A DNA stretch of 64,000 bases from Parapedobacter composti (GTDB lineage Bacteria > Bacteroidota > Bacteroidia > Sphingobacteriales > Sphingobacteriaceae), in assembly GCF_900112315.1 (NCBI RefSeq), contig NZ_FOLL01000001.1:434001-498000 (forward strand), written 5' to 3'. The position numbers were made by a program, and so were the translations under genes. The notes under the pieces are model-generated. The model was not told the origin of the DNA. It made no database searches and saw only the letters and a program-made list of their open reading frames with translations. How positions within the stretch are numbered: position 1 is the first letter of the stretch; each line of letters opens with the position of its first letter. This document shows positions 1 to 64,000 of this stretch, piece by piece.

Positions 1-1686
1 GGACATGCAGACAACGGCGGACTCCGTGGGGAGAAAGGCACGATATGGGAAGGCGGGATACGGGTGCCCGCGATGGTCATGTGGAACGATGGGATTAGCG
101 GTGATAAGGTGGTAGATGTCCCTGTATGCAATATTGATTTGCTTCCTACATTGGCAAATTTAACCGGTTTCCAAGAACATATAGAATTTAACCGTATAGA
201 CGGGATAGCTATTAGCGATGTGCTGTTCGGAAGCCTTGAAATGCCAGAGAGACCATTGTATTGGAGGTATCGGAAACAAACGGCCTTGCGGCAAGGTGAT
301 TGGAAGCTAGTTAATGGCAAGGAATTATATAACCTAAGGTCAGATCGGGCAGAAGCGTCTGATTTAGCGACAGTTTACCCCGAAAAGGTCTCGGAACTGC
401 GGGCACGTTTCAAGCAAATTGAAGGCCGATTTACGCAGGGCAGTACGGAGTGTGACCGACGTAGTGCGGAAGACTATGAGGTTGTGGCAGGTGATGCGGC
501 TTGGTGTTGGTTTTCTGATCCCCGGGCCATATATCACAAAGGCAGCCGCGAGCAGATTTTCTATGGTTACGTCAATAGTAAGGGCGATGTGGTCATCGGT
601 GCAAGAGACCTATCTACCAAGACAGTGGAAACCTTTGTATTGCACGAGCGATTACAGGTAGACGACCATAACGTTCCTGCTATCCTGGCACTTTCTGATG
701 GGCATCTATTGGCGTTTTATACTGAGCACAACGGCCGTTTTTTCATGCGCAAAAGCAAAAGGCCAGGGGATATCAGCGCGTGGCATGAAGAGCGGGTCAT
801 TCCATTCGGTGGCTCCCGTATTACTTACGCCCATCCAGTGATGCTGTCTGGTGAAGGAAACCGTATCTATGTGTTTTGGAGGGGTAGCGATTGGCAGCAG
901 ACCTTTGCCTTCAGTGACGACGATGGGGATACGTGGAGCAGACCGCAAGTATTGCTGGCCAGCGAAGGTACACGGAATCGGCCCTATCTAAAGGTCAGTT
1001 CCGACGGACATAATAGGATCGATTTCATCTTTACGGATGGTCATCCGGGCGTAGAACCGACCAATTCTGTTTATCACATGTATTATGAACAGGGAGCTTT
1101 TTATCAGACAGACGGTAGCCGGATCAGTGACGTGGCGCAGTTGCCGCTTTCACGCAAAGCTATTGGCAAAGTATACGACGGTCGGGCAAGTGGTGTCAGA
1201 AGCTGGATAGCCGACGTAGCGTTGAATAGTCAGGGGAATCCGGTGGTATGTTACATGCGGTATCCTAAAGACACCGATCACCGGTACCATTATGCTTGGT
1301 GGGATGGTAAGCAATGGGTAGACGAAGAAATATGCAGGGCTGGAGGATGGATGCCGCGGGTAGCACCCAATGAACGAGTAAAGGAGCCCCATTATTCCGG
1401 TGGAATCGTTTTAGATCACAGTGATGCCAATCATGTTTACTTGTCACGCGAAGTAGGTGGGTGCTTTGAAATAGCGCATTACACGCGACAGGATACGGAG
1501 TGGCACAGCTGCCTTTTGACAGAGGGGTCGCTCACAGACAGTGTGCGTCCGTATGCGGTTAAAATGCCAACAGGCCAGCCTCCGGTTGTTCTATGGATGA
1601 CGGGCCATTACAGCCATTACACCGAGTTCGACACAGAGCTGCGAATCAACGCGGTTAAGGTAAACAAGAAAAGGGAGCAAGAATGA
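1..1686 (+). CDS. Sulfatase-BNR_4 propeller fusion (5' end missing)
   Basis: The frame is open from base 1, so the N-terminus and the catalytic formylglycine site lie outside the window. The first in-window residues (GHADNGGLRGEKGT, then EGGIRVP) are the classic sulfatase segment before the last catalytic-domain strands. The sulfatase tail runs to about in-window residue 150, including the ALRQGDWKLV and ELYNLRSD blocks. From about residue 160 (DAAWCWFSDPRAIYH) to the end the protein is a BNR_4-type beta-propeller, the fold group that also holds PL24/PL25 ulvan lyases. I infer a periplasmic enzyme that desulfates and binds or cleaves a sulfated polysaccharide. The stop overlaps the next start (ATGA), so translation is coupled. 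Not certain: whether the propeller is a lyase or only a binding module. Confidence 0.8.
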   Translation, partial: GHADNGGLRGEKGTIWEGGIRVPAMVMWNDGISGDKVVDVPVCNIDLLPTLANLTGFQEHIEFNRIDGIAISDVLFGSLEMPERPLYWRYRKQTALRQGDWKLVNGKELYNLRSDRAEASDLATVYPEKVSELRARFKQIEGRFTQGSTECDRRSAEDYEVVAGDAAWCWFSDPRAIYHKGSREQIFYGYVNSKGDVVIGARDLSTKTVETFVLHERLQVDDHNVPAILALSDGHLLAFYTEHNGRFFMRKSKRPGDISAWHEERVIPFGGSRITYAHPVMLSGEGNRIYVFWRGSDWQQTFAFSDDDGDTWSRPQVLLASEGTRNRPYLKVSSDGHNRIDFIFTDGHPGVEPTNSVYHMYYEQGAFYQTDGSRISDVAQLPLSRKAIGKVYDGRASGVRSWIADVALNSQGNPVVCYMRYPKDTDHRYHYAWWDGKQWVDEEICRAGGWMPRVAPNERVKEPHYSGGIVLDHSDANHVYLSREVGGCFEIAHYTRQDTEWHSCLLTEGSLTDSVRPYAVKMPTGQPPVVLWMTGHYSHYTEFDTELRINAVKVNKKREQE

Positions 1687-4064
1687 CGAAGAACAACGGC
1701 CAAGGGCGTGATAAATGGAGCAGAAGGCATGTACTGACGACATTAGGGCTTACAGGGCTGGCCATGGCGCCTGGTATGCCAAAGGCAATTGAGAAATCGG
1801 ACAACGCCACTGTTATCACATGTGCAACGTTGGGGGAGCTAGCCAATTTGGAACTAAAACGGGGAATGGTTGTCCAAACTCTTGGGTATTTTCAGGCTGG
1901 TGATGGCGGTGCCGCGTGGTATCGCATTGAGGCGCAGGAAGGGAAGGGCGAAATGCAGGCGGGTATCGTACCGCTAACCAATGGGCTGATCGCTTTGCTG
2001 CTCCACAACCAAGCAGTCAACTACAAGATGTTTGGGGCCGTAGGCGATGGTGTACACGATGATGGTCTTGAAATCAAACGTACACACGAGTATGCCAACA
2101 AGCATAATATCCCAGTCATCAACCTGCGTGGTGAGTATTGGATCAAGGAAACAAACGGTATCGCAATTCGGACCAATGTGACATGGGGACATACCATTTT
2201 TCACATCGATGAGCAATTCAACGTCAAGGGAATCGGCAAGTTTGTGGTGCAAAGTACCAAAAAAAAGCAGGAGATAAGCTTTAACAATGAGCAAAAGGAG
2301 AAATTTCTGGAAGCGCTAAAGCCAGGGGTACGTCTTTTACCTCAATTAGCACCTTATAGCAATGCTTTGGTCAATATCCGGGACAATAATGACCGCATCG
2401 GTTTCCGGGCCGGAGCCAAGTTTAAGGGGCAGTCGTGGGCCCGGGAGGAACTGTTTTATGTGGAGGAACACGGCTGCGTGGTAGGAGATATTGCTTGGGA
2501 GTTTAAAGACTTTACCAGTTTGACGGTTTATCCATGTGACGATAATTACTTGGTTATCGATGGGGGCACGTTTTATCTTTCGGGCGATAGCCCGGGGACG
2601 GTGTACAACGGGTACAAGAGTAATGGCATTGTCGTAAACCGCAGCCGTACTATCATACGTAATCAGTGGGTCGGTCTGGAAGAAGGAAGACATGACGTAG
2701 CCATAACTCCTCGGACTGGTTTCTACACGTTTTCCATGGTATATGACGTAACGTTAGAAAATGTTCGACTAATCCCCTGGGAACAGAACCGCGAGGGAAC
2801 TGACCGGGATGTGCCGGCTGGAACGTACGGCATCAGTGCTGGCCGGATGTTGAATGGTACATTCAGGAACGTGACTGCAGAGGGCGGCCCGGTACATTGG
2901 GGCGTTTTCGGCACAAACTTGAATAAAAACTTCCGGATTGAACGGTGCAAGCTTAACCGGGTTGACGTACATTTTCATTGCTGGAACCTCTGTATCACCG
3001 ACTCTAATATCGGATACCGTGGTATATCCGTTACCGGAGGGGGCGAACTCCTAATCAAGCATACGGTCTGCCATAACCAATCGTTCGTCAATTTCCGTCG
3101 AGATTTCGGGTCGAAATGGGATGGGTGTATCCGGATAAGTAATTGCCGTTTCGTGCCACCCCCACTTGTAAGTAGCACCGTACTCAACTTCCATCCGCTC
3201 GATGCCGAATACCGTTATCCTATAAGTCTGGGACGGTCTATACGGGTGGAGGATCTAGTCATCGATTTGGGCCCGGATTCCTCATCACAGCGTCCCTGCT
3301 GGCTAGTCAATACGCCCGAGATGTCAAGGATGTCAAATGGCGATCACCTCATTTTCCCCAGGGAGCTTGTTTTTCGTAATGTATCCGTGGTAGGCAGCAA
3401 ACATGGGGTAAGGTTGATGAAGTTGTACAAGCCTCAACATTACCGTGTCGATTTACCGGGGGGATACAATGAGGTGCAGCTCCATACAAATGCGCAAATC
3501 AGATTTGAAAATATTCAATTGGAAATATTGAAGGGAACAGCTTGTAACACCGATGCTCATCTTACCGTGGTCCCTGATTACGAGCAGCCGTATGTACATG
3601 AATACGCGTTATATCCCAGTATCCATATTGTGGATTGTAAGGGGTTTCTGGGAGTATTGAAAGGAAGTGTTGCTGAAATCTTATTTAGTCGGTCATCTAT
3701 TATTAGTTTGGAATGTGGCGACACGGAGGCTATGCAGGGAAGTTTGTTTTTTCAAAATTGTGTTTTTCAGCCGGTGGCCGATACCGATACCGCTAAATTT
3801 TATACTCTCGAAGCATCTTTGGGTACCAGTTTTACGAATTGTGTGGTGCACGCCCCCGTTATAAGTGGCAGACGCAGGTATGATCTGTCAGATTGTTATG
3901 GGTTTCTAGCTATTAATGACTATGTGCTATACAACCACGTAAACACCCGACTTGGTCGGGATATCGTTAACCACTTGTTCGCGACTGGCGGCACCGTCCA
4001 CCCTGATTTTGTCGCAAAGCTCAAAAGTCACCACGAGCTCGAACCGTTCGGCGCTAAAAAATAG
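1683..4064 (+). CDS. Tat-exported pectate-lyase-like right-handed beta-helix protein
   Basis: 793 residues. The N-terminus carries a twin-arginine signal (SRRHVLTTLGLTGLAMA, residues 13-29), predicting export as a folded protein. At about residues 111-125 lies FGAVGDGVHDDGLEI, the hallmark opening of the Pectate_lyase_3 superfamily (compare FGAVGDGVTDDT). The remainder is rich in repeated beta-strand rungs with many Asn/Gly turns, as expected for a right-handed parallel beta-helix. Such proteins are polysaccharide lyases or glycoside hydrolases acting on acidic glycans; the exact activity cannot be read from sequence. The start ATG overlaps the stop of the sulfatase fusion, and the transporter gene follows after 6 bases, so it belongs to the same operon. 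Catalytic residues were not identified. Confidence 0.8.
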   Translation: MTKNNGQGRDKWSRRHVLTTLGLTGLAMAPGMPKAIEKSDNATVITCATLGELANLELKRGMVVQTLGYFQAGDGGAAWYRIEAQEGKGEMQAGIVPLTNGLIALLLHNQAVNYKMFGAVGDGVHDDGLEIKRTHEYANKHNIPVINLRGEYWIKETNGIAIRTNVTWGHTIFHIDEQFNVKGIGKFVVQSTKKKQEISFNNEQKEKFLEALKPGVRLLPQLAPYSNALVNIRDNNDRIGFRAGAKFKGQSWAREELFYVEEHGCVVGDIAWEFKDFTSLTVYPCDDNYLVIDGGTFYLSGDSPGTVYNGYKSNGIVVNRSRTIIRNQWVGLEEGRHDVAITPRTGFYTFSMVYDVTLENVRLIPWEQNREGTDRDVPAGTYGISAGRMLNGTFRNVTAEGGPVHWGVFGTNLNKNFRIERCKLNRVDVHFHCWNLCITDSNIGYRGISVTGGGELLIKHTVCHNQSFVNFRRDFGSKWDGCIRISNCRFVPPPLVSSTVLNFHPLDAEYRYPISLGRSIRVEDLVIDLGPDSSSQRPCWLVNTPEMSRMSNGDHLIFPRELVFRNVSVVGSKHGVRLMKLYKPQHYRVDLPGGYNEVQLHTNAQIRFENIQLEILKGTACNTDAHLTVVPDYEQPYVHEYALYPSIHIVDCKGFLGVLKGSVAEILFSRSSIISLECGDTEAMQGSLFFQNCVFQPVADTDTAKFYTLEASLGTSFTNCVVHAPVISGRRRYDLSDCYGFLAINDYVLYNHVNTRLGRDIVNHLFATGGTVHPDFVAKLKSHHELEPFGAKK

Positions 4065-4070
4065 GTAAAC

Positions 4071-5288
4071 ATGGAACGTATCGATGCTAAGATGCTTAAG
4101 GACGGATTTGTGGCGTTAGGGCCCGGTATTGTCACAGCGGCCATTGTCTTTGGTCCCAGCAAAATTACCATTACGTCCAAGATGGGTGCAGTTTATGGTT
4201 ACAACCTGTTGTGGGTGATTGGGGTGGCGATTTTCTTTATGATGGTTTTTTCAGCAATGGCTTCGCGAATCGGTTTTGCCGTAAACCAATCGCTGTTGAC
4301 CACCATTCGTTTGCGGTTCGGCCGCTGGGCAGGAGCGTGTATCGGCATAGGAATTTTCCTGGTTTGTGTATCCTTCCAGGCTGGTAACGCAACTGGATTA
4401 GGCATCGCATTGGGAGAAAGTACCGATAGCGCTACTACACTTTGGATTATATTGTTCAATGTCGTGGGCATAGCTTTGCTGTTTTTCCAAGACTTTTATA
4501 AGGTACTCGAGCGGTTGATGATTGTTATCGTTGTGCTGATGCTATTCTCTTTCTTAACTACTATGTTCCTCGCCAAACCGGCTATTAGGAATATTTTGCT
4601 TGGGCTTATTCCGGGCATGCCAAAGGGGTCATTGGGATTATCTATTGCATTTTTCGCTTCATGCTTTTCGGTAGTTGGTGCTTTCTATCAATCTTATCTT
4701 ACCCAAGAACGGAAACGGAAAATGCAGGGCTTAATGCTTAATGAAAGCAAGGGTACGTTGGGCATAGGCATATTAGGAGTCATGAGTGCGGTGGTGTTGA
4801 TCTGTGCAGCTGCAGTATTGGAGCCGAGGGGGGGAGGAGTAAGTAATGCATCAGACATGGCTATAGCCTTGGAGCCGCTTTTTGGTCGCTATGCAGCCCA
4901 ATTATTTTTGGTCGGGTTGTTCGGCGCATCTTTTTCATCGTTGATTGGCAATGCTACCGTAGGGGGGGCAATGCTTGCGGATGGCCTCGGACTGGGAAGT
5001 GCGCTCAGTTCCGGCTGGGTAAAGTGCTTTATCGCATTGGTAATGGTAGTGGGAAGCGGAGTCGCGCTGGCGTTCAGGAAGCCACCGCTTGAAGTAATCG
5101 TTTTCGCCCAAAGTATCACCATTTTTTTGGTGCCTTTCATCGGTTCGGTGATGTGGATTATTTCAAACGACAAAGAGGAAATGGGGATTTATGTGAGTCC
5201 GCCGATTACTAAATATGCTGGGCTAATAGGCTTGATCTTATTGGTTATACTAGCGGGATATAATGTGAATGAATTACTTATTAAATAA
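4071..5288 (+). CDS. Nramp-fold transporter lacking metal-binding motifs
   Basis: 405 residues with about eleven hydrophobic segments and the overall pattern of the Nramp/MntH (LeuT-fold) family: GPGIVTAA opens helix 1 as in canonical Nramps. The DPGN metal-binding motif is replaced by FGPSKIT (residues 27-33), and the helix-6 MPH motif is replaced around residues 203-208 (GAFYQS). Both the Asp/Asn and the Met ligands that coordinate Mn2+/Fe2+ are therefore gone. I infer that it carries something other than a divalent metal; its place between a lyase-like gene and sugar-acid enzymes suggests an organic acid or oligosaccharide product. Family membership is fairly secure, substrate unknown. It overlaps the longest version of the next gene. 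Confidence 0.78.
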   Translation: MERIDAKMLKDGFVALGPGIVTAAIVFGPSKITITSKMGAVYGYNLLWVIGVAIFFMMVFSAMASRIGFAVNQSLLTTIRLRFGRWAGACIGIGIFLVCVSFQAGNATGLGIALGESTDSATTLWIILFNVVGIALLFFQDFYKVLERLMIVIVVLMLFSFLTTMFLAKPAIRNILLGLIPGMPKGSLGLSIAFFASCFSVVGAFYQSYLTQERKRKMQGLMLNESKGTLGIGILGVMSAVVLICAAAVLEPRGGGVSNASDMAIALEPLFGRYAAQLFLVGLFGASFSSLIGNATVGGAMLADGLGLGSALSSGWVKCFIALVMVVGSGVALAFRKPPLEVIVFAQSITIFLVPFIGSVMWIISNDKEEMGIYVSPPITKYAGLIGLILLVILAGYNVNELLIK

Positions 5289-5292
5289 TCAC

Positions 5293-6306
5293 ATGCAGTT
5301 GAAACTATTGGAAAATAAATTGCTGGAACCTTCAGATGCGCTAATTTCCGATATGGCAAGCATCACCGGTGACATCATGCTATTGGGCGCGGGGGGGAAG
5401 ATGGGGCCATCCATGGCCAAACTCGCAAAACGTTCGATAGAACAAGCTGGGGTTCGGAAGCGTGTTATAGCGGTATCTCGGTTTAGTGAGGATAGCGCCC
5501 GCCGGGACTTACAGCTATCGGGGATCGAAACCATCGCGGCCGATTTATTGGACGAGGCGGCATTGAATGCGTTGCCTGACACAGATAACGTTGTTTATCT
5601 GGCGGGGCAGAAATTTGGTACTACTGGCAGGGAGCCATTTACATGGGCGATGAATACCTACCTTTCAGGCAGGGTGGCCGAGCGGTTCCGTGACTCACGG
5701 ATCGTTGTTTTTTCAACCGGCAATGTCTATCCCTTCGCCCGTTTATTGGAGGGGGGGCTAGCAGAAAACCACCCCGCCGAACCGATAGGAGAGTACGGGC
5801 AGTCATGCCTCGGCCGTGAACGCATTTTCCAGCATTTTTCGCAGCAGAATGGTACTCCGATACTAATTTACCGACTCAATTATGCGATAGACTTGCGTTA
5901 TGGTGTATTGCTGGAGTTGGCTAAATCCGTGCTGCACAGTATTCCCATCGATTTGTCTGTGGGTCATGTGAACGTGATTTGGCAAGGCGATGCCAATGAA
6001 ATGGCTATACGGTCATTGCTTCATTGCACGTCGCCTGCCACCATATTGAACGTGACCGGCCCCGAAACGATTTCCGTAAGGTGGTTGGCGCACCAGTTTG
6101 GAAAGCTATTTCAAAAGGAGCCCCTGTTTGTCAACGAAGAGCAACCCTCTGCTTTACTAAGCAATGCAGCAGAGGCGCACAAACGATTCGGATATCCGCG
6201 CGTGACATTGATGGAAATGATAGAAATGACTGCATCGTGGCTAACATTGGGTGGTGAACAAATCGATAAACCCACTCATTTTCAAGAAAGGAAAGGAAGG
6301 TTTTAA
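5293..6306 (+). CDS. Extended SDR (NAD-dependent epimerase/dehydratase) with altered active site
   Basis: An NAD(P)-binding GAGGKMG motif opens the Rossmann domain (residues 40-46 counted from an upstream ATG at 5269; subtract 8 for the start chosen here). This is an extended short-chain dehydrogenase of the epimerase/dehydratase type. The Ser of STGNVY is present, and a Tyr follows in EYGQSC, but the YxxxK lysine is a Cys (Y176/C180 in the long numbering), so normal proton relay is doubtful. The start at 5293 is preferred because it avoids a 20-base overlap with the transporter gene and leaves a short leader typical of this subfamily; 5269 remains possible. Neighbours (aldolase, oxidoreductases) suggest sugar-acid or uronate metabolism in the cytoplasm. 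Substrate unknown. Confidence 0.75.
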   Translation: MQLKLLENKLLEPSDALISDMASITGDIMLLGAGGKMGPSMAKLAKRSIEQAGVRKRVIAVSRFSEDSARRDLQLSGIETIAADLLDEAALNALPDTDNVVYLAGQKFGTTGREPFTWAMNTYLSGRVAERFRDSRIVVFSTGNVYPFARLLEGGLAENHPAEPIGEYGQSCLGRERIFQHFSQQNGTPILIYRLNYAIDLRYGVLLELAKSVLHSIPIDLSVGHVNVIWQGDANEMAIRSLLHCTSPATILNVTGPETISVRWLAHQFGKLFQKEPLFVNEEQPSALLSNAAEAHKRFGYPRVTLMEMIEMTASWLTLGGEQIDKPTHFQERKGRF

Positions 6307-6312
6307 AAACGC

Positions 6313-7374
6313 ATGGACATATTCGCATTAACTCCGCGCAAGTACGAAATATTGCAACAGGGGGTGGTCATCCCGGCCCATCCCTTAGCGCTGAATGCCA
6401 AATATAGGCTGGACGAGCAAAGGCAACGGCTGCTTACCCGCTACTATATGGCTGCTGGGGCGGGAGGTATTGCTGTAGGTGTACATAGTACGCAGTTTGC
6501 TATCCGGGAACCGCAGGTAAACCTATTTGAACGTGTTTTACGGTTAGCTGCCGAGGAGGTAGACCGTACGCCACAGGCTGATCGATTTCTCAAAATTGCC
6601 GGAATTTGCGGAGAAACGGTACAAGCTATTGACGAGGCGGAACTTGCCCGAAACCTTGGGTATGATATGGGACTGCTTAGCATGGGTGGATTGACGGGTT
6701 GGAGCGAAACGCAACTACTGGAGCGTACGGCTGAGGTGGCACAGCGGATTCCAGTATTCGGCTTTTATCTTCAGCCCAGTGTGGGCGGCAGGATTTTATC
6801 ATACGATTTTTGGTCACGGTTTGTGGAAATCCCTAACGTTATAGCGATAAAGGTGGCGGCGTTCAACCGGTATCAGACCTTGGATGTGATAAGGGCAGTA
6901 TGCTCGGCAAGTAGGGGGCGAAATATAGCACTTTATACAGGAAACGACGATAATATAGTAGCAGATTTACTGACTGACTTTACCTTTGAGGTGCACGGCG
7001 GCCGCACGGTCACCCGGCACTTCGTGGGAGGATTACTGGGGCATTGGGCGGTTTGGACACGCAGTGCTGTACGTCTATTGGAGGAAATCAAAGCTTGTCG
7101 AGCAGCCGGGTTTCAGGGAGCCAGGCAATTATTAAAGAAGGGGGTTCATTTAACCGATATGAATGCCGCGATTTTCGACCCAGCCAATGGCTTCCATGGA
7201 TGTATCCCGGGCATCCATGAAGTGCTAAAAAGGCAGGGATTGCTGGAAGGCATATGGTGCCTTGATCCAAATGAAACGTTATCGCCAGGTCAAAGTGACG
7301 AGATCACCCGTGTATGTAAAAATTATCCGGAACTTATAGACGATGAGTTCGTTAATGATTTCTTGCGTGGATGA
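6313..7374 (+). CDS. Dihydrodipicolinate synthase (DapA)-family aldolase/lyase
   Basis: 353 residues, a class I aldolase TIM barrel of the DapA/NanA/KDG-aldolase superfamily. The Schiff-base lysine is K180 in NVIAIKVAA, and the conserved active-site Tyr is Y152 in FYLQPSVGG. It is longer than typical DapA (about 290-300 residues), with an extended C-terminus. Members of this group cleave or dehydrate 2-keto-3-deoxy sugar acids or N-acetylneuraminate, or make dihydrodipicolinate. Inside a polysaccharide locus and directly after an epimerase-type gene (6 bases apart), a catabolic role on a 2-keto-3-deoxy-aldonate from uronic acids is the likelier job. It is the last gene of the first transcription unit: about 200 non-coding bases follow. 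Confidence 0.8.
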   Translation: MDIFALTPRKYEILQQGVVIPAHPLALNAKYRLDEQRQRLLTRYYMAAGAGGIAVGVHSTQFAIREPQVNLFERVLRLAAEEVDRTPQADRFLKIAGICGETVQAIDEAELARNLGYDMGLLSMGGLTGWSETQLLERTAEVAQRIPVFGFYLQPSVGGRILSYDFWSRFVEIPNVIAIKVAAFNRYQTLDVIRAVCSASRGRNIALYTGNDDNIVADLLTDFTFEVHGGRTVTRHFVGGLLGHWAVWTRSAVRLLEEIKACRAAGFQGARQLLKKGVHLTDMNAAIFDPANGFHGCIPGIHEVLKRQGLLEGIWCLDPNETLSPGQSDEITRVCKNYPELIDDEFVNDFLRG

Positions 7375-7441
7375 CCTTTAGAAACTATTATCGAAGTTTT
7401 TTAAATTAAGTCTTGCATATTTTAAATTAATTCCCTTAATT

Positions 7442-7459
7442 AGCGGGTACGTTACCGCG
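7442..7459. promoter_or_regulatory. Imperfect LacI-type operator candidate
   Basis: The sequence AGCGGGTACGTTACCGCG is an imperfect inverted repeat with GCGG/CCGC outer arms around a GGTA-TACC core and a central CG. It resembles LacI-family operators. A related element with the same CGTTACCG half lies at 11010-11023, upstream of the SusC gene. It sits about 115 bases before the first Gfo/Idh/MocA gene. No regulator gene is visible in the window. Confidence 0.35.
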
Positions 7460-7530
7460 ATCCAATTATAGGCAAAATAAAATTGAGTTTTTAGCAGAGG
7501 AATCGTTATTTCATTGTTTTGATTTACTTA

Positions 7531-7546
7531 ACGTGTACGTACACGT
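7531..7546. promoter_or_regulatory. Perfect 16-base palindrome, candidate repressor operator
   Basis: ACGTGTACGTACACGT is a perfect palindrome 25 bases before the start of the first Gfo/Idh/MocA gene. Its 14-base core CGTGTACGTACACG recurs once more, at 25659-25672, again just upstream of a Gfo/Idh/MocA operon. Length, symmetry and position fit a dimeric LacI- or GntR-type repressor site. The regulator itself is not in the window. Confidence 0.6.
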
Positions 7547-7571
7547 ATTCGGTAGTTGATAATTGTTGGCT

Positions 7572-8582
7572 ATGGATATATTAAACACAAGAAGAGAATT
7601 TTTGAAAGATTTCGCCGCATTAGGCGTTGGTTTATCGTTTTCTGCACTGCCGATGATAGGCAGAGCCCAAGCTGTGCCTGTGGGCAAACGGGTTGGAATA
7701 ATCGGATTGGATACTTCCCATAGTATAGCGTTTAGCAAAGCGCTCAATGCCACCAATGCTGATCCGGGGTTAAAAGGCTATAAGGTGATAGCGGCCTATC
7801 CTTATGGAAGCCGGACGATAGCGAGCAGCGTAAAGCGTATTCCAGGGTATATAGACGAAATGAAAGGCTTGGGCGTGCGCATTGTAGATTCCATTGCGGA
7901 ATTGTTGGAACAGGTTGATGTTGTGTTATTGGAAACCAATGATGGTCGGCTGCATCTAGAACAGGCATTGCCGGTGTTTAAAGCCGGTAAACGTTTGTTC
8001 ATAGACAAGCCGATTGCCGCCTCATTGGCCGATGCGAAGGCTATTTTTGAGGCATCGGAAACGTATGGCGTTCCGACGTTCTCATCATCATCCTTACGCT
8101 ACGTAGAGAACATTCCCGATCTTAAATCAGGCAAGCTTATCGGAAACATTACCGGTGTCGATGCATTTGCTCCAGCCACATTGGAACCGTCACATCCCGA
8201 CCTGTTTTGGTACGGCATACATGGCATTGAGATTTTATATGCGGTATTGGGAACCGGTTGCCAAGAGGTCCGGCGGATATATGGCGCCGAAACAGATATC
8301 GTGGTAGGCACCTGGGCGGACGGTCGTGTAGGCGTTTTCCGGGGGCTAAGGAGCGGGAAAAACGGGTATGGAGGGATGGCCTACGGAGAAAAAGGACAGG
8401 CCGTTATCGGGAAATATTCCGGGTATCTTCCTTTGCTTTACCATATTGTTGAGTATTTTGATACAGGCGTAGTGCCTATAAGTCCTGCCGAAACATTAGA
8501 ATTGGTGGCTTTTATGGAGGCCGCCGATTTGAGCAAGCGTAAGGGGGGTGGACCCATCAATGTACAAAAACTATTAAGTTAA
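7572..8582 (+). CDS. Tat-exported Gfo/Idh/MocA-family oxidoreductase (GLDTSHS type)
   Basis: 336 residues from the ATG at 7572; an upstream TTG at 7563 in the same frame is less likely. The N-terminus has a twin-arginine-like signal (TRREFLKDFAALGVGLSF). After it comes a Rossmann domain whose nucleotide loop reads GIIGLDTSHS (about residues 42-51) instead of the usual GxGxxG. The DKP motif (residues 145-147) matches the EKP lysine motif of the family. These enzymes oxidise or epimerise sugars with NAD(P); an exported one would need tightly bound cofactor. A perfect palindrome lies 25 bases upstream, and it starts a three-gene unit with the next oxidoreductase and an esterase. Substrate unknown; a C3 oxidation role is one option given the DUF1080 domain further on. 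Confidence 0.8.
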   Translation: MDILNTRREFLKDFAALGVGLSFSALPMIGRAQAVPVGKRVGIIGLDTSHSIAFSKALNATNADPGLKGYKVIAAYPYGSRTIASSVKRIPGYIDEMKGLGVRIVDSIAELLEQVDVVLLETNDGRLHLEQALPVFKAGKRLFIDKPIAASLADAKAIFEASETYGVPTFSSSSLRYVENIPDLKSGKLIGNITGVDAFAPATLEPSHPDLFWYGIHGIEILYAVLGTGCQEVRRIYGAETDIVVGTWADGRVGVFRGLRSGKNGYGGMAYGEKGQAVIGKYSGYLPLLYHIVEYFDTGVVPISPAETLELVAFMEAADLSKRKGGGPINVQKLLS

Positions 8583-8592
8583 GTCGGTTGGC

Positions 8593-9777
8593 ATGGATAG
8601 GAGATTTTTTTTAAAAAGCAGCGCATATGGATTGGCGGGGCTTACGATGGTCGATCGACCGGTCGGGCATATATTGGCTAACCAAAGACGTCCATTGGCT
8701 GTCGGCATCGTCGGATTTGGTAGTCGGGGTTCCGGTATTGCCAGTATTATCCGAACCGTGCCAGGTATAGCGCTCCATGCATATAGCGATATTCTGGAGA
8801 ACCAATTGCAGTTAGCCGGCAGGCAATTCACTGAAGCTAAAGCGTATCCTGATTACCGGAAATTGCTGGAAAATCCCGCTATTGAAGCGGTTATAATTGC
8901 GTTACCCGAGCATCTGCATTATCCGGCAGCTGTGGCAGCGTTACAGGCAGGAAAGCATGTCTATCTCGAAAAAACGATGGTACACACCATGGAGGAGGCC
9001 GAACAGCTCGTGCAGACAGCTGCACGTTATCCCAAGCAGGTATTACAGATAGGCCATCAATACCGTTATTACCAATTATACCATAGGGTGTTAGAAGTAA
9101 TCCGTGAAGGTTTCATCGGCGACGTAACGCAATATGAATGTCAGTATCACCGTAATTCAGATTGGCGACGGCCGGTATCAGACCCGAAACTGGAAAGACA
9201 GATAAATTGGCGGATGTACAAAGAATACTCCGGTGGATTGATGACGGAGCTTTGCGCACATCAAGTCGACATCCTCAACTGGTTTAATGGAAGCCCGCCA
9301 GCGTCTGTGGTCGCTATTGGGGGCATTGATTACTGGAAGGATGGCCGTGAGACTTACGATAATATACGCGCCATATATGCCTATCCAAACGGGGTAAAGG
9401 CCAGTGTAAGTTCCATCCTTAGCAACGCATACAATGGCTATTCTATACGGATACTGGGCAGTAAGGGGACGATAGTGGTCCAGCGCACCAAAGCACTGGC
9501 TTATCCTGAACAGGTAAAAGCCCACTTAACCACTGTTGACGGCGTAACCGGCGCGACAGCGGAATCCTGGGGGCAAGGGAAACCCATGGAGTTAAAGTTT
9601 AGCAACCAAGACGGTCAAAACCGCGATCCCACGGCCTATGCACTGATGGATTTTGTCTCTTGCATAGGCGAGGGCAGAAAACCATTTTCCAATGTAGAAA
9701 CCGGAAAAGATACGGCACGGGCAGTACTACTAGCTAATAAAGCTGCGGAGCAAGGGACCATGCAGTATTTGATTTGA
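8593..9777 (+). CDS. Exported Gfo/Idh/MocA-family oxidoreductase (EKT variant)
   Basis: 394 residues. The N-terminus (MDRRFFLKSSAYGLAGLTMV) has two arginines followed by a hydrophobic stretch, a Tat-type signal. The Rossmann loop is GFGSRG (residues 41-46). The family's EKP motif appears as EKT (residues 126-128), so the usual Pro is lost while the catalytic-site Lys is kept. A downstream ELCAHQVD block provides the expected active-site His. Members act as NAD-dependent sugar dehydrogenases; some hydrolyse glycosides by an oxidation-elimination route (GH109, GH177/GH179-like). It lies 10 bases after the first oxidoreductase, so the two are co-transcribed. I infer a periplasmic sugar-oxidising or glycoside-cleaving role; the exact reaction is not readable. 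Confidence 0.8.
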   Translation: MDRRFFLKSSAYGLAGLTMVDRPVGHILANQRRPLAVGIVGFGSRGSGIASIIRTVPGIALHAYSDILENQLQLAGRQFTEAKAYPDYRKLLENPAIEAVIIALPEHLHYPAAVAALQAGKHVYLEKTMVHTMEEAEQLVQTAARYPKQVLQIGHQYRYYQLYHRVLEVIREGFIGDVTQYECQYHRNSDWRRPVSDPKLERQINWRMYKEYSGGLMTELCAHQVDILNWFNGSPPASVVAIGGIDYWKDGRETYDNIRAIYAYPNGVKASVSSILSNAYNGYSIRILGSKGTIVVQRTKALAYPEQVKAHLTTVDGVTGATAESWGQGKPMELKFSNQDGQNRDPTAYALMDFVSCIGEGRKPFSNVETGKDTARAVLLANKAAEQGTMQYLI

Positions 9778-9794
9778 TTTGCCGGGTACCAATT

Positions 9795-10967
9795 ATGAAA
9801 ATTACGCGATTTCCTAAGCTACTACTATTTTTATGTTGCCTATGCATTAGCAATGCTGTAACCAAGAAAGCATGGCCTAAAGGAAATGGACCGGATAGCT
9901 GTTTGAGTATAGACATTATGCCGTTTTTCAAACCGCCTGATTCATTGGCAGAGCGGTTCGGCGACTTTCGGTCTCCATTGCAGTTTTATAGCGGTGCATG
10001 GGTGAAAGATGCTGCGGACTGGAAACGGCGAAGGACGGAAATTCTTCATCGTTGGTCTAGCTTGATGGGACAGTGGCCGCCTTTGTTAGAGGGTCAGCAT
10101 TTAAGAATCGATTCATCAGTACAACGAACTGGCTATGTACAACATCAAATACGGTTCAAGTGGATGCCTAACGAGTGGACAGACGGTTATTTACTTGTTC
10201 CTGATGACCAAACAGCGCAGAAGCGTCCGGCCGTTCTCGTCGTATATTATGAGCCGGAGACCGCGATTGGCATGAGCGATAAACCCCAACGCGATTTCGC
10301 ACGGCAATTGGTTAAGTCAGGTTTTGTTACGCTATCCATCGGTACAAGAGCCGCGTCACAGCGCCGCGAGTTTTCATTGTATTACCCTTCGATAGCGCAT
10401 GCAGAAGTGCAGCCGTTGTCCATGTTGGCCTATGCCGCTGCTAATGCTTGGCACGTATTGGCTAATGTTTCGCAAGTCGATTCTACAAGGGTTGGAATCA
10501 TGGGACACTCATTTGGTGGTAAATGGGCTATGTTTGCTTCCTGCCTGTTTGACAAGTTTGCCTGTGCGGTATGGTCGGATCCCGGAGTGGTTTTCGATGA
10601 GACTAAAGGGTCAGCAGTAAATTATTGGGAACCGTGGTATTTGGGATATTACCCGCCACCATGGCGAAATGTTTGGCGTAGGCACGGCAACGTTGAAAAC
10701 GCCCAGGGACTTTATCCCGGTCTTATTGCAAAAGGCTTTAACTTGCATGAACTGCACGCACTTATGGCACCCCGGCCATTTTTGGTGTCGGGTGGCGAAG
10801 CCGATCCGGTAGAGCGATGGATTCCGCTCAACCATACCCGGAAAGTTAACCAGCTACTTGGTTATGAAGACCGTGTGGCAATGACCAACAGGGCTACGCA
10901 TACTCCTGATGAAAAATCCAATCGCCAAGCCATCGCTTTTTTTAATCGATTTTTAGGCCAAAAATAG
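9795..10967 (+). CDS. Secreted alpha/beta-hydrolase (esterase-like)
   Basis: 390 residues from the ATG at 9795; in-frame TTG at 9774 overlaps the previous gene and is not needed. A hydrophobic signal peptide (LLLFLCCLCISNAV) starts the protein. The nucleophile elbow is GHSFGG with S239; H369 in RATHTPDEKS is the likely catalytic His and D337 in GGEADPV the likely acid. The architecture is that of dienelactone-hydrolase/acetyl-xylan-esterase-like enzymes, so it probably removes acyl groups from the polysaccharide or its fragments in the periplasm. It ends the three-gene unit before the SusC promoter region. CE family assignment was not possible by eye. Confidence 0.72.
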   Translation: MKITRFPKLLLFLCCLCISNAVTKKAWPKGNGPDSCLSIDIMPFFKPPDSLAERFGDFRSPLQFYSGAWVKDAADWKRRRTEILHRWSSLMGQWPPLLEGQHLRIDSSVQRTGYVQHQIRFKWMPNEWTDGYLLVPDDQTAQKRPAVLVVYYEPETAIGMSDKPQRDFARQLVKSGFVTLSIGTRAASQRREFSLYYPSIAHAEVQPLSMLAYAAANAWHVLANVSQVDSTRVGIMGHSFGGKWAMFASCLFDKFACAVWSDPGVVFDETKGSAVNYWEPWYLGYYPPPWRNVWRRHGNVENAQGLYPGLIAKGFNLHELHALMAPRPFLVSGGEADPVERWIPLNHTRKVNQLLGYEDRVAMTNRATHTPDEKSNRQAIAFFNRFLGQK

Positions 10968-11009
10968 AAATGTTATGATTAAACACCGTACAAACCATCT
11001 GTCTTTTAA

Positions 11010-11023
11010 CGGTAGCGTTACCG
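11010..11023. promoter_or_regulatory. Imperfect LacI-type operator candidate before the SusC gene
   Basis: CGGTAGCGTTACCG is a near-perfect inverted repeat (CGGTA against TACCG) 43 bases before the SusC start. It shares CGTTACCG with the element at 7442-7459. Position and symmetry fit a transcription factor site controlling the outer-membrane genes. No matching regulator is in the window. Confidence 0.4.
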
Positions 11024-11065
11024 ATACCAACTAAACCAATTACATGCTCATTTAACCAAGGAAAT

Positions 11066-14000
11066 ATGATAATTATGTTTTACCAAAAAAGTATCCGCGG
11101 CCGGATGCATAGGATTCGTCCGGCTGTGGGTAAACACCACGTGGCCATGGTGTTTGTGGCTGCTCTACTGTTGGCCCTGAGCGACCGTATAACTGCGCGG
11201 GAGAACGACGGTCGGAGAATAGCTCCTGCCCAAATTGAAGTACATGGGCAGGTGGTCGATTCCACTAATACGCCCTTGTCGGGCGCTACCGTTATGCTGA
11301 AAGGGACGAATGTAGGTACGCAGACCAACAATGAAGGACGGTTTTATTTCCCAAGCTTGGAAAGTAATGCTGTGCTTGTCGTCACCTATACCGGATTCTT
11401 GACCCAGGAGATATCAGTGCAGGGGCGAAACGAGTTGACCGTCGTACTGAAACAAGATCCGGCGAGTTTAGAGGAAGTGGTAGTTGTCGCTTTCGGCACG
11501 CAAAAGCGGACGGATATGGTGGGTTCGATAACCACAGTGAAGCCTAGTAACCTACGGGTGCCATCAAGCAACCTTACTACTGCGTTGGCTGGGCAGGCAG
11601 CGGGTATAATTGCTTATCAGCGAAGTGGAGAACCCGGGATGGATAATGCAGATTTCTTTATCCGTGGCGTAACGTCATTTGGTACAGGAAAAGTTGATCC
11701 ACTGATCCTCATCGATGGAGTAGAGCTCAGTGTTACCGAATTGGCTCGGTTACGACCGGATGATATTGAAAGTTTTTCCATCATGAAGGATGCAACGTCT
11801 ACGGCATTATATGGTGCTAGGGGCGCAAACGGCGTCATCTTTGTGACAACTAAGCAAGGAAAAGAAGGGAGAGCTTCTATATCGTTCCGGGCGGAAAGCT
11901 CGCTGTCAATGCCTACTAGCAATGTAGAACTCGCCGATCCGGTGACTTTCATGAAACTGTATAACGAGGCATTGGTCGCGCGCAATCCGTTTGAGGAACC
12001 ATTATATACGCAGGAAAAGATAGATGCAACGAGCGAAGGCACGCACCCGATTATTTTCCCGGCGACTGATTGGCGAAAAGCGTTATTCAAGGACTATACA
12101 CTTAACCATCGCTACAACCTCAACGTCAGCGGCGGTGGCAAGGTTGCTCGTTATTATGTAGCCGGTTCGTTGGCACAAGACAACGGAGTGCTGAAGGTAG
12201 ACCCCGTAAATAACTTCAATAATAACATCGATTTGAAGAGTTATACGTTAAGGGCAAATGTCAACATCGACTTGACCAATTCAACAGAGTTGATTGTGCG
12301 GCTGAATGGCAATTTTGATGACTATACTGGGCCGATTGAAGGGGGAGCAGACCTTTATAATAAGGTTATCCGTACCAACCCAGTCGACTTTGTGCCTTAC
12401 TATCCCATAGATGACGAACATAGTCATGTCAAGCATATTATGTTCGGAGGTGTTTCTGATCGGTCTTTTTTAAATCCCTACGCCGATATGGTAAGAGGTT
12501 ATAAAGACTATACACGCTCGCTGATGATGGCCCAGATGGAACTGAAACAAGACCTTTCGTTTTTGACCAAAGGATTGAGCTTTCGTTCTATGTTTAACAC
12601 CAACCGTGTATCACGATTTGATATAGAACGATCGTACAACCCATTTTTTTATGAGTTGAATTTTTTCGATCGGCGGTCTGGAGCATATTCGATTTATTCG
12701 TTTAACGAATCGAGTGGGACGGAGTTTCTAAGTTTTAACCTCGACAACGAATTGCGGCAGCAAACCTCAACCTTTTATATGGAGTCCGCATTAAATTATA
12801 ACCGAGAGTTAGGAGACAAGCACACGTTAAGCGGACTATTGGTTTACCTCATGCGGTCGAATATGAGTGCACAGGCCAATAGCCTACAATTGTCGTTGCC
12901 GTCGCGTAATGTGGGACTTTCCGGTCGGGCTACATACGCCTATGACAACCGGTATTTCTTGGAATTCAATTTCGGCTACAATGGCTCCGAGCGTTTCCAT
13001 ACTAGCAAACGCTGGGGGTTCTTCCCCTCAGCAGGGGTTGCTTGGAGTGTCTCCAATGAAAAATTTTGGGAGCCGCTTAAAGAACAAATCAATAATTTCC
13101 GCTTGCGGGCCACTTACGGCCTTGTAGGCAATGACGCTATAGGATCGACTTCAGATCGGTTCTTCTATCTCTCCGAAGTGAGCATGAATTCAAGCGCTCG
13201 TGGTTTTACATTTGGACGGGAAAGCAATTATTCTACCAACGGTGTAAATATCAGCCGGTATGCAAATCCGGATATTACTTGGGAAACTTCTCACAAAACC
13301 AATTTGGCTGTTGAACTCGGGTTGTTCAATAAGGTGAACATTATGGCGGATTTCTTCTCGGAAATCCGCACCAATATCCTCATGGATCGGGCCGATATCC
13401 CATCGACCATGGGATTAACGGCAGATGTAAGGGCCAACGTAGGCGAAGCGTCGGGAAAAGGGATGGACATATCCGTGGATTACTCACATAGCTTTTCCAA
13501 TCAAATGTGGTTACAAGCACGAGGCAATTTCACTTACGCGACAAGTAGGTTCCGTGTCTATGAGGAACCGCTATATGACCGTGAATGGTGGAAATCGAAA
13601 ATAGGACATCCCATTAGTCAACAATGGGGATATATCGCGGAACGCCTATTTGTTGACGATAATGAGGTTGCAAATTCTCCGGCGCAAAACTTCGGTACAC
13701 CCAATATCGCTGGCGATATAAAATATAAAGATATAAATGGAGATGGCATGATTACAGAACTTGATCAGGTACCTATCGGTTTTCCGACCACGCCGGAAAT
13801 CATTTACGGCATCGGTTTTTCAGTTGGGTGGAAGTCATTGGATCTTTCCGCGTTTTTTCAAGGGTCAGCATATTCCTCGTTCTGGGTGTCGCCAAGTAGT
13901 GTGCAACCTTTTGTAGGAGGTAAGCAGATATTGAAGGCTTTTGCAGACGATCATTATTCGTTGGAAAACCCAGATATCTATGCGCTTTGGCCAAGGCTAA

Positions 14001-14269
14001 GTGTTAATAACCATGCGAACAATACACAGCGGAGTACATGGTGGTTGCATGATGGGGCATTTCTTCGCCTGAAACAGACGGAACTAGGGTATTCCTTGCC
14101 TCAATCGTTATCTAAACGGTTGCGTATGAGTACCTTTCGTTTTTACTTGAGCGGAACAAATTTGTTGACGCTGAGCAGTTTCAAACTATGGGATGTTGAA
14201 ATGGGCGGTAATGGATTAGGTTATCCCGTTCAGAAAGTATTTAACCTTGGCCTAAATGTTACTTTTTAA
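11066..14269 (+). CDS. SusC/RagA-family TonB-linked outer membrane transporter
   Basis: 1067 residues. After a signal peptide (hydrophobic stretch about residues 27-42) comes a carboxypeptidase-like regulatory domain (EVHGQVVDSTNTPLSGATVMLKG and onward). Then follow the TonB box and plug entry (SLEEVVVVAFGTQKRTDMVGSI), the plug with FIRGVTSFGTG and DPLILIDGVEL, and the STALYGARGANGVIFVTTKQGK block typical of SusC. The rest is a 22-strand barrel ending in an aromatic residue (NVTF). It imports oligosaccharides through the outer membrane with the adjacent SusD. The length is typical. An in-frame ATG at 11075 is an alternative start. An operator-like element precedes it, so it probably begins its own transcript. 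Confidence 0.95.
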   Translation: MIIMFYQKSIRGRMHRIRPAVGKHHVAMVFVAALLLALSDRITARENDGRRIAPAQIEVHGQVVDSTNTPLSGATVMLKGTNVGTQTNNEGRFYFPSLESNAVLVVTYTGFLTQEISVQGRNELTVVLKQDPASLEEVVVVAFGTQKRTDMVGSITTVKPSNLRVPSSNLTTALAGQAAGIIAYQRSGEPGMDNADFFIRGVTSFGTGKVDPLILIDGVELSVTELARLRPDDIESFSIMKDATSTALYGARGANGVIFVTTKQGKEGRASISFRAESSLSMPTSNVELADPVTFMKLYNEALVARNPFEEPLYTQEKIDATSEGTHPIIFPATDWRKALFKDYTLNHRYNLNVSGGGKVARYYVAGSLAQDNGVLKVDPVNNFNNNIDLKSYTLRANVNIDLTNSTELIVRLNGNFDDYTGPIEGGADLYNKVIRTNPVDFVPYYPIDDEHSHVKHIMFGGVSDRSFLNPYADMVRGYKDYTRSLMMAQMELKQDLSFLTKGLSFRSMFNTNRVSRFDIERSYNPFFYELNFFDRRSGAYSIYSFNESSGTEFLSFNLDNELRQQTSTFYMESALNYNRELGDKHTLSGLLVYLMRSNMSAQANSLQLSLPSRNVGLSGRATYAYDNRYFLEFNFGYNGSERFHTSKRWGFFPSAGVAWSVSNEKFWEPLKEQINNFRLRATYGLVGNDAIGSTSDRFFYLSEVSMNSSARGFTFGRESNYSTNGVNISRYANPDITWETSHKTNLAVELGLFNKVNIMADFFSEIRTNILMDRADIPSTMGLTADVRANVGEASGKGMDISVDYSHSFSNQMWLQARGNFTYATSRFRVYEEPLYDREWWKSKIGHPISQQWGYIAERLFVDDNEVANSPAQNFGTPNIAGDIKYKDINGDGMITELDQVPIGFPTTPEIIYGIGFSVGWKSLDLSAFFQGSAYSSFWVSPSSVQPFVGGKQILKAFADDHYSLENPDIYALWPRLSVNNHANNTQRSTWWLHDGAFLRLKQTELGYSLPQSLSKRLRMSTFRFYLSGTNLLTLSSFKLWDVEMGGNGLGYPVQKVFNLGLNVTF

Positions 14270-14279
14270 TTAGCGAATC

Positions 14280-16178
14280 ATGAAATTTAATAAGTTGAAA
14301 GGCATCGCACTGATTGGGGTATTAGTAATGACCAGTTGTAATCGATTTATCGACGTGGTGCCAGATAATGTGCCCACACTGGAATATGCGTTCCGCATGA
14401 GGAGTACAGCGATTGGATATCTTGCCACATGCTATTCTTTTTTGCCCAGCCTCGGAAACTATCAAACTAATCCCGGCCTATTGGGGGGAGATGAAATGTG
14501 GGCCACAGATAATAGGGAATGGCCGAATTTTATGATAGCAAGAGGCGAACAGAATATTAATAATCCGTACTTAGATTCCTGGAATGGGGCAAACTCTGCC
14601 ACGGCTATGTGGATGGGTATTAGCCAATGCAATATTTTCTTGGAGCATATTTCAAGCGTTCCAGACATGGAAAAATCCGAGATAGATCAGTGGATAGCAG
14701 AAGTCAAGACGCTCAAGGCATACTACCATTTCTATTTGTTAAGGACGTATGGCCCTATCCCGATTATGAGAGAAAATTTGCCGATTTCGGCTTCCGGGGA
14801 TGAGGTTCGTGTGGTTCGGCGTCCCGTTGACGAGGTGTTTGCGTATATCGTTGAATTGCTGGATGAGGCTATCGTGCATTTACCCGACAACGTATTGGAC
14901 GAAAATTCAGAGATGGGCCGGATTACCTTACCCATAGCAATGGGTTTGAAAGCAAAGGTGTTGGTCTATGCCGCAAGCCCGTTATTCAATGGCAACACGG
15001 ACTATTCCAATTTTACAAATAAGGACCAAACCCCATTGTTTGATCAAACATATCGTCCTGAAAAATGGGAGCGCGCAGTCATTGCGTTGAAAGAAGCTAT
15101 CGAATATGCGCACATATTAGGGTATGAATTACATGAGTTCCAGCCTAATTTTCAGGCTCGAAACATTTCAGATACCACCAAGCTTCAAATGAATTACCGT
15201 GGTACGGTAACCGAGCGGTGGAATCCTGAAATCCTTTGGGCCAACACAAACAGCACGACTCGAAATCTACAACTAGCAATGACCCCGAGGGCATTGAATT
15301 CCAGTATGGTAGATTATCAGTTGCCCTATGGCACTGTTGGCGTCACACTTAAAGTAGCTAGCCTTTTCTATACAAGTAACGGAGTGCCTATCGAAGAAGA
15401 TCTTACATGGAATTATAATGATCGATTCCAATTGAAAACGGCAACGGAAAACGAAAAATACAAAATAAAAGAAGGTTACGTTACAGCACGGTTCAACTTC
15501 GATCGAGAGTCGCGATTTTATGGCGGGTTGGGTTTTGACGGCGGGATTTGGTACGGACACGGTAGGTTTGATGATAACGATACGTATTGGTATGAAGGAA
15601 AGGTGGGCCAGTATGGAGGTAAAGTAGGGATTGGCTTCCACTCGGTGACGGGTTATTATGCCAAGAAATTATCAAATTACGCCAACACACCCGTTAACCG
15701 TAATAGTTATACGACCACCAATTACCCTTGGGTGATGCTGAGGTTGGGCGACCTGTATCTGTTATATGCGGAAGCGTACAACGAGTTGTATGGTCCCGAA
15801 GAGGAAGCCTATCATTATTTGAATCTGATCCGAGCCAAGGCCGGCCTTCCAACAGTGCAGGAAGCTTGGACAAATTTTTCCATTAATCCCAATAAATATA
15901 CTACGAAAGAAGGGCTTCGCGAGATTATTCATCAGGAACGTGCAATCGAACTAGCGATGGAAGGAGAGCGGTTTTGGGATTTGCGACGCTGGAAAACAGC
16001 CCCCGTCGAGTTGAATGGTCCGATTTCTGGCTGGGATGTAGACCAAGAGACTGCAGGCGGATACTATCGCGAACGGATTATCTTTCATCAATCTTTTGCA
16101 TTAAAAGATTATTTCTGGCCCTTGAGAGAAAGAGATTTAATTGTCAACAAAAATCTGGTTCAAAACCCAGGTTGGTAA
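14280..16178 (+). CDS. SusD/RagB-family surface glycan-binding lipoprotein
   Basis: 632 residues. The lipobox is MTSC with C20 as the lipidated residue. The body has the TPR-like helical features of the SusD_RagB families: an early YLATCYSF segment, KAYYHFYLLRTYGPIPI at about residues 148-164, and the typical C-terminal block RAIELAMEGERFWDLRRWKTA near residue 560, followed by YFWPLRERDL. It lies 10 bases after the SusC gene and should cap that transporter at the cell surface. The binding face cannot be deduced from sequence, so glycan specificity is open. Confidence 0.95.
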   Translation: MKFNKLKGIALIGVLVMTSCNRFIDVVPDNVPTLEYAFRMRSTAIGYLATCYSFLPSLGNYQTNPGLLGGDEMWATDNREWPNFMIARGEQNINNPYLDSWNGANSATAMWMGISQCNIFLEHISSVPDMEKSEIDQWIAEVKTLKAYYHFYLLRTYGPIPIMRENLPISASGDEVRVVRRPVDEVFAYIVELLDEAIVHLPDNVLDENSEMGRITLPIAMGLKAKVLVYAASPLFNGNTDYSNFTNKDQTPLFDQTYRPEKWERAVIALKEAIEYAHILGYELHEFQPNFQARNISDTTKLQMNYRGTVTERWNPEILWANTNSTTRNLQLAMTPRALNSSMVDYQLPYGTVGVTLKVASLFYTSNGVPIEEDLTWNYNDRFQLKTATENEKYKIKEGYVTARFNFDRESRFYGGLGFDGGIWYGHGRFDDNDTYWYEGKVGQYGGKVGIGFHSVTGYYAKKLSNYANTPVNRNSYTTTNYPWVMLRLGDLYLLYAEAYNELYGPEEEAYHYLNLIRAKAGLPTVQEAWTNFSINPNKYTTKEGLREIIHQERAIELAMEGERFWDLRRWKTAPVELNGPISGWDVDQETAGGYYRERIIFHQSFALKDYFWPLRERDLIVNKNLVQNPGW

Positions 16179-16189
16179 TATATTAAGCT

Positions 16190-17377
16190 ATGCGAAAAAT
16201 TAGTTTATTTGCGATTGCCTTATTGTTTTTGGCTGGATGCCAGGAGCGCGAATTAGCACCACTTGTAACGTCTGATGCCAAACCGGGCACGGTAAGCAAT
16301 GTGGGCGTTGAAAATCTTCCCGGGGGAGCTAAAATCACCTATTCGCTTCCCGGCGATCCAGATCTTTTGTATGTGGTCGCTGAATATGCAATACGGGGTG
16401 GTGAAGGACGGCGTATTGCAAAGTCGTCTGTTTATAAGAACCATATTGTATTGGAGGGGTTTGTTAGCACAGAACCTCAAGAGGTAATCTTATATGCGGT
16501 AAACCGATCCGAGAATCGCTCAGAACCGACATCTGTTACTATCCAACCATTGAAGGCTCCCATACACACTGTTTTTGAATCATTGCAAGTCGCACAGGAT
16601 TTCGGTGGAGTGAATTTACATTTTGTCAATGAACAACGGCGCGAATATGTGCTGTACACATTAATCAAAGACGAAGATAACGAATGGAAAACGTACGACC
16701 GTTTATATACCAGTGCGGCCGAATGGCGACACAATGTCCGCGGATTACCTCCCGAAGAAACGGAGTTTGCGTTTTTGTTCAGTGATAAATGGCTGAATCG
16801 ATCGGATACACTTTTCCAAACACTCACTCCCATGTTTGAAATAGAATTGGATAAGGGAATTTGGCAGCATTATCCGTTGAACAATGATTATTTTACGCCA
16901 CTATATCCCGCTCATCCCGTTCAGAACTTGTGGTCCGGTAGAACTTCCAATTATTTCTTCTTACAACCCTACGACGGAATTGAGCTTCCACTATGGGTTA
17001 CCATAGACTTGGGGCAAAAGGCTATATTTAGTCGGTTCAGGCTCAATCAGCCCACACACAATAATATGGAGAATTGGATGTATACCAATGGTTCTCCTAG
17101 GAAGTATGAAATATGGGGAAGCAATGATCCCAGCCAAGATGGTTCGTGGGATAGCTGGGTGAAGCTTGCCGAATTCGAGTCAATAAAACCTTCCGGATTG
17201 CCTTTAGGGCAGTTATCTAACGAAGACAGGGCGCAGTCTCGGGCAGGCGAAGACTCTAATTTTCCGCAATTATCAGAAGCTTACCGATATATACGCTTCA
17301 CAGTAACGGAAACGTGGGGATATACGCCAATTATTCGCGTGTCTGAATTGACACTTTGGGGTCAACCCACGGATTGA
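16190..17377 (+). CDS. DUF4959/DUF5000-type surface lipoprotein
   Basis: 395 residues with a lipobox LAGC (C17). The N-terminal part (GTVSNVGVENLPGGAKITYSLPGDPDLLYVVAEY) matches the DUF4959 pattern, the middle resembles DUF5126, and the C-terminal third (WVTIDLGQKAIFSRFRL through YRYIRFTVTETWG) is a DUF5000 domain, a galactose-binding-like sandwich. Proteins of this build commonly follow SusD genes and act as extra surface glycan-binding proteins. It is 11 bases after susD and in the same operon. The role is inferred from position and domain type. Confidence 0.82.
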   Translation: MRKISLFAIALLFLAGCQERELAPLVTSDAKPGTVSNVGVENLPGGAKITYSLPGDPDLLYVVAEYAIRGGEGRRIAKSSVYKNHIVLEGFVSTEPQEVILYAVNRSENRSEPTSVTIQPLKAPIHTVFESLQVAQDFGGVNLHFVNEQRREYVLYTLIKDEDNEWKTYDRLYTSAAEWRHNVRGLPPEETEFAFLFSDKWLNRSDTLFQTLTPMFEIELDKGIWQHYPLNNDYFTPLYPAHPVQNLWSGRTSNYFFLQPYDGIELPLWVTIDLGQKAIFSRFRLNQPTHNNMENWMYTNGSPRKYEIWGSNDPSQDGSWDSWVKLAEFESIKPSGLPLGQLSNEDRAQSRAGEDSNFPQLSEAYRYIRFTVTETWGYTPIIRVSELTLWGQPTD

Positions 17378-17411
17378 TCAGACAGGTTCACAAATTTTTA
17401 TGATTATACGA

Positions 17412-18590
17412 ATGAAAAGTTCTATAAAATTATTATCGGTTCTCACATTAATGGTAATTACCTGTGCACTCGGCTGCAAGAAAATGGAGGATAAGATCAG
17501 TGAATTTATCAAAGATGGGGAGACGATTTATATTGCAAAGGCAGATTCGATCAAGGCAAGAGGAGGTAATGAACGGATAGAGCTGTCGTGGTTATTGCTT
17601 TCTGACCCTAAAGTTACTAACTATAAAATTTACTGGAATAGCCGTCAGGATTCGGTAGGAGGCGCGGTCACAAAGTCCCAAGACGTCGACACCGTCCGCG
17701 TCACGCTAAACGGCATGGTTGAGGGCACGTATTATTTTGAGATTTTTATGTTTGACAAAGATGGAAACGCTTCTATTCCTGCAACGGCAATCGGAAGAGT
17801 TTATGGCGAACAATACCAAGCTTCCCTTCTTGGGAGAACCTATAGGGGAATGACCAGGGTCGGAGAAGGGGTTGAGATTGATTGGATGCCGGCACAGCCT
17901 TCACTTGTAGGCGTGGAGGTGAAATATAGGGATAGTGAGGGAGGTATCGTTGAGCATATTGTGCCCCAAGGTGCTGAGCTGGATACCTTACAAAAGTTTC
18001 CGCCAAATGGCGACTTCCAATACCGTTCAATGTTTAAGCCCGACTCTAATGCCTTAGATGTTTTTTATACCGAATATGAATCCGGTCAAATTACGAATGA
18101 TCTATTAGATGTATCGGCAGTTTCGTTTAGTTCATCGGTACAATATGGTGCACAGGAAGACCAATTAACCGTATTGCTCTCTTCGGACTTTAATGGCAAG
18201 TATGATGCTGATAATGTACAGGCCGCGACGTGGATTGATATCACCGATGCCTATCCATTGGCCGCTGGAACTAGCAGGACACCGTGGGGACCGAAAGACT
18301 TTTCGGAGTTCAAGGTAGAAAATAAGCCAATGTATATTGCGTTTATGTATGTTTTTGATCCAGAAAAAAGCGGATCACAGCGGAACTGGCTCATCAGAGA
18401 TTTCGAGCTTACATCTGTGAATGGAGAGGTGATCGCCAATTTGCCTGAATCGGGATTTACGTTGGTTCATGAGGGGGCCGTTGAACCCGGGCGCTCTACA
18501 TTATCCAGTACGACGATTACCCTGCGGGGTAATGCATCCAATACGGAAACGAAAACGGTAACTTGGGCTATCTCGAAAGCTCTCTTTTAA
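17412..18590 (+). CDS. DUF4998-type surface lipoprotein
   Basis: 392 residues from the ATG at 17412; the in-frame ATG at 17400 is an alternative but leaves a poorer signal sequence. A lipobox-like ALGC places the lipidated Cys at about residue 22. The N-terminal half (GNERIELSWLLLSDPKVTNYKIYWN, then EGTYYFEIFMFDKDGNAS) is DUF4998-like, with fibronectin-type sandwich features. The C-terminal portion (AQEDQLTVLLSSDFNGKYD onward) resembles DUF5017. It is probably a second auxiliary glycan-binding lipoprotein of this transporter operon. Function is inferred from context only. Confidence 0.78.
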   Translation: MKSSIKLLSVLTLMVITCALGCKKMEDKISEFIKDGETIYIAKADSIKARGGNERIELSWLLLSDPKVTNYKIYWNSRQDSVGGAVTKSQDVDTVRVTLNGMVEGTYYFEIFMFDKDGNASIPATAIGRVYGEQYQASLLGRTYRGMTRVGEGVEIDWMPAQPSLVGVEVKYRDSEGGIVEHIVPQGAELDTLQKFPPNGDFQYRSMFKPDSNALDVFYTEYESGQITNDLLDVSAVSFSSSVQYGAQEDQLTVLLSSDFNGKYDADNVQAATWIDITDAYPLAAGTSRTPWGPKDFSEFKVENKPMYIAFMYVFDPEKSGSQRNWLIRDFELTSVNGEVIANLPESGFTLVHEGAVEPGRSTLSSTTITLRGNASNTETKTVTWAISKALF

Positions 18591-18635
18591 TATTTAACAC
18601 GGTATTAACCCTGACTGGAGAAAGGTTCGTGGTAT

Positions 18636-21542
18636 ATGATTGATAATTTTTTGGTAAGCATATTAAGTTTGATAGGCTTATTGGTCGGTATAGAGCAGGA
18701 CGTTGGGAAGAAAAATACTGCCAATAGCGATCACGATGTGATAGCGGTAGTTGGAGACCGACCCATTATGCAAGCAGAAATGATACGGGAAATGCGCAAC
18801 CTGAGGTGGCGTGTCATGGGGCCGGTCAGAGATGGAGAAACCGCACAGGAATATTGGTTGGCAGAACGCGGTGATTCAGCGCGTATGGCTCGGCTTTATA
18901 ACAGGGCTATGCATGTGTTACACGTTAGAAAGGTGTTAGAACAGATACTAGTCGAATACAACCTTTGGCAATATGCTGATTTTGAACATTTTAAGCTGCA
19001 TCTTGTTGAGGCTAATCGAGCGCGAATTGTCAAGAAAAAAAAGGGGCAACTTATCTACGGGCCAGAGCAGTATAGCGAGCAGACATTCCTTGAATACCAA
19101 ACCGCGATCGCGCTGATTAAACTTAAGGAGTTGCTGGTTGCAGACGGTACGCTGCCCATTACAGAACAAGCCCTCGCAGAGCAATATGCGGAAATGAAGC
19201 GCGGACCTTACCAACGCGACAAGTTCACGTTCTCCGCGTATAGGCGACAAATCACTGCTGCCTACATTGAAAAGGCGTTTGATCATTGGCTTAGTGCGCA
19301 GGTCACGACTATTGCGGTTGAACGGCTGAATGAGCCGGATTTTCAAACGTTATACCACTGGTTACACGAGGTCAATCCTTCGGGAACGTTCGAATCGCCT
19401 GCCAAACCGGTCGGTGGTACCATATATTACGTTGATAACTTCAATGGTAATGATTGCCACAGTGGCACCACACCCGATCAAGCATGGAAATCTCTTGAAA
19501 AAGTTAACGCTACTCGTTTCCATCCGGGTGATTGTATCTACTTCCGCAGAGGTGGTATTTGGTTTGGTAAACTCCATCCACAGGGAGATGGTGCAACTGA
19601 TGCACCCATCGTTATCAGTGCGTATGGAACCGGCCCGAATCCACTGTTGCATGGCAACGGACTGCAAGGTTCAGGCGTTGTGAGTTTTTATAATCAGTCT
19701 TATTGGGAAGTAGGTAACCTGGAAATCGTCAATCCGGCCGATAGTGCAGGCGATAGGCGCGGCGTGGAAATTAAGGCTGAAAATGCCGGCGTGATACGCG
19801 GTATCCATTTACACCATTTGCATATCCATGACATCCACGGAATCCGCGGACACGATTACGCCAGTAAAAAGACAGCAGGTATTTATTTTGGTGTCGTCGA
19901 TGATCGACAACGCCCAACCCGGTTTGATGATATCCGTGTATCCGATTGCCTACTGCATCATATATCCAATCAGGGAATTGTAACAAATAATGAACGTAAT
20001 CATAAAGATTACCCCGGTACTGAGCGGTGGCACCAGCAAAAATTTACGGGTCTGGTCATTCATCAGAACGTATTGCATCATATTGCAAAAAACGCCATGA
20101 TTGTGCGACTTACCGAAGGAGGACTCGTAGAACACAACCTTTGTTATGAGACGGCCTTAGGGATGTCGGGTAATACGATGTTCACTATTAGTGCGAGAGG
20201 TACGACTTTTCAGTACAATGAAGGTTTTCTTAATCGTTCTACCGATGCTGATGGTAGCCTTTACGATCCCGACCTGCGCAGCCCAGGTACGATCTGGCAA
20301 TATAGTTATAGCCACAATAATTCCCACGGGCTGGTTTGGTTCTGCACTGCATTGGCGGATACGGGGATTGTAGTGCGAAATAATATCAGTAGTAACGACC
20401 ACGGTTTTCTTGTTTATGCCAATTATGCATTTTCCGGCGCTAAAATCTACAATAACGTCTTCCATATAGGTAAAAATCGCTCGCCTGTAATCATTCAGGA
20501 GAACGCTGGCAACACGCATGTCTACGAATATCGTATGAACCGCATCTACAACTACAGTAACCTTACCAGTTACGGATTTGCTGGGCCGGAAAATAGAAAG
20601 CAACACCGAATGATTAGGGAGAACTATTACTATGGATTGCAACCCTCCGTCGAAGAACAGTCTCCTCGTACGATCGATGACGGGTTGAAAAAAGCTGATC
20701 CTCCCAGCAGGTATTACGATGTAGCATCATGGTTTGGAGTTGAATCGCCTGGTTTGGTGGGCGAAGATAATTCTTCTATGGTAAACGTATACCGCAATAT
20801 CCGGTATGCGGAAAAACCTGAAACTGTTTATGATTCAGACACATCCAGCGATCGCCTGTTGGATCTTTACTTGCCAGTTGATAAACAAGGCGTAAAGAAG
20901 CCCGTTATCCTATTTATCCACGGCGGCGGTTTCTCAGGAGGGGATAAATCCGCCCTTGAAGGATTTTGGCGGAATCTCGCTACCAAGGGATTTGCCGTGA
21001 TCTCAGCAAACTATCGGCTATACCTTAAACACCATAAAGCTTCGGGGGGCAGCGCCAGTGAAAATATGGCACAAGGCCTTAGGCCAGACGGAAAATTTCA
21101 CCCTGCATTGCAGAAAGCGGTAACCATTGCGGCTAGCGATGCAGCTAAAGTGCTCGAATGGATAACGGAAAACGGAGAAGCCTTTGATTTGGATGCGCAG
21201 CGGGTTGCGGTTTCCGGTGGTTCCGCGGGAGCCATGACTGTGCTCCACTTGGCGTATGCTTCCGCTCAAACGGCGTTACCGGTAGGTGCGGTGATCAATA
21301 TGTGGGGAGGCCTACAAGATACGTCGGTTATCAATGCCGGTGCGCCTCCAATGCTGACCTTTCATGGTGACAAGGACAAATTGATTCATGTGGACTATGC
21401 TTATGCGATTGATGAGCGGATGAAGGCAGTCGGCGTGTTATCTGAACTGTATATCCTTGAAGGGAAAGGTCATGCTATTTATAACGTTATCAATAGAGAT
21501 TATACAGACATTATTGTGAAATTTCTTAGAAATGTATTGTAG
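18636..21542 (+). CDS. SurA-like / right-handed beta-helix / acetylesterase three-part fusion
   Basis: 968 residues with three recognisable parts. Residues about 30-245 are helical and resemble the SurA-type chaperone/peptidylprolyl isomerase N-terminus (IAVVGDRPIMQAEMIREM). Residues about 260-700 begin with TIYYVDNFNGNDCHSGTT and form a right-handed beta-helix with His- and Asn-rich rungs, as in polysaccharide lyases. Residues about 725-968 are a BD-FAE/acetyl-esterase-like alpha/beta hydrolase with an HGGG oxyanion motif from H762, nucleophile S863 in GGSAGA, D914 and H946. A hydrophobic N-terminal stretch suggests export. I infer a lyase with built-in deacylation. The lyase active site was not located. 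The gene follows the lipoprotein gene by 45 bases. Confidence 0.78.
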   Translation: MIDNFLVSILSLIGLLVGIEQDVGKKNTANSDHDVIAVVGDRPIMQAEMIREMRNLRWRVMGPVRDGETAQEYWLAERGDSARMARLYNRAMHVLHVRKVLEQILVEYNLWQYADFEHFKLHLVEANRARIVKKKKGQLIYGPEQYSEQTFLEYQTAIALIKLKELLVADGTLPITEQALAEQYAEMKRGPYQRDKFTFSAYRRQITAAYIEKAFDHWLSAQVTTIAVERLNEPDFQTLYHWLHEVNPSGTFESPAKPVGGTIYYVDNFNGNDCHSGTTPDQAWKSLEKVNATRFHPGDCIYFRRGGIWFGKLHPQGDGATDAPIVISAYGTGPNPLLHGNGLQGSGVVSFYNQSYWEVGNLEIVNPADSAGDRRGVEIKAENAGVIRGIHLHHLHIHDIHGIRGHDYASKKTAGIYFGVVDDRQRPTRFDDIRVSDCLLHHISNQGIVTNNERNHKDYPGTERWHQQKFTGLVIHQNVLHHIAKNAMIVRLTEGGLVEHNLCYETALGMSGNTMFTISARGTTFQYNEGFLNRSTDADGSLYDPDLRSPGTIWQYSYSHNNSHGLVWFCTALADTGIVVRNNISSNDHGFLVYANYAFSGAKIYNNVFHIGKNRSPVIIQENAGNTHVYEYRMNRIYNYSNLTSYGFAGPENRKQHRMIRENYYYGLQPSVEEQSPRTIDDGLKKADPPSRYYDVASWFGVESPGLVGEDNSSMVNVYRNIRYAEKPETVYDSDTSSDRLLDLYLPVDKQGVKKPVILFIHGGGFSGGDKSALEGFWRNLATKGFAVISANYRLYLKHHKASGGSASENMAQGLRPDGKFHPALQKAVTIAASDAAKVLEWITENGEAFDLDAQRVAVSGGSAGAMTVLHLAYASAQTALPVGAVINMWGGLQDTSVINAGAPPMLTFHGDKDKLIHVDYAYAIDERMKAVGVLSELYILEGKGHAIYNVINRDYTDIIVKFLRNVL

Positions 21543-21574
21543 CAGCGTTTGTCATATAATATCCATCAAGTATC

Positions 21575-21593
21575 GTGGTGATTTACCACTTTT
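21575..21593 (+). terminator. Weak hairpin followed by four T
   Basis: GTGGT and ACCAC arms (21575-21579, 21585-21589) enclose a five-base loop, followed by TTTT. It sits 33 bases after the beta-helix/esterase fusion gene. The stem is short, so at best a weak or attenuating terminator between that gene and the CE15-like gene. Confidence 0.3.
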
Positions 21594-21672
21594 CCAGGTA
21601 ATAAACCAGTCTGCCGATCAATGAAAAACTGTGGAAAATAGGATTCCTAATATGTCGACTAAGATTTAAGTC

Positions 21673-24051
21673 ATGACCAATAAACTTATGCTAGTAGGTG
21701 TGGTTTTCTGTATCATCATGCCACAAGTTTTGTATTCGCAAGGGCAGATTGAACGCCGAAAAAAATACCTCGAAGAAAGTTTGCAAATAAATATCAAGCA
21801 ACGGTTTCGGGCAAACACCAGGCGAATCAGCGTACAGGACAGCACTTGGGATGACTGGCTGCGGCGGACAGGAGAACTACCGCCAGATTTTTCGGCTATG
21901 CCGTCTACGCCTATGCTGCCCGACCCCTTGTTGTACAACCGAGAAGGTAGAACATTTCGGATTACGACTCAAGCCCAATGGGACGAACAGCGGGAGTGGA
22001 TTAAAGCACAGTATCAGGAATGGATAGCTGGGCATGCGCCCCCCGCTCCTGGAAACGTAGAACCGGAAATTTTGAAAGACACAGTAGAAGCGGGAGGAGC
22101 GCGTGTGCAGCTCATTAAATTGAAATTCGGCCCCAAACAGCAGGCAACGATGACCTTGGAACTCATTGTACCGGAAGGGAGTGGCCCTTTTCCGGTATTC
22201 ATGACGCAATGGAACCATCGCGGGTGGGCACAGTTGGCCGTAAAACGGGGCTATATCGGTTGCGTTTATGCGGCTGCGGACGTTAAAGATGATACGGATT
22301 ACTACCAGGCACGCTATCCCGACTATGATTTCAGCGGGCTGATGAGAAGGGCTTGGGGAGCATCTAGAGTTGTGGATTATCTGTTTACCCGCCCGGAAGT
22401 TAATAACGAGCAAATCGCCATCACAGGCCATTCAAGAAACGGGAAGCAATCGCTATGGGCAGCCGCTTTTGATGAACGGATTGCAGCGGTAATATCAAGT
22501 AGCTCAAGCACCGGTGGAGATATGCCGTGGCGATATTGTGATCCCCAATATGCAAGCGAAACGTTGGACTATGTAGCGGCGTGGAACGGGCACTGGTTTC
22601 ATCCGCGTCTCCGGTTCTTTGCTGGGCGGGAAGATAAACTGCCAGTTGACCAGAATTCTTTGGCTGCGTTGGTAGCACCGAGACCTTTACTATTTCATTA
22701 TTCTATAGTGGAACAGGGACTTAATTCATGGTCGAACGAGCAGAACTATTATTCGGTCAAGAAAGTATATGAGTTCCTTGGGGTGCCTGACCGGATAGGT
22801 GTGCATACGCGTATGGGTGAGCACGCGGTCGCTGCCAGGGATGTAGAGGCAACCATTGACTTTTTGGATATCCAGTTTAAGCGCATCGACTTGGAATGGA
22901 CGAACCGATTGTATTACACGTACAACTACGAGCGATGGGAAGCACAACATGAGGAGGAGCGTGCCGAAGCAGCGCGCATTAATAAGGTGTCGCTCAACGG
23001 CCATTATACTGATTTAAATGACTTTAAAAAAGAGAGGGCGCAAATCGTTGCCAACCTGCATTGGCTATTAGGTGAAGAGCCGTCTGGCGTAAGGGCGGCC
23101 GATGTCGTGGTACAACCGAAACCAAGGTATGATTGGGTTGAAAGTGTCGTGCCGCGTCCTGTGGTACCCGGGGCCAAAGCCCTTTATTTGGGACCTTACA
23201 CGGCTATTGGCGATCATATTTCCGGTGTGTTGTATTGCCCCGTGAATCAATCGGGCAGTATAAAACTGCCACCCAGCGGTAAATTGCCAGTTATCATTTA
23301 CGCACATCAGTATGCTTATTCTACAGGTTTTTCAAAAGGGTACGACAAGGACGGCAGACGGGGCACAACGCGGTTATTCGAAGCGCTCGTGAAGCAGGGG
23401 TTTGCTGTTTTGGCCATCGATATGTACGGCTTCGGCACACGTATTGAAGAGGCTACGCATTTTTATCAACGGTACCCGAAATGGTCAAAAATGGGAAAAA
23501 TGGTACGCGATATCCGTAGTTGTATAGACGCGGTGGAAGATTTGGATTTTGTCGACGAGAAACACGTCTATCTGCTGGGTAATACAATCGGGGGTAGCGT
23601 ATCGTTGTTCGCCGCTGTATTGGATAAACGTGTTGCCGGGGTGGCGACCGTGGCTGCTTTTTCACCGTGGAGGACGTCCAATAGCCAATATGAGTCGTTG
23701 AGGACATACTCGCACTTGCACGGATTTATCCCGAAGCTTGGCTTTTTTGCCGATAGTCCATCCGATGTACCGGTTGATTTTGGTGAACTGCTCGCCGCAG
23801 TAGCCCCCACACCGATATTAATTATTGCGCCCGATATAGATCGGCACACAGATATCGAAGCGCTAAAGCGGGCAATGGTTCCCGTAAGTCAAGTATATGA
23901 CTTATACGGGAAACAGGAGCACCTTATCGTCGATTATCCCCATGAAATTAACCGATTGACTACGGAGATGTTCCCTGAAATCGGAGTGTTCTTCCGGTCA
24001 TTATATAACGGTAATTTGCCAGATGTGGTCAAACACCGGTCAATCAAATGA
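21673..24051 (+). CDS. Double alpha/beta-hydrolase, CE15 glucuronoyl-esterase-like, second domain degenerate
   Basis: 792 residues after a signal peptide (hydrophobic residues 5-22). Domain 1 (to about residue 415) carries GHSRNGK with S254, matching the GCSRxGK elbow of CE15 glucuronoyl esterases, and H384 in MGEHAVAAR as probable catalytic His. Domain 2 (about 430-792) has a second hydrolase fold, but its elbow reads GNTIGG, so the nucleophile Ser is Thr (T638), although H750 is kept. CE15 enzymes cleave esters of glucuronic acid. I infer that domain 1 removes an ester from a uronate and domain 2 is structural or binding. The stop overlaps the next gene's ATG by four bases, indicating coupling. 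Confidence 0.78.
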   Translation: MTNKLMLVGVVFCIIMPQVLYSQGQIERRKKYLEESLQINIKQRFRANTRRISVQDSTWDDWLRRTGELPPDFSAMPSTPMLPDPLLYNREGRTFRITTQAQWDEQREWIKAQYQEWIAGHAPPAPGNVEPEILKDTVEAGGARVQLIKLKFGPKQQATMTLELIVPEGSGPFPVFMTQWNHRGWAQLAVKRGYIGCVYAAADVKDDTDYYQARYPDYDFSGLMRRAWGASRVVDYLFTRPEVNNEQIAITGHSRNGKQSLWAAAFDERIAAVISSSSSTGGDMPWRYCDPQYASETLDYVAAWNGHWFHPRLRFFAGREDKLPVDQNSLAALVAPRPLLFHYSIVEQGLNSWSNEQNYYSVKKVYEFLGVPDRIGVHTRMGEHAVAARDVEATIDFLDIQFKRIDLEWTNRLYYTYNYERWEAQHEEERAEAARINKVSLNGHYTDLNDFKKERAQIVANLHWLLGEEPSGVRAADVVVQPKPRYDWVESVVPRPVVPGAKALYLGPYTAIGDHISGVLYCPVNQSGSIKLPPSGKLPVIIYAHQYAYSTGFSKGYDKDGRRGTTRLFEALVKQGFAVLAIDMYGFGTRIEEATHFYQRYPKWSKMGKMVRDIRSCIDAVEDLDFVDEKHVYLLGNTIGGSVSLFAAVLDKRVAGVATVAAFSPWRTSNSQYESLRTYSHLHGFIPKLGFFADSPSDVPVDFGELLAAVAPTPILIIAPDIDRHTDIEALKRAMVPVSQVYDLYGKQEHLIVDYPHEINRLTTEMFPEIGVFFRSLYNGNLPDVVKHRSIK

Positions 24052-25538
24052 AATTACACGATATGAATAAGACGTTGATTGTTGGCCTACAGTTATTTTT
24101 TAGCTGTTTCACGATAACTACATTTGCACAACCTCAAAAGGACGTACACATCTACATCTTAATGGGGCAGTCTAACATGGCGGGACGGGGTAAAATAACC
24201 GACGATTATGCGCAGCACGGCCACCCTCGTGTCATGACGTTCAACCAATCTGGCGAATGGGAGCCTGCCAAACATCCACTCCATTTTGACAAGCCGAAAA
24301 TGGCCGGTGTCGGACCGGGCCTTACCTTCGGCATGGCCATGGCTGAAGCATATCCAAATGCAATTATTGGCTTGGTGCCATGTGCAGTAGGCGGAACCTC
24401 CATAGCCAAGTGGATCCCGGGGGCTTATGATGATAAAACAAATACCCATCCCTATGATGATGCGGTGGCCAGAATACGTCAAGCGATGAAAACCGGCATA
24501 GTGAAAGGTGTTATTTGGCACCAAGGTGAGGGTGACAGCAATGAAGCATCGTCTAAAGTATATTTGGAAAGGCTCACAGTACTTATCGGAAGGATACGTG
24601 CCGTGGTTGGCAATTCAAACCTCCCGTTTATCGTCGGTCAATTGGCGAGATATCGAAATAACTATCAACTTATCAATAGCGAATTGCGTAAACTTCCGGC
24701 GTCGGTTGAGCATACCACGGTGGTGTCATCGGAAGGGTTATGGCATTTGGGGGATGGAACGCATTTCGATAGTTTTTCGGCCGCGGAATTCGGCAGGCGC
24801 TTTGCTGCAGGTATGCTCAGAATGCAACCGCATCTGGCTGCCGTGCAAGAAAATGCTGTCTTCGGGAAGGCGGACTCGTACTCATCGACAGACGCCCAGG
24901 GGTGGGAAGTCTTGTTTGACGGCAATGACCCAAACATACGTTGGAGAAGCATTAATGGCGATCAGTTTCCGGAAAAGGGTTGGGCGGTTGAAGACGATAT
25001 GTTGGTGATTTTGCCGGGGAGGAAAGGAAAGGATATTATCACGCGGGAGCAGTTTTCGGATTTTGAACTCGAGCTGGAAGTCAAATTAACCGACTCGGCC
25101 AATACAGGTGTTAAATATATCGTGGCTCCCTTGCGGAACGCCAAAGGCAAGACGGTATTCAATGGCCCAGAATACCAATTGATCGACGACTTTAAGCATG
25201 AATCTGTAAAAGGAAATAGAAGTCCAGAAACCAGTTCTGGATCGGCTTACTTGTTATATGCGCCCAATGACAATAAGACATGGAAACACGCAGGAGAGTG
25301 GAATCATATTAGGATTATTGTGAAGGGAAAGCATATAGAACATTGGTTGAACGGCAAAAAAATCCTTGCGTATGAAAGGGGGACAGATGGGTTCAGGAAA
25401 CGGGTGGCTGAAACCAAATTCAAGGAGTATCAAACTAGTGCGACGGCTTATGGGGAGGCGACATTCGGGCACATCCTTTTGCAGGACCATGGAGATAGTG
25501 CCTATTTCAGGAATATCAAAATAAGAAGGCTTCACTGA
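24048..25538 (+). CDS. SASA sialate-O-acetylesterase-like / DUF1080 fusion
   Basis: 496 residues. Residues about 30-270 form a SASA (SGNH-like, CE6-related) esterase with the nucleophile motif MGQSNMAG (S42), an internal IWHQGEGDS block and the DGTHFDSFSA Asp/His block. Residues about 290-496 (GWEVLFDGNDPNIRWRS to the end) are a DUF1080/concanavalin-like domain, named for 3-keto-disaccharide hydrolases. The ATG at 24048 overlaps the previous stop; MNKTL at 24063 gives a neater signal peptide (ending TTFAQ) and may be the real start. The protein probably works in the periplasm, deacetylating and, if the DUF1080 part is active, cleaving 3-keto-glycosides made by the exported oxidoreductases nearby. 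Last gene of this locus. Confidence 0.8.
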   Translation: MKLHDMNKTLIVGLQLFFSCFTITTFAQPQKDVHIYILMGQSNMAGRGKITDDYAQHGHPRVMTFNQSGEWEPAKHPLHFDKPKMAGVGPGLTFGMAMAEAYPNAIIGLVPCAVGGTSIAKWIPGAYDDKTNTHPYDDAVARIRQAMKTGIVKGVIWHQGEGDSNEASSKVYLERLTVLIGRIRAVVGNSNLPFIVGQLARYRNNYQLINSELRKLPASVEHTTVVSSEGLWHLGDGTHFDSFSAAEFGRRFAAGMLRMQPHLAAVQENAVFGKADSYSSTDAQGWEVLFDGNDPNIRWRSINGDQFPEKGWAVEDDMLVILPGRKGKDIITREQFSDFELELEVKLTDSANTGVKYIVAPLRNAKGKTVFNGPEYQLIDDFKHESVKGNRSPETSSGSAYLLYAPNDNKTWKHAGEWNHIRIIVKGKHIEHWLNGKKILAYERGTDGFRKRVAETKFKEYQTSATAYGEATFGHILLQDHGDSAYFRNIKIRRLH

Positions 25539-25655
25539 ATGCCAATGTCCGCAAAAATGGCATCGCTTGTATTTACAGAGGCGCTATGTATTGGCTGAAG
25601 GAGAAATCCGTCAAATAATGAGAAAAAATTATGTACTATAAAATAAAGTGTTTAT

Positions 25656-25675
25656 CTTCGTGTACGTACACGAAG
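25656..25675. promoter_or_regulatory. Perfect 20-base palindrome, candidate repressor operator
   Basis: CTTCGTGTACGTACACGAAG is perfectly self-complementary. Its core CGTGTACGTACACG is identical to the core of the palindrome at 7531-7546. It lies 77 bases before the oxidoreductase gene that opens the nag operon, in a 214-base gap. A -7-like TATCTTCG (one mismatch to TAnnTTTG) overlaps its left edge, which would suit repression. The regulator is not in the window. Confidence 0.65.
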
Positions 25676-25752
25676 CGTTTTTTCTTCATTTTCGAATAAT
25701 TCCGAACGGAGACTTAGCGGGTATAGCCAATAATAAAACAACATAATTTAAC

Positions 25753-27105
25753 ATGAAAAATCCATTGGACTCAAGAAGAGACTTTATCAAAAAAGCAGCA
25801 ATAGGTACAGCTGCCTTTTCGTTAGGCGGGGTGCTTCCTGCTTTCAGTGCCAAAAGCTACCGGAATATTGTTGGTGCAAATGAACGCGTCCGCGTGGCCA
25901 TGATGGGGGTCAATGCGCGGGGACTGGCGCTCGCCACAAATTTTTCAGCGCAATCCAATTGCGAGGTGGTTTATGTTTGCGATGTGGATGGACGTGCCGC
26001 CGCAAAATGTGTGGAGCGGGTAGAGCGCAACCAGAACCGCAAGCCGAACACGGAGCCTGACATCCGAAAACTGCTTGAGCGTAGCGATTTCGACGCCCTG
26101 GTGGTAGCTGCACCGGACCACTGGCACGCTCCTGCGGCGATTCTGGCATCAAAGGCTGGTAAGCATGTGTACCTCGAAAAGCCAGCCAGCCATAATCCGC
26201 ACGAGGGGGAACTGGTCGTGGCAGCTCAGAAAAAGTATGGCAATGTTATTCAGATGGGCAACCAACGGCGGTCGTGGCCGAACGTGGTACAGGCCATCAA
26301 CGAACTGCACGGAGGAATTATCGGTAAGCCTTATTTCGCAAAAACTTGGTATACGAATAACCGGGCGTCCATTGGTGTGGGCAAGCAAACGGCTGTACCG
26401 GAATGGCTGGATTACGAATTGTGGCAGGGACCTGCACCGCGCCGGCCGTTTCAAGATAATGTTATCCACTATAACTGGCATTGGTTCTGGCATTGGGGTA
26501 CCGGGGAAGCGTTGAATAACGGTACGCACATGGTGGATATTGCCCGCTGGGGTCTGCAAGTGGATTATCCAACCAAGGTTACTTCGGCGGGTGGCCGCTA
26601 TCGGTATCAGGACGACTGGGAGACGCCCGATACGCAGGTGATTAGCCTTGAGTTCGGCGACGCCGGTACCATCACCTGGGAGGGGCGGAGCTGTGCTCCC
26701 AATCCAATCGAAGGTTCATCCGTGGGGGTGATGTTCTATGGCGAAAAGGGTGCCTTACAAATTGATGGCGGTAACTCCTATAAGGTCTTCGATCTAAAAA
26801 ACAAATTGCTCAAAGAAGTAAAGAATGACGTAACCATAGACGCCCGTAACCTTACTAACCCGTCCCAGGCATTAGACGCCATCCACATCCAGAACTTTTT
26901 TGATGGCATTAAAAGTGGCAGCAAGTTGAATGCTGACATCCTGAGTGGCCATATCAGCACGCTGCTGGTACAGTTGGGAAACATTGCCCAGCGCACGGGC
27001 GGAATGCTGGACATCGATCCGTCCAACGGCCATATTCTGAACAATCGCGAAGCGCGTAAGCTCTGGAGCCGTGAATACGAAAAGGGCTGGAAACCCACCA
27101 TATAA
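25753..27105 (+). CDS. Tat-exported Gfo/Idh/MocA-family oxidoreductase (EKP type)
   Basis: 450 residues. A twin-arginine signal (SRRDFIKKAAIGTAAFSLGG, residues 7-26) precedes the Rossmann fold, whose loop is GVNARG (residues 52-57). The canonical EKP motif is at residues 142-144 (YLEKPASHN), and a GEALNNGTHMVDIARW block supplies the conserved His of the C-terminal domain. This large, exported subgroup is abundant in Bacteroidota and Planctomycetota; known relatives oxidise sugars with NAD or act as GH109-like glycosidases. It is the first gene after the 20-base palindrome and lies 18 bases before a sugar porter, so the operon likely oxidises or cleaves an amino sugar glycoside. Exact substrate unknown. 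Confidence 0.85.
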   Translation: MKNPLDSRRDFIKKAAIGTAAFSLGGVLPAFSAKSYRNIVGANERVRVAMMGVNARGLALATNFSAQSNCEVVYVCDVDGRAAAKCVERVERNQNRKPNTEPDIRKLLERSDFDALVVAAPDHWHAPAAILASKAGKHVYLEKPASHNPHEGELVVAAQKKYGNVIQMGNQRRSWPNVVQAINELHGGIIGKPYFAKTWYTNNRASIGVGKQTAVPEWLDYELWQGPAPRRPFQDNVIHYNWHWFWHWGTGEALNNGTHMVDIARWGLQVDYPTKVTSAGGRYRYQDDWETPDTQVISLEFGDAGTITWEGRSCAPNPIEGSSVGVMFYGEKGALQIDGGNSYKVFDLKNKLLKEVKNDVTIDARNLTNPSQALDAIHIQNFFDGIKSGSKLNADILSGHISTLLVQLGNIAQRTGGMLDIDPSNGHILNNREARKLWSREYEKGWKPTI

Positions 27106-27123
27106 CTAAATCCGTATAAAACC

Positions 27124-28440
27124 ATGGCAACTTCAGATACAGCGGTAAGCGTGGCATCGCTATCGCGCCGGGATACTACAGTTTCTATCGTTATCATCGC
27201 CGGAATGTTTTTTATTTTCGGCTTTCTATCGTGGATAAACGCAATTCTCATCCCTTACTTCAAGATAGCATGTGAGCTCACCCACTTTCAATCGTATTTG
27301 GTGGCATTTGCATTTTACATCGCGTATTTCGTAATGTCCATGCCGGCTTCGTACTTGCTTAAAGCGGTAGGGTTCAAGCGGGGGATGATGATCGGTTTTT
27401 TTGCGTTGAGCTTGGGGGCGTTTATCTTCGTGCCTGCGGCAATGACGCGTACTTATGCGGTTTTTCTGATCGGTCTGTTTACCATCGGCGTAGGACTTGC
27501 AATCTTACAAACCGCAGCTAATCCTTATATCACCATTCTTGGGCCTAAGGAGCGTGCAGCACAACGGATTAGTATCATGGGCATCTGCAACAAATTCGCG
27601 GGTATCTTGGCTCCGTTGCTTTTCGCCGCTGCTGTGCTGCGACCTACCGATCAGGCAATGTTCGATAGCTTGGCCACAATGTCTGACGATATGCGGGCAT
27701 CGGCGCTGGACGAGTTGATCCGGCGCGTTATCGCGCCTTACACGGTAGTTGGAGCGGTACTGTTCCTGATCGGGATTGGTGTGCGTTATTCGCCGTTGCC
27801 TGAAATCAACACCGAGGAAGAATCAGCCGAAGTACATGCTGCCAACCACGGGAAAACCCATATTTTCCAGTTCCCCCACCTGGTATTGGGTGCTGTTGCG
27901 ATTTTTATCCACGTTGGGGCCCAGGTCATTTCCATTGATACCATTATCAACTATGCCGGTTCGATGGGTGTTTCGCTTATTGATGCCAAAGTATTTCCTT
28001 CGTATACGTTGGCAATGGCAATTGTGGGGTATTTTATGGGAATTGCTGTTGTTCCTCGTTGGATTAGCCAGACCAACATGCTGCGGCTTGTCACCATTAT
28101 GGGGGCGGTGTTTTCCTTGTTGATTGTGTTCACACGGGGCGAAGTGGTGCTGTTTGGGCACCGTACCGACATTTCCATCTGGTTTGTGGTGTTGCTGGGG
28201 ATTCCAAATTCGCTTACATGGGCGGGTATCTGGCCCTTGGCTATTGACGGGCTGGGCAGGTTTACCAAGGTAGGCGCATCGTTACTGATTATGGGGCTGT
28301 GTGGCAATGCCATCTTGCCGATGGTATACGGGTATTTTGCGGATGTGGCAGGGCTCCGAGAAGCTTATTGGGTGCTGCTGCCCTGTTATCTATACTTGAT
28401 TTATTATGCGATGTGGGGCCATAAGTTACGGAAGTGGTGA
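27124..28440 (+). CDS. nagP: FucP/NagP-type MFS sugar:H+ symporter, probable N-acetylglucosamine porter
   Basis: 438 residues with about twelve membrane helices. The signature GLAILQTAANPYITILGP is characteristic of the FucP/GluP/NagP branch of the major facilitator superfamily, as are the following AAQRISIMGICNKFAGILAPLL residues. It imports a monosaccharide across the inner membrane with protons. The substrate is inferred from context: nagA and a nagB paralogue follow immediately (26 bases to nagA), so N-acetylglucosamine or a close relative is likely. Fucose cannot be excluded by sequence, and two fucosidases exist elsewhere in the window, but no fucose kinase or isomerase accompanies it here. 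Confidence 0.82.
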   Translation: MATSDTAVSVASLSRRDTTVSIVIIAGMFFIFGFLSWINAILIPYFKIACELTHFQSYLVAFAFYIAYFVMSMPASYLLKAVGFKRGMMIGFFALSLGAFIFVPAAMTRTYAVFLIGLFTIGVGLAILQTAANPYITILGPKERAAQRISIMGICNKFAGILAPLLFAAAVLRPTDQAMFDSLATMSDDMRASALDELIRRVIAPYTVVGAVLFLIGIGVRYSPLPEINTEEESAEVHAANHGKTHIFQFPHLVLGAVAIFIHVGAQVISIDTIINYAGSMGVSLIDAKVFPSYTLAMAIVGYFMGIAVVPRWISQTNMLRLVTIMGAVFSLLIVFTRGEVVLFGHRTDISIWFVVLLGIPNSLTWAGIWPLAIDGLGRFTKVGASLLIMGLCGNAILPMVYGYFADVAGLREAYWVLLPCYLYLIYYAMWGHKLRKW

Positions 28441-28466
28441 TAGTATTATTGTAATAAAGGATTTAA

Positions 28467-29675
28467 ATGTCAAAAGTATATAAGAAGATTGTTAACGGCC
28501 GGATAATAACGCCATACCGCATCATCAACGGTGGGCAACTGCTATTTGCCGATGGAAAAATAGAAGAATTAAGCGAAGGCAATATCGACGCGCCGGATGC
28601 GGAGATTATCGATGCTGAAGGCCACTATGTATCTCCGGGATTTATCGATATCCATGTGCATGGCGGCGGAAATGCTGATTTCATGGACAACAGCGCCGAG
28701 GCATTCTGTCATGTGGCGGATACACATGTTAAATATGGCACCACGGCCATGCTGCCTACGGTGCTGACCAGCACAAAGGAGGCTATCATCCGTTCGCTCC
28801 AGGTTTATGAACAGGCACAGGGCGCGGGAAAAAAGGGTGCCCGTTTTTTGGGTATACACATTGAGGGACCCTACCTGTCTATGGAACAGCGCGGGGCGCA
28901 AGATCCCCGCTATATCCGAGACCCGAATCCGGCTGAATATTTTGAAATTCTCAATAGCTCCCCGGCCATCAAACGATGGAGTGTGGCTCCCGAAAAAAAC
29001 GGTGCGCTCGCATTTGGAAGGGTTTTGCGTGAACGGGGTATATTACCATCTATAGCCCATACCGACGCCATTTATGACGATGTCATCAAGGCGTTTGAGC
29101 ATGGATATTCCCTAGCTACCCATTTTTACTCGGCGATGTCCGGCGTCACTCGCCGGAATGCCTACCGGTATGGTGGGGTGGTGGAGAGTGCTTTCCTGAT
29201 TGACGAGATGGATGTGGAGATCATTGCCGACGGCAAACATTTGCCGGCGGAGCTGCTAAAGCTAATCTACAAGCACAAAGGGCCCGAGCACACCGCCTTG
29301 GTTACCGATGCCATGCGGGCAGCGGCCATGCCTGAAGGGAACAGTATGCTGGGCAGCTTGGATGACGGTATTGCGGTCATCGTAGAAGACGGTGTGGCCA
29401 AACTCCCGGATCGCACGGCCTTCGCGGGCAGCACAGCCACTGCAGATCGTTTGGTCAGGACGATGATCAGCCAGGCAGATGTGCCGTTGGTTGATGCAAT
29501 ACGCATGATATCGGCTACACCCGCACGCATTATCGGTGTGAATGACCTGTTGGGCTCATTGGTCAGCGGGAAACAGGCCGACGTGGTTATTTTTGATAAA
29601 GACATTAGGGTCAGAAAAACGATTATCAAAGGTGATGTTGTTTATGACCATGAATATCAGCCGTTACCCGTATGA
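28467..29675 (+). CDS. nagA: N-acetylglucosamine-6-phosphate deacetylase
   Basis: 402 residues, the usual length for NagA. The amidohydrolase barrel shows HVHGGG (H63, H65), the metal-ligand Glu in HIEGPYL, the His pair in SIAHTDA and ATHFYSAMSG, and the catalytic Asp in LVTDAMRAA. NagA removes the acetyl group from GlcNAc-6-phosphate, feeding NagB. The usual THLFNAM block reads THFYSAM here, a small departure. The stop overlaps the nagB-like start by four bases, so the two are translationally coupled. No GlcNAc kinase gene is in this operon, so phosphorylation must come from elsewhere. Confidence 0.92.
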   Translation: MSKVYKKIVNGRIITPYRIINGGQLLFADGKIEELSEGNIDAPDAEIIDAEGHYVSPGFIDIHVHGGGNADFMDNSAEAFCHVADTHVKYGTTAMLPTVLTSTKEAIIRSLQVYEQAQGAGKKGARFLGIHIEGPYLSMEQRGAQDPRYIRDPNPAEYFEILNSSPAIKRWSVAPEKNGALAFGRVLRERGILPSIAHTDAIYDDVIKAFEHGYSLATHFYSAMSGVTRRNAYRYGGVVESAFLIDEMDVEIIADGKHLPAELLKLIYKHKGPEHTALVTDAMRAAAMPEGNSMLGSLDDGIAVIVEDGVAKLPDRTAFAGSTATADRLVRTMISQADVPLVDAIRMISATPARIIGVNDLLGSLVSGKQADVVIFDKDIRVRKTIIKGDVVYDHEYQPLPV

Positions 29676-30436
29676 AAACAGGAAAAGTAGACTTATTAAC
29701 GATACAGCAGTACGATAGCCGAGCGGCAATGGGGAGTGCGGCGGCTTCGGCGGTTGTCCGGGAGTTGCAGTCGTTACAGCAAAAACAGGAGACGGTCAAT
29801 ATCGTATTTGCCGCAGCTCCCTCGCAGAATGAATTTTTGGAAGCCCTGGTGCATACACCGGGAATCGATTGGACGCGAATCAACGCTTTCCACATGGATG
29901 AGTACATTGGCTTGCCCGACGATGCTCCGCAGCGTTTCGGCAACTTTCTGAAGGAGCGGATTTTTGGAAAACTGCCGTTCCGGTCGGTTAATTACCTAAA
30001 TGGCAATGCTGCTGATGTGCGGCAGGAGTGCGAGCGCTATACGCAGTTGCTGCGGCAGCATCCGGTAGATATCGTTTGTATGGGCATTGGTGAGAATTGC
30101 CATATTGCATTTAATGATCCACATGTGGCGGATTTTAACGATCCTGCATGGGTAAAAGTGGTCGATTTGGATGAGGCTTGCAGGCAACAGCAGGTTAACG
30201 ATGGATGTTTCCCTATGATTAGGAGCGTACCGACCCATGCACTTACGTTGACCATTCCGGCATTGATGGCGGCTACTTTCATTTTTTGTGTCGTGCCAGG
30301 CGCAAATAAGGCCACCGCTGTCCGCCACACGTTGACGGCGGCGGTCCATGCAATGTATCCGTCCACAGTGTTGCGTACGCATGGAAATGCTGTCTTGTTC
30401 GTCGATGGCGACAGCGCCTCGGAAGTGCAGTTATAG
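29672..30436 (+). CDS. nagB: Glucosamine-6-phosphate deaminase paralogue (NagB family)
   Basis: 254 residues, slightly shorter than typical NagB (about 260-270). The family motifs are FHMDEYIGL (D76, E77) and GIGENCHIAFNDP (residues 138-150). In the second motif the usual Gly before the His is Cys (C143), and the Glu of NEP is Asp (D149), so it is a diverged paralogue. NagB isomerises and deaminates glucosamine-6-phosphate to fructose-6-phosphate and ammonia; the coupling to nagA supports that role, though a related amino-sugar or 6-phosphogluconolactonase-like activity is possible. Cytoplasmic. Confidence 0.85.
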   Translation: MKTGKVDLLTIQQYDSRAAMGSAAASAVVRELQSLQQKQETVNIVFAAAPSQNEFLEALVHTPGIDWTRINAFHMDEYIGLPDDAPQRFGNFLKERIFGKLPFRSVNYLNGNAADVRQECERYTQLLRQHPVDIVCMGIGENCHIAFNDPHVADFNDPAWVKVVDLDEACRQQQVNDGCFPMIRSVPTHALTLTIPALMAATFIFCVVPGANKATAVRHTLTAAVHAMYPSTVLRTHGNAVLFVDGDSASEVQL

Positions 30437-30519
30437 ATTTTTTAAAATTCTGGCGAAACATTCCGTTTTAGTAGTTACTTTAGCGTCCTTGTTAACCAAT
30501 TTGATAGCGAAACCGAGTT

Positions 30520-32019
30520 ATGCAAAACACTGCTGCGGAGATGCCCGGGTCCAGTAAGAAAACACTGTGGAAAGTTATCGGCGCATCCTCTTTGGGTACA
30601 TTGATTGAGTGGTACGACTTTTACATCTTTGGCAGCCTGGCCATTGTTATTTCCACCAAATTCTTTCCGCCGGATAACCCTACGGCTGCCTTTCTTTCTA
30701 CATTAGCCACCTTTGCTGCAGGCTTCGTGGTTCGTCCTTTCGGGGCGTTGTTTTTCGGTCGGCTGGGCGATATCATCGGCCGTAAGTACACATTTATGGT
30801 TACCTTGCTGCTCATGGGCTTGGCCACATGCGCCATTGGCCTGGTGCCGGGTTATGAAACCATCGGTTTCGCCGCGCCGGTCATTGTGCTGATACTGCGT
30901 TTATTGCAGGGCTTGGCCCTGGGAGGCGAATACGGCGGCGCTGCTACGTACGTAGCCGAACATTCCGAACCGCATAAGCGGGGATTCCGTACATCATGGA
31001 TTCAAACTACCGCTACCTTCGGCCTGTTTATTTCCCTAGCGGTAATTATGCTGACGAAAAGCAGTATGTCGGCCGAGGCGTTTGATGATTGGGGATGGCG
31101 CGTACCGTTTTTGATCTCATCGGTCATGGTCGTAGTATCTTACTTTATCCGCCGGAATATGGATGAGTCGCCCCTGTTCAAAAAGGCGAAAAGTGAAGGA
31201 AACACGTCCAGTAACCCGCTCCGGGAATCCTTTGGCAAGAAATACAACTTCAAGTTTGTGCTGCTGGCACTTTTCGGCGCTACGATGGGGCAGGGGGTCA
31301 TCTGGTATACGGGCCAGTTCTACGCGTTATCTTTCCTCCAAAGCGTATGTAAGGTCGATTTCGATCAAACCAATTTTATCATCGGATGTGCGTTGTTGGC
31401 AGGAACTGGCTTTTTTGTGTTTTTCGGCTGGCTATCTGATAAAATCGGTCGCAAACCCATCATGCTGGCGGGTATGCTGCTGGCTGTGTTGACCTACCGG
31501 CCGATTTATGACCAGATGTATCGGTTAACGGATGTAACAGCAAAACAGGAGCTGGTAGAACAACGGCACACGGCGGGGCAGACCGTGATGAAGGTATATG
31601 ATGATGGCAGTACCGCCACGGTAGTCGGCCAGGGAGATGCCGTCATTCAAACCGTAAAGGTAGGGCAGGGGGCATTTGTTTCCCTAGTGCTGTTGGTATT
31701 CATCCAGGTCTTGTATGTGACCATGGTTTATGGGCCCATTGCGGCTTTCTTGGTAGAAATGTTTCCGGTGCGCATCCGTTATACCTCTATGTCATTGCCC
31801 TATCATATCGGGAATGGAATTTTTGGGGGCCTTTTGCCGGCGGTTGCCACATATTTGGTTACCAAGGCACAGGCTGCAAATATGGTACAGCAGACATCCG
31901 GCGCTTTACCCTATGATAAGCCATACTTGGAAGGGCTGTGGTATCCCATTATCATCGCAAGTGTCAGCTTCGTCATCGGGTTGCTGTATATCAAAAACAA
32001 AAACCAGGATGTGCAGTAA
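30520..32019 (+). CDS. Metabolite:H+ symporter (MHS family MFS transporter)
   Basis: 499 residues. The opening SSLGTLIEWYDFYIFGSLA and the GRLGDIIGRKYTF and LQGLALGGEYGGAATYVAE motifs are those of the MHS family (ProP, KgtP, ShiA). Members import small organic acids, betaines or aromatic acids with protons. An extra-long loop of about 55 residues (about 330-385, including KVYDDGSTATVVGQGDAVIQ) interrupts the C-terminal helices. An in-frame ATG at 30541 is an alternative start. It follows nagB after 83 bases and precedes a small membrane protein gene by 24 bases, so it may have its own promoter. Substrate unknown. Confidence 0.88.
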   Translation: MQNTAAEMPGSSKKTLWKVIGASSLGTLIEWYDFYIFGSLAIVISTKFFPPDNPTAAFLSTLATFAAGFVVRPFGALFFGRLGDIIGRKYTFMVTLLLMGLATCAIGLVPGYETIGFAAPVIVLILRLLQGLALGGEYGGAATYVAEHSEPHKRGFRTSWIQTTATFGLFISLAVIMLTKSSMSAEAFDDWGWRVPFLISSVMVVVSYFIRRNMDESPLFKKAKSEGNTSSNPLRESFGKKYNFKFVLLALFGATMGQGVIWYTGQFYALSFLQSVCKVDFDQTNFIIGCALLAGTGFFVFFGWLSDKIGRKPIMLAGMLLAVLTYRPIYDQMYRLTDVTAKQELVEQRHTAGQTVMKVYDDGSTATVVGQGDAVIQTVKVGQGAFVSLVLLVFIQVLYVTMVYGPIAAFLVEMFPVRIRYTSMSLPYHIGNGIFGGLLPAVATYLVTKAQAANMVQQTSGALPYDKPYLEGLWYPIIIASVSFVIGLLYIKNKNQDVQ

Positions 32020-32043
32020 TAAGTAGTAATAGCGTAAATTAAC

Positions 32044-32268
32044 ATGAATACGATAAAGCGAATATTGGGTGTTGTCTGGATTGTATTGGGGTTGGCAGCG
32101 GGCTATTACCTGATTGTTAGCCAAGCTATCCCTCAATTTAGCAGCGGTAAGGGTGAAGATTTGGTGCCTGCCATTATCTATACCTTTATCCTGATGCCTA
32201 TCATTACGGGAGGATTATGTATCTTTGGATGGTATGCACTTACCGGTGAATATCGCGATGGAGATTGA
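32044..32268 (+). CDS. Small two-helix membrane protein (DUF6814-like)
   Basis: 74 residues with two hydrophobic segments (about residues 6-28 and 41-64). It resembles small proteins named DUF6814 that sit next to MHS transporters in Bacteroidota. It may be an accessory subunit of the symporter encoded 24 bases upstream. The assignment to that domain family is from memory of the pattern and is moderately sure; no catalytic motif is visible. Confidence 0.65.
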   Translation: MNTIKRILGVVWIVLGLAAGYYLIVSQAIPQFSSGKGEDLVPAIIYTFILMPIITGGLCIFGWYALTGEYRDGD

Positions 32269-32291
32269 TCCGGTGGTGAGCAGGTTTACAG

Positions 32292-33803
32292 ATGAATATC
32301 CAAGTCAGAAAGTTATCACTGAAGGATTATAACCACCTTATCGAGTCCATGACACAGGCTTATGGCGGAGTGGGCGGAGTATGGACGCGTAACCATATCA
32401 AGGATCTCATTACGTTATTTCCTGATGGTCAGCTATGCGTGGCTGTAGATGGCCGTGTTGTGGCCTGTGCGTTGGCCATTATTATCGATAGCCATAAAAC
32501 CGATATTACAGATCCCTACCGGGAGATTATCGCTGGGGGTACCTTTTCTACCCACGATCCCGAAGGCGATGTGCTCTATGGCATTGAGATATTCGTCCAT
32601 CCCGAGTTCAGGGATTTGCGGCTCGGCAGGCGGCTGTATGATGCCCGAAAAGAACTTTGCGAACATTGGAACCTCAAGGGAATCCTGGTGGGCGGCCGGT
32701 TGCCGAAGTACCATGAATACGCCGGAGAGTTAACACCAAGGCAATACATCGAAAAGGTGAAGCTGAAGGAGATCTATGATCCGGCGTTGACGTTCCAATT
32801 GGCCAATGATTTCCACGTCAAAAAGATTCTGAAAAACTACCTGCCCGGCGATACGGAATCGCTGGAATATGCTACCTTGCTGGAATGGAACAATATTTAT
32901 TACGAGCCTAAAACAAGGTCTGCTTCGCCCACGAAACAAACCATCCGTCTGGGACTGGTGCAGTGGCAGATGCGGACGTTCCAGCATGTCGAAGCGTTTT
33001 ACGAGCAGGTAGAGTTTTTTGTGGATGCGGTAAGCGGCTACGGCGCGGATTTTGTGTTATTCCCCGAGTTCTTTAATACGCCGTTGATGGAACCTTACAA
33101 CCACCTACCTACTACCGAGGCGATGCGCGAGCTGGCGAAACTTACGGAAGACACCAAACAGCAGATCCAGCGTCTGGCCGTTTCGTATAATGTAAATATT
33201 ATAGCCGGCTCCATGCCGTTCCTGGGCGAGGGTAACAGGTTGTACAATGTTTCATACCTTTGCCAGCGCAACGGCCGGACAGACGAATACCGGAAGGTGC
33301 ACATTACGCCTAACGAAACCAGATACTATGGCATGTATGGAGGCGACCAGGTGCGTGTGTTTGATACCGACTGCGGAAAGGTAGGCATACTGATCTGCTA
33401 TGATGTGGAGTTTCCGGAGCTGGGCCGCATTTTGGCCGACCAGGGGTTGCAGATACTTTTTGTGCCGTTTCTCACTGACACGCAAAACGGTTACACCCGG
33501 GTACGCAATTGCGCCCAGGCGCGCGCTATTGAGAACGAGTGCTATGTGGCCATTGCGGGATCGGTAGGGAACCTACCCAAGGTAAATAACATGGATATCC
33601 AATATGCCCAATCGGCCGTCTTTACCCCTTCGGATTTCGCTTTTCCCACCAACGCCGTGAAAGCGGAGGCAACACCGAATGCTGAAATGGTATTGGTGGT
33701 AGATGTGGATCTCAACTTGCTTAAAGAACTGAATCGGTACGGTACGGTCCAGAACCTCACGGATCGCCGCCGGGATTTATACCGGGTTTCATTAATAAAA
33801 TAG
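32292..33803 (+). CDS. GNAT acetyltransferase / carbon-nitrogen hydrolase fusion
   Basis: 503 residues. Residues about 1-205 are a GNAT domain (IQVRKLSLKDYNHL; EIFVHPEFRDLRLGRRLYDAR containing the acetyl-CoA loop). Residues about 216-503 are a nitrilase-superfamily hydrolase with the Glu-Lys-Cys triad: E259 in LFPEFF, K335 in YRKVHITP and C369 in LICYDVEFPE. Such bifunctional proteins are common in bacteria; the amidase half may cleave an amide or amidine and the GNAT half acetylate an amine, but the substrates are not known. The fusion is convergent with sprA, with 16 bases between the stops. Confidence 0.9.
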   Translation: MNIQVRKLSLKDYNHLIESMTQAYGGVGGVWTRNHIKDLITLFPDGQLCVAVDGRVVACALAIIIDSHKTDITDPYREIIAGGTFSTHDPEGDVLYGIEIFVHPEFRDLRLGRRLYDARKELCEHWNLKGILVGGRLPKYHEYAGELTPRQYIEKVKLKEIYDPALTFQLANDFHVKKILKNYLPGDTESLEYATLLEWNNIYYEPKTRSASPTKQTIRLGLVQWQMRTFQHVEAFYEQVEFFVDAVSGYGADFVLFPEFFNTPLMEPYNHLPTTEAMRELAKLTEDTKQQIQRLAVSYNVNIIAGSMPFLGEGNRLYNVSYLCQRNGRTDEYRKVHITPNETRYYGMYGGDQVRVFDTDCGKVGILICYDVEFPELGRILADQGLQILFVPFLTDTQNGYTRVRNCAQARAIENECYVAIAGSVGNLPKVNNMDIQYAQSAVFTPSDFAFPTNAVKAEATPNAEMVLVVDVDLNLLKELNRYGTVQNLTDRRRDLYRVSLIK

Positions 33804-33819
33804 TCACCGCTTACCCCTT

Positions 33820-36800
33820 TTATTGTAGCATCAGCCTTAAGTTGAAGCCGAAATTGGTATATGAGGTGGCGAAGGTCTGCGAAGTATAGGGCCGCACGGC
33901 ATTGCTATCAAAGAAGAGCCGGATGTTGAACCGTTGATTGATAATATAATCGACGGAAGGCCGGTAGGAAACGCTTTTATTGCCAGCAGATACTTCAGAC
34001 CGGTTAATATCTGAACGGTAAACCATTGTCTTCAGGTCATTGAAGGCTACATCGAGCCGGAAATTGATGTCGTTGTTCATTTTCATGTCGCTGAACCAGC
34101 CAAACGGCATACGGAAGCCTGCAGCGCGGTAGCCCGCACCCAATACGAAAGACTGGTCGCTCAACATAGCCAGCTGGCTGTTTTGCAAACTGAGGTTCAG
34201 CGTACGCGCCCGGCGGTATTCGGCGTTGGCAGTCAGGTTGTTCCGGAAACGGGCATCAAATCCCAGCAGCGGCGCGAACTGTTCAAATATAGACACTTGC
34301 TGGAATTGGTATTCCGGCAGGAAGTTCCAGTTGGCATCGCGTTCCGATGGCCAACCATCCCGTTCGGCATACCGGATCAAGGAGTTGTAGCCATTGATGG
34401 AATAACGGGTATTATAACCGTGCCGTAAGGTGAGCGACGTCAGAAATTCGCTGAACAGGGGCAATTTGCTCAGCCCGTTATAAGTAAGCATCCAGTTAGG
34501 GATTGGAATTTCAGGAAAGCCGCCCAGCCTTATGCGCGACGCGTCTTTGCCCCCGTATGCGGCCAGGAATGCGTTGATTACAACGTCTTGGGCTGTCTGG
34601 TCATACCCATCGGCAAACCCACCATTTTGTCCCGAAGAGTTGGGATTCAGTTGGCCGAGCCGTTGCGAAATGGTTTGTCGGTTTTGCAGAAATTTACGGA
34701 ACAGCAAATCGTGGTTTTTGAAGGCGGTGCCGATGGCTACATAGGTGATGCTGTAATTGCCGGTGGTAACAGGCGTCAGGCTCTCGAAGTCTTGTGTCTG
34801 GCTTGAGTACTGAAACGAAGTAGTGTAGTTCCGGTTGTTCAGCTTTACGGCGGTAAGCTCGATGTTCAAATCCCGCAATGGTTCGGCAATGGCCCGCACG
34901 GAAAGGTCCTCGGTAAACGATGTCATGTACAGCTGCGTCTGGAGCGTATCGGTCGTGATCCATCCGTTGGCAGCAGCACGCTCACGGATATCGCGCTGAC
35001 TGCCGAAAAGGAAGCCCCAGCCGGGTGCGTTTTGGTCGATGTCGTATCCCAGGACGTTCGTTTTGGGCAGGTATCCCGGCAGCAGCGTATTCTCTACCCG
35101 GGTGTAAGCCGCATTGATATTTTTGATACTGGTAAGTAAGCCGGTGAAGAAAGCCGTGGCTCCGCGGGCATCCAGTCCGGTGTTCTCCCGAATAAAACCG
35201 AATTTATTGTACAACCCCGTCATGTTGAACGTCGGGTTCAGCTGAACCGTTCGTGAGTTCTGGATGCTGTTACCCATGTTGATGTCTGCACTGCGCATAG
35301 AAAGCAGCGGTTCTGTTTGCCAGTTGAATTGCGCCCCATACCGGGCGTCCATGTTTATCCAGTCCAGGCCCGGCAATTTGTAAATCGGCAATGAATAGGT
35401 AATGTTCATCATGTGATTGTAGTCGGTTGTCCGTCCGAGGCGCCAGAAGTTTTCCCAGAGGGTATCCCTCTTCAGGCCGTTCATCCGTCCATCCGGCTCA
35501 TCCACAATAGCATAGTTGGTCGCATTGAAGTCCAATTTCAGTGACCGAGACAAGTTCCAACTGATGCCATAGATCCGGTTCATCGTGAAGTTTTTGTTGT
35601 ACAGCGTTCCCATAGCCGGCAGGAAGTTGTCCGCCGAATTATTAACACGCAGTGTGTTTTCATTATATATCCGATTTACATCAATGCGGAAGTTGAGGAG
35701 CGACGGCATCAGGTTGAAATTGAAGTCGCTGAGCAGGCTGAGGTGTTTGTTTTTAACGAATTTCTTAAAGGGTTCAATAAGCAGCTCGTCATTGCTGGCG
35801 AAGGTATAATCCAGCATGGCGCGGTAGTTTTTCTGCAATGCGGTTTCCGTCAGATAGTCGCGGTGATAATGCTGGGCGTAAGCATACGTGGCGCTGAAAT
35901 TTTCGATGTCCCATGGCCGGATGGGCTTATCGATGTCCGTGCGTATCTTACGCACGTTGGTCAGGCTGAAGCTCCGCCGGGTAGTAAAGTCTTGCGTTAC
36001 GCGGAGCAGTGAATCCCGTTGGTTACGGTTCATGTTGGCCAATGCGCTATTCAGTTCGATGTCTGGTACAAGCGGATTATATTCTGGCGTGCCTACCTGC
36101 CGTGTGTAACTGAAAAACATCGGAATACGCAACCCGTAGTCTACCGGGAAGAACTTACCCAGTTCCGCGTTGGTAACCAAATCCAAGTACACGTCGTCGC
36201 TGCGGCTACGGGCACCGATGCGCTGGTCAATAGACCCGAAGCCGATGGTGCTTTTACTGCCTGATAAGGTGACATTGGCGAAGTCTGCCAATTGGGCGTT
36301 CATCCGCGCGGTTGCCGCCCATCCACCTCTGTCGTCAAAGTCAGTAAGCCGCAGTTCATTGAACCAAAACAGCCCGGATTTGTCCAGTCCGTCATCACCC
36401 GGTGTACTCACCTCGCTTCCGCGCAACGGGTTCATTACGCCGAGCATGTAGAAGCGCACTTTGCTGATGTCCGGCTGGCCTACAATGGTTACCCGGTTCG
36501 GGCCGTCTAAGAACGTAAAAGGTACATCTACAGGCCAGGGCTGTCCGTTGAGCCTGGCCCGGTTACGGGCTTCCTTGGCTTCTTGGAAAATGCTGATGCG
36601 GACGTTCAACCGGTTTTCCTGCGGCCAGATGAGTTCGGGGTCGCGTGTACCTGGCGGCGTGATTTTCAGGGGCATGTCATACTGGTAGTAATTGTATTGA
36701 TCATCCGTACCTACCCTTATAAAAGCCCTGAAATCCCCGTCTTGCAGGTATTGACCTTCGGCGTGGATGAACATCTCCAAGCGTCCATAAGCACGGAAAT

Positions 36801-39800
36801 CATTGATAGCCGTGCGGAAGGCCGCGCGGCCGTAGCCATCCCGTAGGTTTTTCACATCCAGCGAGAGCGATTGCTCATTGAGCTCCACATATGCATTGAG
36901 GTTTCCCCAGTCGAGCTGGCGTTCGATACCGGGAGGTACCACGTAAGGGATGGGTTGGCGGTTACCGTTTTGTTCGATGTTGACGGCGGCCACCTCTACG
37001 GTTGAGTTGTCCAGCGGCACATTGCCCATGCTGGGGTCGGCAATGACCTTCGCATTGCTGTTTTCCGAATTATAACGCCGCCATTCGCCCCGCACAAGCT
37101 GGAGCTGCCCGAGACGTATAACCGCCGTGTCGGCGAAGTCGGTCATGAACATACGGATAAACCGGATAGATTTGAAATCGCGTATATCGCCAATACGTTC
37201 GTGATACTGCGCAAGCGGGATACGGAATTGGTACCATTTAACCTGTTCGGTACGGCCGTTGGGAAGTTTCACCTCAGCCGTGTGCATATCGGAAATGAAG
37301 TTCTGGCCCACCTGCATATCCTGCGGCCGTAGGGATAGCCGGTATTGGTAATATTCTTCCGCTTCGTTCATGTTGTTGTCGCGGTTAATGTCTTCGCCAT
37401 CCGGAAGGAGGGTAGAAGCCGATGTTTCCACGCCTACCGACTGTTCAGGGGTTCTGGAATTGCCTTCCGGTCCATTGAACCGCTCATAACGTTTGAGGAT
37501 GCCGGCATTCTGGGCGTCCAGTTCAGGCCCCCGGAAGTACTGGAAGTTATCGCCCGACGGGTCATCGGCTAATGCCTGGGCTGCCGCCGGGGTAAGCATT
37601 GCCTGCATTTGCGCCATGAAGTCGCTATGGAAGGCGCGTTCATCTGCATCGTTCAGTCCGTCCAGCCCGATATCTTGCCGGGCCCGTGCAACCGGATCAT
37701 TATCGAATGCTTGGATAACGGGCTGGTGGCGCGGTACGCGGCCCCAGTTGGTCTCATCAATCTGGGAAAGATCGCCCGTTGGCGACATGCCATTTTCCAT
37801 GGCCTTCCGCCCGTCTTTCAAGATATCCTCTGAGATATTGCCCAGGTTGAAGTACAGGTCTCCGCCTTGTGACCCCGGATTGGTGAGGAATGGATCCATC
37901 ATCCATAACTCGATAAATTCAATATTCTGTGCTTCAAAATCAGGGGCGTCTATCTTCCGGAACATGCCTCCCCAACGGCCCCGGGGATTGGTGAGCGTAC
38001 CATCCGGGTTAACTCCCGTGGTGGTAAAGTTATACGGGCCGCGTATGTTCGGGTAAAAGGCCAGATCCAAGGTGGCCAGAAACATCGGCAGGCCGGTAGT
38101 GGACTGCCGGTAGGGGAATACCTCCTGCTCCAGCACTTCGCGCACCCGGTGCTGGGATAGTTCAGCAGCGTTGATATTAGACGGCGTGAGGTTAATGTTC
38201 CGGTAAAAAATAGGGTCGATATTGTAAAACGCCAGCCTGGCCCGGTTAAAGCCGTATTGCAAATCGTTCATCAGCTGCGATTCCGGAAACAACTGCGGCG
38301 TACCGGACAGCTGCCAGTTGTAAGCTCCCTTGATGTCGATGAATGAACGGCTGTTTTCAAAGTCGTCAATATAGGTGATCCCGCTTCGTGTACCCGCAAA
38401 ATTCAATGCGCGCGGATGGCCCGGGAGTAACTGGGCAAATTCGCCATAGAACGAGATGGACGATGGTTCTTTGGTGTTTAAGAACGGTATCTTATCAACC
38501 ATACGGGTAAGCCAGCGCGACGGCGAATTGTAGGCCATGTCAAGCCCCCACATCGTGTTAGAGATAGGCTCTTCACCGATATTTACCTTCTGTGTAAGGG
38601 GCCGTTCGGTCAGGTTCATGATGGTGCCGCCCAATTGCAGCTTATCGTTCACGAAGTAATCCAGCCTACCACCCAGCATGGTACGCTGCTGTAGTCCAAA
38701 CAATTCGTTATTTTCCATCTTGATGCGGATGGGCTGGCCAGATTGGAGTAGCGCTTGGTTGAGGATTCGAACGCGGCCGATATCGTAATCCACCATAAAG
38801 TCCACCCCTTCTTGGAGCGGCGCAGGTCCGGCGAACACCTGTACCGAGCCCCGCGGTACATTGATGGCTCCCAATTGGAATTCGGTGCCTACTTCTGACT
38901 CGTATGAACCTTTGATAAGGTATCGGTTTTGGTTGGGGAACAATTGCTGGGCAAGTACTTTGGTCGAATCATACAGTGCCTGGAACGTGTATTTATCAAT
39001 TAAGGCTTGTTCGGCACCCGGCACAAACTGGCTGGCCAGATCGCTGCCGAAAGGTTCCACCACCGGAAACATGATGCGCCCCCGTTCCGGATCGATGGTG
39101 ATGCCCGGCAAGAAATCAAAGAAGCCATCCGGTTGCTGCGCATTCTGGGGGTTGAGCCGGTCAAGCCCTGTGAGCTGTATCCACAGTTTGTTTTGCGTGT
39201 TCTGGCCTTCATACATCGCTGGGCGTTCCACGCCGCTTTCGTCCTCAATGCGGAAGATGTTAAAGCGGAAATTATGTTGCCCCACGCCATAGGCGCCGAT
39301 GGAATAGATGTTTTTCATCATCAGGTCCCATATCGGCAAGTTGGTTTTCAGGATTTCATTTTTCAACAACTTAGCCACCAGCATGGTCGGATCTGACGGT
39401 GTTACGGGCACATCGGTGGAAAATTCGCCCACTTGGTATTCGCGACCTCCAGCGGTATACCGGTAGGCCACGGCCAATACCTGGTCATTGTTGAGCGGCA
39501 TGTTGAGCGAGATAAAGCCCAAGCGCCGGTTTACGGTATATTCCGTGCCTTCGCGGAGCTTGCGGGCGTAGGTGAGCTTCGCATAGTTGTCGTTGCGGCC
39601 GGTTGCGGCAAAAAAACGTTGCATGGCGTCAGACTGTGTTTGCCTGAATGCCCTGTCAAAAGCGGTCAGTTCCGGTATCAGGTTGTTCGATATTTGCGGG
39701 TTGGATTCGCCCGGAACACCCGTTGAGGGGTAGCGTGTATTGCCCGGGGTAATCAAGGCGGTATTATAAGGCATGTACTCTCCCAAGTCCATCAACGCGA

Positions 39801-40932
39801 GCACGTCGCGGGAGTCGTCCACTGCATTGCTACGGTTGCTTATCCAGACTTCAATCTGGGTGATGTTGACGTCCGTGGTCAGGATAGGGGCGAGGGCCAA
39901 GGCCCGGTTGAAGTTCTCCCGGAAATACTGGGCAAGGAAATAGTGCTGATTGTCTTCATATTCGTCCGCCTTTAGGGCAAACTCACTTTCCTGAGCGCCA
40001 TTTTTGATGGTGATTTCCCGTTGCTGTGAACGCTGTTGGGAGAAAATTCCCGTTACGTTCAATCGCCCGAATTGCAATTGCGTTTTCAGGCCGAACAATG
40101 CCTGCGTGCCGGAAATGAGCGTAGTGTTGAGGGGCATGCTCACATTGCCCAACTCGATCCGTTTGATGATGTCATCATCTTTGCCGGTATAGTCCAGCCG
40201 GATTTGGTTTTCGAAATCAAACTGTGCTTCGGTATTATAGTTTGTTGTAATTTTAAGCCTATCGCCGATTTGCCCCGTTAGGTTCATCTGTATACGTTGG
40301 TCGAAGTCGAACCCCCATTGCCGCCGTTGCCGCTCGTTAAACATCGGGTTGGCGTTCCGGTTGTGCTGGGCCATGATGGTGATGTCGGCACTTCCCCGCG
40401 GGATGATATCAATGGTGTTGCTGCCAAAGATTCGCTCGAAAGCCTCACTCTGTACGTAGATGGTAGGAATCAGACGGTCTTGCCGGTAATCCGTAAGCTG
40501 CTGGTCGGCCAATTCCCGCCAGTAATTGCGTTTCAGCAGGTCGCTTTCGTATTGCTGGAACTCATCAATCGTGAGGTATTGCGGTGGGCGGTATAGGCGG
40601 CTGCCGAGCTTTTCACGCAGGATATACTGGCGGGTCACAGGGTCGAAAATGACTTCGCGGGTAATGTTGGAAGGCATGCCCAAATCCAAGGGGCCTCTTT
40701 TTTGATAGAGGTTCAGGAACGGAAGATCCTTGAATGGGTAAGGCAACTTGATGCTGTCCCGCCTGAGCGAATCAGCGGGGGTCTGCGCACCAGTATAACC
40801 TGTAGCGAGAAACACAAGAAACAACGCCAGTATGCAGCGGTATAGCGGAAGCGTCTTATCCAATTGGCAATTAGTTAAAAACGATAGTTTTCTGCCCCCC
40901 AATTTAGCAAAAATCCGAAAGAAACAAGTCAA
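33820..40932 (-). CDS. sprA: SprA, type IX secretion outer-membrane translocon
   Basis: 2370 residues, the size expected for SprA/Sov, the giant beta-barrel that exports type IX cargo through the outer membrane. A signal peptide (about residues 29-50) ends at AQ. The mature start has conserved PYPFKDLPFLNLYQKRGPLDLGMPSNI-type residues, and further in there are LTGQIGDRLKITTNYNTEAQFDFENQI and RIELGNVSMPLNTTLISGTQALFGLK, which recur in the family. The protein ends as a barrel strand. The ATG overlaps the ruvA stop by four bases, coupling it to the maeB-ruvA-sprA operon. Needed for secretion of hydrolases and, in some relatives, gliding. The call is secure. Confidence 0.95.
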   Translation of the reverse strand: MTCFFRIFAKLGGRKLSFLTNCQLDKTLPLYRCILALFLVFLATGYTGAQTPADSLRRDSIKLPYPFKDLPFLNLYQKRGPLDLGMPSNITREVIFDPVTRQYILREKLGSRLYRPPQYLTIDEFQQYESDLLKRNYWRELADQQLTDYRQDRLIPTIYVQSEAFERIFGSNTIDIIPRGSADITIMAQHNRNANPMFNERQRRQWGFDFDQRIQMNLTGQIGDRLKITTNYNTEAQFDFENQIRLDYTGKDDDIIKRIELGNVSMPLNTTLISGTQALFGLKTQLQFGRLNVTGIFSQQRSQQREITIKNGAQESEFALKADEYEDNQHYFLAQYFRENFNRALALAPILTTDVNITQIEVWISNRSNAVDDSRDVLALMDLGEYMPYNTALITPGNTRYPSTGVPGESNPQISNNLIPELTAFDRAFRQTQSDAMQRFFAATGRNDNYAKLTYARKLREGTEYTVNRRLGFISLNMPLNNDQVLAVAYRYTAGGREYQVGEFSTDVPVTPSDPTMLVAKLLKNEILKTNLPIWDLMMKNIYSIGAYGVGQHNFRFNIFRIEDESGVERPAMYEGQNTQNKLWIQLTGLDRLNPQNAQQPDGFFDFLPGITIDPERGRIMFPVVEPFGSDLASQFVPGAEQALIDKYTFQALYDSTKVLAQQLFPNQNRYLIKGSYESEVGTEFQLGAINVPRGSVQVFAGPAPLQEGVDFMVDYDIGRVRILNQALLQSGQPIRIKMENNELFGLQQRTMLGGRLDYFVNDKLQLGGTIMNLTERPLTQKVNIGEEPISNTMWGLDMAYNSPSRWLTRMVDKIPFLNTKEPSSISFYGEFAQLLPGHPRALNFAGTRSGITYIDDFENSRSFIDIKGAYNWQLSGTPQLFPESQLMNDLQYGFNRARLAFYNIDPIFYRNINLTPSNINAAELSQHRVREVLEQEVFPYRQSTTGLPMFLATLDLAFYPNIRGPYNFTTTGVNPDGTLTNPRGRWGGMFRKIDAPDFEAQNIEFIELWMMDPFLTNPGSQGGDLYFNLGNISEDILKDGRKAMENGMSPTGDLSQIDETNWGRVPRHQPVIQAFDNDPVARARQDIGLDGLNDADERAFHSDFMAQMQAMLTPAAAQALADDPSGDNFQYFRGPELDAQNAGILKRYERFNGPEGNSRTPEQSVGVETSASTLLPDGEDINRDNNMNEAEEYYQYRLSLRPQDMQVGQNFISDMHTAEVKLPNGRTEQVKWYQFRIPLAQYHERIGDIRDFKSIRFIRMFMTDFADTAVIRLGQLQLVRGEWRRYNSENSNAKVIADPSMGNVPLDNSTVEVAAVNIEQNGNRQPIPYVVPPGIERQLDWGNLNAYVELNEQSLSLDVKNLRDGYGRAAFRTAINDFRAYGRLEMFIHAEGQYLQDGDFRAFIRVGTDDQYNYYQYDMPLKITPPGTRDPELIWPQENRLNVRISIFQEAKEARNRARLNGQPWPVDVPFTFLDGPNRVTIVGQPDISKVRFYMLGVMNPLRGSEVSTPGDDGLDKSGLFWFNELRLTDFDDRGGWAATARMNAQLADFANVTLSGSKSTIGFGSIDQRIGARSRSDDVYLDLVTNAELGKFFPVDYGLRIPMFFSYTRQVGTPEYNPLVPDIELNSALANMNRNQRDSLLRVTQDFTTRRSFSLTNVRKIRTDIDKPIRPWDIENFSATYAYAQHYHRDYLTETALQKNYRAMLDYTFASNDELLIEPFKKFVKNKHLSLLSDFNFNLMPSLLNFRIDVNRIYNENTLRVNNSADNFLPAMGTLYNKNFTMNRIYGISWNLSRSLKLDFNATNYAIVDEPDGRMNGLKRDTLWENFWRLGRTTDYNHMMNITYSLPIYKLPGLDWINMDARYGAQFNWQTEPLLSMRSADINMGNSIQNSRTVQLNPTFNMTGLYNKFGFIRENTGLDARGATAFFTGLLTSIKNINAAYTRVENTLLPGYLPKTNVLGYDIDQNAPGWGFLFGSQRDIRERAAANGWITTDTLQTQLYMTSFTEDLSVRAIAEPLRDLNIELTAVKLNNRNYTTSFQYSSQTQDFESLTPVTTGNYSITYVAIGTAFKNHDLLFRKFLQNRQTISQRLGQLNPNSSGQNGGFADGYDQTAQDVVINAFLAAYGGKDASRIRLGGFPEIPIPNWMLTYNGLSKLPLFSEFLTSLTLRHGYNTRYSINGYNSLIRYAERDGWPSERDANWNFLPEYQFQQVSIFEQFAPLLGFDARFRNNLTANAEYRRARTLNLSLQNSQLAMLSDQSFVLGAGYRAAGFRMPFGWFSDMKMNNDINFRLDVAFNDLKTMVYRSDINRSEVSAGNKSVSYRPSVDYIINQRFNIRLFFDSNAVRPYTSQTFATSYTNFGFNLRLMLQ

Positions 40933-41510
40933 AGCTTTTTTAATGCTTCTTTAATAAGTGACTCCACGCTCAGATTGGGGCTGCCTTGTATGATGTTGCT
41001 TAATACTTTTTCCGCCTGTGCACGCACAAAACCGAGCATCACCAAAGCACTTAGTGCTTCTTCGGGCACGGTTTGCTGCCGATGAACGGCCGTGAGCGCA
41101 TCAGGCCCCTGTTTTTTGAGCTTGTCCTGCAGTTCCAACACCATCCGCTGGGCCGTTTTGGGCCCTATGCCCTTTATCCGTTGAATCAGCGGTACATTGC
41201 CGTTGATGATGGCCGATTGGATTTCGTCGGGAGTAATGGACGACAGTATCATCCGTCCCGTGTTCGGACCAATGCCCGATACCGATATCAGGTGCTCAAA
41301 CAGGCTGCGTTCGCCCGCTTCGGCAAAGCCGTAAAGGGTATGTGCATCTTCCCGCACCTGGAAACTGATATACAATTTACCTTGGTCCGTATCCTTGATT
41401 TGGGCATACGTATGCAACGAAATATGCACATGGTAACCGATGCCGCCGACATCGATTACCACATGCGTGGGGCTTTTATCCACCAGCTTACCGCTCAAGT
41501 ATTCATACAT
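40929..41510 (-). CDS. ruvA: Holliday junction helicase subunit RuvA
   Basis: 193 residues from the ATG at 41510 (MYEYLSGKLVDKSP), the standard RuvA length. An upstream in-frame start exists but would extend into maeB. Domain I is the OB fold (about 1-65), domain II holds two helix-hairpin-helix motifs (ISVSGIGPNTGRMIL and IKGIGPKTAQRMVLEL), and domain III is the flexible C-terminal helix bundle that contacts RuvB (EEALSALVMLGF to the end). RuvA binds Holliday junctions and loads the RuvB motor in recombination. It lies 10 bases downstream of maeB and overlaps sprA. Confidence 0.97.
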   Translation of the reverse strand: MYEYLSGKLVDKSPTHVVIDVGGIGYHVHISLHTYAQIKDTDQGKLYISFQVREDAHTLYGFAEAGERSLFEHLISVSGIGPNTGRMILSSITPDEIQSAIINGNVPLIQRIKGIGPKTAQRMVLELQDKLKKQGPDALTAVHRQQTVPEEALSALVMLGFVRAQAEKVLSNIIQGSPNLSVESLIKEALKKL

Positions 41511-41520
41511 GGCCGCGCTT

Positions 41521-43812
41521 TTATTTCCGTTTTTTGATGGTTGCCGTTTCCCGCGACTGTACATCTACCACGGCGATGATGACCATGTTTACGATTTCGC
41601 GCACGGAGCTGTCCAGTTGCAGTACATGCACCGGCTTGTTCATCCCTAGAAGGATAGGACCCACGGCCTCTGCATTGCCAATCTCCTGCAAGAGCTTGTA
41701 GGCAATGTTGCCCGATTCAAGGTTCGGGAATACCAAAGTGTTGGCCGGGCTCCCCTTCAGCACGCTGAAGGGGAAATTTGCCGCGAGCAGCTCGCTGTTC
41801 GTCGCAAAATTGGCCTGCATTTCTCCGTCTACCAGGATGTCAGGGTGGCGTTCATGGAGCAGGCGTACCGCCTCCCGCACTTTAGCAGGTACGGCGCCAT
41901 CATTTGATCCAAAGTTGGAATAAGAGAGGAGTGCGATGCGCGGTGTGATATTCATTTTCTTCACCGCTTCGTGGAGCAGGAGGGTGATATCCACCAGCTC
42001 TTCCGAATCGGGATTGGCGTTTACCGTCGTGTCGCCAAAAAATACCGGTCCCTTTGCGGTAAGCATCATATACATGCCCGCCAGTTTGCTGCCCGGTTGC
42101 GTACCGATAACGTGCAGGGCCGGACGTATCGTGGTTGCGTAGTTCTTGGTTAGGCCCGAGATTAAGGTATCAGCCTCACCGAATTGAACCAGGCTAGCAC
42201 CGAAGTAATTCCGGTCGAGCATCAATTTTTGCGCGTCAAGGTAAGAGATGCCCCGCCGTTGGCGTTTTGCATAGAGGTAGTCTACAAATTGCTGGAAACG
42301 TTCCGTTCCTTTTTCTTCCAGTGGGTCGATAATCATGACGTCGTCCAGCTCCAGGAGATGGTCGTCGATCAGTTGGTTGATTTTTTTCCGGTTTCCGAGG
42401 AGGATGGGAACGGCGATGCCCTCTTCCTTTACGATCTGTGCGGCGCGGAGGGTTTTGTAATTATCGGCCTCAGCAAAGACCACACGTTTAGGGTTGAGCT
42501 TGGCCGCTTCGCTGAGGTTGCGCATGATACGGTCGTCTTGGCCCAAGCGCTGGCGCAGTTCTTCCGCATACTTGTTCCAGTCGGTAATATCCATCCGGGC
42601 CACTCCCGAGTCCATCGCCGCACGTGCCACGGCAGGGGCCACCTCGGTAATGAGGCGGGGGTCTGTGGGTTTCGGGATGATGTATTCCGGTCCGAATTTC
42701 AGGTTTTGGGTATTATAAGCTTGGTTTACCGCTTCGGGTACCGGTTTTTTTGCCAGTTCGGCTATCGCCTTTACGGCAGCTATTTTCATTTCCTCATTGA
42801 TGGTGGTTGCCCGCACATCCAGCGCGCCGCGGAAAATATAGGGGAAGCCCAGTACATTGTTCACCTGATTGGGGTAGTCGGAGCGGCCAGTGGCCATAAT
42901 GACGTCCTTACGGGTTTTTACGGCTAGCGGATAAGCAATTTCGGGATCCGGGTTGGCCATTGCAAATACGATGGGGTTTTTGGCCATGCTTTTCAGCATC
43001 TCGGGTGTCATCACATCCGCAATGGACAGGCCGATGAAGACATCCGCACCTTTGAGGGCCTCTTCCAGGGTGTCCACAGCTTGGGTTGTAGCAAATTCAG
43101 CCTTGGTCGCATCCAGGTTCGGCCGATCATGCCGTATACAGCCCTTACTGTCCAGCATGATGATGTTTTCCTTGCGGGCACCAAGCGCCACATACATGCG
43201 GGTGCATGAGATTGCTGCGGCACCGGCGCCGTTCACCACGATTTTGACTTTTTCCAATTTCTTTTTTTGCAGCGCGCATGCATTGATGAGTGCCGCGCCG
43301 GAAATGATGGCCGTGCCGTGCTGATCATCGTGCATTACCGGGATGCTCATTTCCTCCTTGAGCCGGCGCTCAATCTCGAAACATTCGGGAGCTTTGATGT
43401 CTTCCAGATTAATGCCTCCGAATGTCGGTTCCAAACACTTGACGATGCGTACAAACTCATCGACGTCTTTGGTATCCAGTTCGATGTCAAACACATCAAT
43501 GTCGGCAAATATCTTAAACAACAGTCCTTTGCCTTCCATTACGGGTTTACCAGCCTCGGGGCCAATGTCACCCAAACCCAGCACGGCGGTGCCGTTGCTG
43601 ATAACAGCCACCAGGTTACCCTTCGCCGTATATTTATAGGCGTTTTCCTTGTTCTCAGCGATGCGCAGGCAGGGTTCCGCCACACCGGGCGAGTAGGCTA
43701 ATGATAGGTCGCGCTGCGATTGGGTTGGCTTTGTCGGTATCACAGCAATTTTGCCGGGCCTTCCATTGGCATGGTAGTCCAGGGCATCTTGCTTACGATT
43801 CGTTTTACTCAT
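41521..43812 (-). CDS. maeB: NADP-dependent malic enzyme with phosphotransacetylase domain (MaeB type)
   Basis: 763 residues from the ATG at 43812 ([11 protein letters not shown]); an ATG at 43839 in frame is less likely. Residues about 10-150 are the malic N-domain ([34 protein letters not shown]). About 160-400 is the NAD(P)-binding domain, with the [10 protein letters not shown] and DDQHGTAII active-site segments. About 425-755 is a phosphate acetyl/butyryl transferase-like domain, as in MaeB. It decarboxylates malate to pyruvate with NADP+ reduction; the transferase half is usually regulatory. A TACCTTTG -7 element precedes it. First gene of the maeB-ruvA-sprA operon. Confidence 0.96.
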
Positions 43813-43846
43813 GATGAAAATTGGTCTTTTGCTCTGCAATAAGGCG

Positions 43847-43854
43847 CAAAGGTA
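43847..43854 (-). promoter_or_regulatory. Candidate -7 element TACCTTTG for maeB
   Basis: On the minus strand TACCTTTG matches the Bacteroidota -7 consensus TAnnTTTG, 34 bases before the maeB ATG, so the untranslated leader would be about 28 bases. No clear -33 TTTG is seen upstream. Confidence 0.4.
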
Positions 43855-43885
43855 GTACTTAAAGATAGTACTTTATAATGATTTG

Positions 43886-45298
43886 TCACTTCAATACATC
43901 CAACAGCCTGAACATCCGCTGCCGCATGGGAGTGGCGTTCCCCTGATAGTTGTTCACGATCAGGGCAAACACCAGCGGGGTGCCCGCTTTGGAGGTGTGG
44001 TAGCCTGCGTATCCTAACACGCCGCTGATGGTGCCACTTTTCATTTTCATGCCGTTGTTAACGGGCAGGCTTTCATAAAAACTACCGAACCAGGGTTCTT
44101 TTTTCGCCGCGGCCAGTATGCGGGCCATTGCATGGGTGGTTATCCGGTTTTCCGGTGAAAGGCCGCTGCCGTCCAGGATTCTGAGTTCGCCGGGCATTAT
44201 TTCCAGTTTTTTTACCCAGAAGTCCATCAGCGTTGCTGCGGCGTCGCGTGTATCGGTCTTTCCGTCAAGCCGGTCGGCTATCGCTTTCAGGAGTGCCTCC
44301 CCATAAAGGTTAACGCTCTTTTGGTTAAACCAGTAAACCAGTTCGCCGAGCGTCGGTGAGCGGTGGTGGTGCAATGGGGTGCCCGCTCCCGGCAGCTTGC
44401 TTCCTGCGAGGGCCAGCAAGTGGGCGGTGGTGGGTTGGCTTGTTTGTTTGATGCCTGCATTATCCAGCACACGGTGCAGTTGATAGGCCGCATCGTATGC
44501 GCCATCCGGCAGCGAGAGGTAAATGGTCTTTTTGAGGTCAATGCCGTACGTGCCGCGCAAGTACACGCGCGAGGCATATGGTGCCGCATAGGCGTATACC
44601 CGGTCGCCCGTGCCCCGGTTGCCGGTGGTGGCTTCATTGATCAGTTGGAGGTAGCTGATGTCGGCAGTCGTATTGGCGACACGTGTAGGCATGCCGGGCG
44701 CACTTCCGGGAATAAAGTTGACGCCCACGGCATTTTCCCGCCAGTTCAGGGCAGATACGCCCGCCCCGTAATAGTTGCCCATGTCTCGCCATGTCCATCC
44801 TCCTGGCGCGGTTTGCCCGTTATACAACCGGTCATCTGCAATAATTGCCCCTTCAATGCTGCGGATGCCCGTTGTCTGTATCGCCCGCAACCATGTTCCC
44901 AGCAACAAGGTATCCACTGTCTGCGGGAAGCGGTCGCTGCCCAAGGAAGGATCGCCCGTTCCGCGGATGACGATGTTGCCCCTCAATGTGCCATCGGCTT
45001 CAATTGTGCCGGTATAAAACAAAGTGGTTTCAAAGGTATGTTGCGGGCCAAGCACATGATATGCCGTAGCGGCGGTGACCGCTTTGAGGGTAGAAGCCGG
45101 AGCCAGGCCCAGTTTTTCATGTTTAGCGAAGATAACTTCGCCGGTGTTGGCATTGATAACGACCAGCGAGGCAATTCCGTTGGCCATGCTTTCGTGGCTT
45201 TCAAAAACCCGGTAAGCCGAGGCGATTTTCTGTGCTAAGGGCTGGCCAACCGCCTGTTGGAAGGAGATGGCAAATAAAATAAACAAGAGTCTTAGCAT
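43886..45298 (-). CDS. dacB: D-alanyl-D-alanine carboxypeptidase/endopeptidase (PBP4, peptidase S13)
   Basis: 470 residues from the ATG at 45298 (MLRLLFILFAISFQQAVGQ), which gives a clean signal peptide; a longer frame to 45454 lacks one. The penicillin-binding motifs are S69-T-L-K72 (PASTLKAV), SVN in NQKSVNLYGEALLKA, and KSG in MKSGTISGVLGYAG. These are the SxxK, SxN and K(T/S)G motifs of class C PBPs. The enzyme trims peptidoglycan stem peptides in the periplasm. It shares an intergenic region with the divergent GH3-family gene, where a TATTTTTG -7 element is seen. Confidence 0.93.
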   Translation of the reverse strand: MLRLLFILFAISFQQAVGQPLAQKIASAYRVFESHESMANGIASLVVINANTGEVIFAKHEKLGLAPASTLKAVTAATAYHVLGPQHTFETTLFYTGTIEADGTLRGNIVIRGTGDPSLGSDRFPQTVDTLLLGTWLRAIQTTGIRSIEGAIIADDRLYNGQTAPGGWTWRDMGNYYGAGVSALNWRENAVGVNFIPGSAPGMPTRVANTTADISYLQLINEATTGNRGTGDRVYAYAAPYASRVYLRGTYGIDLKKTIYLSLPDGAYDAAYQLHRVLDNAGIKQTSQPTTAHLLALAGSKLPGAGTPLHHHRSPTLGELVYWFNQKSVNLYGEALLKAIADRLDGKTDTRDAAATLMDFWVKKLEIMPGELRILDGSGLSPENRITTHAMARILAAAKKEPWFGSFYESLPVNNGMKMKSGTISGVLGYAGYHTSKAGTPLVFALIVNNYQGNATPMRQRMFRLLDVLK

Positions 45299-45356
45299 AG
45301 TCGTATCTGTTGTTGTTTCGAATGCTAAATTAACCAAAAGCGGCAGATGTGCCCAA

Positions 45357-45364
45357 CAAAAATA
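45357..45364 (-). promoter_or_regulatory. Candidate -7 element TATTTTTG for dacB
   Basis: Minus-strand TATTTTTG fits TAnnTTTG and sits about 58 bases before the dacB start, inside the 103-base divergent gap. A TTG-rich patch lies about 20 bases further upstream as a possible -33 element. No equally good box was found for the divergent gene (TACACTTG has one mismatch). Confidence 0.4.
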
Positions 45365-45401
45365 CACTTGCGCTGTTTTCTTCACAACAACGCGACCAAC
45401 A

Positions 45402-46922
45402 ATGGCAATTATCGGCGAACTTATAAAACGAGCAATAGATGTAACCGAGTACATTCATGACCACCCTTCCCCGATGGAAGCCCAATTGAAGGTGTTGCAT
45501 CATTTGTTAGATAAAGCGAAATATACTGCATTTGGTAAGAAGTACGGGTTTGAAGAAATTTTGGCCAGCGCAGATCCGACCCAAGCCTTCCAGCAAGCCG
45601 TACCGATATTTGACTATGATAAGCTGTATGCAGAATGGTGGCATTACCTCCGAGAAGGATACCAGAATGTTACTTGGCCAGGTGGGCAGCGTTATTTCGC
45701 ATTAAGTAGCGGCACTACCACGAACAGCAAGGCAATACCTGTTACTGATGATATGCTGGATGCCATCAAGCGGTCGGGCATCCAGCAGATACTGAGCCTC
45801 AAAAATTTTGATCTTCCCGGCGATTTTTTCGAAAAACAGATTATGATGTTGGGAAGCAGTACAGCGCTGACACCCAATGGAGAATTTCTGGAGGGCGAAA
45901 TCAGCGGCATCAGCGCCGCTAATATTCCGATGTGGTTCAGGCGATTTTATAAGCCCGGTGCACGGATTGCAGCCATCCAGGGCTGGGATGAGCGTGTGCG
46001 TAAAATTGCCAGCCATGCTTCCAAATGGGATATCGGAAGCATGACGGGTATCCCGTCGTGGTCGGAGTTGCTGCTCAAAGAAATTATCCGCTATAATAAA
46101 GTCGGCACCATACACGATATTTGGCCCAACCTGCAGGTGTACACCTCTGGCGGTGTAGCATTCGAACCCTACCGGAAAAGTTTTGAAGCGCTGATTGGCA
46201 AACCGCTCATCTATATTGATACCTATTTGGCGTCAGAGGGTTATCTTGCCACACAAAAACGGCCAGATACCAACGCGATGGCCTTGATCGTGAACAACGG
46301 CGTGTTCTTCGAGTTTGTTCCCTTTACAGAAGAAAATATGGACGAACATGGATGCGTCAGGCAAGATGCCCAGGTGCTGACATTGGCTGATGTGCAGCCC
46401 AATGTTCAATATGTGCTGCTTATCTCTACCGTAGCCGGTGCATGGCGGTATATGATCGGCGATACGGTGATGATCACCGATATGGAGCGAGCAGAAATCA
46501 TCATTACCGGTCGTACAAAACACTTCCTCAATGTGGTAGGTGAGCAGCTTTCGGTGCATCAGATGAACGCCGCGATGAAAAAACTGGGTGAACGCTTCGA
46601 TACGGAGGTGCTGGAATTTACCGTGGCAGCGATCCGGAAAGGAGAAGATTACATCAATAGGTGGTACCTCGGTACCAATAAGACGCTGGATCCCGCCACA
46701 GTTATCGAATTTCTGGATAGCGAACTGGCAGACACCAATAAAAACTACAAAGTTGCCCGTAGTAAAGCACTGAAAGGCGTGGAGGCAGTGATTGTTCCGG
46801 CCGACTATTTTTACCAGTGGAGCCGTGAAACCAAAAAAATGGGAGGGCAGACGAAGATACCGCGTGTGATGGCCGAAGAAGACTTCAGAAACTTCGAAGC
46901 GTTCATCGGCAAGCTGGCTTAA
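45402..46922 (+). CDS. GH3 auxin-responsive-promoter family acyl-acid-amido synthetase
   Basis: 506 residues from the ATG at 45402 (MAIIGELIKRAID). The family is the ANL-type adenylating superfamily named after plant GH3 proteins and is unrelated to glycoside hydrolase family 3. ATP-binding SSGTTTNSK is at residues 102-110, followed by YIDTYLASEGYLAT and GDTVMITD segments. Plant members conjugate carboxylic acids to amino acids through an acyl-adenylate; bacterial roles are not well defined. It is divergent from dacB and convergent with a protease gene (2 bases between stops). Cytoplasmic, no signal peptide. Confidence 0.9.
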   Translation: MAIIGELIKRAIDVTEYIHDHPSPMEAQLKVLHHLLDKAKYTAFGKKYGFEEILASADPTQAFQQAVPIFDYDKLYAEWWHYLREGYQNVTWPGGQRYFALSSGTTTNSKAIPVTDDMLDAIKRSGIQQILSLKNFDLPGDFFEKQIMMLGSSTALTPNGEFLEGEISGISAANIPMWFRRFYKPGARIAAIQGWDERVRKIASHASKWDIGSMTGIPSWSELLLKEIIRYNKVGTIHDIWPNLQVYTSGGVAFEPYRKSFEALIGKPLIYIDTYLASEGYLATQKRPDTNAMALIVNNGVFFEFVPFTEENMDEHGCVRQDAQVLTLADVQPNVQYVLLISTVAGAWRYMIGDTVMITDMERAEIIITGRTKHFLNVVGEQLSVHQMNAAMKKLGERFDTEVLEFTVAAIRKGEDYINRWYLGTNKTLDPATVIEFLDSELADTNKNYKVARSKALKGVEAVIVPADYFYQWSRETKKMGGQTKIPRVMAEEDFRNFEAFIGKLA

Positions 46923-46924
46923 GC

Positions 46925-47650
46925 TTAGCTGCGGTCTTTTTTTCGCTCCGATTTTTTAAGCTCTTCATCAACTTCGCGCATTACCTCTTCTTCGTCGGCA
47001 ACCCGTTTGTCCTGTTTCCTCTGGTCTTCGCGTTCCAGGTCTGAAATCAGTTCCACGATGTCGTCCGGAGAAAGGTATAATGCGGCAATTTTATCCTTAT
47101 AGGCTTGGGGCAGGTCCGAATGGTCAAGAATGAACGCTTTGGTAGCCACCAGGTAGTCGCCCATTCCCCGATTAACAGCAAACGAATCGGCAACGCGTTC
47201 AGCTTTGCGCACAAACTTTTTAGACAACCCGTAGGAAATCCCGAATCCCATCAGGCTCCAGGTGCTTTTGCGTTCGTAATCCATAATGTGGCCCAGCTCA
47301 TGGCCCAACCAACCAATCATCACGCTGTCGGGGATCTGGCGCATCGGTTCAATGGCGTGTTCCAGCTTAAATACCGGATTGATCAGGATTTGGTAAGTAC
47401 GCTTGTCCCGCTTTTTAAATAACGAACCTATCGCAGGACGCGCTGCCATAACGGAGCCCTTCAATCCCGGCCGGAAAACAAAATGGATACTGGTTTCCTT
47501 TAACTCAGGAAAATAAGACAGTGCGATAAGCGCTTGCCTTTCAATGACGCTTGGGATAACTTTATTGGTTCCGAAGGCTAACAGATCTTTGTCGATGGTA
47601 TCTTGCTTGATAATGTGAGATGACAACAATACAGCGAATAACAATTGCAT
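46925..47650 (-). CDS. Small zinc metalloprotease-like protein (HELGH)
   Basis: 241 residues from the ATG at 47650; the longer frame to 47764 would overlap the divergent peptidase gene. The motif HELGH (residues 117-121, WLGHELGHIMDYE) is the HExxH zinc site, with a downstream ERVADSFAVNRG block that could supply the third ligand, as in M48-like peptidases. A hydrophobic N-terminus suggests export or membrane anchoring. The C-terminus is highly charged, with Lys/Glu/Arg repeats and coiled-coil potential. Substrate unknown. Confidence 0.8.
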   Translation of the reverse strand: MQLLFAVLLSSHIIKQDTIDKDLLAFGTNKVIPSVIERQALIALSYFPELKETSIHFVFRPGLKGSVMAARPAIGSLFKKRDKRTYQILINPVFKLEHAIEPMRQIPDSVMIGWLGHELGHIMDYERKSTWSLMGFGISYGLSKKFVRKAERVADSFAVNRGMGDYLVATKAFILDHSDLPQAYKDKIAALYLSPDDIVELISDLEREDQRKQDKRVADEEEVMREVDEELKKSERKKDRS

Positions 47651-47687
47651 ATAAAAAATACAGCGTTCCTGAAAAATGGTTTGCCAG

Positions 47688-47695
47688 CAAATGTA
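47688..47695 (-). promoter_or_regulatory. Candidate -7 element TACATTTG for the HELGH protease gene
   Basis: Minus-strand TACATTTG matches TAnnTTTG exactly, 38 bases before the start codon. A TTATTG stands with TTG about 20 bases upstream, near the expected -33 spacing. This supports 47650 as the start, because the longer frame would begin upstream of the promoter. Confidence 0.45.
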
Positions 47696-47757
47696 ACAAG
47701 TATGCGGGCAGCAGACAATAAAGTTTCGTAACTTGCGCTCCTGCAAAACAAGAAACA

Positions 47758-49536
47758 ATGACACACATCGAAAAGTTGGCCGCCCTCCGTGGGTTGATGG
47801 CCGAGCATCATATCGATGCCTATATCATCCCATCTTCCGATCCGCACATCAGTGAGTATCTTCCTGATCATTATAAATGTATTGCATGGGCATCAGGATT
47901 TACCGGGTCTGCCGGTACCCTGGCGGTAACCCAAGACTTCGCTGGCCTGTGGACGGATTCCAGGTATTTCGTGCAGGCAAACGAACAATTGACCGGAAGC
48001 GGGTATGAACTGGTAAAACTAAAGGTACAGACGGCTCCGGAATATGCAGAATGGCTCGCCGAGTGCCTGCCTGAGGGCGCTGTGGTGGCCTTCGATGGCA
48101 GGCTGGCCTCCGTGGCGCTTGCAAAGGCGGTGCAAGAGAAGCTCTTTCCGGCCGGAATACGCCTGAACAGCAGCGTGGATTTGCTCAGCCCGTTGTGGCA
48201 AGACCGCCCGGCTTTGCCTGCAGCCGCGGCATACCTGTTGGGTGAGGCCACTACCGGAGCGTCAACGGAAAACAAGTTACAGCGGCTGCGTGAAGATATG
48301 AAACGCAAGCGGGTAAACGCGCATTTGATTTCGTCGCTTGACGATCTGGCTTGGCTATTTAATATCCGCGGCAGTGACGTAGCCTGTAATCCGGTGGTGC
48401 TCGGGTTTGCGCTGATCACCGCCGATACCGCCACGTTGTTTATCAACCGGCGGAAACTGCCGGATGCAGCGTTAACAACATTGACGGCTGCTGGCGTTGA
48501 GGTAGCCGATTACGAACAGGTGGAGGAAGCCTTGGATGCCCTTGACCCTGGAACCACGCTGCTCATAGACCCCAAGCGCACTTGCTTTGCCATGTATACC
48601 CGGGCCCTACAATCGGCAACCATTATTGAGCAGACGAATCCAACCACGCATTTCAAGGCGGTAAAGAATCCGGTGGAAATTGCACACACGCGTGAAACCA
48701 TGGAGAAAGATGGCGTAGCCCTTACTCGTTTTTTCAAGTGGCTGGAGGAGACCGTCGGTAAAGAAACCATCACGGAAATTTCCCTTGCTGGCACGCTGCG
48801 GCAATTCCGGGCAGCTCAGGAAGGGTTTGTCGGCGAGAGTTTTGATACCATCGCCGGATACCGGGCGCATGGGGCGCTCCCGCATTATAAGGCCACACCC
48901 CAAAGCGATAGTCCGTTGCAACCCGAAGGGTTACTGTTGGTGGATTCAGGCGGGCAATACGTAACAGGCACGACAGACATTACCCGCGTCGTATCGTTGG
49001 GCAATATTACCGATGCCGAGCGGACGGATTATACATTGGTATTAAAAGCGATGATTGAAGGGAGCACGGCGGTGTTTCCAAAAGGCACGCGCGGCTATCA
49101 ACTGGACGCCATTACCCGTAAACCCTTGTGGGACCATCAGCGTAACTACGGGCATGGTACAGGTCATGGTGTCGGCTTTTTCCTTAATGTGCATGAGGGT
49201 CCGCATACCTTCAATGCGGCAGCGGTTGATGTGGCGGTTGAACCGGGCATGATTACATCCATTGAACCGGGGTTATACCGGGAGGGGGCTTACGGTATCC
49301 GCATCGAAAATCTAGTGCTCAGTATCGACCATCAAGAGACATTATTCGGTACATTCTTGGCGTTTGAAACACTGACGCTTTGTTACATCGATACCGCATT
49401 GATTGATAAATCGCTGCTGGATACCCGGCATATCGATTGGTTGAATAGTTATCATGCACGGGTGTATGAAGCATTATCTCCACGGCTGGACGATGACGAA
49501 CGGCGTTGGCTTTCCGAAAAAACGGCAGCGATATAG
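47758..49536 (+). CDS. pepP: Xaa-Pro aminopeptidase (M24B, creatinase N-domain)
   Basis: 592 residues. It has two creatinase N-terminal-type domains (about 1-135 and 165-305), then the pita-bread catalytic domain (about 315-530) and a short C-terminal domain, the layout of the long three-domain aminopeptidase P forms. The dinuclear metal ligands are all present: D396 (LLVDSGG), D407 (GTTDITR), H470 (HGTGHGVG), E503 (SIEPGLY) and E517 (IRIENLV). It removes N-terminal residues from peptides with Pro in second position, in the cytoplasm. The gene ends at a strong hairpin. The gene symbol is by function; long forms are sometimes left unnamed. Confidence 0.95.
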   Translation: MTHIEKLAALRGLMAEHHIDAYIIPSSDPHISEYLPDHYKCIAWASGFTGSAGTLAVTQDFAGLWTDSRYFVQANEQLTGSGYELVKLKVQTAPEYAEWLAECLPEGAVVAFDGRLASVALAKAVQEKLFPAGIRLNSSVDLLSPLWQDRPALPAAAAYLLGEATTGASTENKLQRLREDMKRKRVNAHLISSLDDLAWLFNIRGSDVACNPVVLGFALITADTATLFINRRKLPDAALTTLTAAGVEVADYEQVEEALDALDPGTTLLIDPKRTCFAMYTRALQSATIIEQTNPTTHFKAVKNPVEIAHTRETMEKDGVALTRFFKWLEETVGKETITEISLAGTLRQFRAAQEGFVGESFDTIAGYRAHGALPHYKATPQSDSPLQPEGLLLVDSGGQYVTGTTDITRVVSLGNITDAERTDYTLVLKAMIEGSTAVFPKGTRGYQLDAITRKPLWDHQRNYGHGTGHGVGFFLNVHEGPHTFNAAAVDVAVEPGMITSIEPGLYREGAYGIRIENLVLSIDHQETLFGTFLAFETLTLCYIDTALIDKSLLDTRHIDWLNSYHARVYEALSPRLDDDERRWLSEKTAAI

Positions 49537-49551
49537 CCAAAAAATAGAAGA

Positions 49552-49576
49552 GCCGGTAACCAGGGCGGTTACCGGC
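49552..49576 (+). terminator. Hairpin terminator after the Xaa-Pro aminopeptidase gene
   Basis: Perfect 10-base arms GCCGGTAACC and GGTTACCGGC with a five-base loop, extended by GAAG/CTTC just outside. It lies 16 bases after the stop codon. The T-run after it is only moderate (TCTTCTTACC), but stem strength and position make a terminator the best reading. Confidence 0.7.
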
Positions 49577-50081
49577 ATCTTCTTACCTATTAAAACAAAC
49601 CAAAATCTTAAGGCGGTTAAGCCTGCTTTTTTCTTTTTCTTTTCCGAATTCAATGGGATATTGACAAACATTGATGCCAGATTATCAGGGATAATCGCCC
49701 CTTTATCGGTAAGTGGTATCGCAAATATAAGACTAAAGCACTACTCGTTTTTAGTTAAAAAATGTTAAATATCATCCGGCCCGGCCTTGATGCTATTATC
49801 AGCAAACAAGATATAGCCGTCAGATACCACACAATTATATTGCATGTCAAAGTGAATTTACGTATGTTTGTGTCAACATATAAGAAATTTTAAAGCTGTT
49901 TTTGCTTTAAGTCTGGGCATTGGAAACTGGTAATTTTTAAGACTCCAAGACGATAAGTAAGAACGCTCACGCCCATGGCGTGGGCGCTCGCTTATTCGGA
50001 GTCAGGTATACCAGTGCCTCAATGTCGATAAGTGTGGTGTCCCACGTCTTTTTTTGGTGGCACCGGTGCTAAAAAAAATAC
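49577..50081. other. Long non-coding stretch with low-complexity and structured parts
   Basis: About 500 bases without a convincing gene. It starts with a T-rich run near 49626-49647 (CTTTTTTCTTTTTC-like), is generally AT-rich to about 49935, then holds the 63-base hairpin listed separately. Just before the small ORF at 50082 there is a GCACCGGTGC palindrome flanked by a T-run and an A-run (about 50048-50078). Short ORFs here lack protein-like composition. Confidence 0.5.
49941..50003. repeat. 63-base imperfect hairpin, possible structured RNA or repeat
   Basis: Outer arms GACTCC/GGAGTC pair perfectly, inner blocks ATAAG/CTTAT and CGCTCACGCC/GGCGTGGGCG pair with one mismatch, and the loop is three bases (CAT). 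The GC-rich inner stem stands out in an AT-rich stretch. No T-run follows, so it is not an ordinary terminator. It could be a dispersed repeat unit or a small RNA. Confidence 0.5.
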
Positions 50082-50303
50082 ATGCGTATGGGTACAAACA
50101 ATACTTATCCCGGTTTCGGCCACCCGGCCTCCGAGTTATCGGCCTTTACCAACACATTGGATGTGTTTATTATCTCGCTCAAGGATGGAGCCATTGTGCA
50201 ATTTACACCCGAGGATACCCACGGATTTCTTAGCTGGTTGCAGAAAAACAGCGTGCGGAACATCAATACTGATGAGCCTTATAAACAGCCGCCTCGGCGA
50301 TAG
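50082..50303 (+). CDS. Small hypothetical protein, 73 residues
   Basis: The protein reads like a real small soluble protein: GFGHPASELSAFTNTLDVF, then VIISLK-type hydrophobic alternation with DGAIVQFTPEDTHGFLSWL and VRNIN near the end. The pattern of a short beta-alpha-beta unit with KDGAIV and F..WL..VR recurs, to my recollection, in hypothetical proteins of Sphingobacteriaceae. No function is known. The start could also be the ATG at 50088. It stands alone between non-coding stretches, just before a large inverted repeat. Confidence 0.5.
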   Translation: MRMGTNNTYPGFGHPASELSAFTNTLDVFIISLKDGAIVQFTPEDTHGFLSWLQKNSVRNINTDEPYKQPPRR

Positions 50304-50371
50304 GCCGCAGCCCCTTTTTCGGAACCGGTTCGTTTTCCTTGACGTTAACTTCTTCCACTTACTTATAACCC

Positions 50372-50502
50372 GCTTCGGACCTCGACCGGAACTTGGTGCG
50401 ACCTTGGTGGTGTCTCGTGCGTAGCTTGTCCGGGCCGAACTCGGACAAGCTACGGCGGAGTTCCCAACGAGTTCCGGTCGAGTTCCGGTTGAGCTCCGAA
50501 GC
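50372..50502. repeat. Large inverted repeat, 61-base arms, 9-base loop
   Basis: Left arm 50372-50432 and right arm 50442-50502 align without gaps. The 12 bases nearest the loop (GTAGCTTGTCCG against CGGACAAGCTAC), a 9-base block (ACCGGAACT) and the outer 8 bases (GCTTCGGA against TCCGAAGC) pair perfectly, with weaker pairing between. The right arm also contains tandem GAGTTCCGGTY units. It encodes no plausible protein. Best reading: a MITE- or REP-like dispersed element, or a structured RNA. Confidence 0.7.
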
Positions 50503-50553
50503 AAGGTAGAAGAAAGCGCATACCCGGGTGCTGGTCTTTTCCGCATACAATGA

Positions 50554-50757
50554 ATGTTGTACGTATTGCGGTATATAGACGCCGGTACGGACGGCTATTC
50601 GCAGAAAGACGGGGATGGAAGAGGATTTCCGGGAGGCAATGAATACGGTTTGTAAGATTACCTGCTCGAACGGCGGTCGGGTAATGTGGAGCCGTGGGAA
50701 AATCCATTAGCCCATCAGGCCAACCGGCGTACGGAGGTCACCGTGCTGGAATATTAA
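50554..50757 (+). pseudogene. Probable decayed OmpA-type C-terminal fragment
   Basis: One frame reads protein-like from about 50554 to a TAA at 50653-50655 and then on to a TAA at 50755-50757. The last part, ending NPLAHQANRRTEVTVLEY, matches the closing NRRTE block of OmpA-family C-terminal domains (H..NRRTEF type). There is no start region, no peptidoglycan-binding core and one in-frame stop, so it would be a remnant. The piece before the internal stop (YIDAGTDGYSQKDGDGRG) is not recognisable. The identification rests on about 15 residues and may be wrong. Confidence 0.35.
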
Positions 50758-50769
50758 TGTAGTTGATGC

Positions 50770-51867
50770 CTATTGGATGCGGTCAATCGCCGTGGCGATC
50801 GCATCCAGTAGGCCTCCACGTTCCTTATCCAACGTCAATTCCCAGAACATGATGCCGCCGAGGCCTTTTTCACGAGCATAGCGCGTTTTGGCCGTTACCG
50901 AACGGATATTGTCTCCCGTGGCGTATTTTCTTTCCTTGGTGTTATACCAGTAGGGGGCTTCGGCCTCTTCATCGTAGTGATACCGCCAGCCTTTTTCGGC
51001 AGTCAGTTCCTGTTCGTATCGCTTAAAGTGAAAACCGTTGGTATGCTCACCGGGTTGGTACCGGCCGTTGTTTTCCGGCGCCACGTCTTTCCAGACACGG
51101 GCGTAAAATGCGGCGCCGATAACCAGTTTTTCCGGAGGGATGCCGAGCTTGGTCAGGTATTGCACCGCACGGTCGGTCGACTCCTCATCCGGCCCGACAC
51201 TGTACAGCGGCGTGTGGTGGCCGGTGACCGTGGAGTAACCATGTACCAGATCGTAGCTCATGATATTGACCCGGTCAACCAGCGGCATCACTTTGTGCCA
51301 TTCGACCGATTCATCCAGGAATTTCTGGAACCCGCCGGCGGCAAAGCTGAGCTCGTTGCTATCGCCCAGTACCTCCCGGAGCGCAATAACCAGCGCGGTA
51401 AAGTTTTCGCGGTCTTCCGGTTTATATGGATGTCCCGGATGCCCCGGGATGGCAGGATATTCCCAATCCAGGTCAATGCCATCCGTGCCGAAGTAGTCGT
51501 TTACTTCCTTGACCGATCGGGCAAAGCGCTGGCGGCCATCTGCCGTGGAAAAGGCGTCCGAACACGGTTCGCAGCCACCCCAGCCGCCCAACGAAAGCAT
51601 GATCTTCAGTTTTGGGTGTTGCTGCTTCAATGACACCAGATGCCGGATGGCCGCGGTATCCCGGGCGTTGTCGATACGGAAAAGCCCATCTTTCAGATGC
51701 CCGAAACTGAAGATGATGTGAGTCAACTTGTCGACTTCATAGCGGTCGATGGCTTTGTCATCACCGGTGTAATAGGCGATTACTGAAAAGTCCTGTGCCC
51801 GTACAGGTTGTATACAAAGCAAAACCAATGCACCTACAAGAGGCATCCATTTAAATTGCTTTTTCAT
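50770..51867 (-). CDS. GH18 chitinase / endo-beta-N-acetylglucosaminidase-type hydrolase
   Basis: 365 residues with a signal peptide ending at AQ (residue 25). The GH18 barrel shows SLGGWGG (residues 92-98) and the catalytic DGIDLDWEYP (D129-P138), where E136 is the acid/base and the Asp residues orient the substrate N-acetyl group. The MSYD motif (NIMSYDLVHG) and a late GGIMFWELTLD support it. It hydrolyses beta-1,4 bonds next to N-acetylglucosamine, in chitin or in the chitobiose core of N-glycans. Its start overlaps the fucosidase stop by four bases; last gene of a four-gene operon. Confidence 0.93.
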   Translation of the reverse strand: MKKQFKWMPLVGALVLLCIQPVRAQDFSVIAYYTGDDKAIDRYEVDKLTHIIFSFGHLKDGLFRIDNARDTAAIRHLVSLKQQHPKLKIMLSLGGWGGCEPCSDAFSTADGRQRFARSVKEVNDYFGTDGIDLDWEYPAIPGHPGHPYKPEDRENFTALVIALREVLGDSNELSFAAGGFQKFLDESVEWHKVMPLVDRVNIMSYDLVHGYSTVTGHHTPLYSVGPDEESTDRAVQYLTKLGIPPEKLVIGAAFYARVWKDVAPENNGRYQPGEHTNGFHFKRYEQELTAEKGWRYHYDEEAEAPYWYNTKERKYATGDNIRSVTAKTRYAREKGLGGIMFWELTLDKERGGLLDAIATAIDRIQ

Positions 51868-53201
51868 TCTGTGCCCAGCCCTCCGTGGCCTCGGTATAAC
51901 TTGAGCGGACCGCCGAGCTTGATTTCCAGTACATTCATGTAGGCATCCTGTGCTTCCTGCGGGATGTCGATATAAACCAGTCCCGGTACAGGGCTCCAGG
52001 ATATCTTGCCCACTATCTTATGCGGAGCCGGAGTTCCGGTAGCCACGTCGGAGACATGGACAATATCACTGGACAGCCCCTTGACAACGACTGGCCCTTG
52101 CGCTTTTCCCGGTATGAACAGGTACAGCGACGTCGAGTCTTTCGACAAGGTGGAGGGTCCGTAGAAATGACCTTGTGGCAATCCGGCAACCGTGCCAAAG
52201 ATGGCCTTTTCGTGTTTTTCCGTCCAGTTGCCCAGTGCCTCCAGGATATCTACCTGCTGCGGGGGGATGGTGCCATCGGCTTTTGGGCCAATGTCAAGCA
52301 AGAGGTTGCCACCATTTCCAATCACATCGGCAAAAATGGTAATGATCTCGTAAGGTGTTTTCCAAGCGGTATCACTCGGCCGGTACCCCCAGTTGTTGTT
52401 GATGGTCATGCACAGCTCCCACCAATCAAACCGGGGGCGCGTAACGGGAAAGTTCTGTTCGGGTGTATCGTAGTCGCCATAGCCCTGTAGCCGGCCATTG
52501 ATGATCGTCGCCGGGTTTGCGGCGAGCAGCCGTTGGCGGATATCTGCAGCATCCCATGCGTCGGCGCTGTGTTCCCAATCGCCGTCGAACCACCACAGGT
52601 CAGGGTTGAATTGTTTGGTGAGTTCATCCATTTGCGCCCGGTTGAACGCAAGGAACCGTTGCCAGCGTTCGGGATCATCTGCTATGGCGTAGCGGCTGCT
52701 ATCTTTCAGGAAGCCCGGATAGTCGGGGTGGCTCCAATCCAGCAAAGAGAAATAAGCGCCACGTTTGATACCATGCCGGTCAAGAGCGCGATAAAACGGG
52801 GTAAGCAGGTCTTTCCCCGCGGGAGTATGCCTTGCCGTGCTGTAGTGGTCTTGCTGGGTATCCCAAAGCGCCACGCCGTCGTGATGCTTGGTCGTGATAA
52901 CCGCATACCGGGCGCCGCTCTTTTTAATCAGCGCCGCCCACGCCTCGGGGTCGTAGTGGGTGGCGGTAAAGCCCTTGAGCTGGTTCATGTAGGTGTCATA
53001 CGGCACATCGCCGTTGTGGAAACTCCAGCTTTCGCTCACCCCGTCTACGGCGTAGATGCCCCAATGGATGAAGATGCCGAGCTTCGCATCAGCGAACCAT
53101 TGCATTTTTCCGCGTATAGAATCGGGGGGTACCAGCTGTTGTGCCGGGCAGGCCGTTCCGATAAATGTAGCTAAACAGGCTGTTATGAAATGTCGTTTCA
53201 T
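51864..53201 (-). CDS. GH29 alpha-L-fucosidase
   Basis: 445 residues with a signal peptide ending near AQQ (residue 22). GH29 hallmarks are FADAKLGIFIHWGIYAV, YAVITTKHHDGVALWDT and the nucleophile in DLWWFDGDWEH (D206). It removes terminal alpha-L-fucose by a retaining mechanism, in the periplasm. It is coupled by ATGA overlaps on both sides to the esterase-like gene upstream and the GH18 gene downstream, so enzyme amounts are tied. GH29-A versus GH29-B specificity is not readable by eye. Confidence 0.94.
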   Translation of the reverse strand: MKRHFITACLATFIGTACPAQQLVPPDSIRGKMQWFADAKLGIFIHWGIYAVDGVSESWSFHNGDVPYDTYMNQLKGFTATHYDPEAWAALIKKSGARYAVITTKHHDGVALWDTQQDHYSTARHTPAGKDLLTPFYRALDRHGIKRGAYFSLLDWSHPDYPGFLKDSSRYAIADDPERWQRFLAFNRAQMDELTKQFNPDLWWFDGDWEHSADAWDAADIRQRLLAANPATIINGRLQGYGDYDTPEQNFPVTRPRFDWWELCMTINNNWGYRPSDTAWKTPYEIITIFADVIGNGGNLLLDIGPKADGTIPPQQVDILEALGNWTEKHEKAIFGTVAGLPQGHFYGPSTLSKDSTSLYLFIPGKAQGPVVVKGLSSDIVHVSDVATGTPAPHKIVGKISWSPVPGLVYIDIPQEAQDAYMNVLEIKLGGPLKLYRGHGGLGTE

Positions 53202-55723
53202 TGATTAATCTCCCATTGATTGGTATAGTATCCGGCATCGACCACATGATTAGATCCATGCTTCAGCATATCGAACGCAAAGAAGAGGTAGTCCGGGAAT
53301 CCGCTGGCACCGGCAAAATATTGGTTGGCCGCCGCAGCCCGCATGCCCTTGATGCCCGTGCCGGTGATCACACCAACGGAAAGGTGATCACTTCCCGGCT
53401 TCTTCCAACTGAAATATCCGCCAAGATCGTCACCCTGGTGGTACCGGCTTCCTATCCGAACTCCCGAGCGTTCCACCCTGATCGGGCAGTCGGACAATAA
53501 GCTGTGCCATGCGCCGTTTGTGGAAGCGTTGCCAACCAGAATGACGTTGCAGTTGGCATACACCGCGGGGTCAAATTCGGTATCTGCCACGATGTCAAAT
53601 GCACCGTTGCCCCGGTAATACCACGATTCAGCGTCGTAGCGGGCTTTTTCCAGGGCCCAGCGGTTTTCCTCGTCAGTACCGCGGGTGGCGTACACATAAA
53701 CCATCCGGTGGTTGAAAGCTTCCTTGAAGCTGCCGTTGCGGTGCGGACCTTTCTCGGCGCGTGCCGGCGGTTCGGTTATCCGCCAGCTGTTGGCCTCACG
53801 CCGCAGATAAAGCAGGCTGGCTTCGGGACGTTGATAGCTGATTTCATTCAGGCTATCCAGGCGTATGCGGACAGGTTGTCCCGGGGCGAATGCGCCGATG
53901 TCAAGGCGCAGCAGGCCGACATTTTCGGTTTTTCCGCTTATCGTTCCCATCTTTACGTCGCGGTCGAGTACGATACGCGAATAGTTCAGCGGTTCCTGTT
54001 GCTGGTGGATGGATGCCCAATAGTAAGCAGCCGATATACCGGGATTGGCCGTCGTGAAGTCGATATGGTGCACGGCGGTATCCACGTTGCGCCTGTGCCA
54101 TTGAAAGTAGTCAAACAGCGGTTTCCAGTCCACGCTTTCATTGCTGTACCAATGCGATCCGCCCAGATATTCGTAGTAAGCGAAATTAGGGTGGAAGTCG
54201 CCGAGCACCTTCCGCATCTGCCGGGCATATTCAACAGGCACCGTACGGTCGGCATCGCCATGCAGGATGTAAATGCCCAGGGGCTTATAATTTGAGGCAT
54301 AGGCGATCACATCGCTCTGGTTACTGGCGCGCAGCAGCATGTCTTCCAGCGCATTCCGGCCTTTATCCGGTATCAGTCCGTCAGCTGATCCGTAACCCTT
54401 TAGCGTAGGATATCCAGCGCAGGGCGCGATAGCCGCCCACTTATCCGGATAAGTGGCGCCGAGGAACCACGTACCGTGGCCGCCCATGGAGTGGCCGGTC
54501 AGGTAAATGCGCTGCGTATCCGGGCGGAGCGACTGCCGGGCCAGGTTGAGCACTTCAAGTGCATCGAGGCGCCCCCAATCTTCCCAATTGAAGCCCCGCG
54601 GGCGGCGGTTGGTGGGAGCCACCAGCGTGCCCCAATCCTTGGCGGTATATGCCTGTGCCTGCCCAAGTGCTTCCACACCCGCGCCGTGTACGGAAAAAAA
54701 CAGTGCATCGCCCGGCTTTTCCCCCGTGCTTGCCGGATTAACGGCATAATACTGCACACTGCCGTCTATGTCGCTGATAAATGTGACGCGATAGGGCGTA
54801 GCGGCGGAAACACTCCGCAGCGTGATCGGCTGTTCATGGACTGCCCTGCCCGGCCCTTTCAGGGTGATCAGGCACGGCACGTCGCCCGTTTGCGTTATGC
54901 CCGACCCGTCAATGGGCACAGCCACCTTGCGGCTGCTGTACGGAAGGATGGCAGGTACGGCGGCCGAAACGGTTTTCCCCTGCACGGTACTGCTTACGGA
55001 CAGATTGACCAGCGGTTTCGATGTGGTGTTTACCACCACGAGGCCGGCCATCAGTTGGCTGTTGTCTTTCCCTTCAACGATATCGGGCAGGGTGGCATCC
55101 GTCGGATCTACGTATACCTCACTTTCGGGAAAGTGGAGTTCGGCCGCCACGAACAATCCGCGGATGTAAAATTCATTCAGCCCCTTTTTCAGGTGTACGG
55201 GAATGGCCATCCAACCCAACCGGTAGGGATCGCCCGCATGCAATTCCCCGTTGACCAGCACGGCACTGTTGCCACGGATATTGAGTACGGCGCTTTGCGC
55301 TTTTGGCGACCGGTATGTTGTATAAATGTAGCTGGGACCCGGACGCCAGCGTTGGGGAGTGCGCGGTGTTTGGCTGCTTTGGCGGTCGATTCGCCCCGGC
55401 CCGGCGGGATTATTCGGGCTATTCAGGTTGCCGCCTGCGCCCGGTTGCGGGCGGAAGAAGCCGGAGGTGTCGGCGGTAACCGGCGACCACACGGCAGCGC
55501 CTTCTCCAGCGGTGCGGCCTTCCAATGCCTGTCCCGGCGCAGGCGCGGCCAGCGAACCCCTGTGGTAATGCCACAGTAATTCATCTGTATAAACCGCCTC
55601 GCGACCATAGTTATACGGAACCTCGATGTAGAGGGCTTCGGTGAAGCGGTGCAATGACTGCGCTTGCGCATCGGGCAATGCCAGGACCGCCAACACTGCG
55701 ATGGTTACCGATGCAAGTTTCAT
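53198..55723 (-). CDS. Large secreted alpha/beta-hydrolase (peptidase S9/esterase-like)
   Basis: 841 residues from the ATG at 55723 (MKLASVTIAVLAVLALPDAQAQ), which gives a proper signal peptide; the frame reaches 55744. A beta-rich N-terminal part (to about residue 300) carries a low-complexity Gly/Pro/Asn/Arg stretch near residues 95-135. The hydrolase has GHSMGGHGTW with nucleophile S412, an Asp in LHGDADRTVPVEY and H524 in GGSHWYSN. A further C-terminal part of about 280 residues has no clear match. It is probably an esterase working on acylated glycans with the fucosidases. Neighbouring genes overlap by four bases or follow closely. Confidence 0.82.
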   Translation of the reverse strand: MKLASVTIAVLAVLALPDAQAQSLHRFTEALYIEVPYNYGREAVYTDELLWHYHRGSLAAPAPGQALEGRTAGEGAAVWSPVTADTSGFFRPQPGAGGNLNSPNNPAGPGRIDRQSSQTPRTPQRWRPGPSYIYTTYRSPKAQSAVLNIRGNSAVLVNGELHAGDPYRLGWMAIPVHLKKGLNEFYIRGLFVAAELHFPESEVYVDPTDATLPDIVEGKDNSQLMAGLVVVNTTSKPLVNLSVSSTVQGKTVSAAVPAILPYSSRKVAVPIDGSGITQTGDVPCLITLKGPGRAVHEQPITLRSVSAATPYRVTFISDIDGSVQYYAVNPASTGEKPGDALFFSVHGAGVEALGQAQAYTAKDWGTLVAPTNRRPRGFNWEDWGRLDALEVLNLARQSLRPDTQRIYLTGHSMGGHGTWFLGATYPDKWAAIAPCAGYPTLKGYGSADGLIPDKGRNALEDMLLRASNQSDVIAYASNYKPLGIYILHGDADRTVPVEYARQMRKVLGDFHPNFAYYEYLGGSHWYSNESVDWKPLFDYFQWHRRNVDTAVHHIDFTTANPGISAAYYWASIHQQQEPLNYSRIVLDRDVKMGTISGKTENVGLLRLDIGAFAPGQPVRIRLDSLNEISYQRPEASLLYLRREANSWRITEPPARAEKGPHRNGSFKEAFNHRMVYVYATRGTDEENRWALEKARYDAESWYYRGNGAFDIVADTEFDPAVYANCNVILVGNASTNGAWHSLLSDCPIRVERSGVRIGSRYHQGDDLGGYFSWKKPGSDHLSVGVITGTGIKGMRAAAANQYFAGASGFPDYLFFAFDMLKHGSNHVVDAGYYTNQWEINQ

Positions 55724-55743
55724 CGTGCTATGCTTAGTGATCA

Positions 55744-57192
55744 TTAATGCGTTAATTTAAACACGGTGGCATACCGTAAGTCTACCGGTTGGCGTCTGTT
55801 TTTCGGTATGGTGATTTCCAATGCGTCGTCCGTTTCTTTGAACCGGAGTTTGCCGATGCCCAGCAATTCCACCCGCTTGACGGCACCGCCCCCCGGCAAG
55901 GGTAATCGGACACTTGTTGGCAATTCAACGGTGTCTTCCGTTGATAGCATGAATGCATAAGTAGCACTGCCATCATTTTTCCGGGTGTAATAAACATCTC
56001 CTTCATTGTAAGGAGCTACAGGCCGTGTGGCGTAAATCCCTTCGCTGTTGATCGCCATCCAGCCACCCACAGCTTGCAGGCGATCATAAGCGTCTGGATC
56101 CCAGTCGCCATGCGGGCCGGGGCCGATGTTGAGAAGGTAATTGCCCCCGCGGGAAACGATTTTGATAAGCGTGTGCACAATGTCGCGCGCTGGTTTGTAT
56201 GTATCGTCCGGTACATAACTCCACGAGCTTCCCATTGTCATGCAGCTTTCCCATGGGATATCCAGCGATTTGTCGGGCACCTGCTGTTCGGGTGTGACGT
56301 AGTTTTCAAACTCGCCCGGCACGGTACGGTCTACCACCAATAGGCCGGGCTGGTGCCGGCGTGCCATGGCGGCAATGCGGGGCATATCGATATCCTGTTC
56401 CACTTTGATGGTACGCTGCCAGTCAACCGTCGTATCCACTGATGCCAGCGGCCGTACCCATCCCCCGTCCAACCACAGGATATCCACCCTGCCGTAATTC
56501 GTCATCAGCTCTTCTATCTGATTATAGGTAAACTGCTTGAATTTATTCCACCGTTCAGGATATTTAGCGGGATCGTAATTCACATTGCGGTCCTTCGGCG
56601 GGAAATAGGGCCACCAATAATGTTCGGTATGCCAGTCGGGTTTTGAAAAATACGCCCCGATTTTAAAGCCCTTATCGCGGAATGTGTGGAAGATTTCCTT
56701 GGTCACGTCGGCACGTGGACTGCTGGAAAAAGGAGTCTTCGCGTCGGTGATCTTGTAGTCGCTCTGCTTGGTATCAAACATCGCGAATCCGTCGTGGTGC
56801 TTGGTGGTGAAGACCACGTATTTCATGCCCGCCTGCTGTGCTGCTTGCGCCCATTTTTCGGGGTTGAATGCTGTGGGGTTAAACGTTGTTTGCAAGTTTT
56901 CGTAAGCCTTCTTGTATTCAAAGTAGTTATCCGAATGGGGGCCGCGCCTCACCGTCCATCCCTCATCTTCAGGGCAGAGGCTCCAGCTCTCTACGATACC
57001 CCATTGGCTGTAGGTGCCCCAATGCATAAAAAGGCCAAATTTTAGGTCCTGCCATTCTTCGAGGTTCTGCTGCACCAAGTGGTCGGATGGTGGGATATAT
57101 CCGGCGGATATGTTGTGGTGCTGGGCGTAGGAAACAGCCGTGAAGGCAATAAAAAAAAGAAATAGTGTATTGTGTTTATTCTTAGAAATCAT
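55744..57192 (-). CDS. GH29 alpha-L-fucosidase (second)
   Basis: 482 residues from the ATG at 57192 (MISKNKHNTLFLFFIAFTAVSYAQ), a good signal peptide; upstream in-frame starts lack one. GH29 features are DLKFGLFMHWGTYSQWGIVESW, YVVFTTKHHDGFAMFDT and the nucleophile in DILWLDGGWVRP (D242). It is clearly different from the other fucosidase of the operon, so the two probably attack different fucose linkages. First gene of the operon. A 91-base gap separates it from the lipoprotein gene upstream. Confidence 0.94.
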   Translation of the reverse strand: MISKNKHNTLFLFFIAFTAVSYAQHHNISAGYIPPSDHLVQQNLEEWQDLKFGLFMHWGTYSQWGIVESWSLCPEDEGWTVRRGPHSDNYFEYKKAYENLQTTFNPTAFNPEKWAQAAQQAGMKYVVFTTKHHDGFAMFDTKQSDYKITDAKTPFSSSPRADVTKEIFHTFRDKGFKIGAYFSKPDWHTEHYWWPYFPPKDRNVNYDPAKYPERWNKFKQFTYNQIEELMTNYGRVDILWLDGGWVRPLASVDTTVDWQRTIKVEQDIDMPRIAAMARRHQPGLLVVDRTVPGEFENYVTPEQQVPDKSLDIPWESCMTMGSSWSYVPDDTYKPARDIVHTLIKIVSRGGNYLLNIGPGPHGDWDPDAYDRLQAVGGWMAINSEGIYATRPVAPYNEGDVYYTRKNDGSATYAFMLSTEDTVELPTSVRLPLPGGGAVKRVELLGIGKLRFKETDDALEITIPKNRRQPVDLRYATVFKLTH

Positions 57193-57283
57193 AAGTCTAA
57201 CAATTGATGTTGATCCATACAAACTCGGTCGCTCTGGCAGTATTAGTAAGTAGCATTGACTTTGATCCTGTAAGTTGTTTAGT

Positions 57284-57685
57284 TCACTTCGTTTGTACTT
57301 CAAGCACGTAAACGCTTGTGTACCACGGTATATTAGCCGTGCAAAATGGATGTTCATTTCCGATAGGCTGGCGAATCTTTATCACAAGAGATTGCCCAGC
57401 GTTATAAGTGTTATCCAGATTGGTGGCTGATATGGGGCCATAGTGGGCGTGCTCCTCTGGATGGCCTTCTGGAAGAAAATGCTTTAGACGTTCGGCATCT
57501 TTTTCCCTAAACTGTATCAAAGGCCCGCTGGGGCAGCCGTCCGAAGGGCGTAAATAAGTCACCCTGAAAACATCTTCATCAAACTGCTGGTCTTTTTTCT
57601 CGCAGGATGCCAATGCAAATAGCAACAGCCAAGCGAAAGCAAACGCCGTTGTTTTTATTTTCTTAATTTTCGGTTTTGTTTTCAC
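57284..57685 (-). CDS. His-containing lipoprotein of unknown function
   Basis: 133 residues. A lipobox (ALASC) places the lipidated Cys at residue 28. The mature part contains C51 and C115, and a histidine cluster HPEEHAHYGP (H75, H79, H81), suggesting metal binding, perhaps copper. No domain is recognised. Its start overlaps the copper monooxygenase stop by four bases, so it belongs to that operon and may deliver or store metal or interact with the enzyme. Function is inferred only from context. Confidence 0.7.
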   Translation of the reverse strand: MKTKPKIKKIKTTAFAFAWLLLFALASCEKKDQQFDEDVFRVTYLRPSDGCPSGPLIQFREKDAERLKHFLPEGHPEEHAHYGPISATNLDNTYNAGQSLVIKIRQPIGNEHPFCTANIPWYTSVYVLEVQTK

Positions 57686-59043
57686 TCCCGTAAAGATTTT
57701 TGCGAAGTAGACACAAATTCGTCACCTTCTTTATAAGGGAGAAAAACCAGTAACATAGTCATCATTTCTTGCGTTGTTTTCATATCACTGTATGAAAATA
57801 TGTTTTCAGGAGGACTAAACGGATTGAACGGGTTGTCAGCGGTATTGTCGTAACTGCACTCAAGATGAATAACCGATCCTTTGGGAATTTTCACTAAGTT
57901 CTTAAAACGGTAAAGTTCTTGCCATCTGAAATCCCATTCGGGAATATGAACCAGAGGTATCGTGTCATTTTGCGGAGTGACAACATAAGCTTTGAATTCT
58001 TTCCCGATATAGTGCATATGCGGCCAGACGTATAATGCTGAAAAATCCTCGCTGGGATTAGACACTTTGAGCGAGTACGAACTTATTTTGTTGGCTGGAA
58101 TCATGAAGAAACTTGGACGTATTTCATTTTCACCGATTCCGCCAGAACCGAAACTGACTACTTTTACAGTCCTTTCAATAGGCTGGTTCGTGAAAAAAAG
58201 ATTTATCCCGGAAATCGATTTTCTTTCTATCGCAGACGGTCCGAAGTGGACGGTTAACAGGATGATACCGCGTTTGGGTAACACCCACCCTATACCAGAC
58301 GGGTAGGTCTCTGCCGACGCTCCTGGAATCCAACCACCATAATATGTCATAACTTTTTTTAATGGCAGGTAGGCGTCGTATAATGACCTTGCCTCATCAG
58401 ATAAATTAATCAGTCTTGGAGCTGCTCTAATGTCGATTGTTGGGTCGGCAACTTCATGTACGGCATAGTTGGCATGATGAATGACTCTTTTGTCATTGCT
58501 CACGAATTCAACAGCCTCTATATTAGCTGGAGCGTCTAACTCAAACGGTATTTTGAAGACCACAAAACGTTCATTGTTATCTCCTTGCAACACGAAGGTG
58601 TCTTGCGCCATCAAGGTGAGGTCGGGAGTGCGGGTTAGGCCGCTTACCTCGTATGGCGTTTGGACTTTGGATTTCTTAGCCTTTCCTCGTTCTTTTTTTC
58701 CATCTATCCAAGAAATAATCAACTGTTTTTCAGATGGCTCTAATGATCTAACGTTCGCAAAGTGTACATATTCGTTGTTCGCTTTCCATGGTGGCATGTA
58801 TCCCTCCTGTATAACCTTCTTGATGAATGAAGTCCGTTTAGCAACGTCATCATAACTAATGAGTGAAAATGGAGCGGATTCGCCCGGGCGATGGCATGGG
58901 GTGCATTTAGCGTGTATAATTGGTGCTATATCTTTGTAAAAGGTTTGTGTATAAGAAGTTCTTGTTTGTAATGCTGTACATGCTGCGAATAAAAAAACTT
59001 TTAAATGGAAATTAAAGTTCCTGAGGGGAAGAATATTGTTCAT
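57682..59043 (-). CDS. Cytochrome c / PHM-like copper type II monooxygenase fusion
   Basis: 453 residues from the ATG at 59043; a start at 59067 would overlap the previous gene. A signal-like hydrophobic stretch (about 13-26) is followed by a haem-binding CTPCH (C47, C50, H51). The rest matches copper type II ascorbate-dependent monooxygenases (peptidylglycine alpha-hydroxylating monooxygenase fold). HH at 189-190 and H266 (LTVHFGP) fit the CuH site; H342 and H344 (PHMHYIG) and M427 (TTQEMMTM) fit the CuM site. All six copper ligands are thus present. The haem domain may replace ascorbate as electron donor. Substrate unknown; periplasmic. Confidence 0.85.
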   Translation of the reverse strand: MNNILPLRNFNFHLKVFLFAACTALQTRTSYTQTFYKDIAPIIHAKCTPCHRPGESAPFSLISYDDVAKRTSFIKKVIQEGYMPPWKANNEYVHFANVRSLEPSEKQLIISWIDGKKERGKAKKSKVQTPYEVSGLTRTPDLTLMAQDTFVLQGDNNERFVVFKIPFELDAPANIEAVEFVSNDKRVIHHANYAVHEVADPTIDIRAAPRLINLSDEARSLYDAYLPLKKVMTYYGGWIPGASAETYPSGIGWVLPKRGIILLTVHFGPSAIERKSISGINLFFTNQPIERTVKVVSFGSGGIGENEIRPSFFMIPANKISSYSLKVSNPSEDFSALYVWPHMHYIGKEFKAYVVTPQNDTIPLVHIPEWDFRWQELYRFKNLVKIPKGSVIHLECSYDNTADNPFNPFSPPENIFSYSDMKTTQEMMTMLLVFLPYKEGDEFVSTSQKSLRE

Positions 59044-59056
59044 CTTAGCTTTAATT

Positions 59057-59623
59057 TCAATAGTCATTCAATGCACATCCTATCGCTTGCACGTAGGTAA
59101 CGGAAATAGGCTGATTAGCCAGGCTTTCCGTCAAAGCATTCTTTAAATAGGGAACGGTAGCAGAATTTCTTTTTTGTCCTAACGAAACAACCCAATTATC
59201 GATTGCACCAGTATAAACCTTGTTGCCGTTCTTGTTTAACAGGACAACTTCTGGGGTAACGCTAATACTAAAATATTGGCTTAGCACAAATGTTTTATCA
59301 ATGAATAAGTCGAATAACAATCCGTATTCTTCTTTGAATGCCATAATGTCTTCATCTGCATATGAAGTGCCCGGAACAATGCCATAAATAGTCAAACTTC
59401 CATCGAACGCAATTTTAAGTTCGTTAATGGTTTTTGAATAGTTTTGACAAAGCGGGCATTCTGGCGATAGAAATACGAATAGTGAATGGCTATGTTTTGA
59501 TTGGTTTAGGACTATTTGTCGTTTTTCTTGGATATCCCAAACGCTGAATGAGCCATGGGATTGGCATATCGCAGTGGTAATATTTCCACAGAACAGTAAA
59601 CAAAATGCGATTAGTTTAACCAT
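59057..59623 (-). CDS. Exported thioredoxin-fold redoxin
   Basis: 188 residues from the ATG at 59623 (MVKLIAFCLLFCGNITTAICQ, a signal peptide); a longer frame runs into the SusD gene and is rejected. The active site is CPLC (C56-C59) in SPECPLCQNY, with the cis-Pro loop near SVTPEVVLL. It resembles the AhpC/TSA and TlpA redoxins. In the periplasm it could keep Cys residues reduced, serve cytochrome c maturation, or reduce copper-binding thiols for the monooxygenase encoded 13 bases downstream. Confidence 0.82.
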   Translation of the reverse strand: MVKLIAFCLLFCGNITTAICQSHGSFSVWDIQEKRQIVLNQSKHSHSLFVFLSPECPLCQNYSKTINELKIAFDGSLTIYGIVPGTSYADEDIMAFKEEYGLLFDLFIDKTFVLSQYFSISVTPEVVLLNKNGNKVYTGAIDNWVVSLGQKRNSATVPYLKNALTESLANQPISVTYVQAIGCALNDY

Positions 59624-59675
59624 TAGCTTAAAATAAGCACAGCAACTTTGAGTTGCTGTGCTAAATGTAAGAAAT

Positions 59676-61310
59676 TTAATTTGATCTATCCCACCAAACA
59701 CGGCCAAATGGATCGCCAGGGCCTGAACCATATTCCGGGTCTTGCATCATCTGCTCTAAGGCGGCCCGCTGGTTTTGGTAATTCAAGTTTGACGTAGGCA
59801 AAAAGGATTGTGAGGCGCGCCTTGGCAAGGGCAAGCGAGCTCCTTGTGCTACGAGGTCAGACCATTCAAAGATGGTTGACGACGTTGATGGATAACCGGT
59901 ACGCTTCCACCAATTCCAAGCCTCAAATGGATTTCGGTAGAAATCAAAATAGGCTTGGACAGCAATTTGCTCTAAGGCATTTGAAGGGTCAAATTTTACG
60001 CCCGTAGCATTGTAATAATTATCCTTCTCCGTCATGGTAACGCTAACGTAGCCCTCGATGCCGGTACCGACACCGAGTCCGCCAATAGGTGAACTGGCCT
60101 GTGCTCTTCGGTCGTAGTAATCAATTGAAGCATAGACGCCTTTCTTGTACCATTCTTCTGCATTGTCACTTGTAAGTCCGCGAGCTGCGAAATCGGCTCT
60201 CAAAAAGCAATACTCTGCATAAGTGATGATTGGAAAAAATGCTGAACCGTTGCCTGCACCGTTTCCCTCGTCATAATTCGGGGTAAATAGCCGGTGCTGC
60301 AATTGCGAAAAATTAGCAATTCCACCACTGTACAGCGGTGCGTTTTCGGGTTTAATTGGGTCATCCGGGCTTGGAAAACCACCGACGTACTCTCCGTTGC
60401 TGTTTGGACGGTAGTAAATTCGAAGCCTTGGATCTGCTTTTTCTTTCATGTAATCCAATATTGGCTTTCCTGCAATGAAGTTGGCTGGATTCCAATTAGT
60501 GTTGGCATCTGCATAGGTTGGACCCGCTCTCATTTCCCAAGAGTCGTCAACGTGAGCCATTTGGTCACTGTTAGCCAATACATCGCTAATGATAGCTTGG
60601 GCTTTTGCTTGATCCGCTTTGATAAAGCGAGAGGCGATTCTTAATCTCAGCGCATTTCCGGCTTTTATCCACTGATTTACATTTCCGTTAAAAAAAGGAT
60701 CGTTTGAACCTAAATTAACCTGCCCGTCTGTCGTAGTGTTTTTAAGTATGTCGACTGCTGCACTGATTTGGTCATTTGCGAGTGAGAATATAGTTTCTTG
60801 CGTGTCATATATCGGTGTGAGTGTTCCTCCATACCTTGCCAAAAACGCTTCTGAATATGGTATACTTCCATTGGAATCACTGGTGTAGCATGCATAGTAA
60901 GCCAACAAAATTCTCGCGATATTCTCAAGATGTATGTAGCCATTTCGTTCTTCTTGTGGTAAAGAATTGATAATTTGGATGGCGTCCATCAATTTTGGCC
61001 CGACATTGTTATAGAAGTTATTATATCTATAATTGAAGTTCCCGCCCGGCGCATTAAAATTAAAGCCGTTACCACTTGCAGGAGTACTGTATTGTAGCCA
61101 GTAATTTAATCGGCGGTACACATCGTAATAGTATTCATAGTCGTTGTTTATTTGGATTGAGGCGGCCAAAAACTGGTTTTCGGGTGTAACTTCGTACAGT
61201 GTAGCCGGATTTAAGTTGGCTTCGACAAATGATTCCTTCTTGCAGGACATCGTCGATAGGCTTGTTGCAATAATCGCAACTCCTATATATTTATGTGTTT
61301 TGAGTTTCAT
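59676..61310 (-). CDS. SusD/RagB-like outer-membrane lipoprotein (SusD-like_2 type)
   Basis: 544 residues from the ATG at 61310 (MKLKTHKYIG); upstream in-frame starts are rejected. The lipobox is TMSC (C23). The sequence has the SusD_2-type pattern: LNPATLYEVTPENQFLAA, RILLAYYACYTSDSNGSIPYSEA, NQWIKAGNALRLRIASRF, and a late VQAYFDFYRNPFEAWNWWKRTGYP block. It works with the SusC encoded 20 bases upstream. Its partners in the operon are redox proteins rather than glycosidases, so the cargo may not be a glycan. Confidence 0.9.
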   Translation of the reverse strand: MKLKTHKYIGVAIIATSLSTMSCKKESFVEANLNPATLYEVTPENQFLAASIQINNDYEYYYDVYRRLNYWLQYSTPASGNGFNFNAPGGNFNYRYNNFYNNVGPKLMDAIQIINSLPQEERNGYIHLENIARILLAYYACYTSDSNGSIPYSEAFLARYGGTLTPIYDTQETIFSLANDQISAAVDILKNTTTDGQVNLGSNDPFFNGNVNQWIKAGNALRLRIASRFIKADQAKAQAIISDVLANSDQMAHVDDSWEMRAGPTYADANTNWNPANFIAGKPILDYMKEKADPRLRIYYRPNSNGEYVGGFPSPDDPIKPENAPLYSGGIANFSQLQHRLFTPNYDEGNGAGNGSAFFPIITYAEYCFLRADFAARGLTSDNAEEWYKKGVYASIDYYDRRAQASSPIGGLGVGTGIEGYVSVTMTEKDNYYNATGVKFDPSNALEQIAVQAYFDFYRNPFEAWNWWKRTGYPSTSSTIFEWSDLVAQGARLPLPRRASQSFLPTSNLNYQNQRAALEQMMQDPEYGSGPGDPFGRVWWDRSN

Positions 61311-61330
61311 GATTTCGTTACTCCTTATCG

Positions 61331-64000
61331 TTAAAATGAACCGTTTAGTGTGAAACCGATGCTCCTGGTGAAGGGGAATGCACCAGATTCTAAAAAGGAT
61401 CCAGATCTGTTGCTGAAGATTCCCTCCGGATTTACGCCATCTTTTGCGGTCATCCATAGATATCCCAAATTACGACCAGTAAGGGTGAGTCTCAGGTTTT
61501 TCATTTTTAAGTTGCTTGCCAATTGAGAGGGCAGGTTGTATCCCACGGATACTTCGCGTACCGCCACCCATGAGTTTTCAAAAACGGATACCTCGCGGAT
61601 ACCGGTGCCCCATTTGGTAAGGTTATCATAATAGGCGTATGCAGGGATAGCGGGTAAATAGCCCAATTCGTATGCTTCCGAATAGGTCATTCCTCCTAAA
61701 TCGATGGTCTGACCGTCACGTACCACTGTAATTCCATCTGCCAGCACACCTTCTGGAATAATGCCGTCGTCTCTGGTAACGCCATTACTTATATAAGTGA
61801 CTCCGCCCAAATCTGCTGTTCTTCCGAATAACGAGTTGGTAACGGAGCCGTTAGCAGAGCCATATTGATGGGTTGTCGAAGCCATTAGCCCCCCAACCTT
61901 GGCGTCTAACTGAAAGGAGAGGTTGAAATTTTTATAGCTAAAGTCCTGCACAGTGCTTACCAAAAACCTTTCCATGATATTGCCGAGGTCTTTTGTCGAG
62001 CCAGGTTCATAGTCAGCGGTTCTTAGATATGTTAAATAGTTGCCCGTTGCGACCTGTGGGGGAGCGCCGATTACCCGTTGTCCGTTGCTTGGATGGTCAA
62101 TTGGATTGCCGTTTGCATCTCTTTTCTGGTAAGTGGCGAACGCATATCCGGTACGTACCAAACCATAGGTCGAACCCGGTAGGGCAACCGCTTCGACATC
62201 ATCGCCAAAGGCAGTTTCCAATTGGTAGGACGATACTCCTGGTGCGAGTTCAATTACTTTGTTCCTGTTTAGCGTAAAATTGATCGTAGAATTCCAGTTA
62301 AAATTGTTGTTTGTGATAGGCGTACCGGTCACTAAAAGTTCGATGCCCGAATTCTGGATGTTTCCTGCATTGGTTAGTAGATCTGTTACACCGCTTTCCC
62401 TCGGCATTGGGATACGGATGATTTGGTTATAGGTATTCTTCTTGTACCATGCGGCATCCAAAGCCAATCTCCCGTTCCAAAAGCGAAGATCTAACCCCAA
62501 CTCCAATTCTTTTGTTAATTGGTTTTTTAAGTTGCTTCCTCTAAGAACGTTATCTGCAAAAGTGAATATTTGTTGGTTCGTATTGTTGGCATTGTTAAAC
62601 GTACCGTCCTGTATCCTGTAGTAGCCTTCCGTGTTGAGCATCTGAGGATCCATTTCTAAGCCGGTCTGCGCATATGATGCCCGTAATTTGCCAAAGGACA
62701 ATATCGAATTAGTGCTTTTAAACGCTGGTAACTCCGTGAAACTCCAAGACAGGCCAACACCGGGATAAAAATAAGAATATTGTCCTGCACCACTTCTATC
62801 GAGGAGTGTAGAAGACCAATCGTTACGCAGTGTGAAATTCATTGTCAACATATCTCGCCATGTTAGATCACCGAATGCATACAATCCGTCAGTACGCTTG
62901 CCTGCGGTGGGGTATGCCTGTGTAACAGCTGGATTAACGGAATTCGTGATGGTGAATAAGCCCGGAACCCGTAAGCCGCCGTCTGTATAGGAATCGTTGT
63001 ATAACCCCGGAACATTTCTATACGTTTCGCCTCCCAAGGATAATGTGCCATACCAATCGGTTGAAAATTGCTTGCTGGCGTTTAACAATCCTTGTACCCG
63101 GTAAGAACTTCTGTTTTCTTGCCTTAATTGATAATTTCCACCTTGGAAGTTAACGCCAGTTCCTAAAAACTTACGCTCATAACGTGATGTATAATAATTA
63201 GTGTTTGCCCGCACCAGTGCATTTAACCAAGGTGCAATGTCTACCTTAACGTCAGCATTCGCTAAAAGATTATTTTCCTTCAACGACTGATTGTCTTCGT
63301 ACAATGAAAAGAATACGCTGCCTAAACGATAAGGATCATATAAGTCGGCATCCTGCGATGAACGTTGGCCGCCATAAACAGGATTTATGTAGTTGGCCTG
63401 GTAGTACAGTAAATCGACATGCCTTGGCATCAGGTAACTAAACGCATAGGCAAGATTGTTTCTACTGCCCGTCCTTCCGGGGTTTCTCGTGTCGGTCATG
63501 CTGTAATTTGCACTCAAGTCAATCGATACTCTTTTAGAAATGTTTTGAGTGGCCCGTAACGCGAAATTATTGCGTTCGATACCGTTGTTTGGCAAGACGC
63601 TTTTATTATCTAAGCGGGAATACGAAAAACGTAATGTCGAGTTCTCCCCCCCGCCTTCCAGTGACACGTTGGTATTGCGGAATACACCAGTTTCATAAAC
63701 GTCTAGCGGATTGTTTGGTTTCCATTCAATCATCCGACCTTCACCAAGGTCTTTGACTAATCGTCCGTCAAACCGAGGTCCGAAAGAATAGCCTCCGCTA
63801 TTAGGGAAAGCCGGGTTAGACACGATATCTACGCCATTGGCATCTTGCTCAAATGTTGTGTATATACCTCCACCAAATTCATTTTGAAGGGATATTGGGT
63901 AGCGATATGCGAAATCATAGGACTCGGTATGGCTGAAATTGACGCCTAATCCCTTATCGGCTTTCCCTTTTTTCGTTGTAATCAATAACACACCATTTTG
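61331..64000 (-). CDS. SusC/RagA-family TonB-linked transporter (5' end missing)
   Basis: 890 codons are in the window; the frame is open at base 64000, so the signal peptide, TonB box and most of the plug are outside. The first visible residues (QNGVLLITTKKGKADKGLGV) are the SusC plug end (GANGVILITTKKGK in relatives). The barrel follows and closes with GFTLNGSF, ending in the usual Phe. It forms an uptake complex with the adjacent SusD-like lipoprotein. Transcription probably starts upstream of this gene and covers the SusD, redoxin, copper enzyme and lipoprotein genes. Confidence 0.92.
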   Translation of the reverse strand, partial: QNGVLLITTKKGKADKGLGVNFSHTESYDFAYRYPISLQNEFGGGIYTTFEQDANGVDIVSNPAFPNSGGYSFGPRFDGRLVKDLGEGRMIEWKPNNPLDVYETGVFRNTNVSLEGGGENSTLRFSYSRLDNKSVLPNNGIERNNFALRATQNISKRVSIDLSANYSMTDTRNPGRTGSRNNLAYAFSYLMPRHVDLLYYQANYINPVYGGQRSSQDADLYDPYRLGSVFFSLYEDNQSLKENNLLANADVKVDIAPWLNALVRANTNYYTSRYERKFLGTGVNFQGGNYQLRQENRSSYRVQGLLNASKQFSTDWYGTLSLGGETYRNVPGLYNDSYTDGGLRVPGLFTITNSVNPAVTQAYPTAGKRTDGLYAFGDLTWRDMLTMNFTLRNDWSSTLLDRSGAGQYSYFYPGVGLSWSFTELPAFKSTNSILSFGKLRASYAQTGLEMDPQMLNTEGYYRIQDGTFNNANNTNQQIFTFADNVLRGSNLKNQLTKELELGLDLRFWNGRLALDAAWYKKNTYNQIIRIPMPRESGVTDLLTNAGNIQNSGIELLVTGTPITNNNFNWNSTINFTLNRNKVIELAPGVSSYQLETAFGDDVEAVALPGSTYGLVRTGYAFATYQKRDANGNPIDHPSNGQRVIGAPPQVATGNYLTYLRTADYEPGSTKDLGNIMERFLVSTVQDFSYKNFNLSFQLDAKVGGLMASTTHQYGSANGSVTNSLFGRTADLGGVTYISNGVTRDDGIIPEGVLADGITVVRDGQTIDLGGMTYSEAYELGYLPAIPAYAYYDNLTKWGTGIREVSVFENSWVAVREVSVGYNLPSQLASNLKMKNLRLTLTGRNLGYLWMTAKDGVNPEGIFSNRSGSFLESGAFPFTRSIGFTLNGSF

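Follow-up and report, generated by a model that had tools for sequence, protein, structure and literature searches.

A lysine in place of metal ligands: an Nramp-related membrane protein of Bacteroidota that probably imports organic acids

Introduction

What does a protein of the Nramp fold carry when its metal ligands are missing and its gene lies among glycan genes? Nramp is the textbook metal transporter family, and relatives devoid of its motifs receive the metal-transporter label by default. The window analysed here (a stretch of 64,000 nucleotides from Parapedobacter composti) encodes such a relative, whose subfamily, with its FGPSK motif, invariant lysine and sugar-acid enzymes, offers a concrete case for deciding whether the Nramp fold carries organic acids.

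Nramp-related proteins without the TM1 and TM6 metal motifs and the proton path are an acknowledged group, described as diverse, paraphyletic and basal (PMC12873925; PMC4072509). The first-pass annotation of this DNA called non-metal substrates of Nramp relatives hardly described, which overlooks a precedent: PxpT of Corynebacterium glutamicum, an Nramp family member, is needed for growth on 5-oxoproline, as seen by deletion and complementation, although its authors left metal transport possible (PMC13274462) and its homologue YcsG is claimed to import Mn (PMC10448178). Our literature search, which covered mostly open-access papers, found nothing relevant that ties sugar acids, galactonate, PQQ dehydrogenase or DapA-type genes to Nramp-fold proteins. 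The FGPSK subfamily bears both on the dispute over YcsG, PxpT and MumT and on the question of metal transport as a derived state.

Results

The protein has the Nramp fold

The transporter gene has an intact reading frame with an ATG start, and its product matches PF01566 (Nramp) at 6.7e-61, far above the curated cut-off (207 bits against 29.8). It also scores above the cut-off of the NCBIfam 'Nramp_1' model and far below that of the Mn-specific MntH model, and NCBIfam treats it as an equivalog of 'Nramp family divalent metal transporter', with 80 bits against a cut-off of 50. The top solved relatives by sequence are the Mg2+ carrier EleNRMT (4.7e-18) and DraNramp.

An AlphaFold2 model built from 20 natural sequences (mean pLDDT 78, a moderate confidence; pTM 0.78) has TM1 broken at residues 27-28 and TM6 at 199-200. 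In VIA-align its superposition on EleNRMT scores Z 47.4 (385 residues, rmsd 2.5 A), that on DraNramp Z 47.0 (381 residues, 2.2 A) and that on a model of YcsG Z 43.5; other APC families come next, at Z ~31. Both profile and fold place the protein in the Nramp/SLC11 superfamily (LeuT/APC fold), as the first-pass annotation had read from the sequence. It has no companion over the Pfam cut-off in its own genome: two further matches (C20 and C39) are weak and below it, and the ORFs of the C20 stretch include no convincing Nramp gene.

Metal and proton residues are replaced by an invariant set

Residues were mapped by alignment with DraNramp. In TM1, D56, P57, G58 and N59 of that protein correspond to G28, P29, S30 and K31, and in TM6, A227, M230, P231 and H232 correspond to S197, S200, V201 and V202. 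The proton-path residues have been exchanged as well, both in TM3 (D131 to Q103, E134 to N106) and in TM9 (R352 to I321, R353 to A322), and E124 is F96. Where canonical Nramps (clades A-C) have DPGN and (A/C)xxMPH, this protein has GPSK and SCFSVV, and Q103, N106, I321 and A322 stand in for the proton path of canonical clades A and C. The only DraNramp site residue kept is the TM10 glutamine (Q378, here Q347), which is conserved in nearly all groups examined. The central site contains no acidic residue and has gained a lysine.

We then aligned the protein with 19 homologues of 53-63% identity, from Parapedobacter, Lacibacter, Flagellimonas, Allomuricauda, Dyadobacter, Sphingobacterium, Echinicola, Pedobacter, Niabella and other Bacteroidota. 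FGPSK is kept in all 20 sequences, and S30, K31, the TM6 motif ASCFS, Q103, N106, N294 and Q347 are all invariant (20/20). As K31 and ASCFS are present in one further genome (G300) too, the change of the site cannot be put down to sequencing noise, and the strictness with which the new residues are kept in the 20 sequences makes a decayed metal transporter unlikely. The replacement of DPGN and the absence of metal ligands from TM1 and TM6, both claimed from the letters alone, hold in the alignment with DraNramp. MPH is likewise absent from TM6 (S200-V201-V202), but to call it lost is another matter: the ligands of the FGPSK clade were probably never present, because relatives lacking DPGN and MPH are a known basal group and the nearest relatives have GPG[S/N].

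A glycan-directed locus

Table 1. Features of the transporter gene and its neighbourhood in the window
Feature	Positions	Strand	Evidence and remarks
C-terminal part of a ~900-aa sulfatase + BNR_4 fusion, starting ~1.0 kb before the window	1..1686	+	
793-aa secreted-looking protein, no family match, weak tail-spike (beta-helix) similarity	1683..4064	+	directly upstream of transporter
Nramp-related transporter, 405 aa (proposed organic-acid importer)	4071..5288	+	PF01566, 207 bits; AF2 model; VIA-align
TM1 break motif FGPSK (residues 27-31), replaces xDPGN; K31 at DraNramp N59 position	4149..4163	+	invariant 20/20; alignment; model break 27-28
TM3 Q103..N106 at DraNramp proton-path D131/E134	4377..4388	+	alignment
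TM6 break SCFSVV (residues 197-202), replaces ATVMPH	4659..4676	+	alignment; model break 199-200
TM10 Q347, equivalent to DraNramp Q378	5109..5111	+	alignment
SDR/epimerase-fold oxidoreductase	5269..6306	+	PF01370; overlaps transporter gene by 20 nt
DapA-type class I aldolase/dehydratase; Schiff-base Lys (AIKxAxFNRYQT), Tyr (GFYLQ)	6313..7374	+	weak PF00701; alignment; weak PDB DHDPS
Gfo/Idh-type oxidoreductase, Tat-like signal	7563..8582	+	PF01408
Second Gfo/Idh/MocA oxidoreductase	8593..9777	+	
Alpha/beta hydrolase (esterase-like)	9774..10967	+	
SusC-type TonB-dependent receptor	11066..14269	+	
SusD-type lipoprotein	14280..16178	+	PF07980

With its SusC/SusD pair, sulfatase + BNR_4 fusion and esterases, the window locus does look glycan-directed (Table 1), in keeping with the first-pass annotation. 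Its DapA-type neighbour also stands, the Schiff-base lysine and the tyrosine being conserved even if the Pfam score is slightly under the cut-off. The supposed lyase-like neighbour fared less well: the 793-aa protein was considered as a polysaccharide lyase and set aside, since it has no Pfam or NCBIfam match and only a weak tail-spike one. Elsewhere in the window, positions 24048-25538 encode a fusion protein that joins a SASA-type acetylesterase to a 3-keto-disaccharide hydrolase domain. There are no pxp genes beside the window transporter.

The SDR is not an ordinary YxxxK enzyme. In its active site this motif is replaced by an invariant Y-x-Q-S-C, with cysteine for the catalytic lysine in 19/19 aligned sequences, and its nearest solved relative is the TerB oxidoreductase, at 26 bits only. 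This Cys-for-Lys SDR (the window protein and 18 homologues) is a widespread partner of DapA-type genes across several phyla.

A conserved operon in Bacteroidota

Neighbouring ORFs were clustered across 23 full loci (the window, L005-L023, and those of genomes G300, G162 and G158). The SDR gene lies directly downstream of the Nramp-like gene in 19 of the 23, in at least four Bacteroidota families; the DapA-type gene is mostly next after it, and a protein of ~510 aa is encoded directly upstream in 13 of those loci. This last combines a PQQ glucose/sorbosone-type dehydrogenase (PF07995) with cytochrome c (PF00034) at its C-terminus. In its usual form the operon runs from the gene for this periplasmic sugar dehydrogenase through the Nramp-like and SDR genes to that for the DapA-type lyase. 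Most relatives' loci are flanked by SusC/SusD pairs, and in most of the conserved operons the Nramp-like protein is the only evident inner-membrane carrier. The window keeps the Nramp-SDR-DapA core and has the 793-aa and sulfatase-BNR_4 proteins where the dehydrogenase is usual; the best match to the dehydrogenase-cytochrome c protein in its genome has 32% identity, which is not a close orthologue.

The Nramp gene is solitary in four Flagellimonas/Allomuricauda-type genomes, in which the SDR and sugar dehydrogenase genes lie together ~18 kb off on the same contig. Both enzyme regions read include a Gfo/Idh gene like that at window positions 7563-8582 and a symporter gene that looks SSS-like by eye and whose product could instead be the importer there; a DapA-type gene is found in one of the two.

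A survey of 395 Bacteroidota genomes with profile A1 (E<=1e-60) places the transporter clade in five (G000, G158, G162, G300 and G171), and the SDR and DapA-type genes (E<=1e-100) occur together in exactly those five; a sixth, G014, has a distant SDR/DapA-type pair only (35-37% identity). Transporter and enzymes are on separate contigs in G171. Were genomes independent, the chance of this coincidence would be 1/C(395,5) = 1.3e-11, a figure that overstates the case because the genomes share ancestry and the genes are physically linked in four of them. The shared distribution is what one pathway predicts.

The enzyme pair has other carriers in other phyla

Relatives of the SDR and DapA-type proteins occur at ~50-65% identity in Bacillota, Actinomycetota and Alphaproteobacteria, and those of the SDR in haloarchaea as well. 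The pair is found without an adjacent Nramp gene in Paenibacillus and Streptomyces, where it accompanies an ABC carbohydrate system, and in Tistrella and Sulfitobacter, where it accompanies another ABC system. In Nitratireductor it accompanies genes for a TctAB tricarboxylate carrier, a mandelate racemase, a Gfo/Idh protein and a sugar isomerase, while in Halalkaliarchaeum the SDR (50%) is encoded three genes downstream of an Nramp-related gene. As ABC-sugar or tricarboxylate carriers stand beside the pair elsewhere, the Nramp gene appears to fill the slot of an organic-substrate importer.

Relationships among Nramp-related clades

In a quick maximum likelihood tree (SH-aLRT support only, YcsG and PxpT sequences left out), the FGPSK clade (99) groups with Bacteroidota FGPGS/LGPGS sequences (99), haloarchaeal VGPGS and Neorhizobium FGPGN sequences in one clade (100), separate from canonical Nramps, EleNRMT, a GPGT clade (96) and a GTGS clade (100). 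EleNRMT clusters with an Alicyclobacillus protein (97-98%), and the GPSK of the 405-aa protein is no DAGG-type motif, which sets it apart from NRMTs.

The haloarchaeal relatives adjoin Gfo/Idh, FAH hydrolase, heparinase, sulfatase, BNR-4 and IclR genes, and the Neorhizobium relative a DHDPS-family gene and a LacI-type regulator; these related forms widen the case beyond Bacteroidota. A DPGN-type member from Thioclava adjoins mntR. The GTGS-type gene L125:5861-9766 (G162, contig 55) heads an operon for DgoK (2-keto-3-deoxygalactonate kinase), KDPG aldolase and SMP-30 lactonase, and its product is the only evident carrier directly inside that sugar-acid operon. In the GPGT clade, which is separate from the FGPSK clade, a Bacteroidota member (L124:5954-9540; G089, contig 4) directly precedes pxpA, pxpB and pxpC and is likely a PxpT-type 5-oxoproline carrier.

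Two further observations concern these families. Haloarchaeal plasmids of three genera carry a CopG-Nramp-HyuA-HyuB arrangement of the hydantoinase/5-oxoprolinase type with a GPGT-clade Nramp protein (L070:7977-12805, L073:7989-12844, L089:3983-8844). In G171, a second, divergent Nramp-family protein (L063:9838-11562; 575 aa) is encoded two genes from a GPGS-type one, its Pfam match being limited to part of the C-terminal half.

Discussion

A probable importer of organic acids

The absence of metal-binding residues, together with the setting in sugar-acid gene sets of many unrelated microbes, suggests that the protein is probably an importer of organic acids. Judging from the comparison of sequences and gene contexts, we put at about 60% the probability that this Nramp-related (SLC11-outgroup) inner-membrane protein takes up an organic acid, in the likeliest case a sugar acid or its lactone. 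The anionic sugar-product importer proposed in the first-pass annotation has thereby gained strong comparative backing (operon, shared distribution, carrier replacement), transport itself being what we infer. The protein becomes a candidate inner-membrane carrier for a set of glycan loci.

The substrate would be an aldonate, a uronate-derived or keto-sugar acid, or a lactone, formed in the periplasm by glycan breakdown; gene neighbourhood points to a class of substrates rather than to one compound. In most relatives, the PQQ-dependent dehydrogenase with its cytochrome c domain would oxidise a sugar outside the inner membrane and the Nramp-fold protein would bring the oxidised product inside, where the SDR, the Gfo/Idh enzyme and the DapA-type Schiff-base lyase may convert the acid to pyruvate or another keto acid and an aldehyde. 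As the window's genome has no close dehydrogenase orthologue, the acid needs another source there. Within the protein, K31, which takes the position of the metal-coordinating Asn between the broken TM1 and TM6, could pair with the substrate carboxylate, and Q103, N106, S200, N294 and Q347 would be available to its hydroxyl groups. Since the canonical proton path is absent, the transporter may be a uniporter or be coupled to another ion.

What else could be carried

Import of a neutral oxidised sugar (a 3-keto-glycoside, a lactone or a free sugar), with K31 in a structural or gating role like that of the TM5 lysine of ApcT, is a rather unlikely alternative. It would fit the Gfo/Idh enzymes and the 3-keto-disaccharide hydrolase-like domain of the window's locus, as well as the ABC carbohydrate system that is the partner transporter in Paenibacillus and Streptomyces. 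The lysine is moreover not essential to the pathway as such, because the G158 and G162 relatives, with the same SDR and DapA genes, carry GPGS. The tricarboxylate-type carrier and mandelate racemase family gene of Nitratireductor nevertheless point to an acid, as does the chemistry of the enzymes: DapA-superfamily enzymes have 2-keto acids as substrates, and PQQ sugar dehydrogenases yield an aldonolactone or acid.

That the protein instead supplies the operon's catabolic enzymes with a divalent cation (Mg2+, Mn2+ or another) through a rebuilt site, as in EleNRMT, we regard as quite unlikely, even though a comparable role has been proposed for MumT (with urea carboxylase) and claimed for YcsG/MntG. 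No obvious Mn/Fe enzyme is known among the enzyme families of the operon; the slot is held in other phyla by sugar and acid carriers rather than metal carriers, and the transporter gene tracks the genome distribution of the enzymes. Deletion of mumT, which belongs to a urea-catabolic operon of Acinetobacter baumannii, does leave cells with less Mn, a deficit repaired by complementation (PMC5050338), and Bacillus subtilis YcsG, since renamed as an Mn importer (MntG), raises cell Mn when overexpressed (PMC10448178). EleNRMT of Eggerthella lenta, nearest among solved relatives in both sequence and fold, carries Mg2+ without much of the canonical site (PMC10115441), and in its own genome the window protein is the one Nramp to exceed the Pfam cut-off; yet the TM1 Asp (DAGG) and TM3 Glu of EleNRMT are both gone here, and a lysine sits at the metal-coordinating Asn.

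The Nramp-like domain of plant EIN2 is thought to be a non-transporting sensor or regulator, and a similar role in this locus, which the missing metal site and proton path might suggest, is very improbable for a protein of 405 aa that consists of the transporter domain only, has no signalling domain, keeps its polar site residues invariant and its TM1 and TM6 breaks preserved, and in most of these operons has no other evident inner-membrane carrier beside it.

Should organic-acid import be the right reading, it may extend further. We tentatively propose that several large Nramp-related clades (TM1 GPSK/GPGS, GTGS, GPGT) could be dedicated to the import of organic acids such as sugar acids and 5-oxoproline, that the Mn/Fe site might have arisen later from a carboxylate-binding ancestor near the APC amino-acid carriers, and that many 'divalent metal transporter' genes may be misnamed.

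Comparison with known systems

The 405-aa protein is a member of the Nramp superfamily that lies outside the canonical Nramps, the NRMTs and the pxp-type group. It shares with the canonical DraNramp and BfraNramp (clades A-C) the overall fold (Z 47 and 43.5) and the TM10 Gln, whereas the TM1/TM6 metal ligands and TM3/TM9 proton residues of canonical Nramp/MntH proteins are all replaced. EleNRMT, its closest solved relative (Z 47, 21-23% identity), resembles it in having the Nramp fold without canonical DPGN/MPH motifs or a proton path, but is a Mg2+ carrier that retains the TM1 Asp (DAGG) and TM3 Glu, where Gly, Asn and the invariant Lys are found here, and it belongs to a separate well-supported clade with another genome setting.

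PxpT and YcsG (TCDB 2.A.55) are likewise Nramp family members encoded with catabolic enzymes, and the organic-acid substrate of PxpT is backed genetically (PMC13274462). They differ from the window system in their enzymes and in the substrate proposed, and the pxpABC-linked member L124, with GPGT in TM1 and Y-N in TM6, falls in a separate clade.

The sugar-acid operons of the xynABC (yagEF-like) and DgoKA types differ from the window in that their carrier is of the MFS rather than the Nramp fold; the window SDR lacks the usual YxxxK lysine, and no IlvD-type dehydratase gene is seen adjacent. The xylonate operon, for instance, encodes an MFS carrier, a DapA-type aldolase and a dehydratase (PMC12445098). 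What such operons and the window have in common is the combination itself, a carrier encoded with a DapA-type aldolase and a further enzyme.
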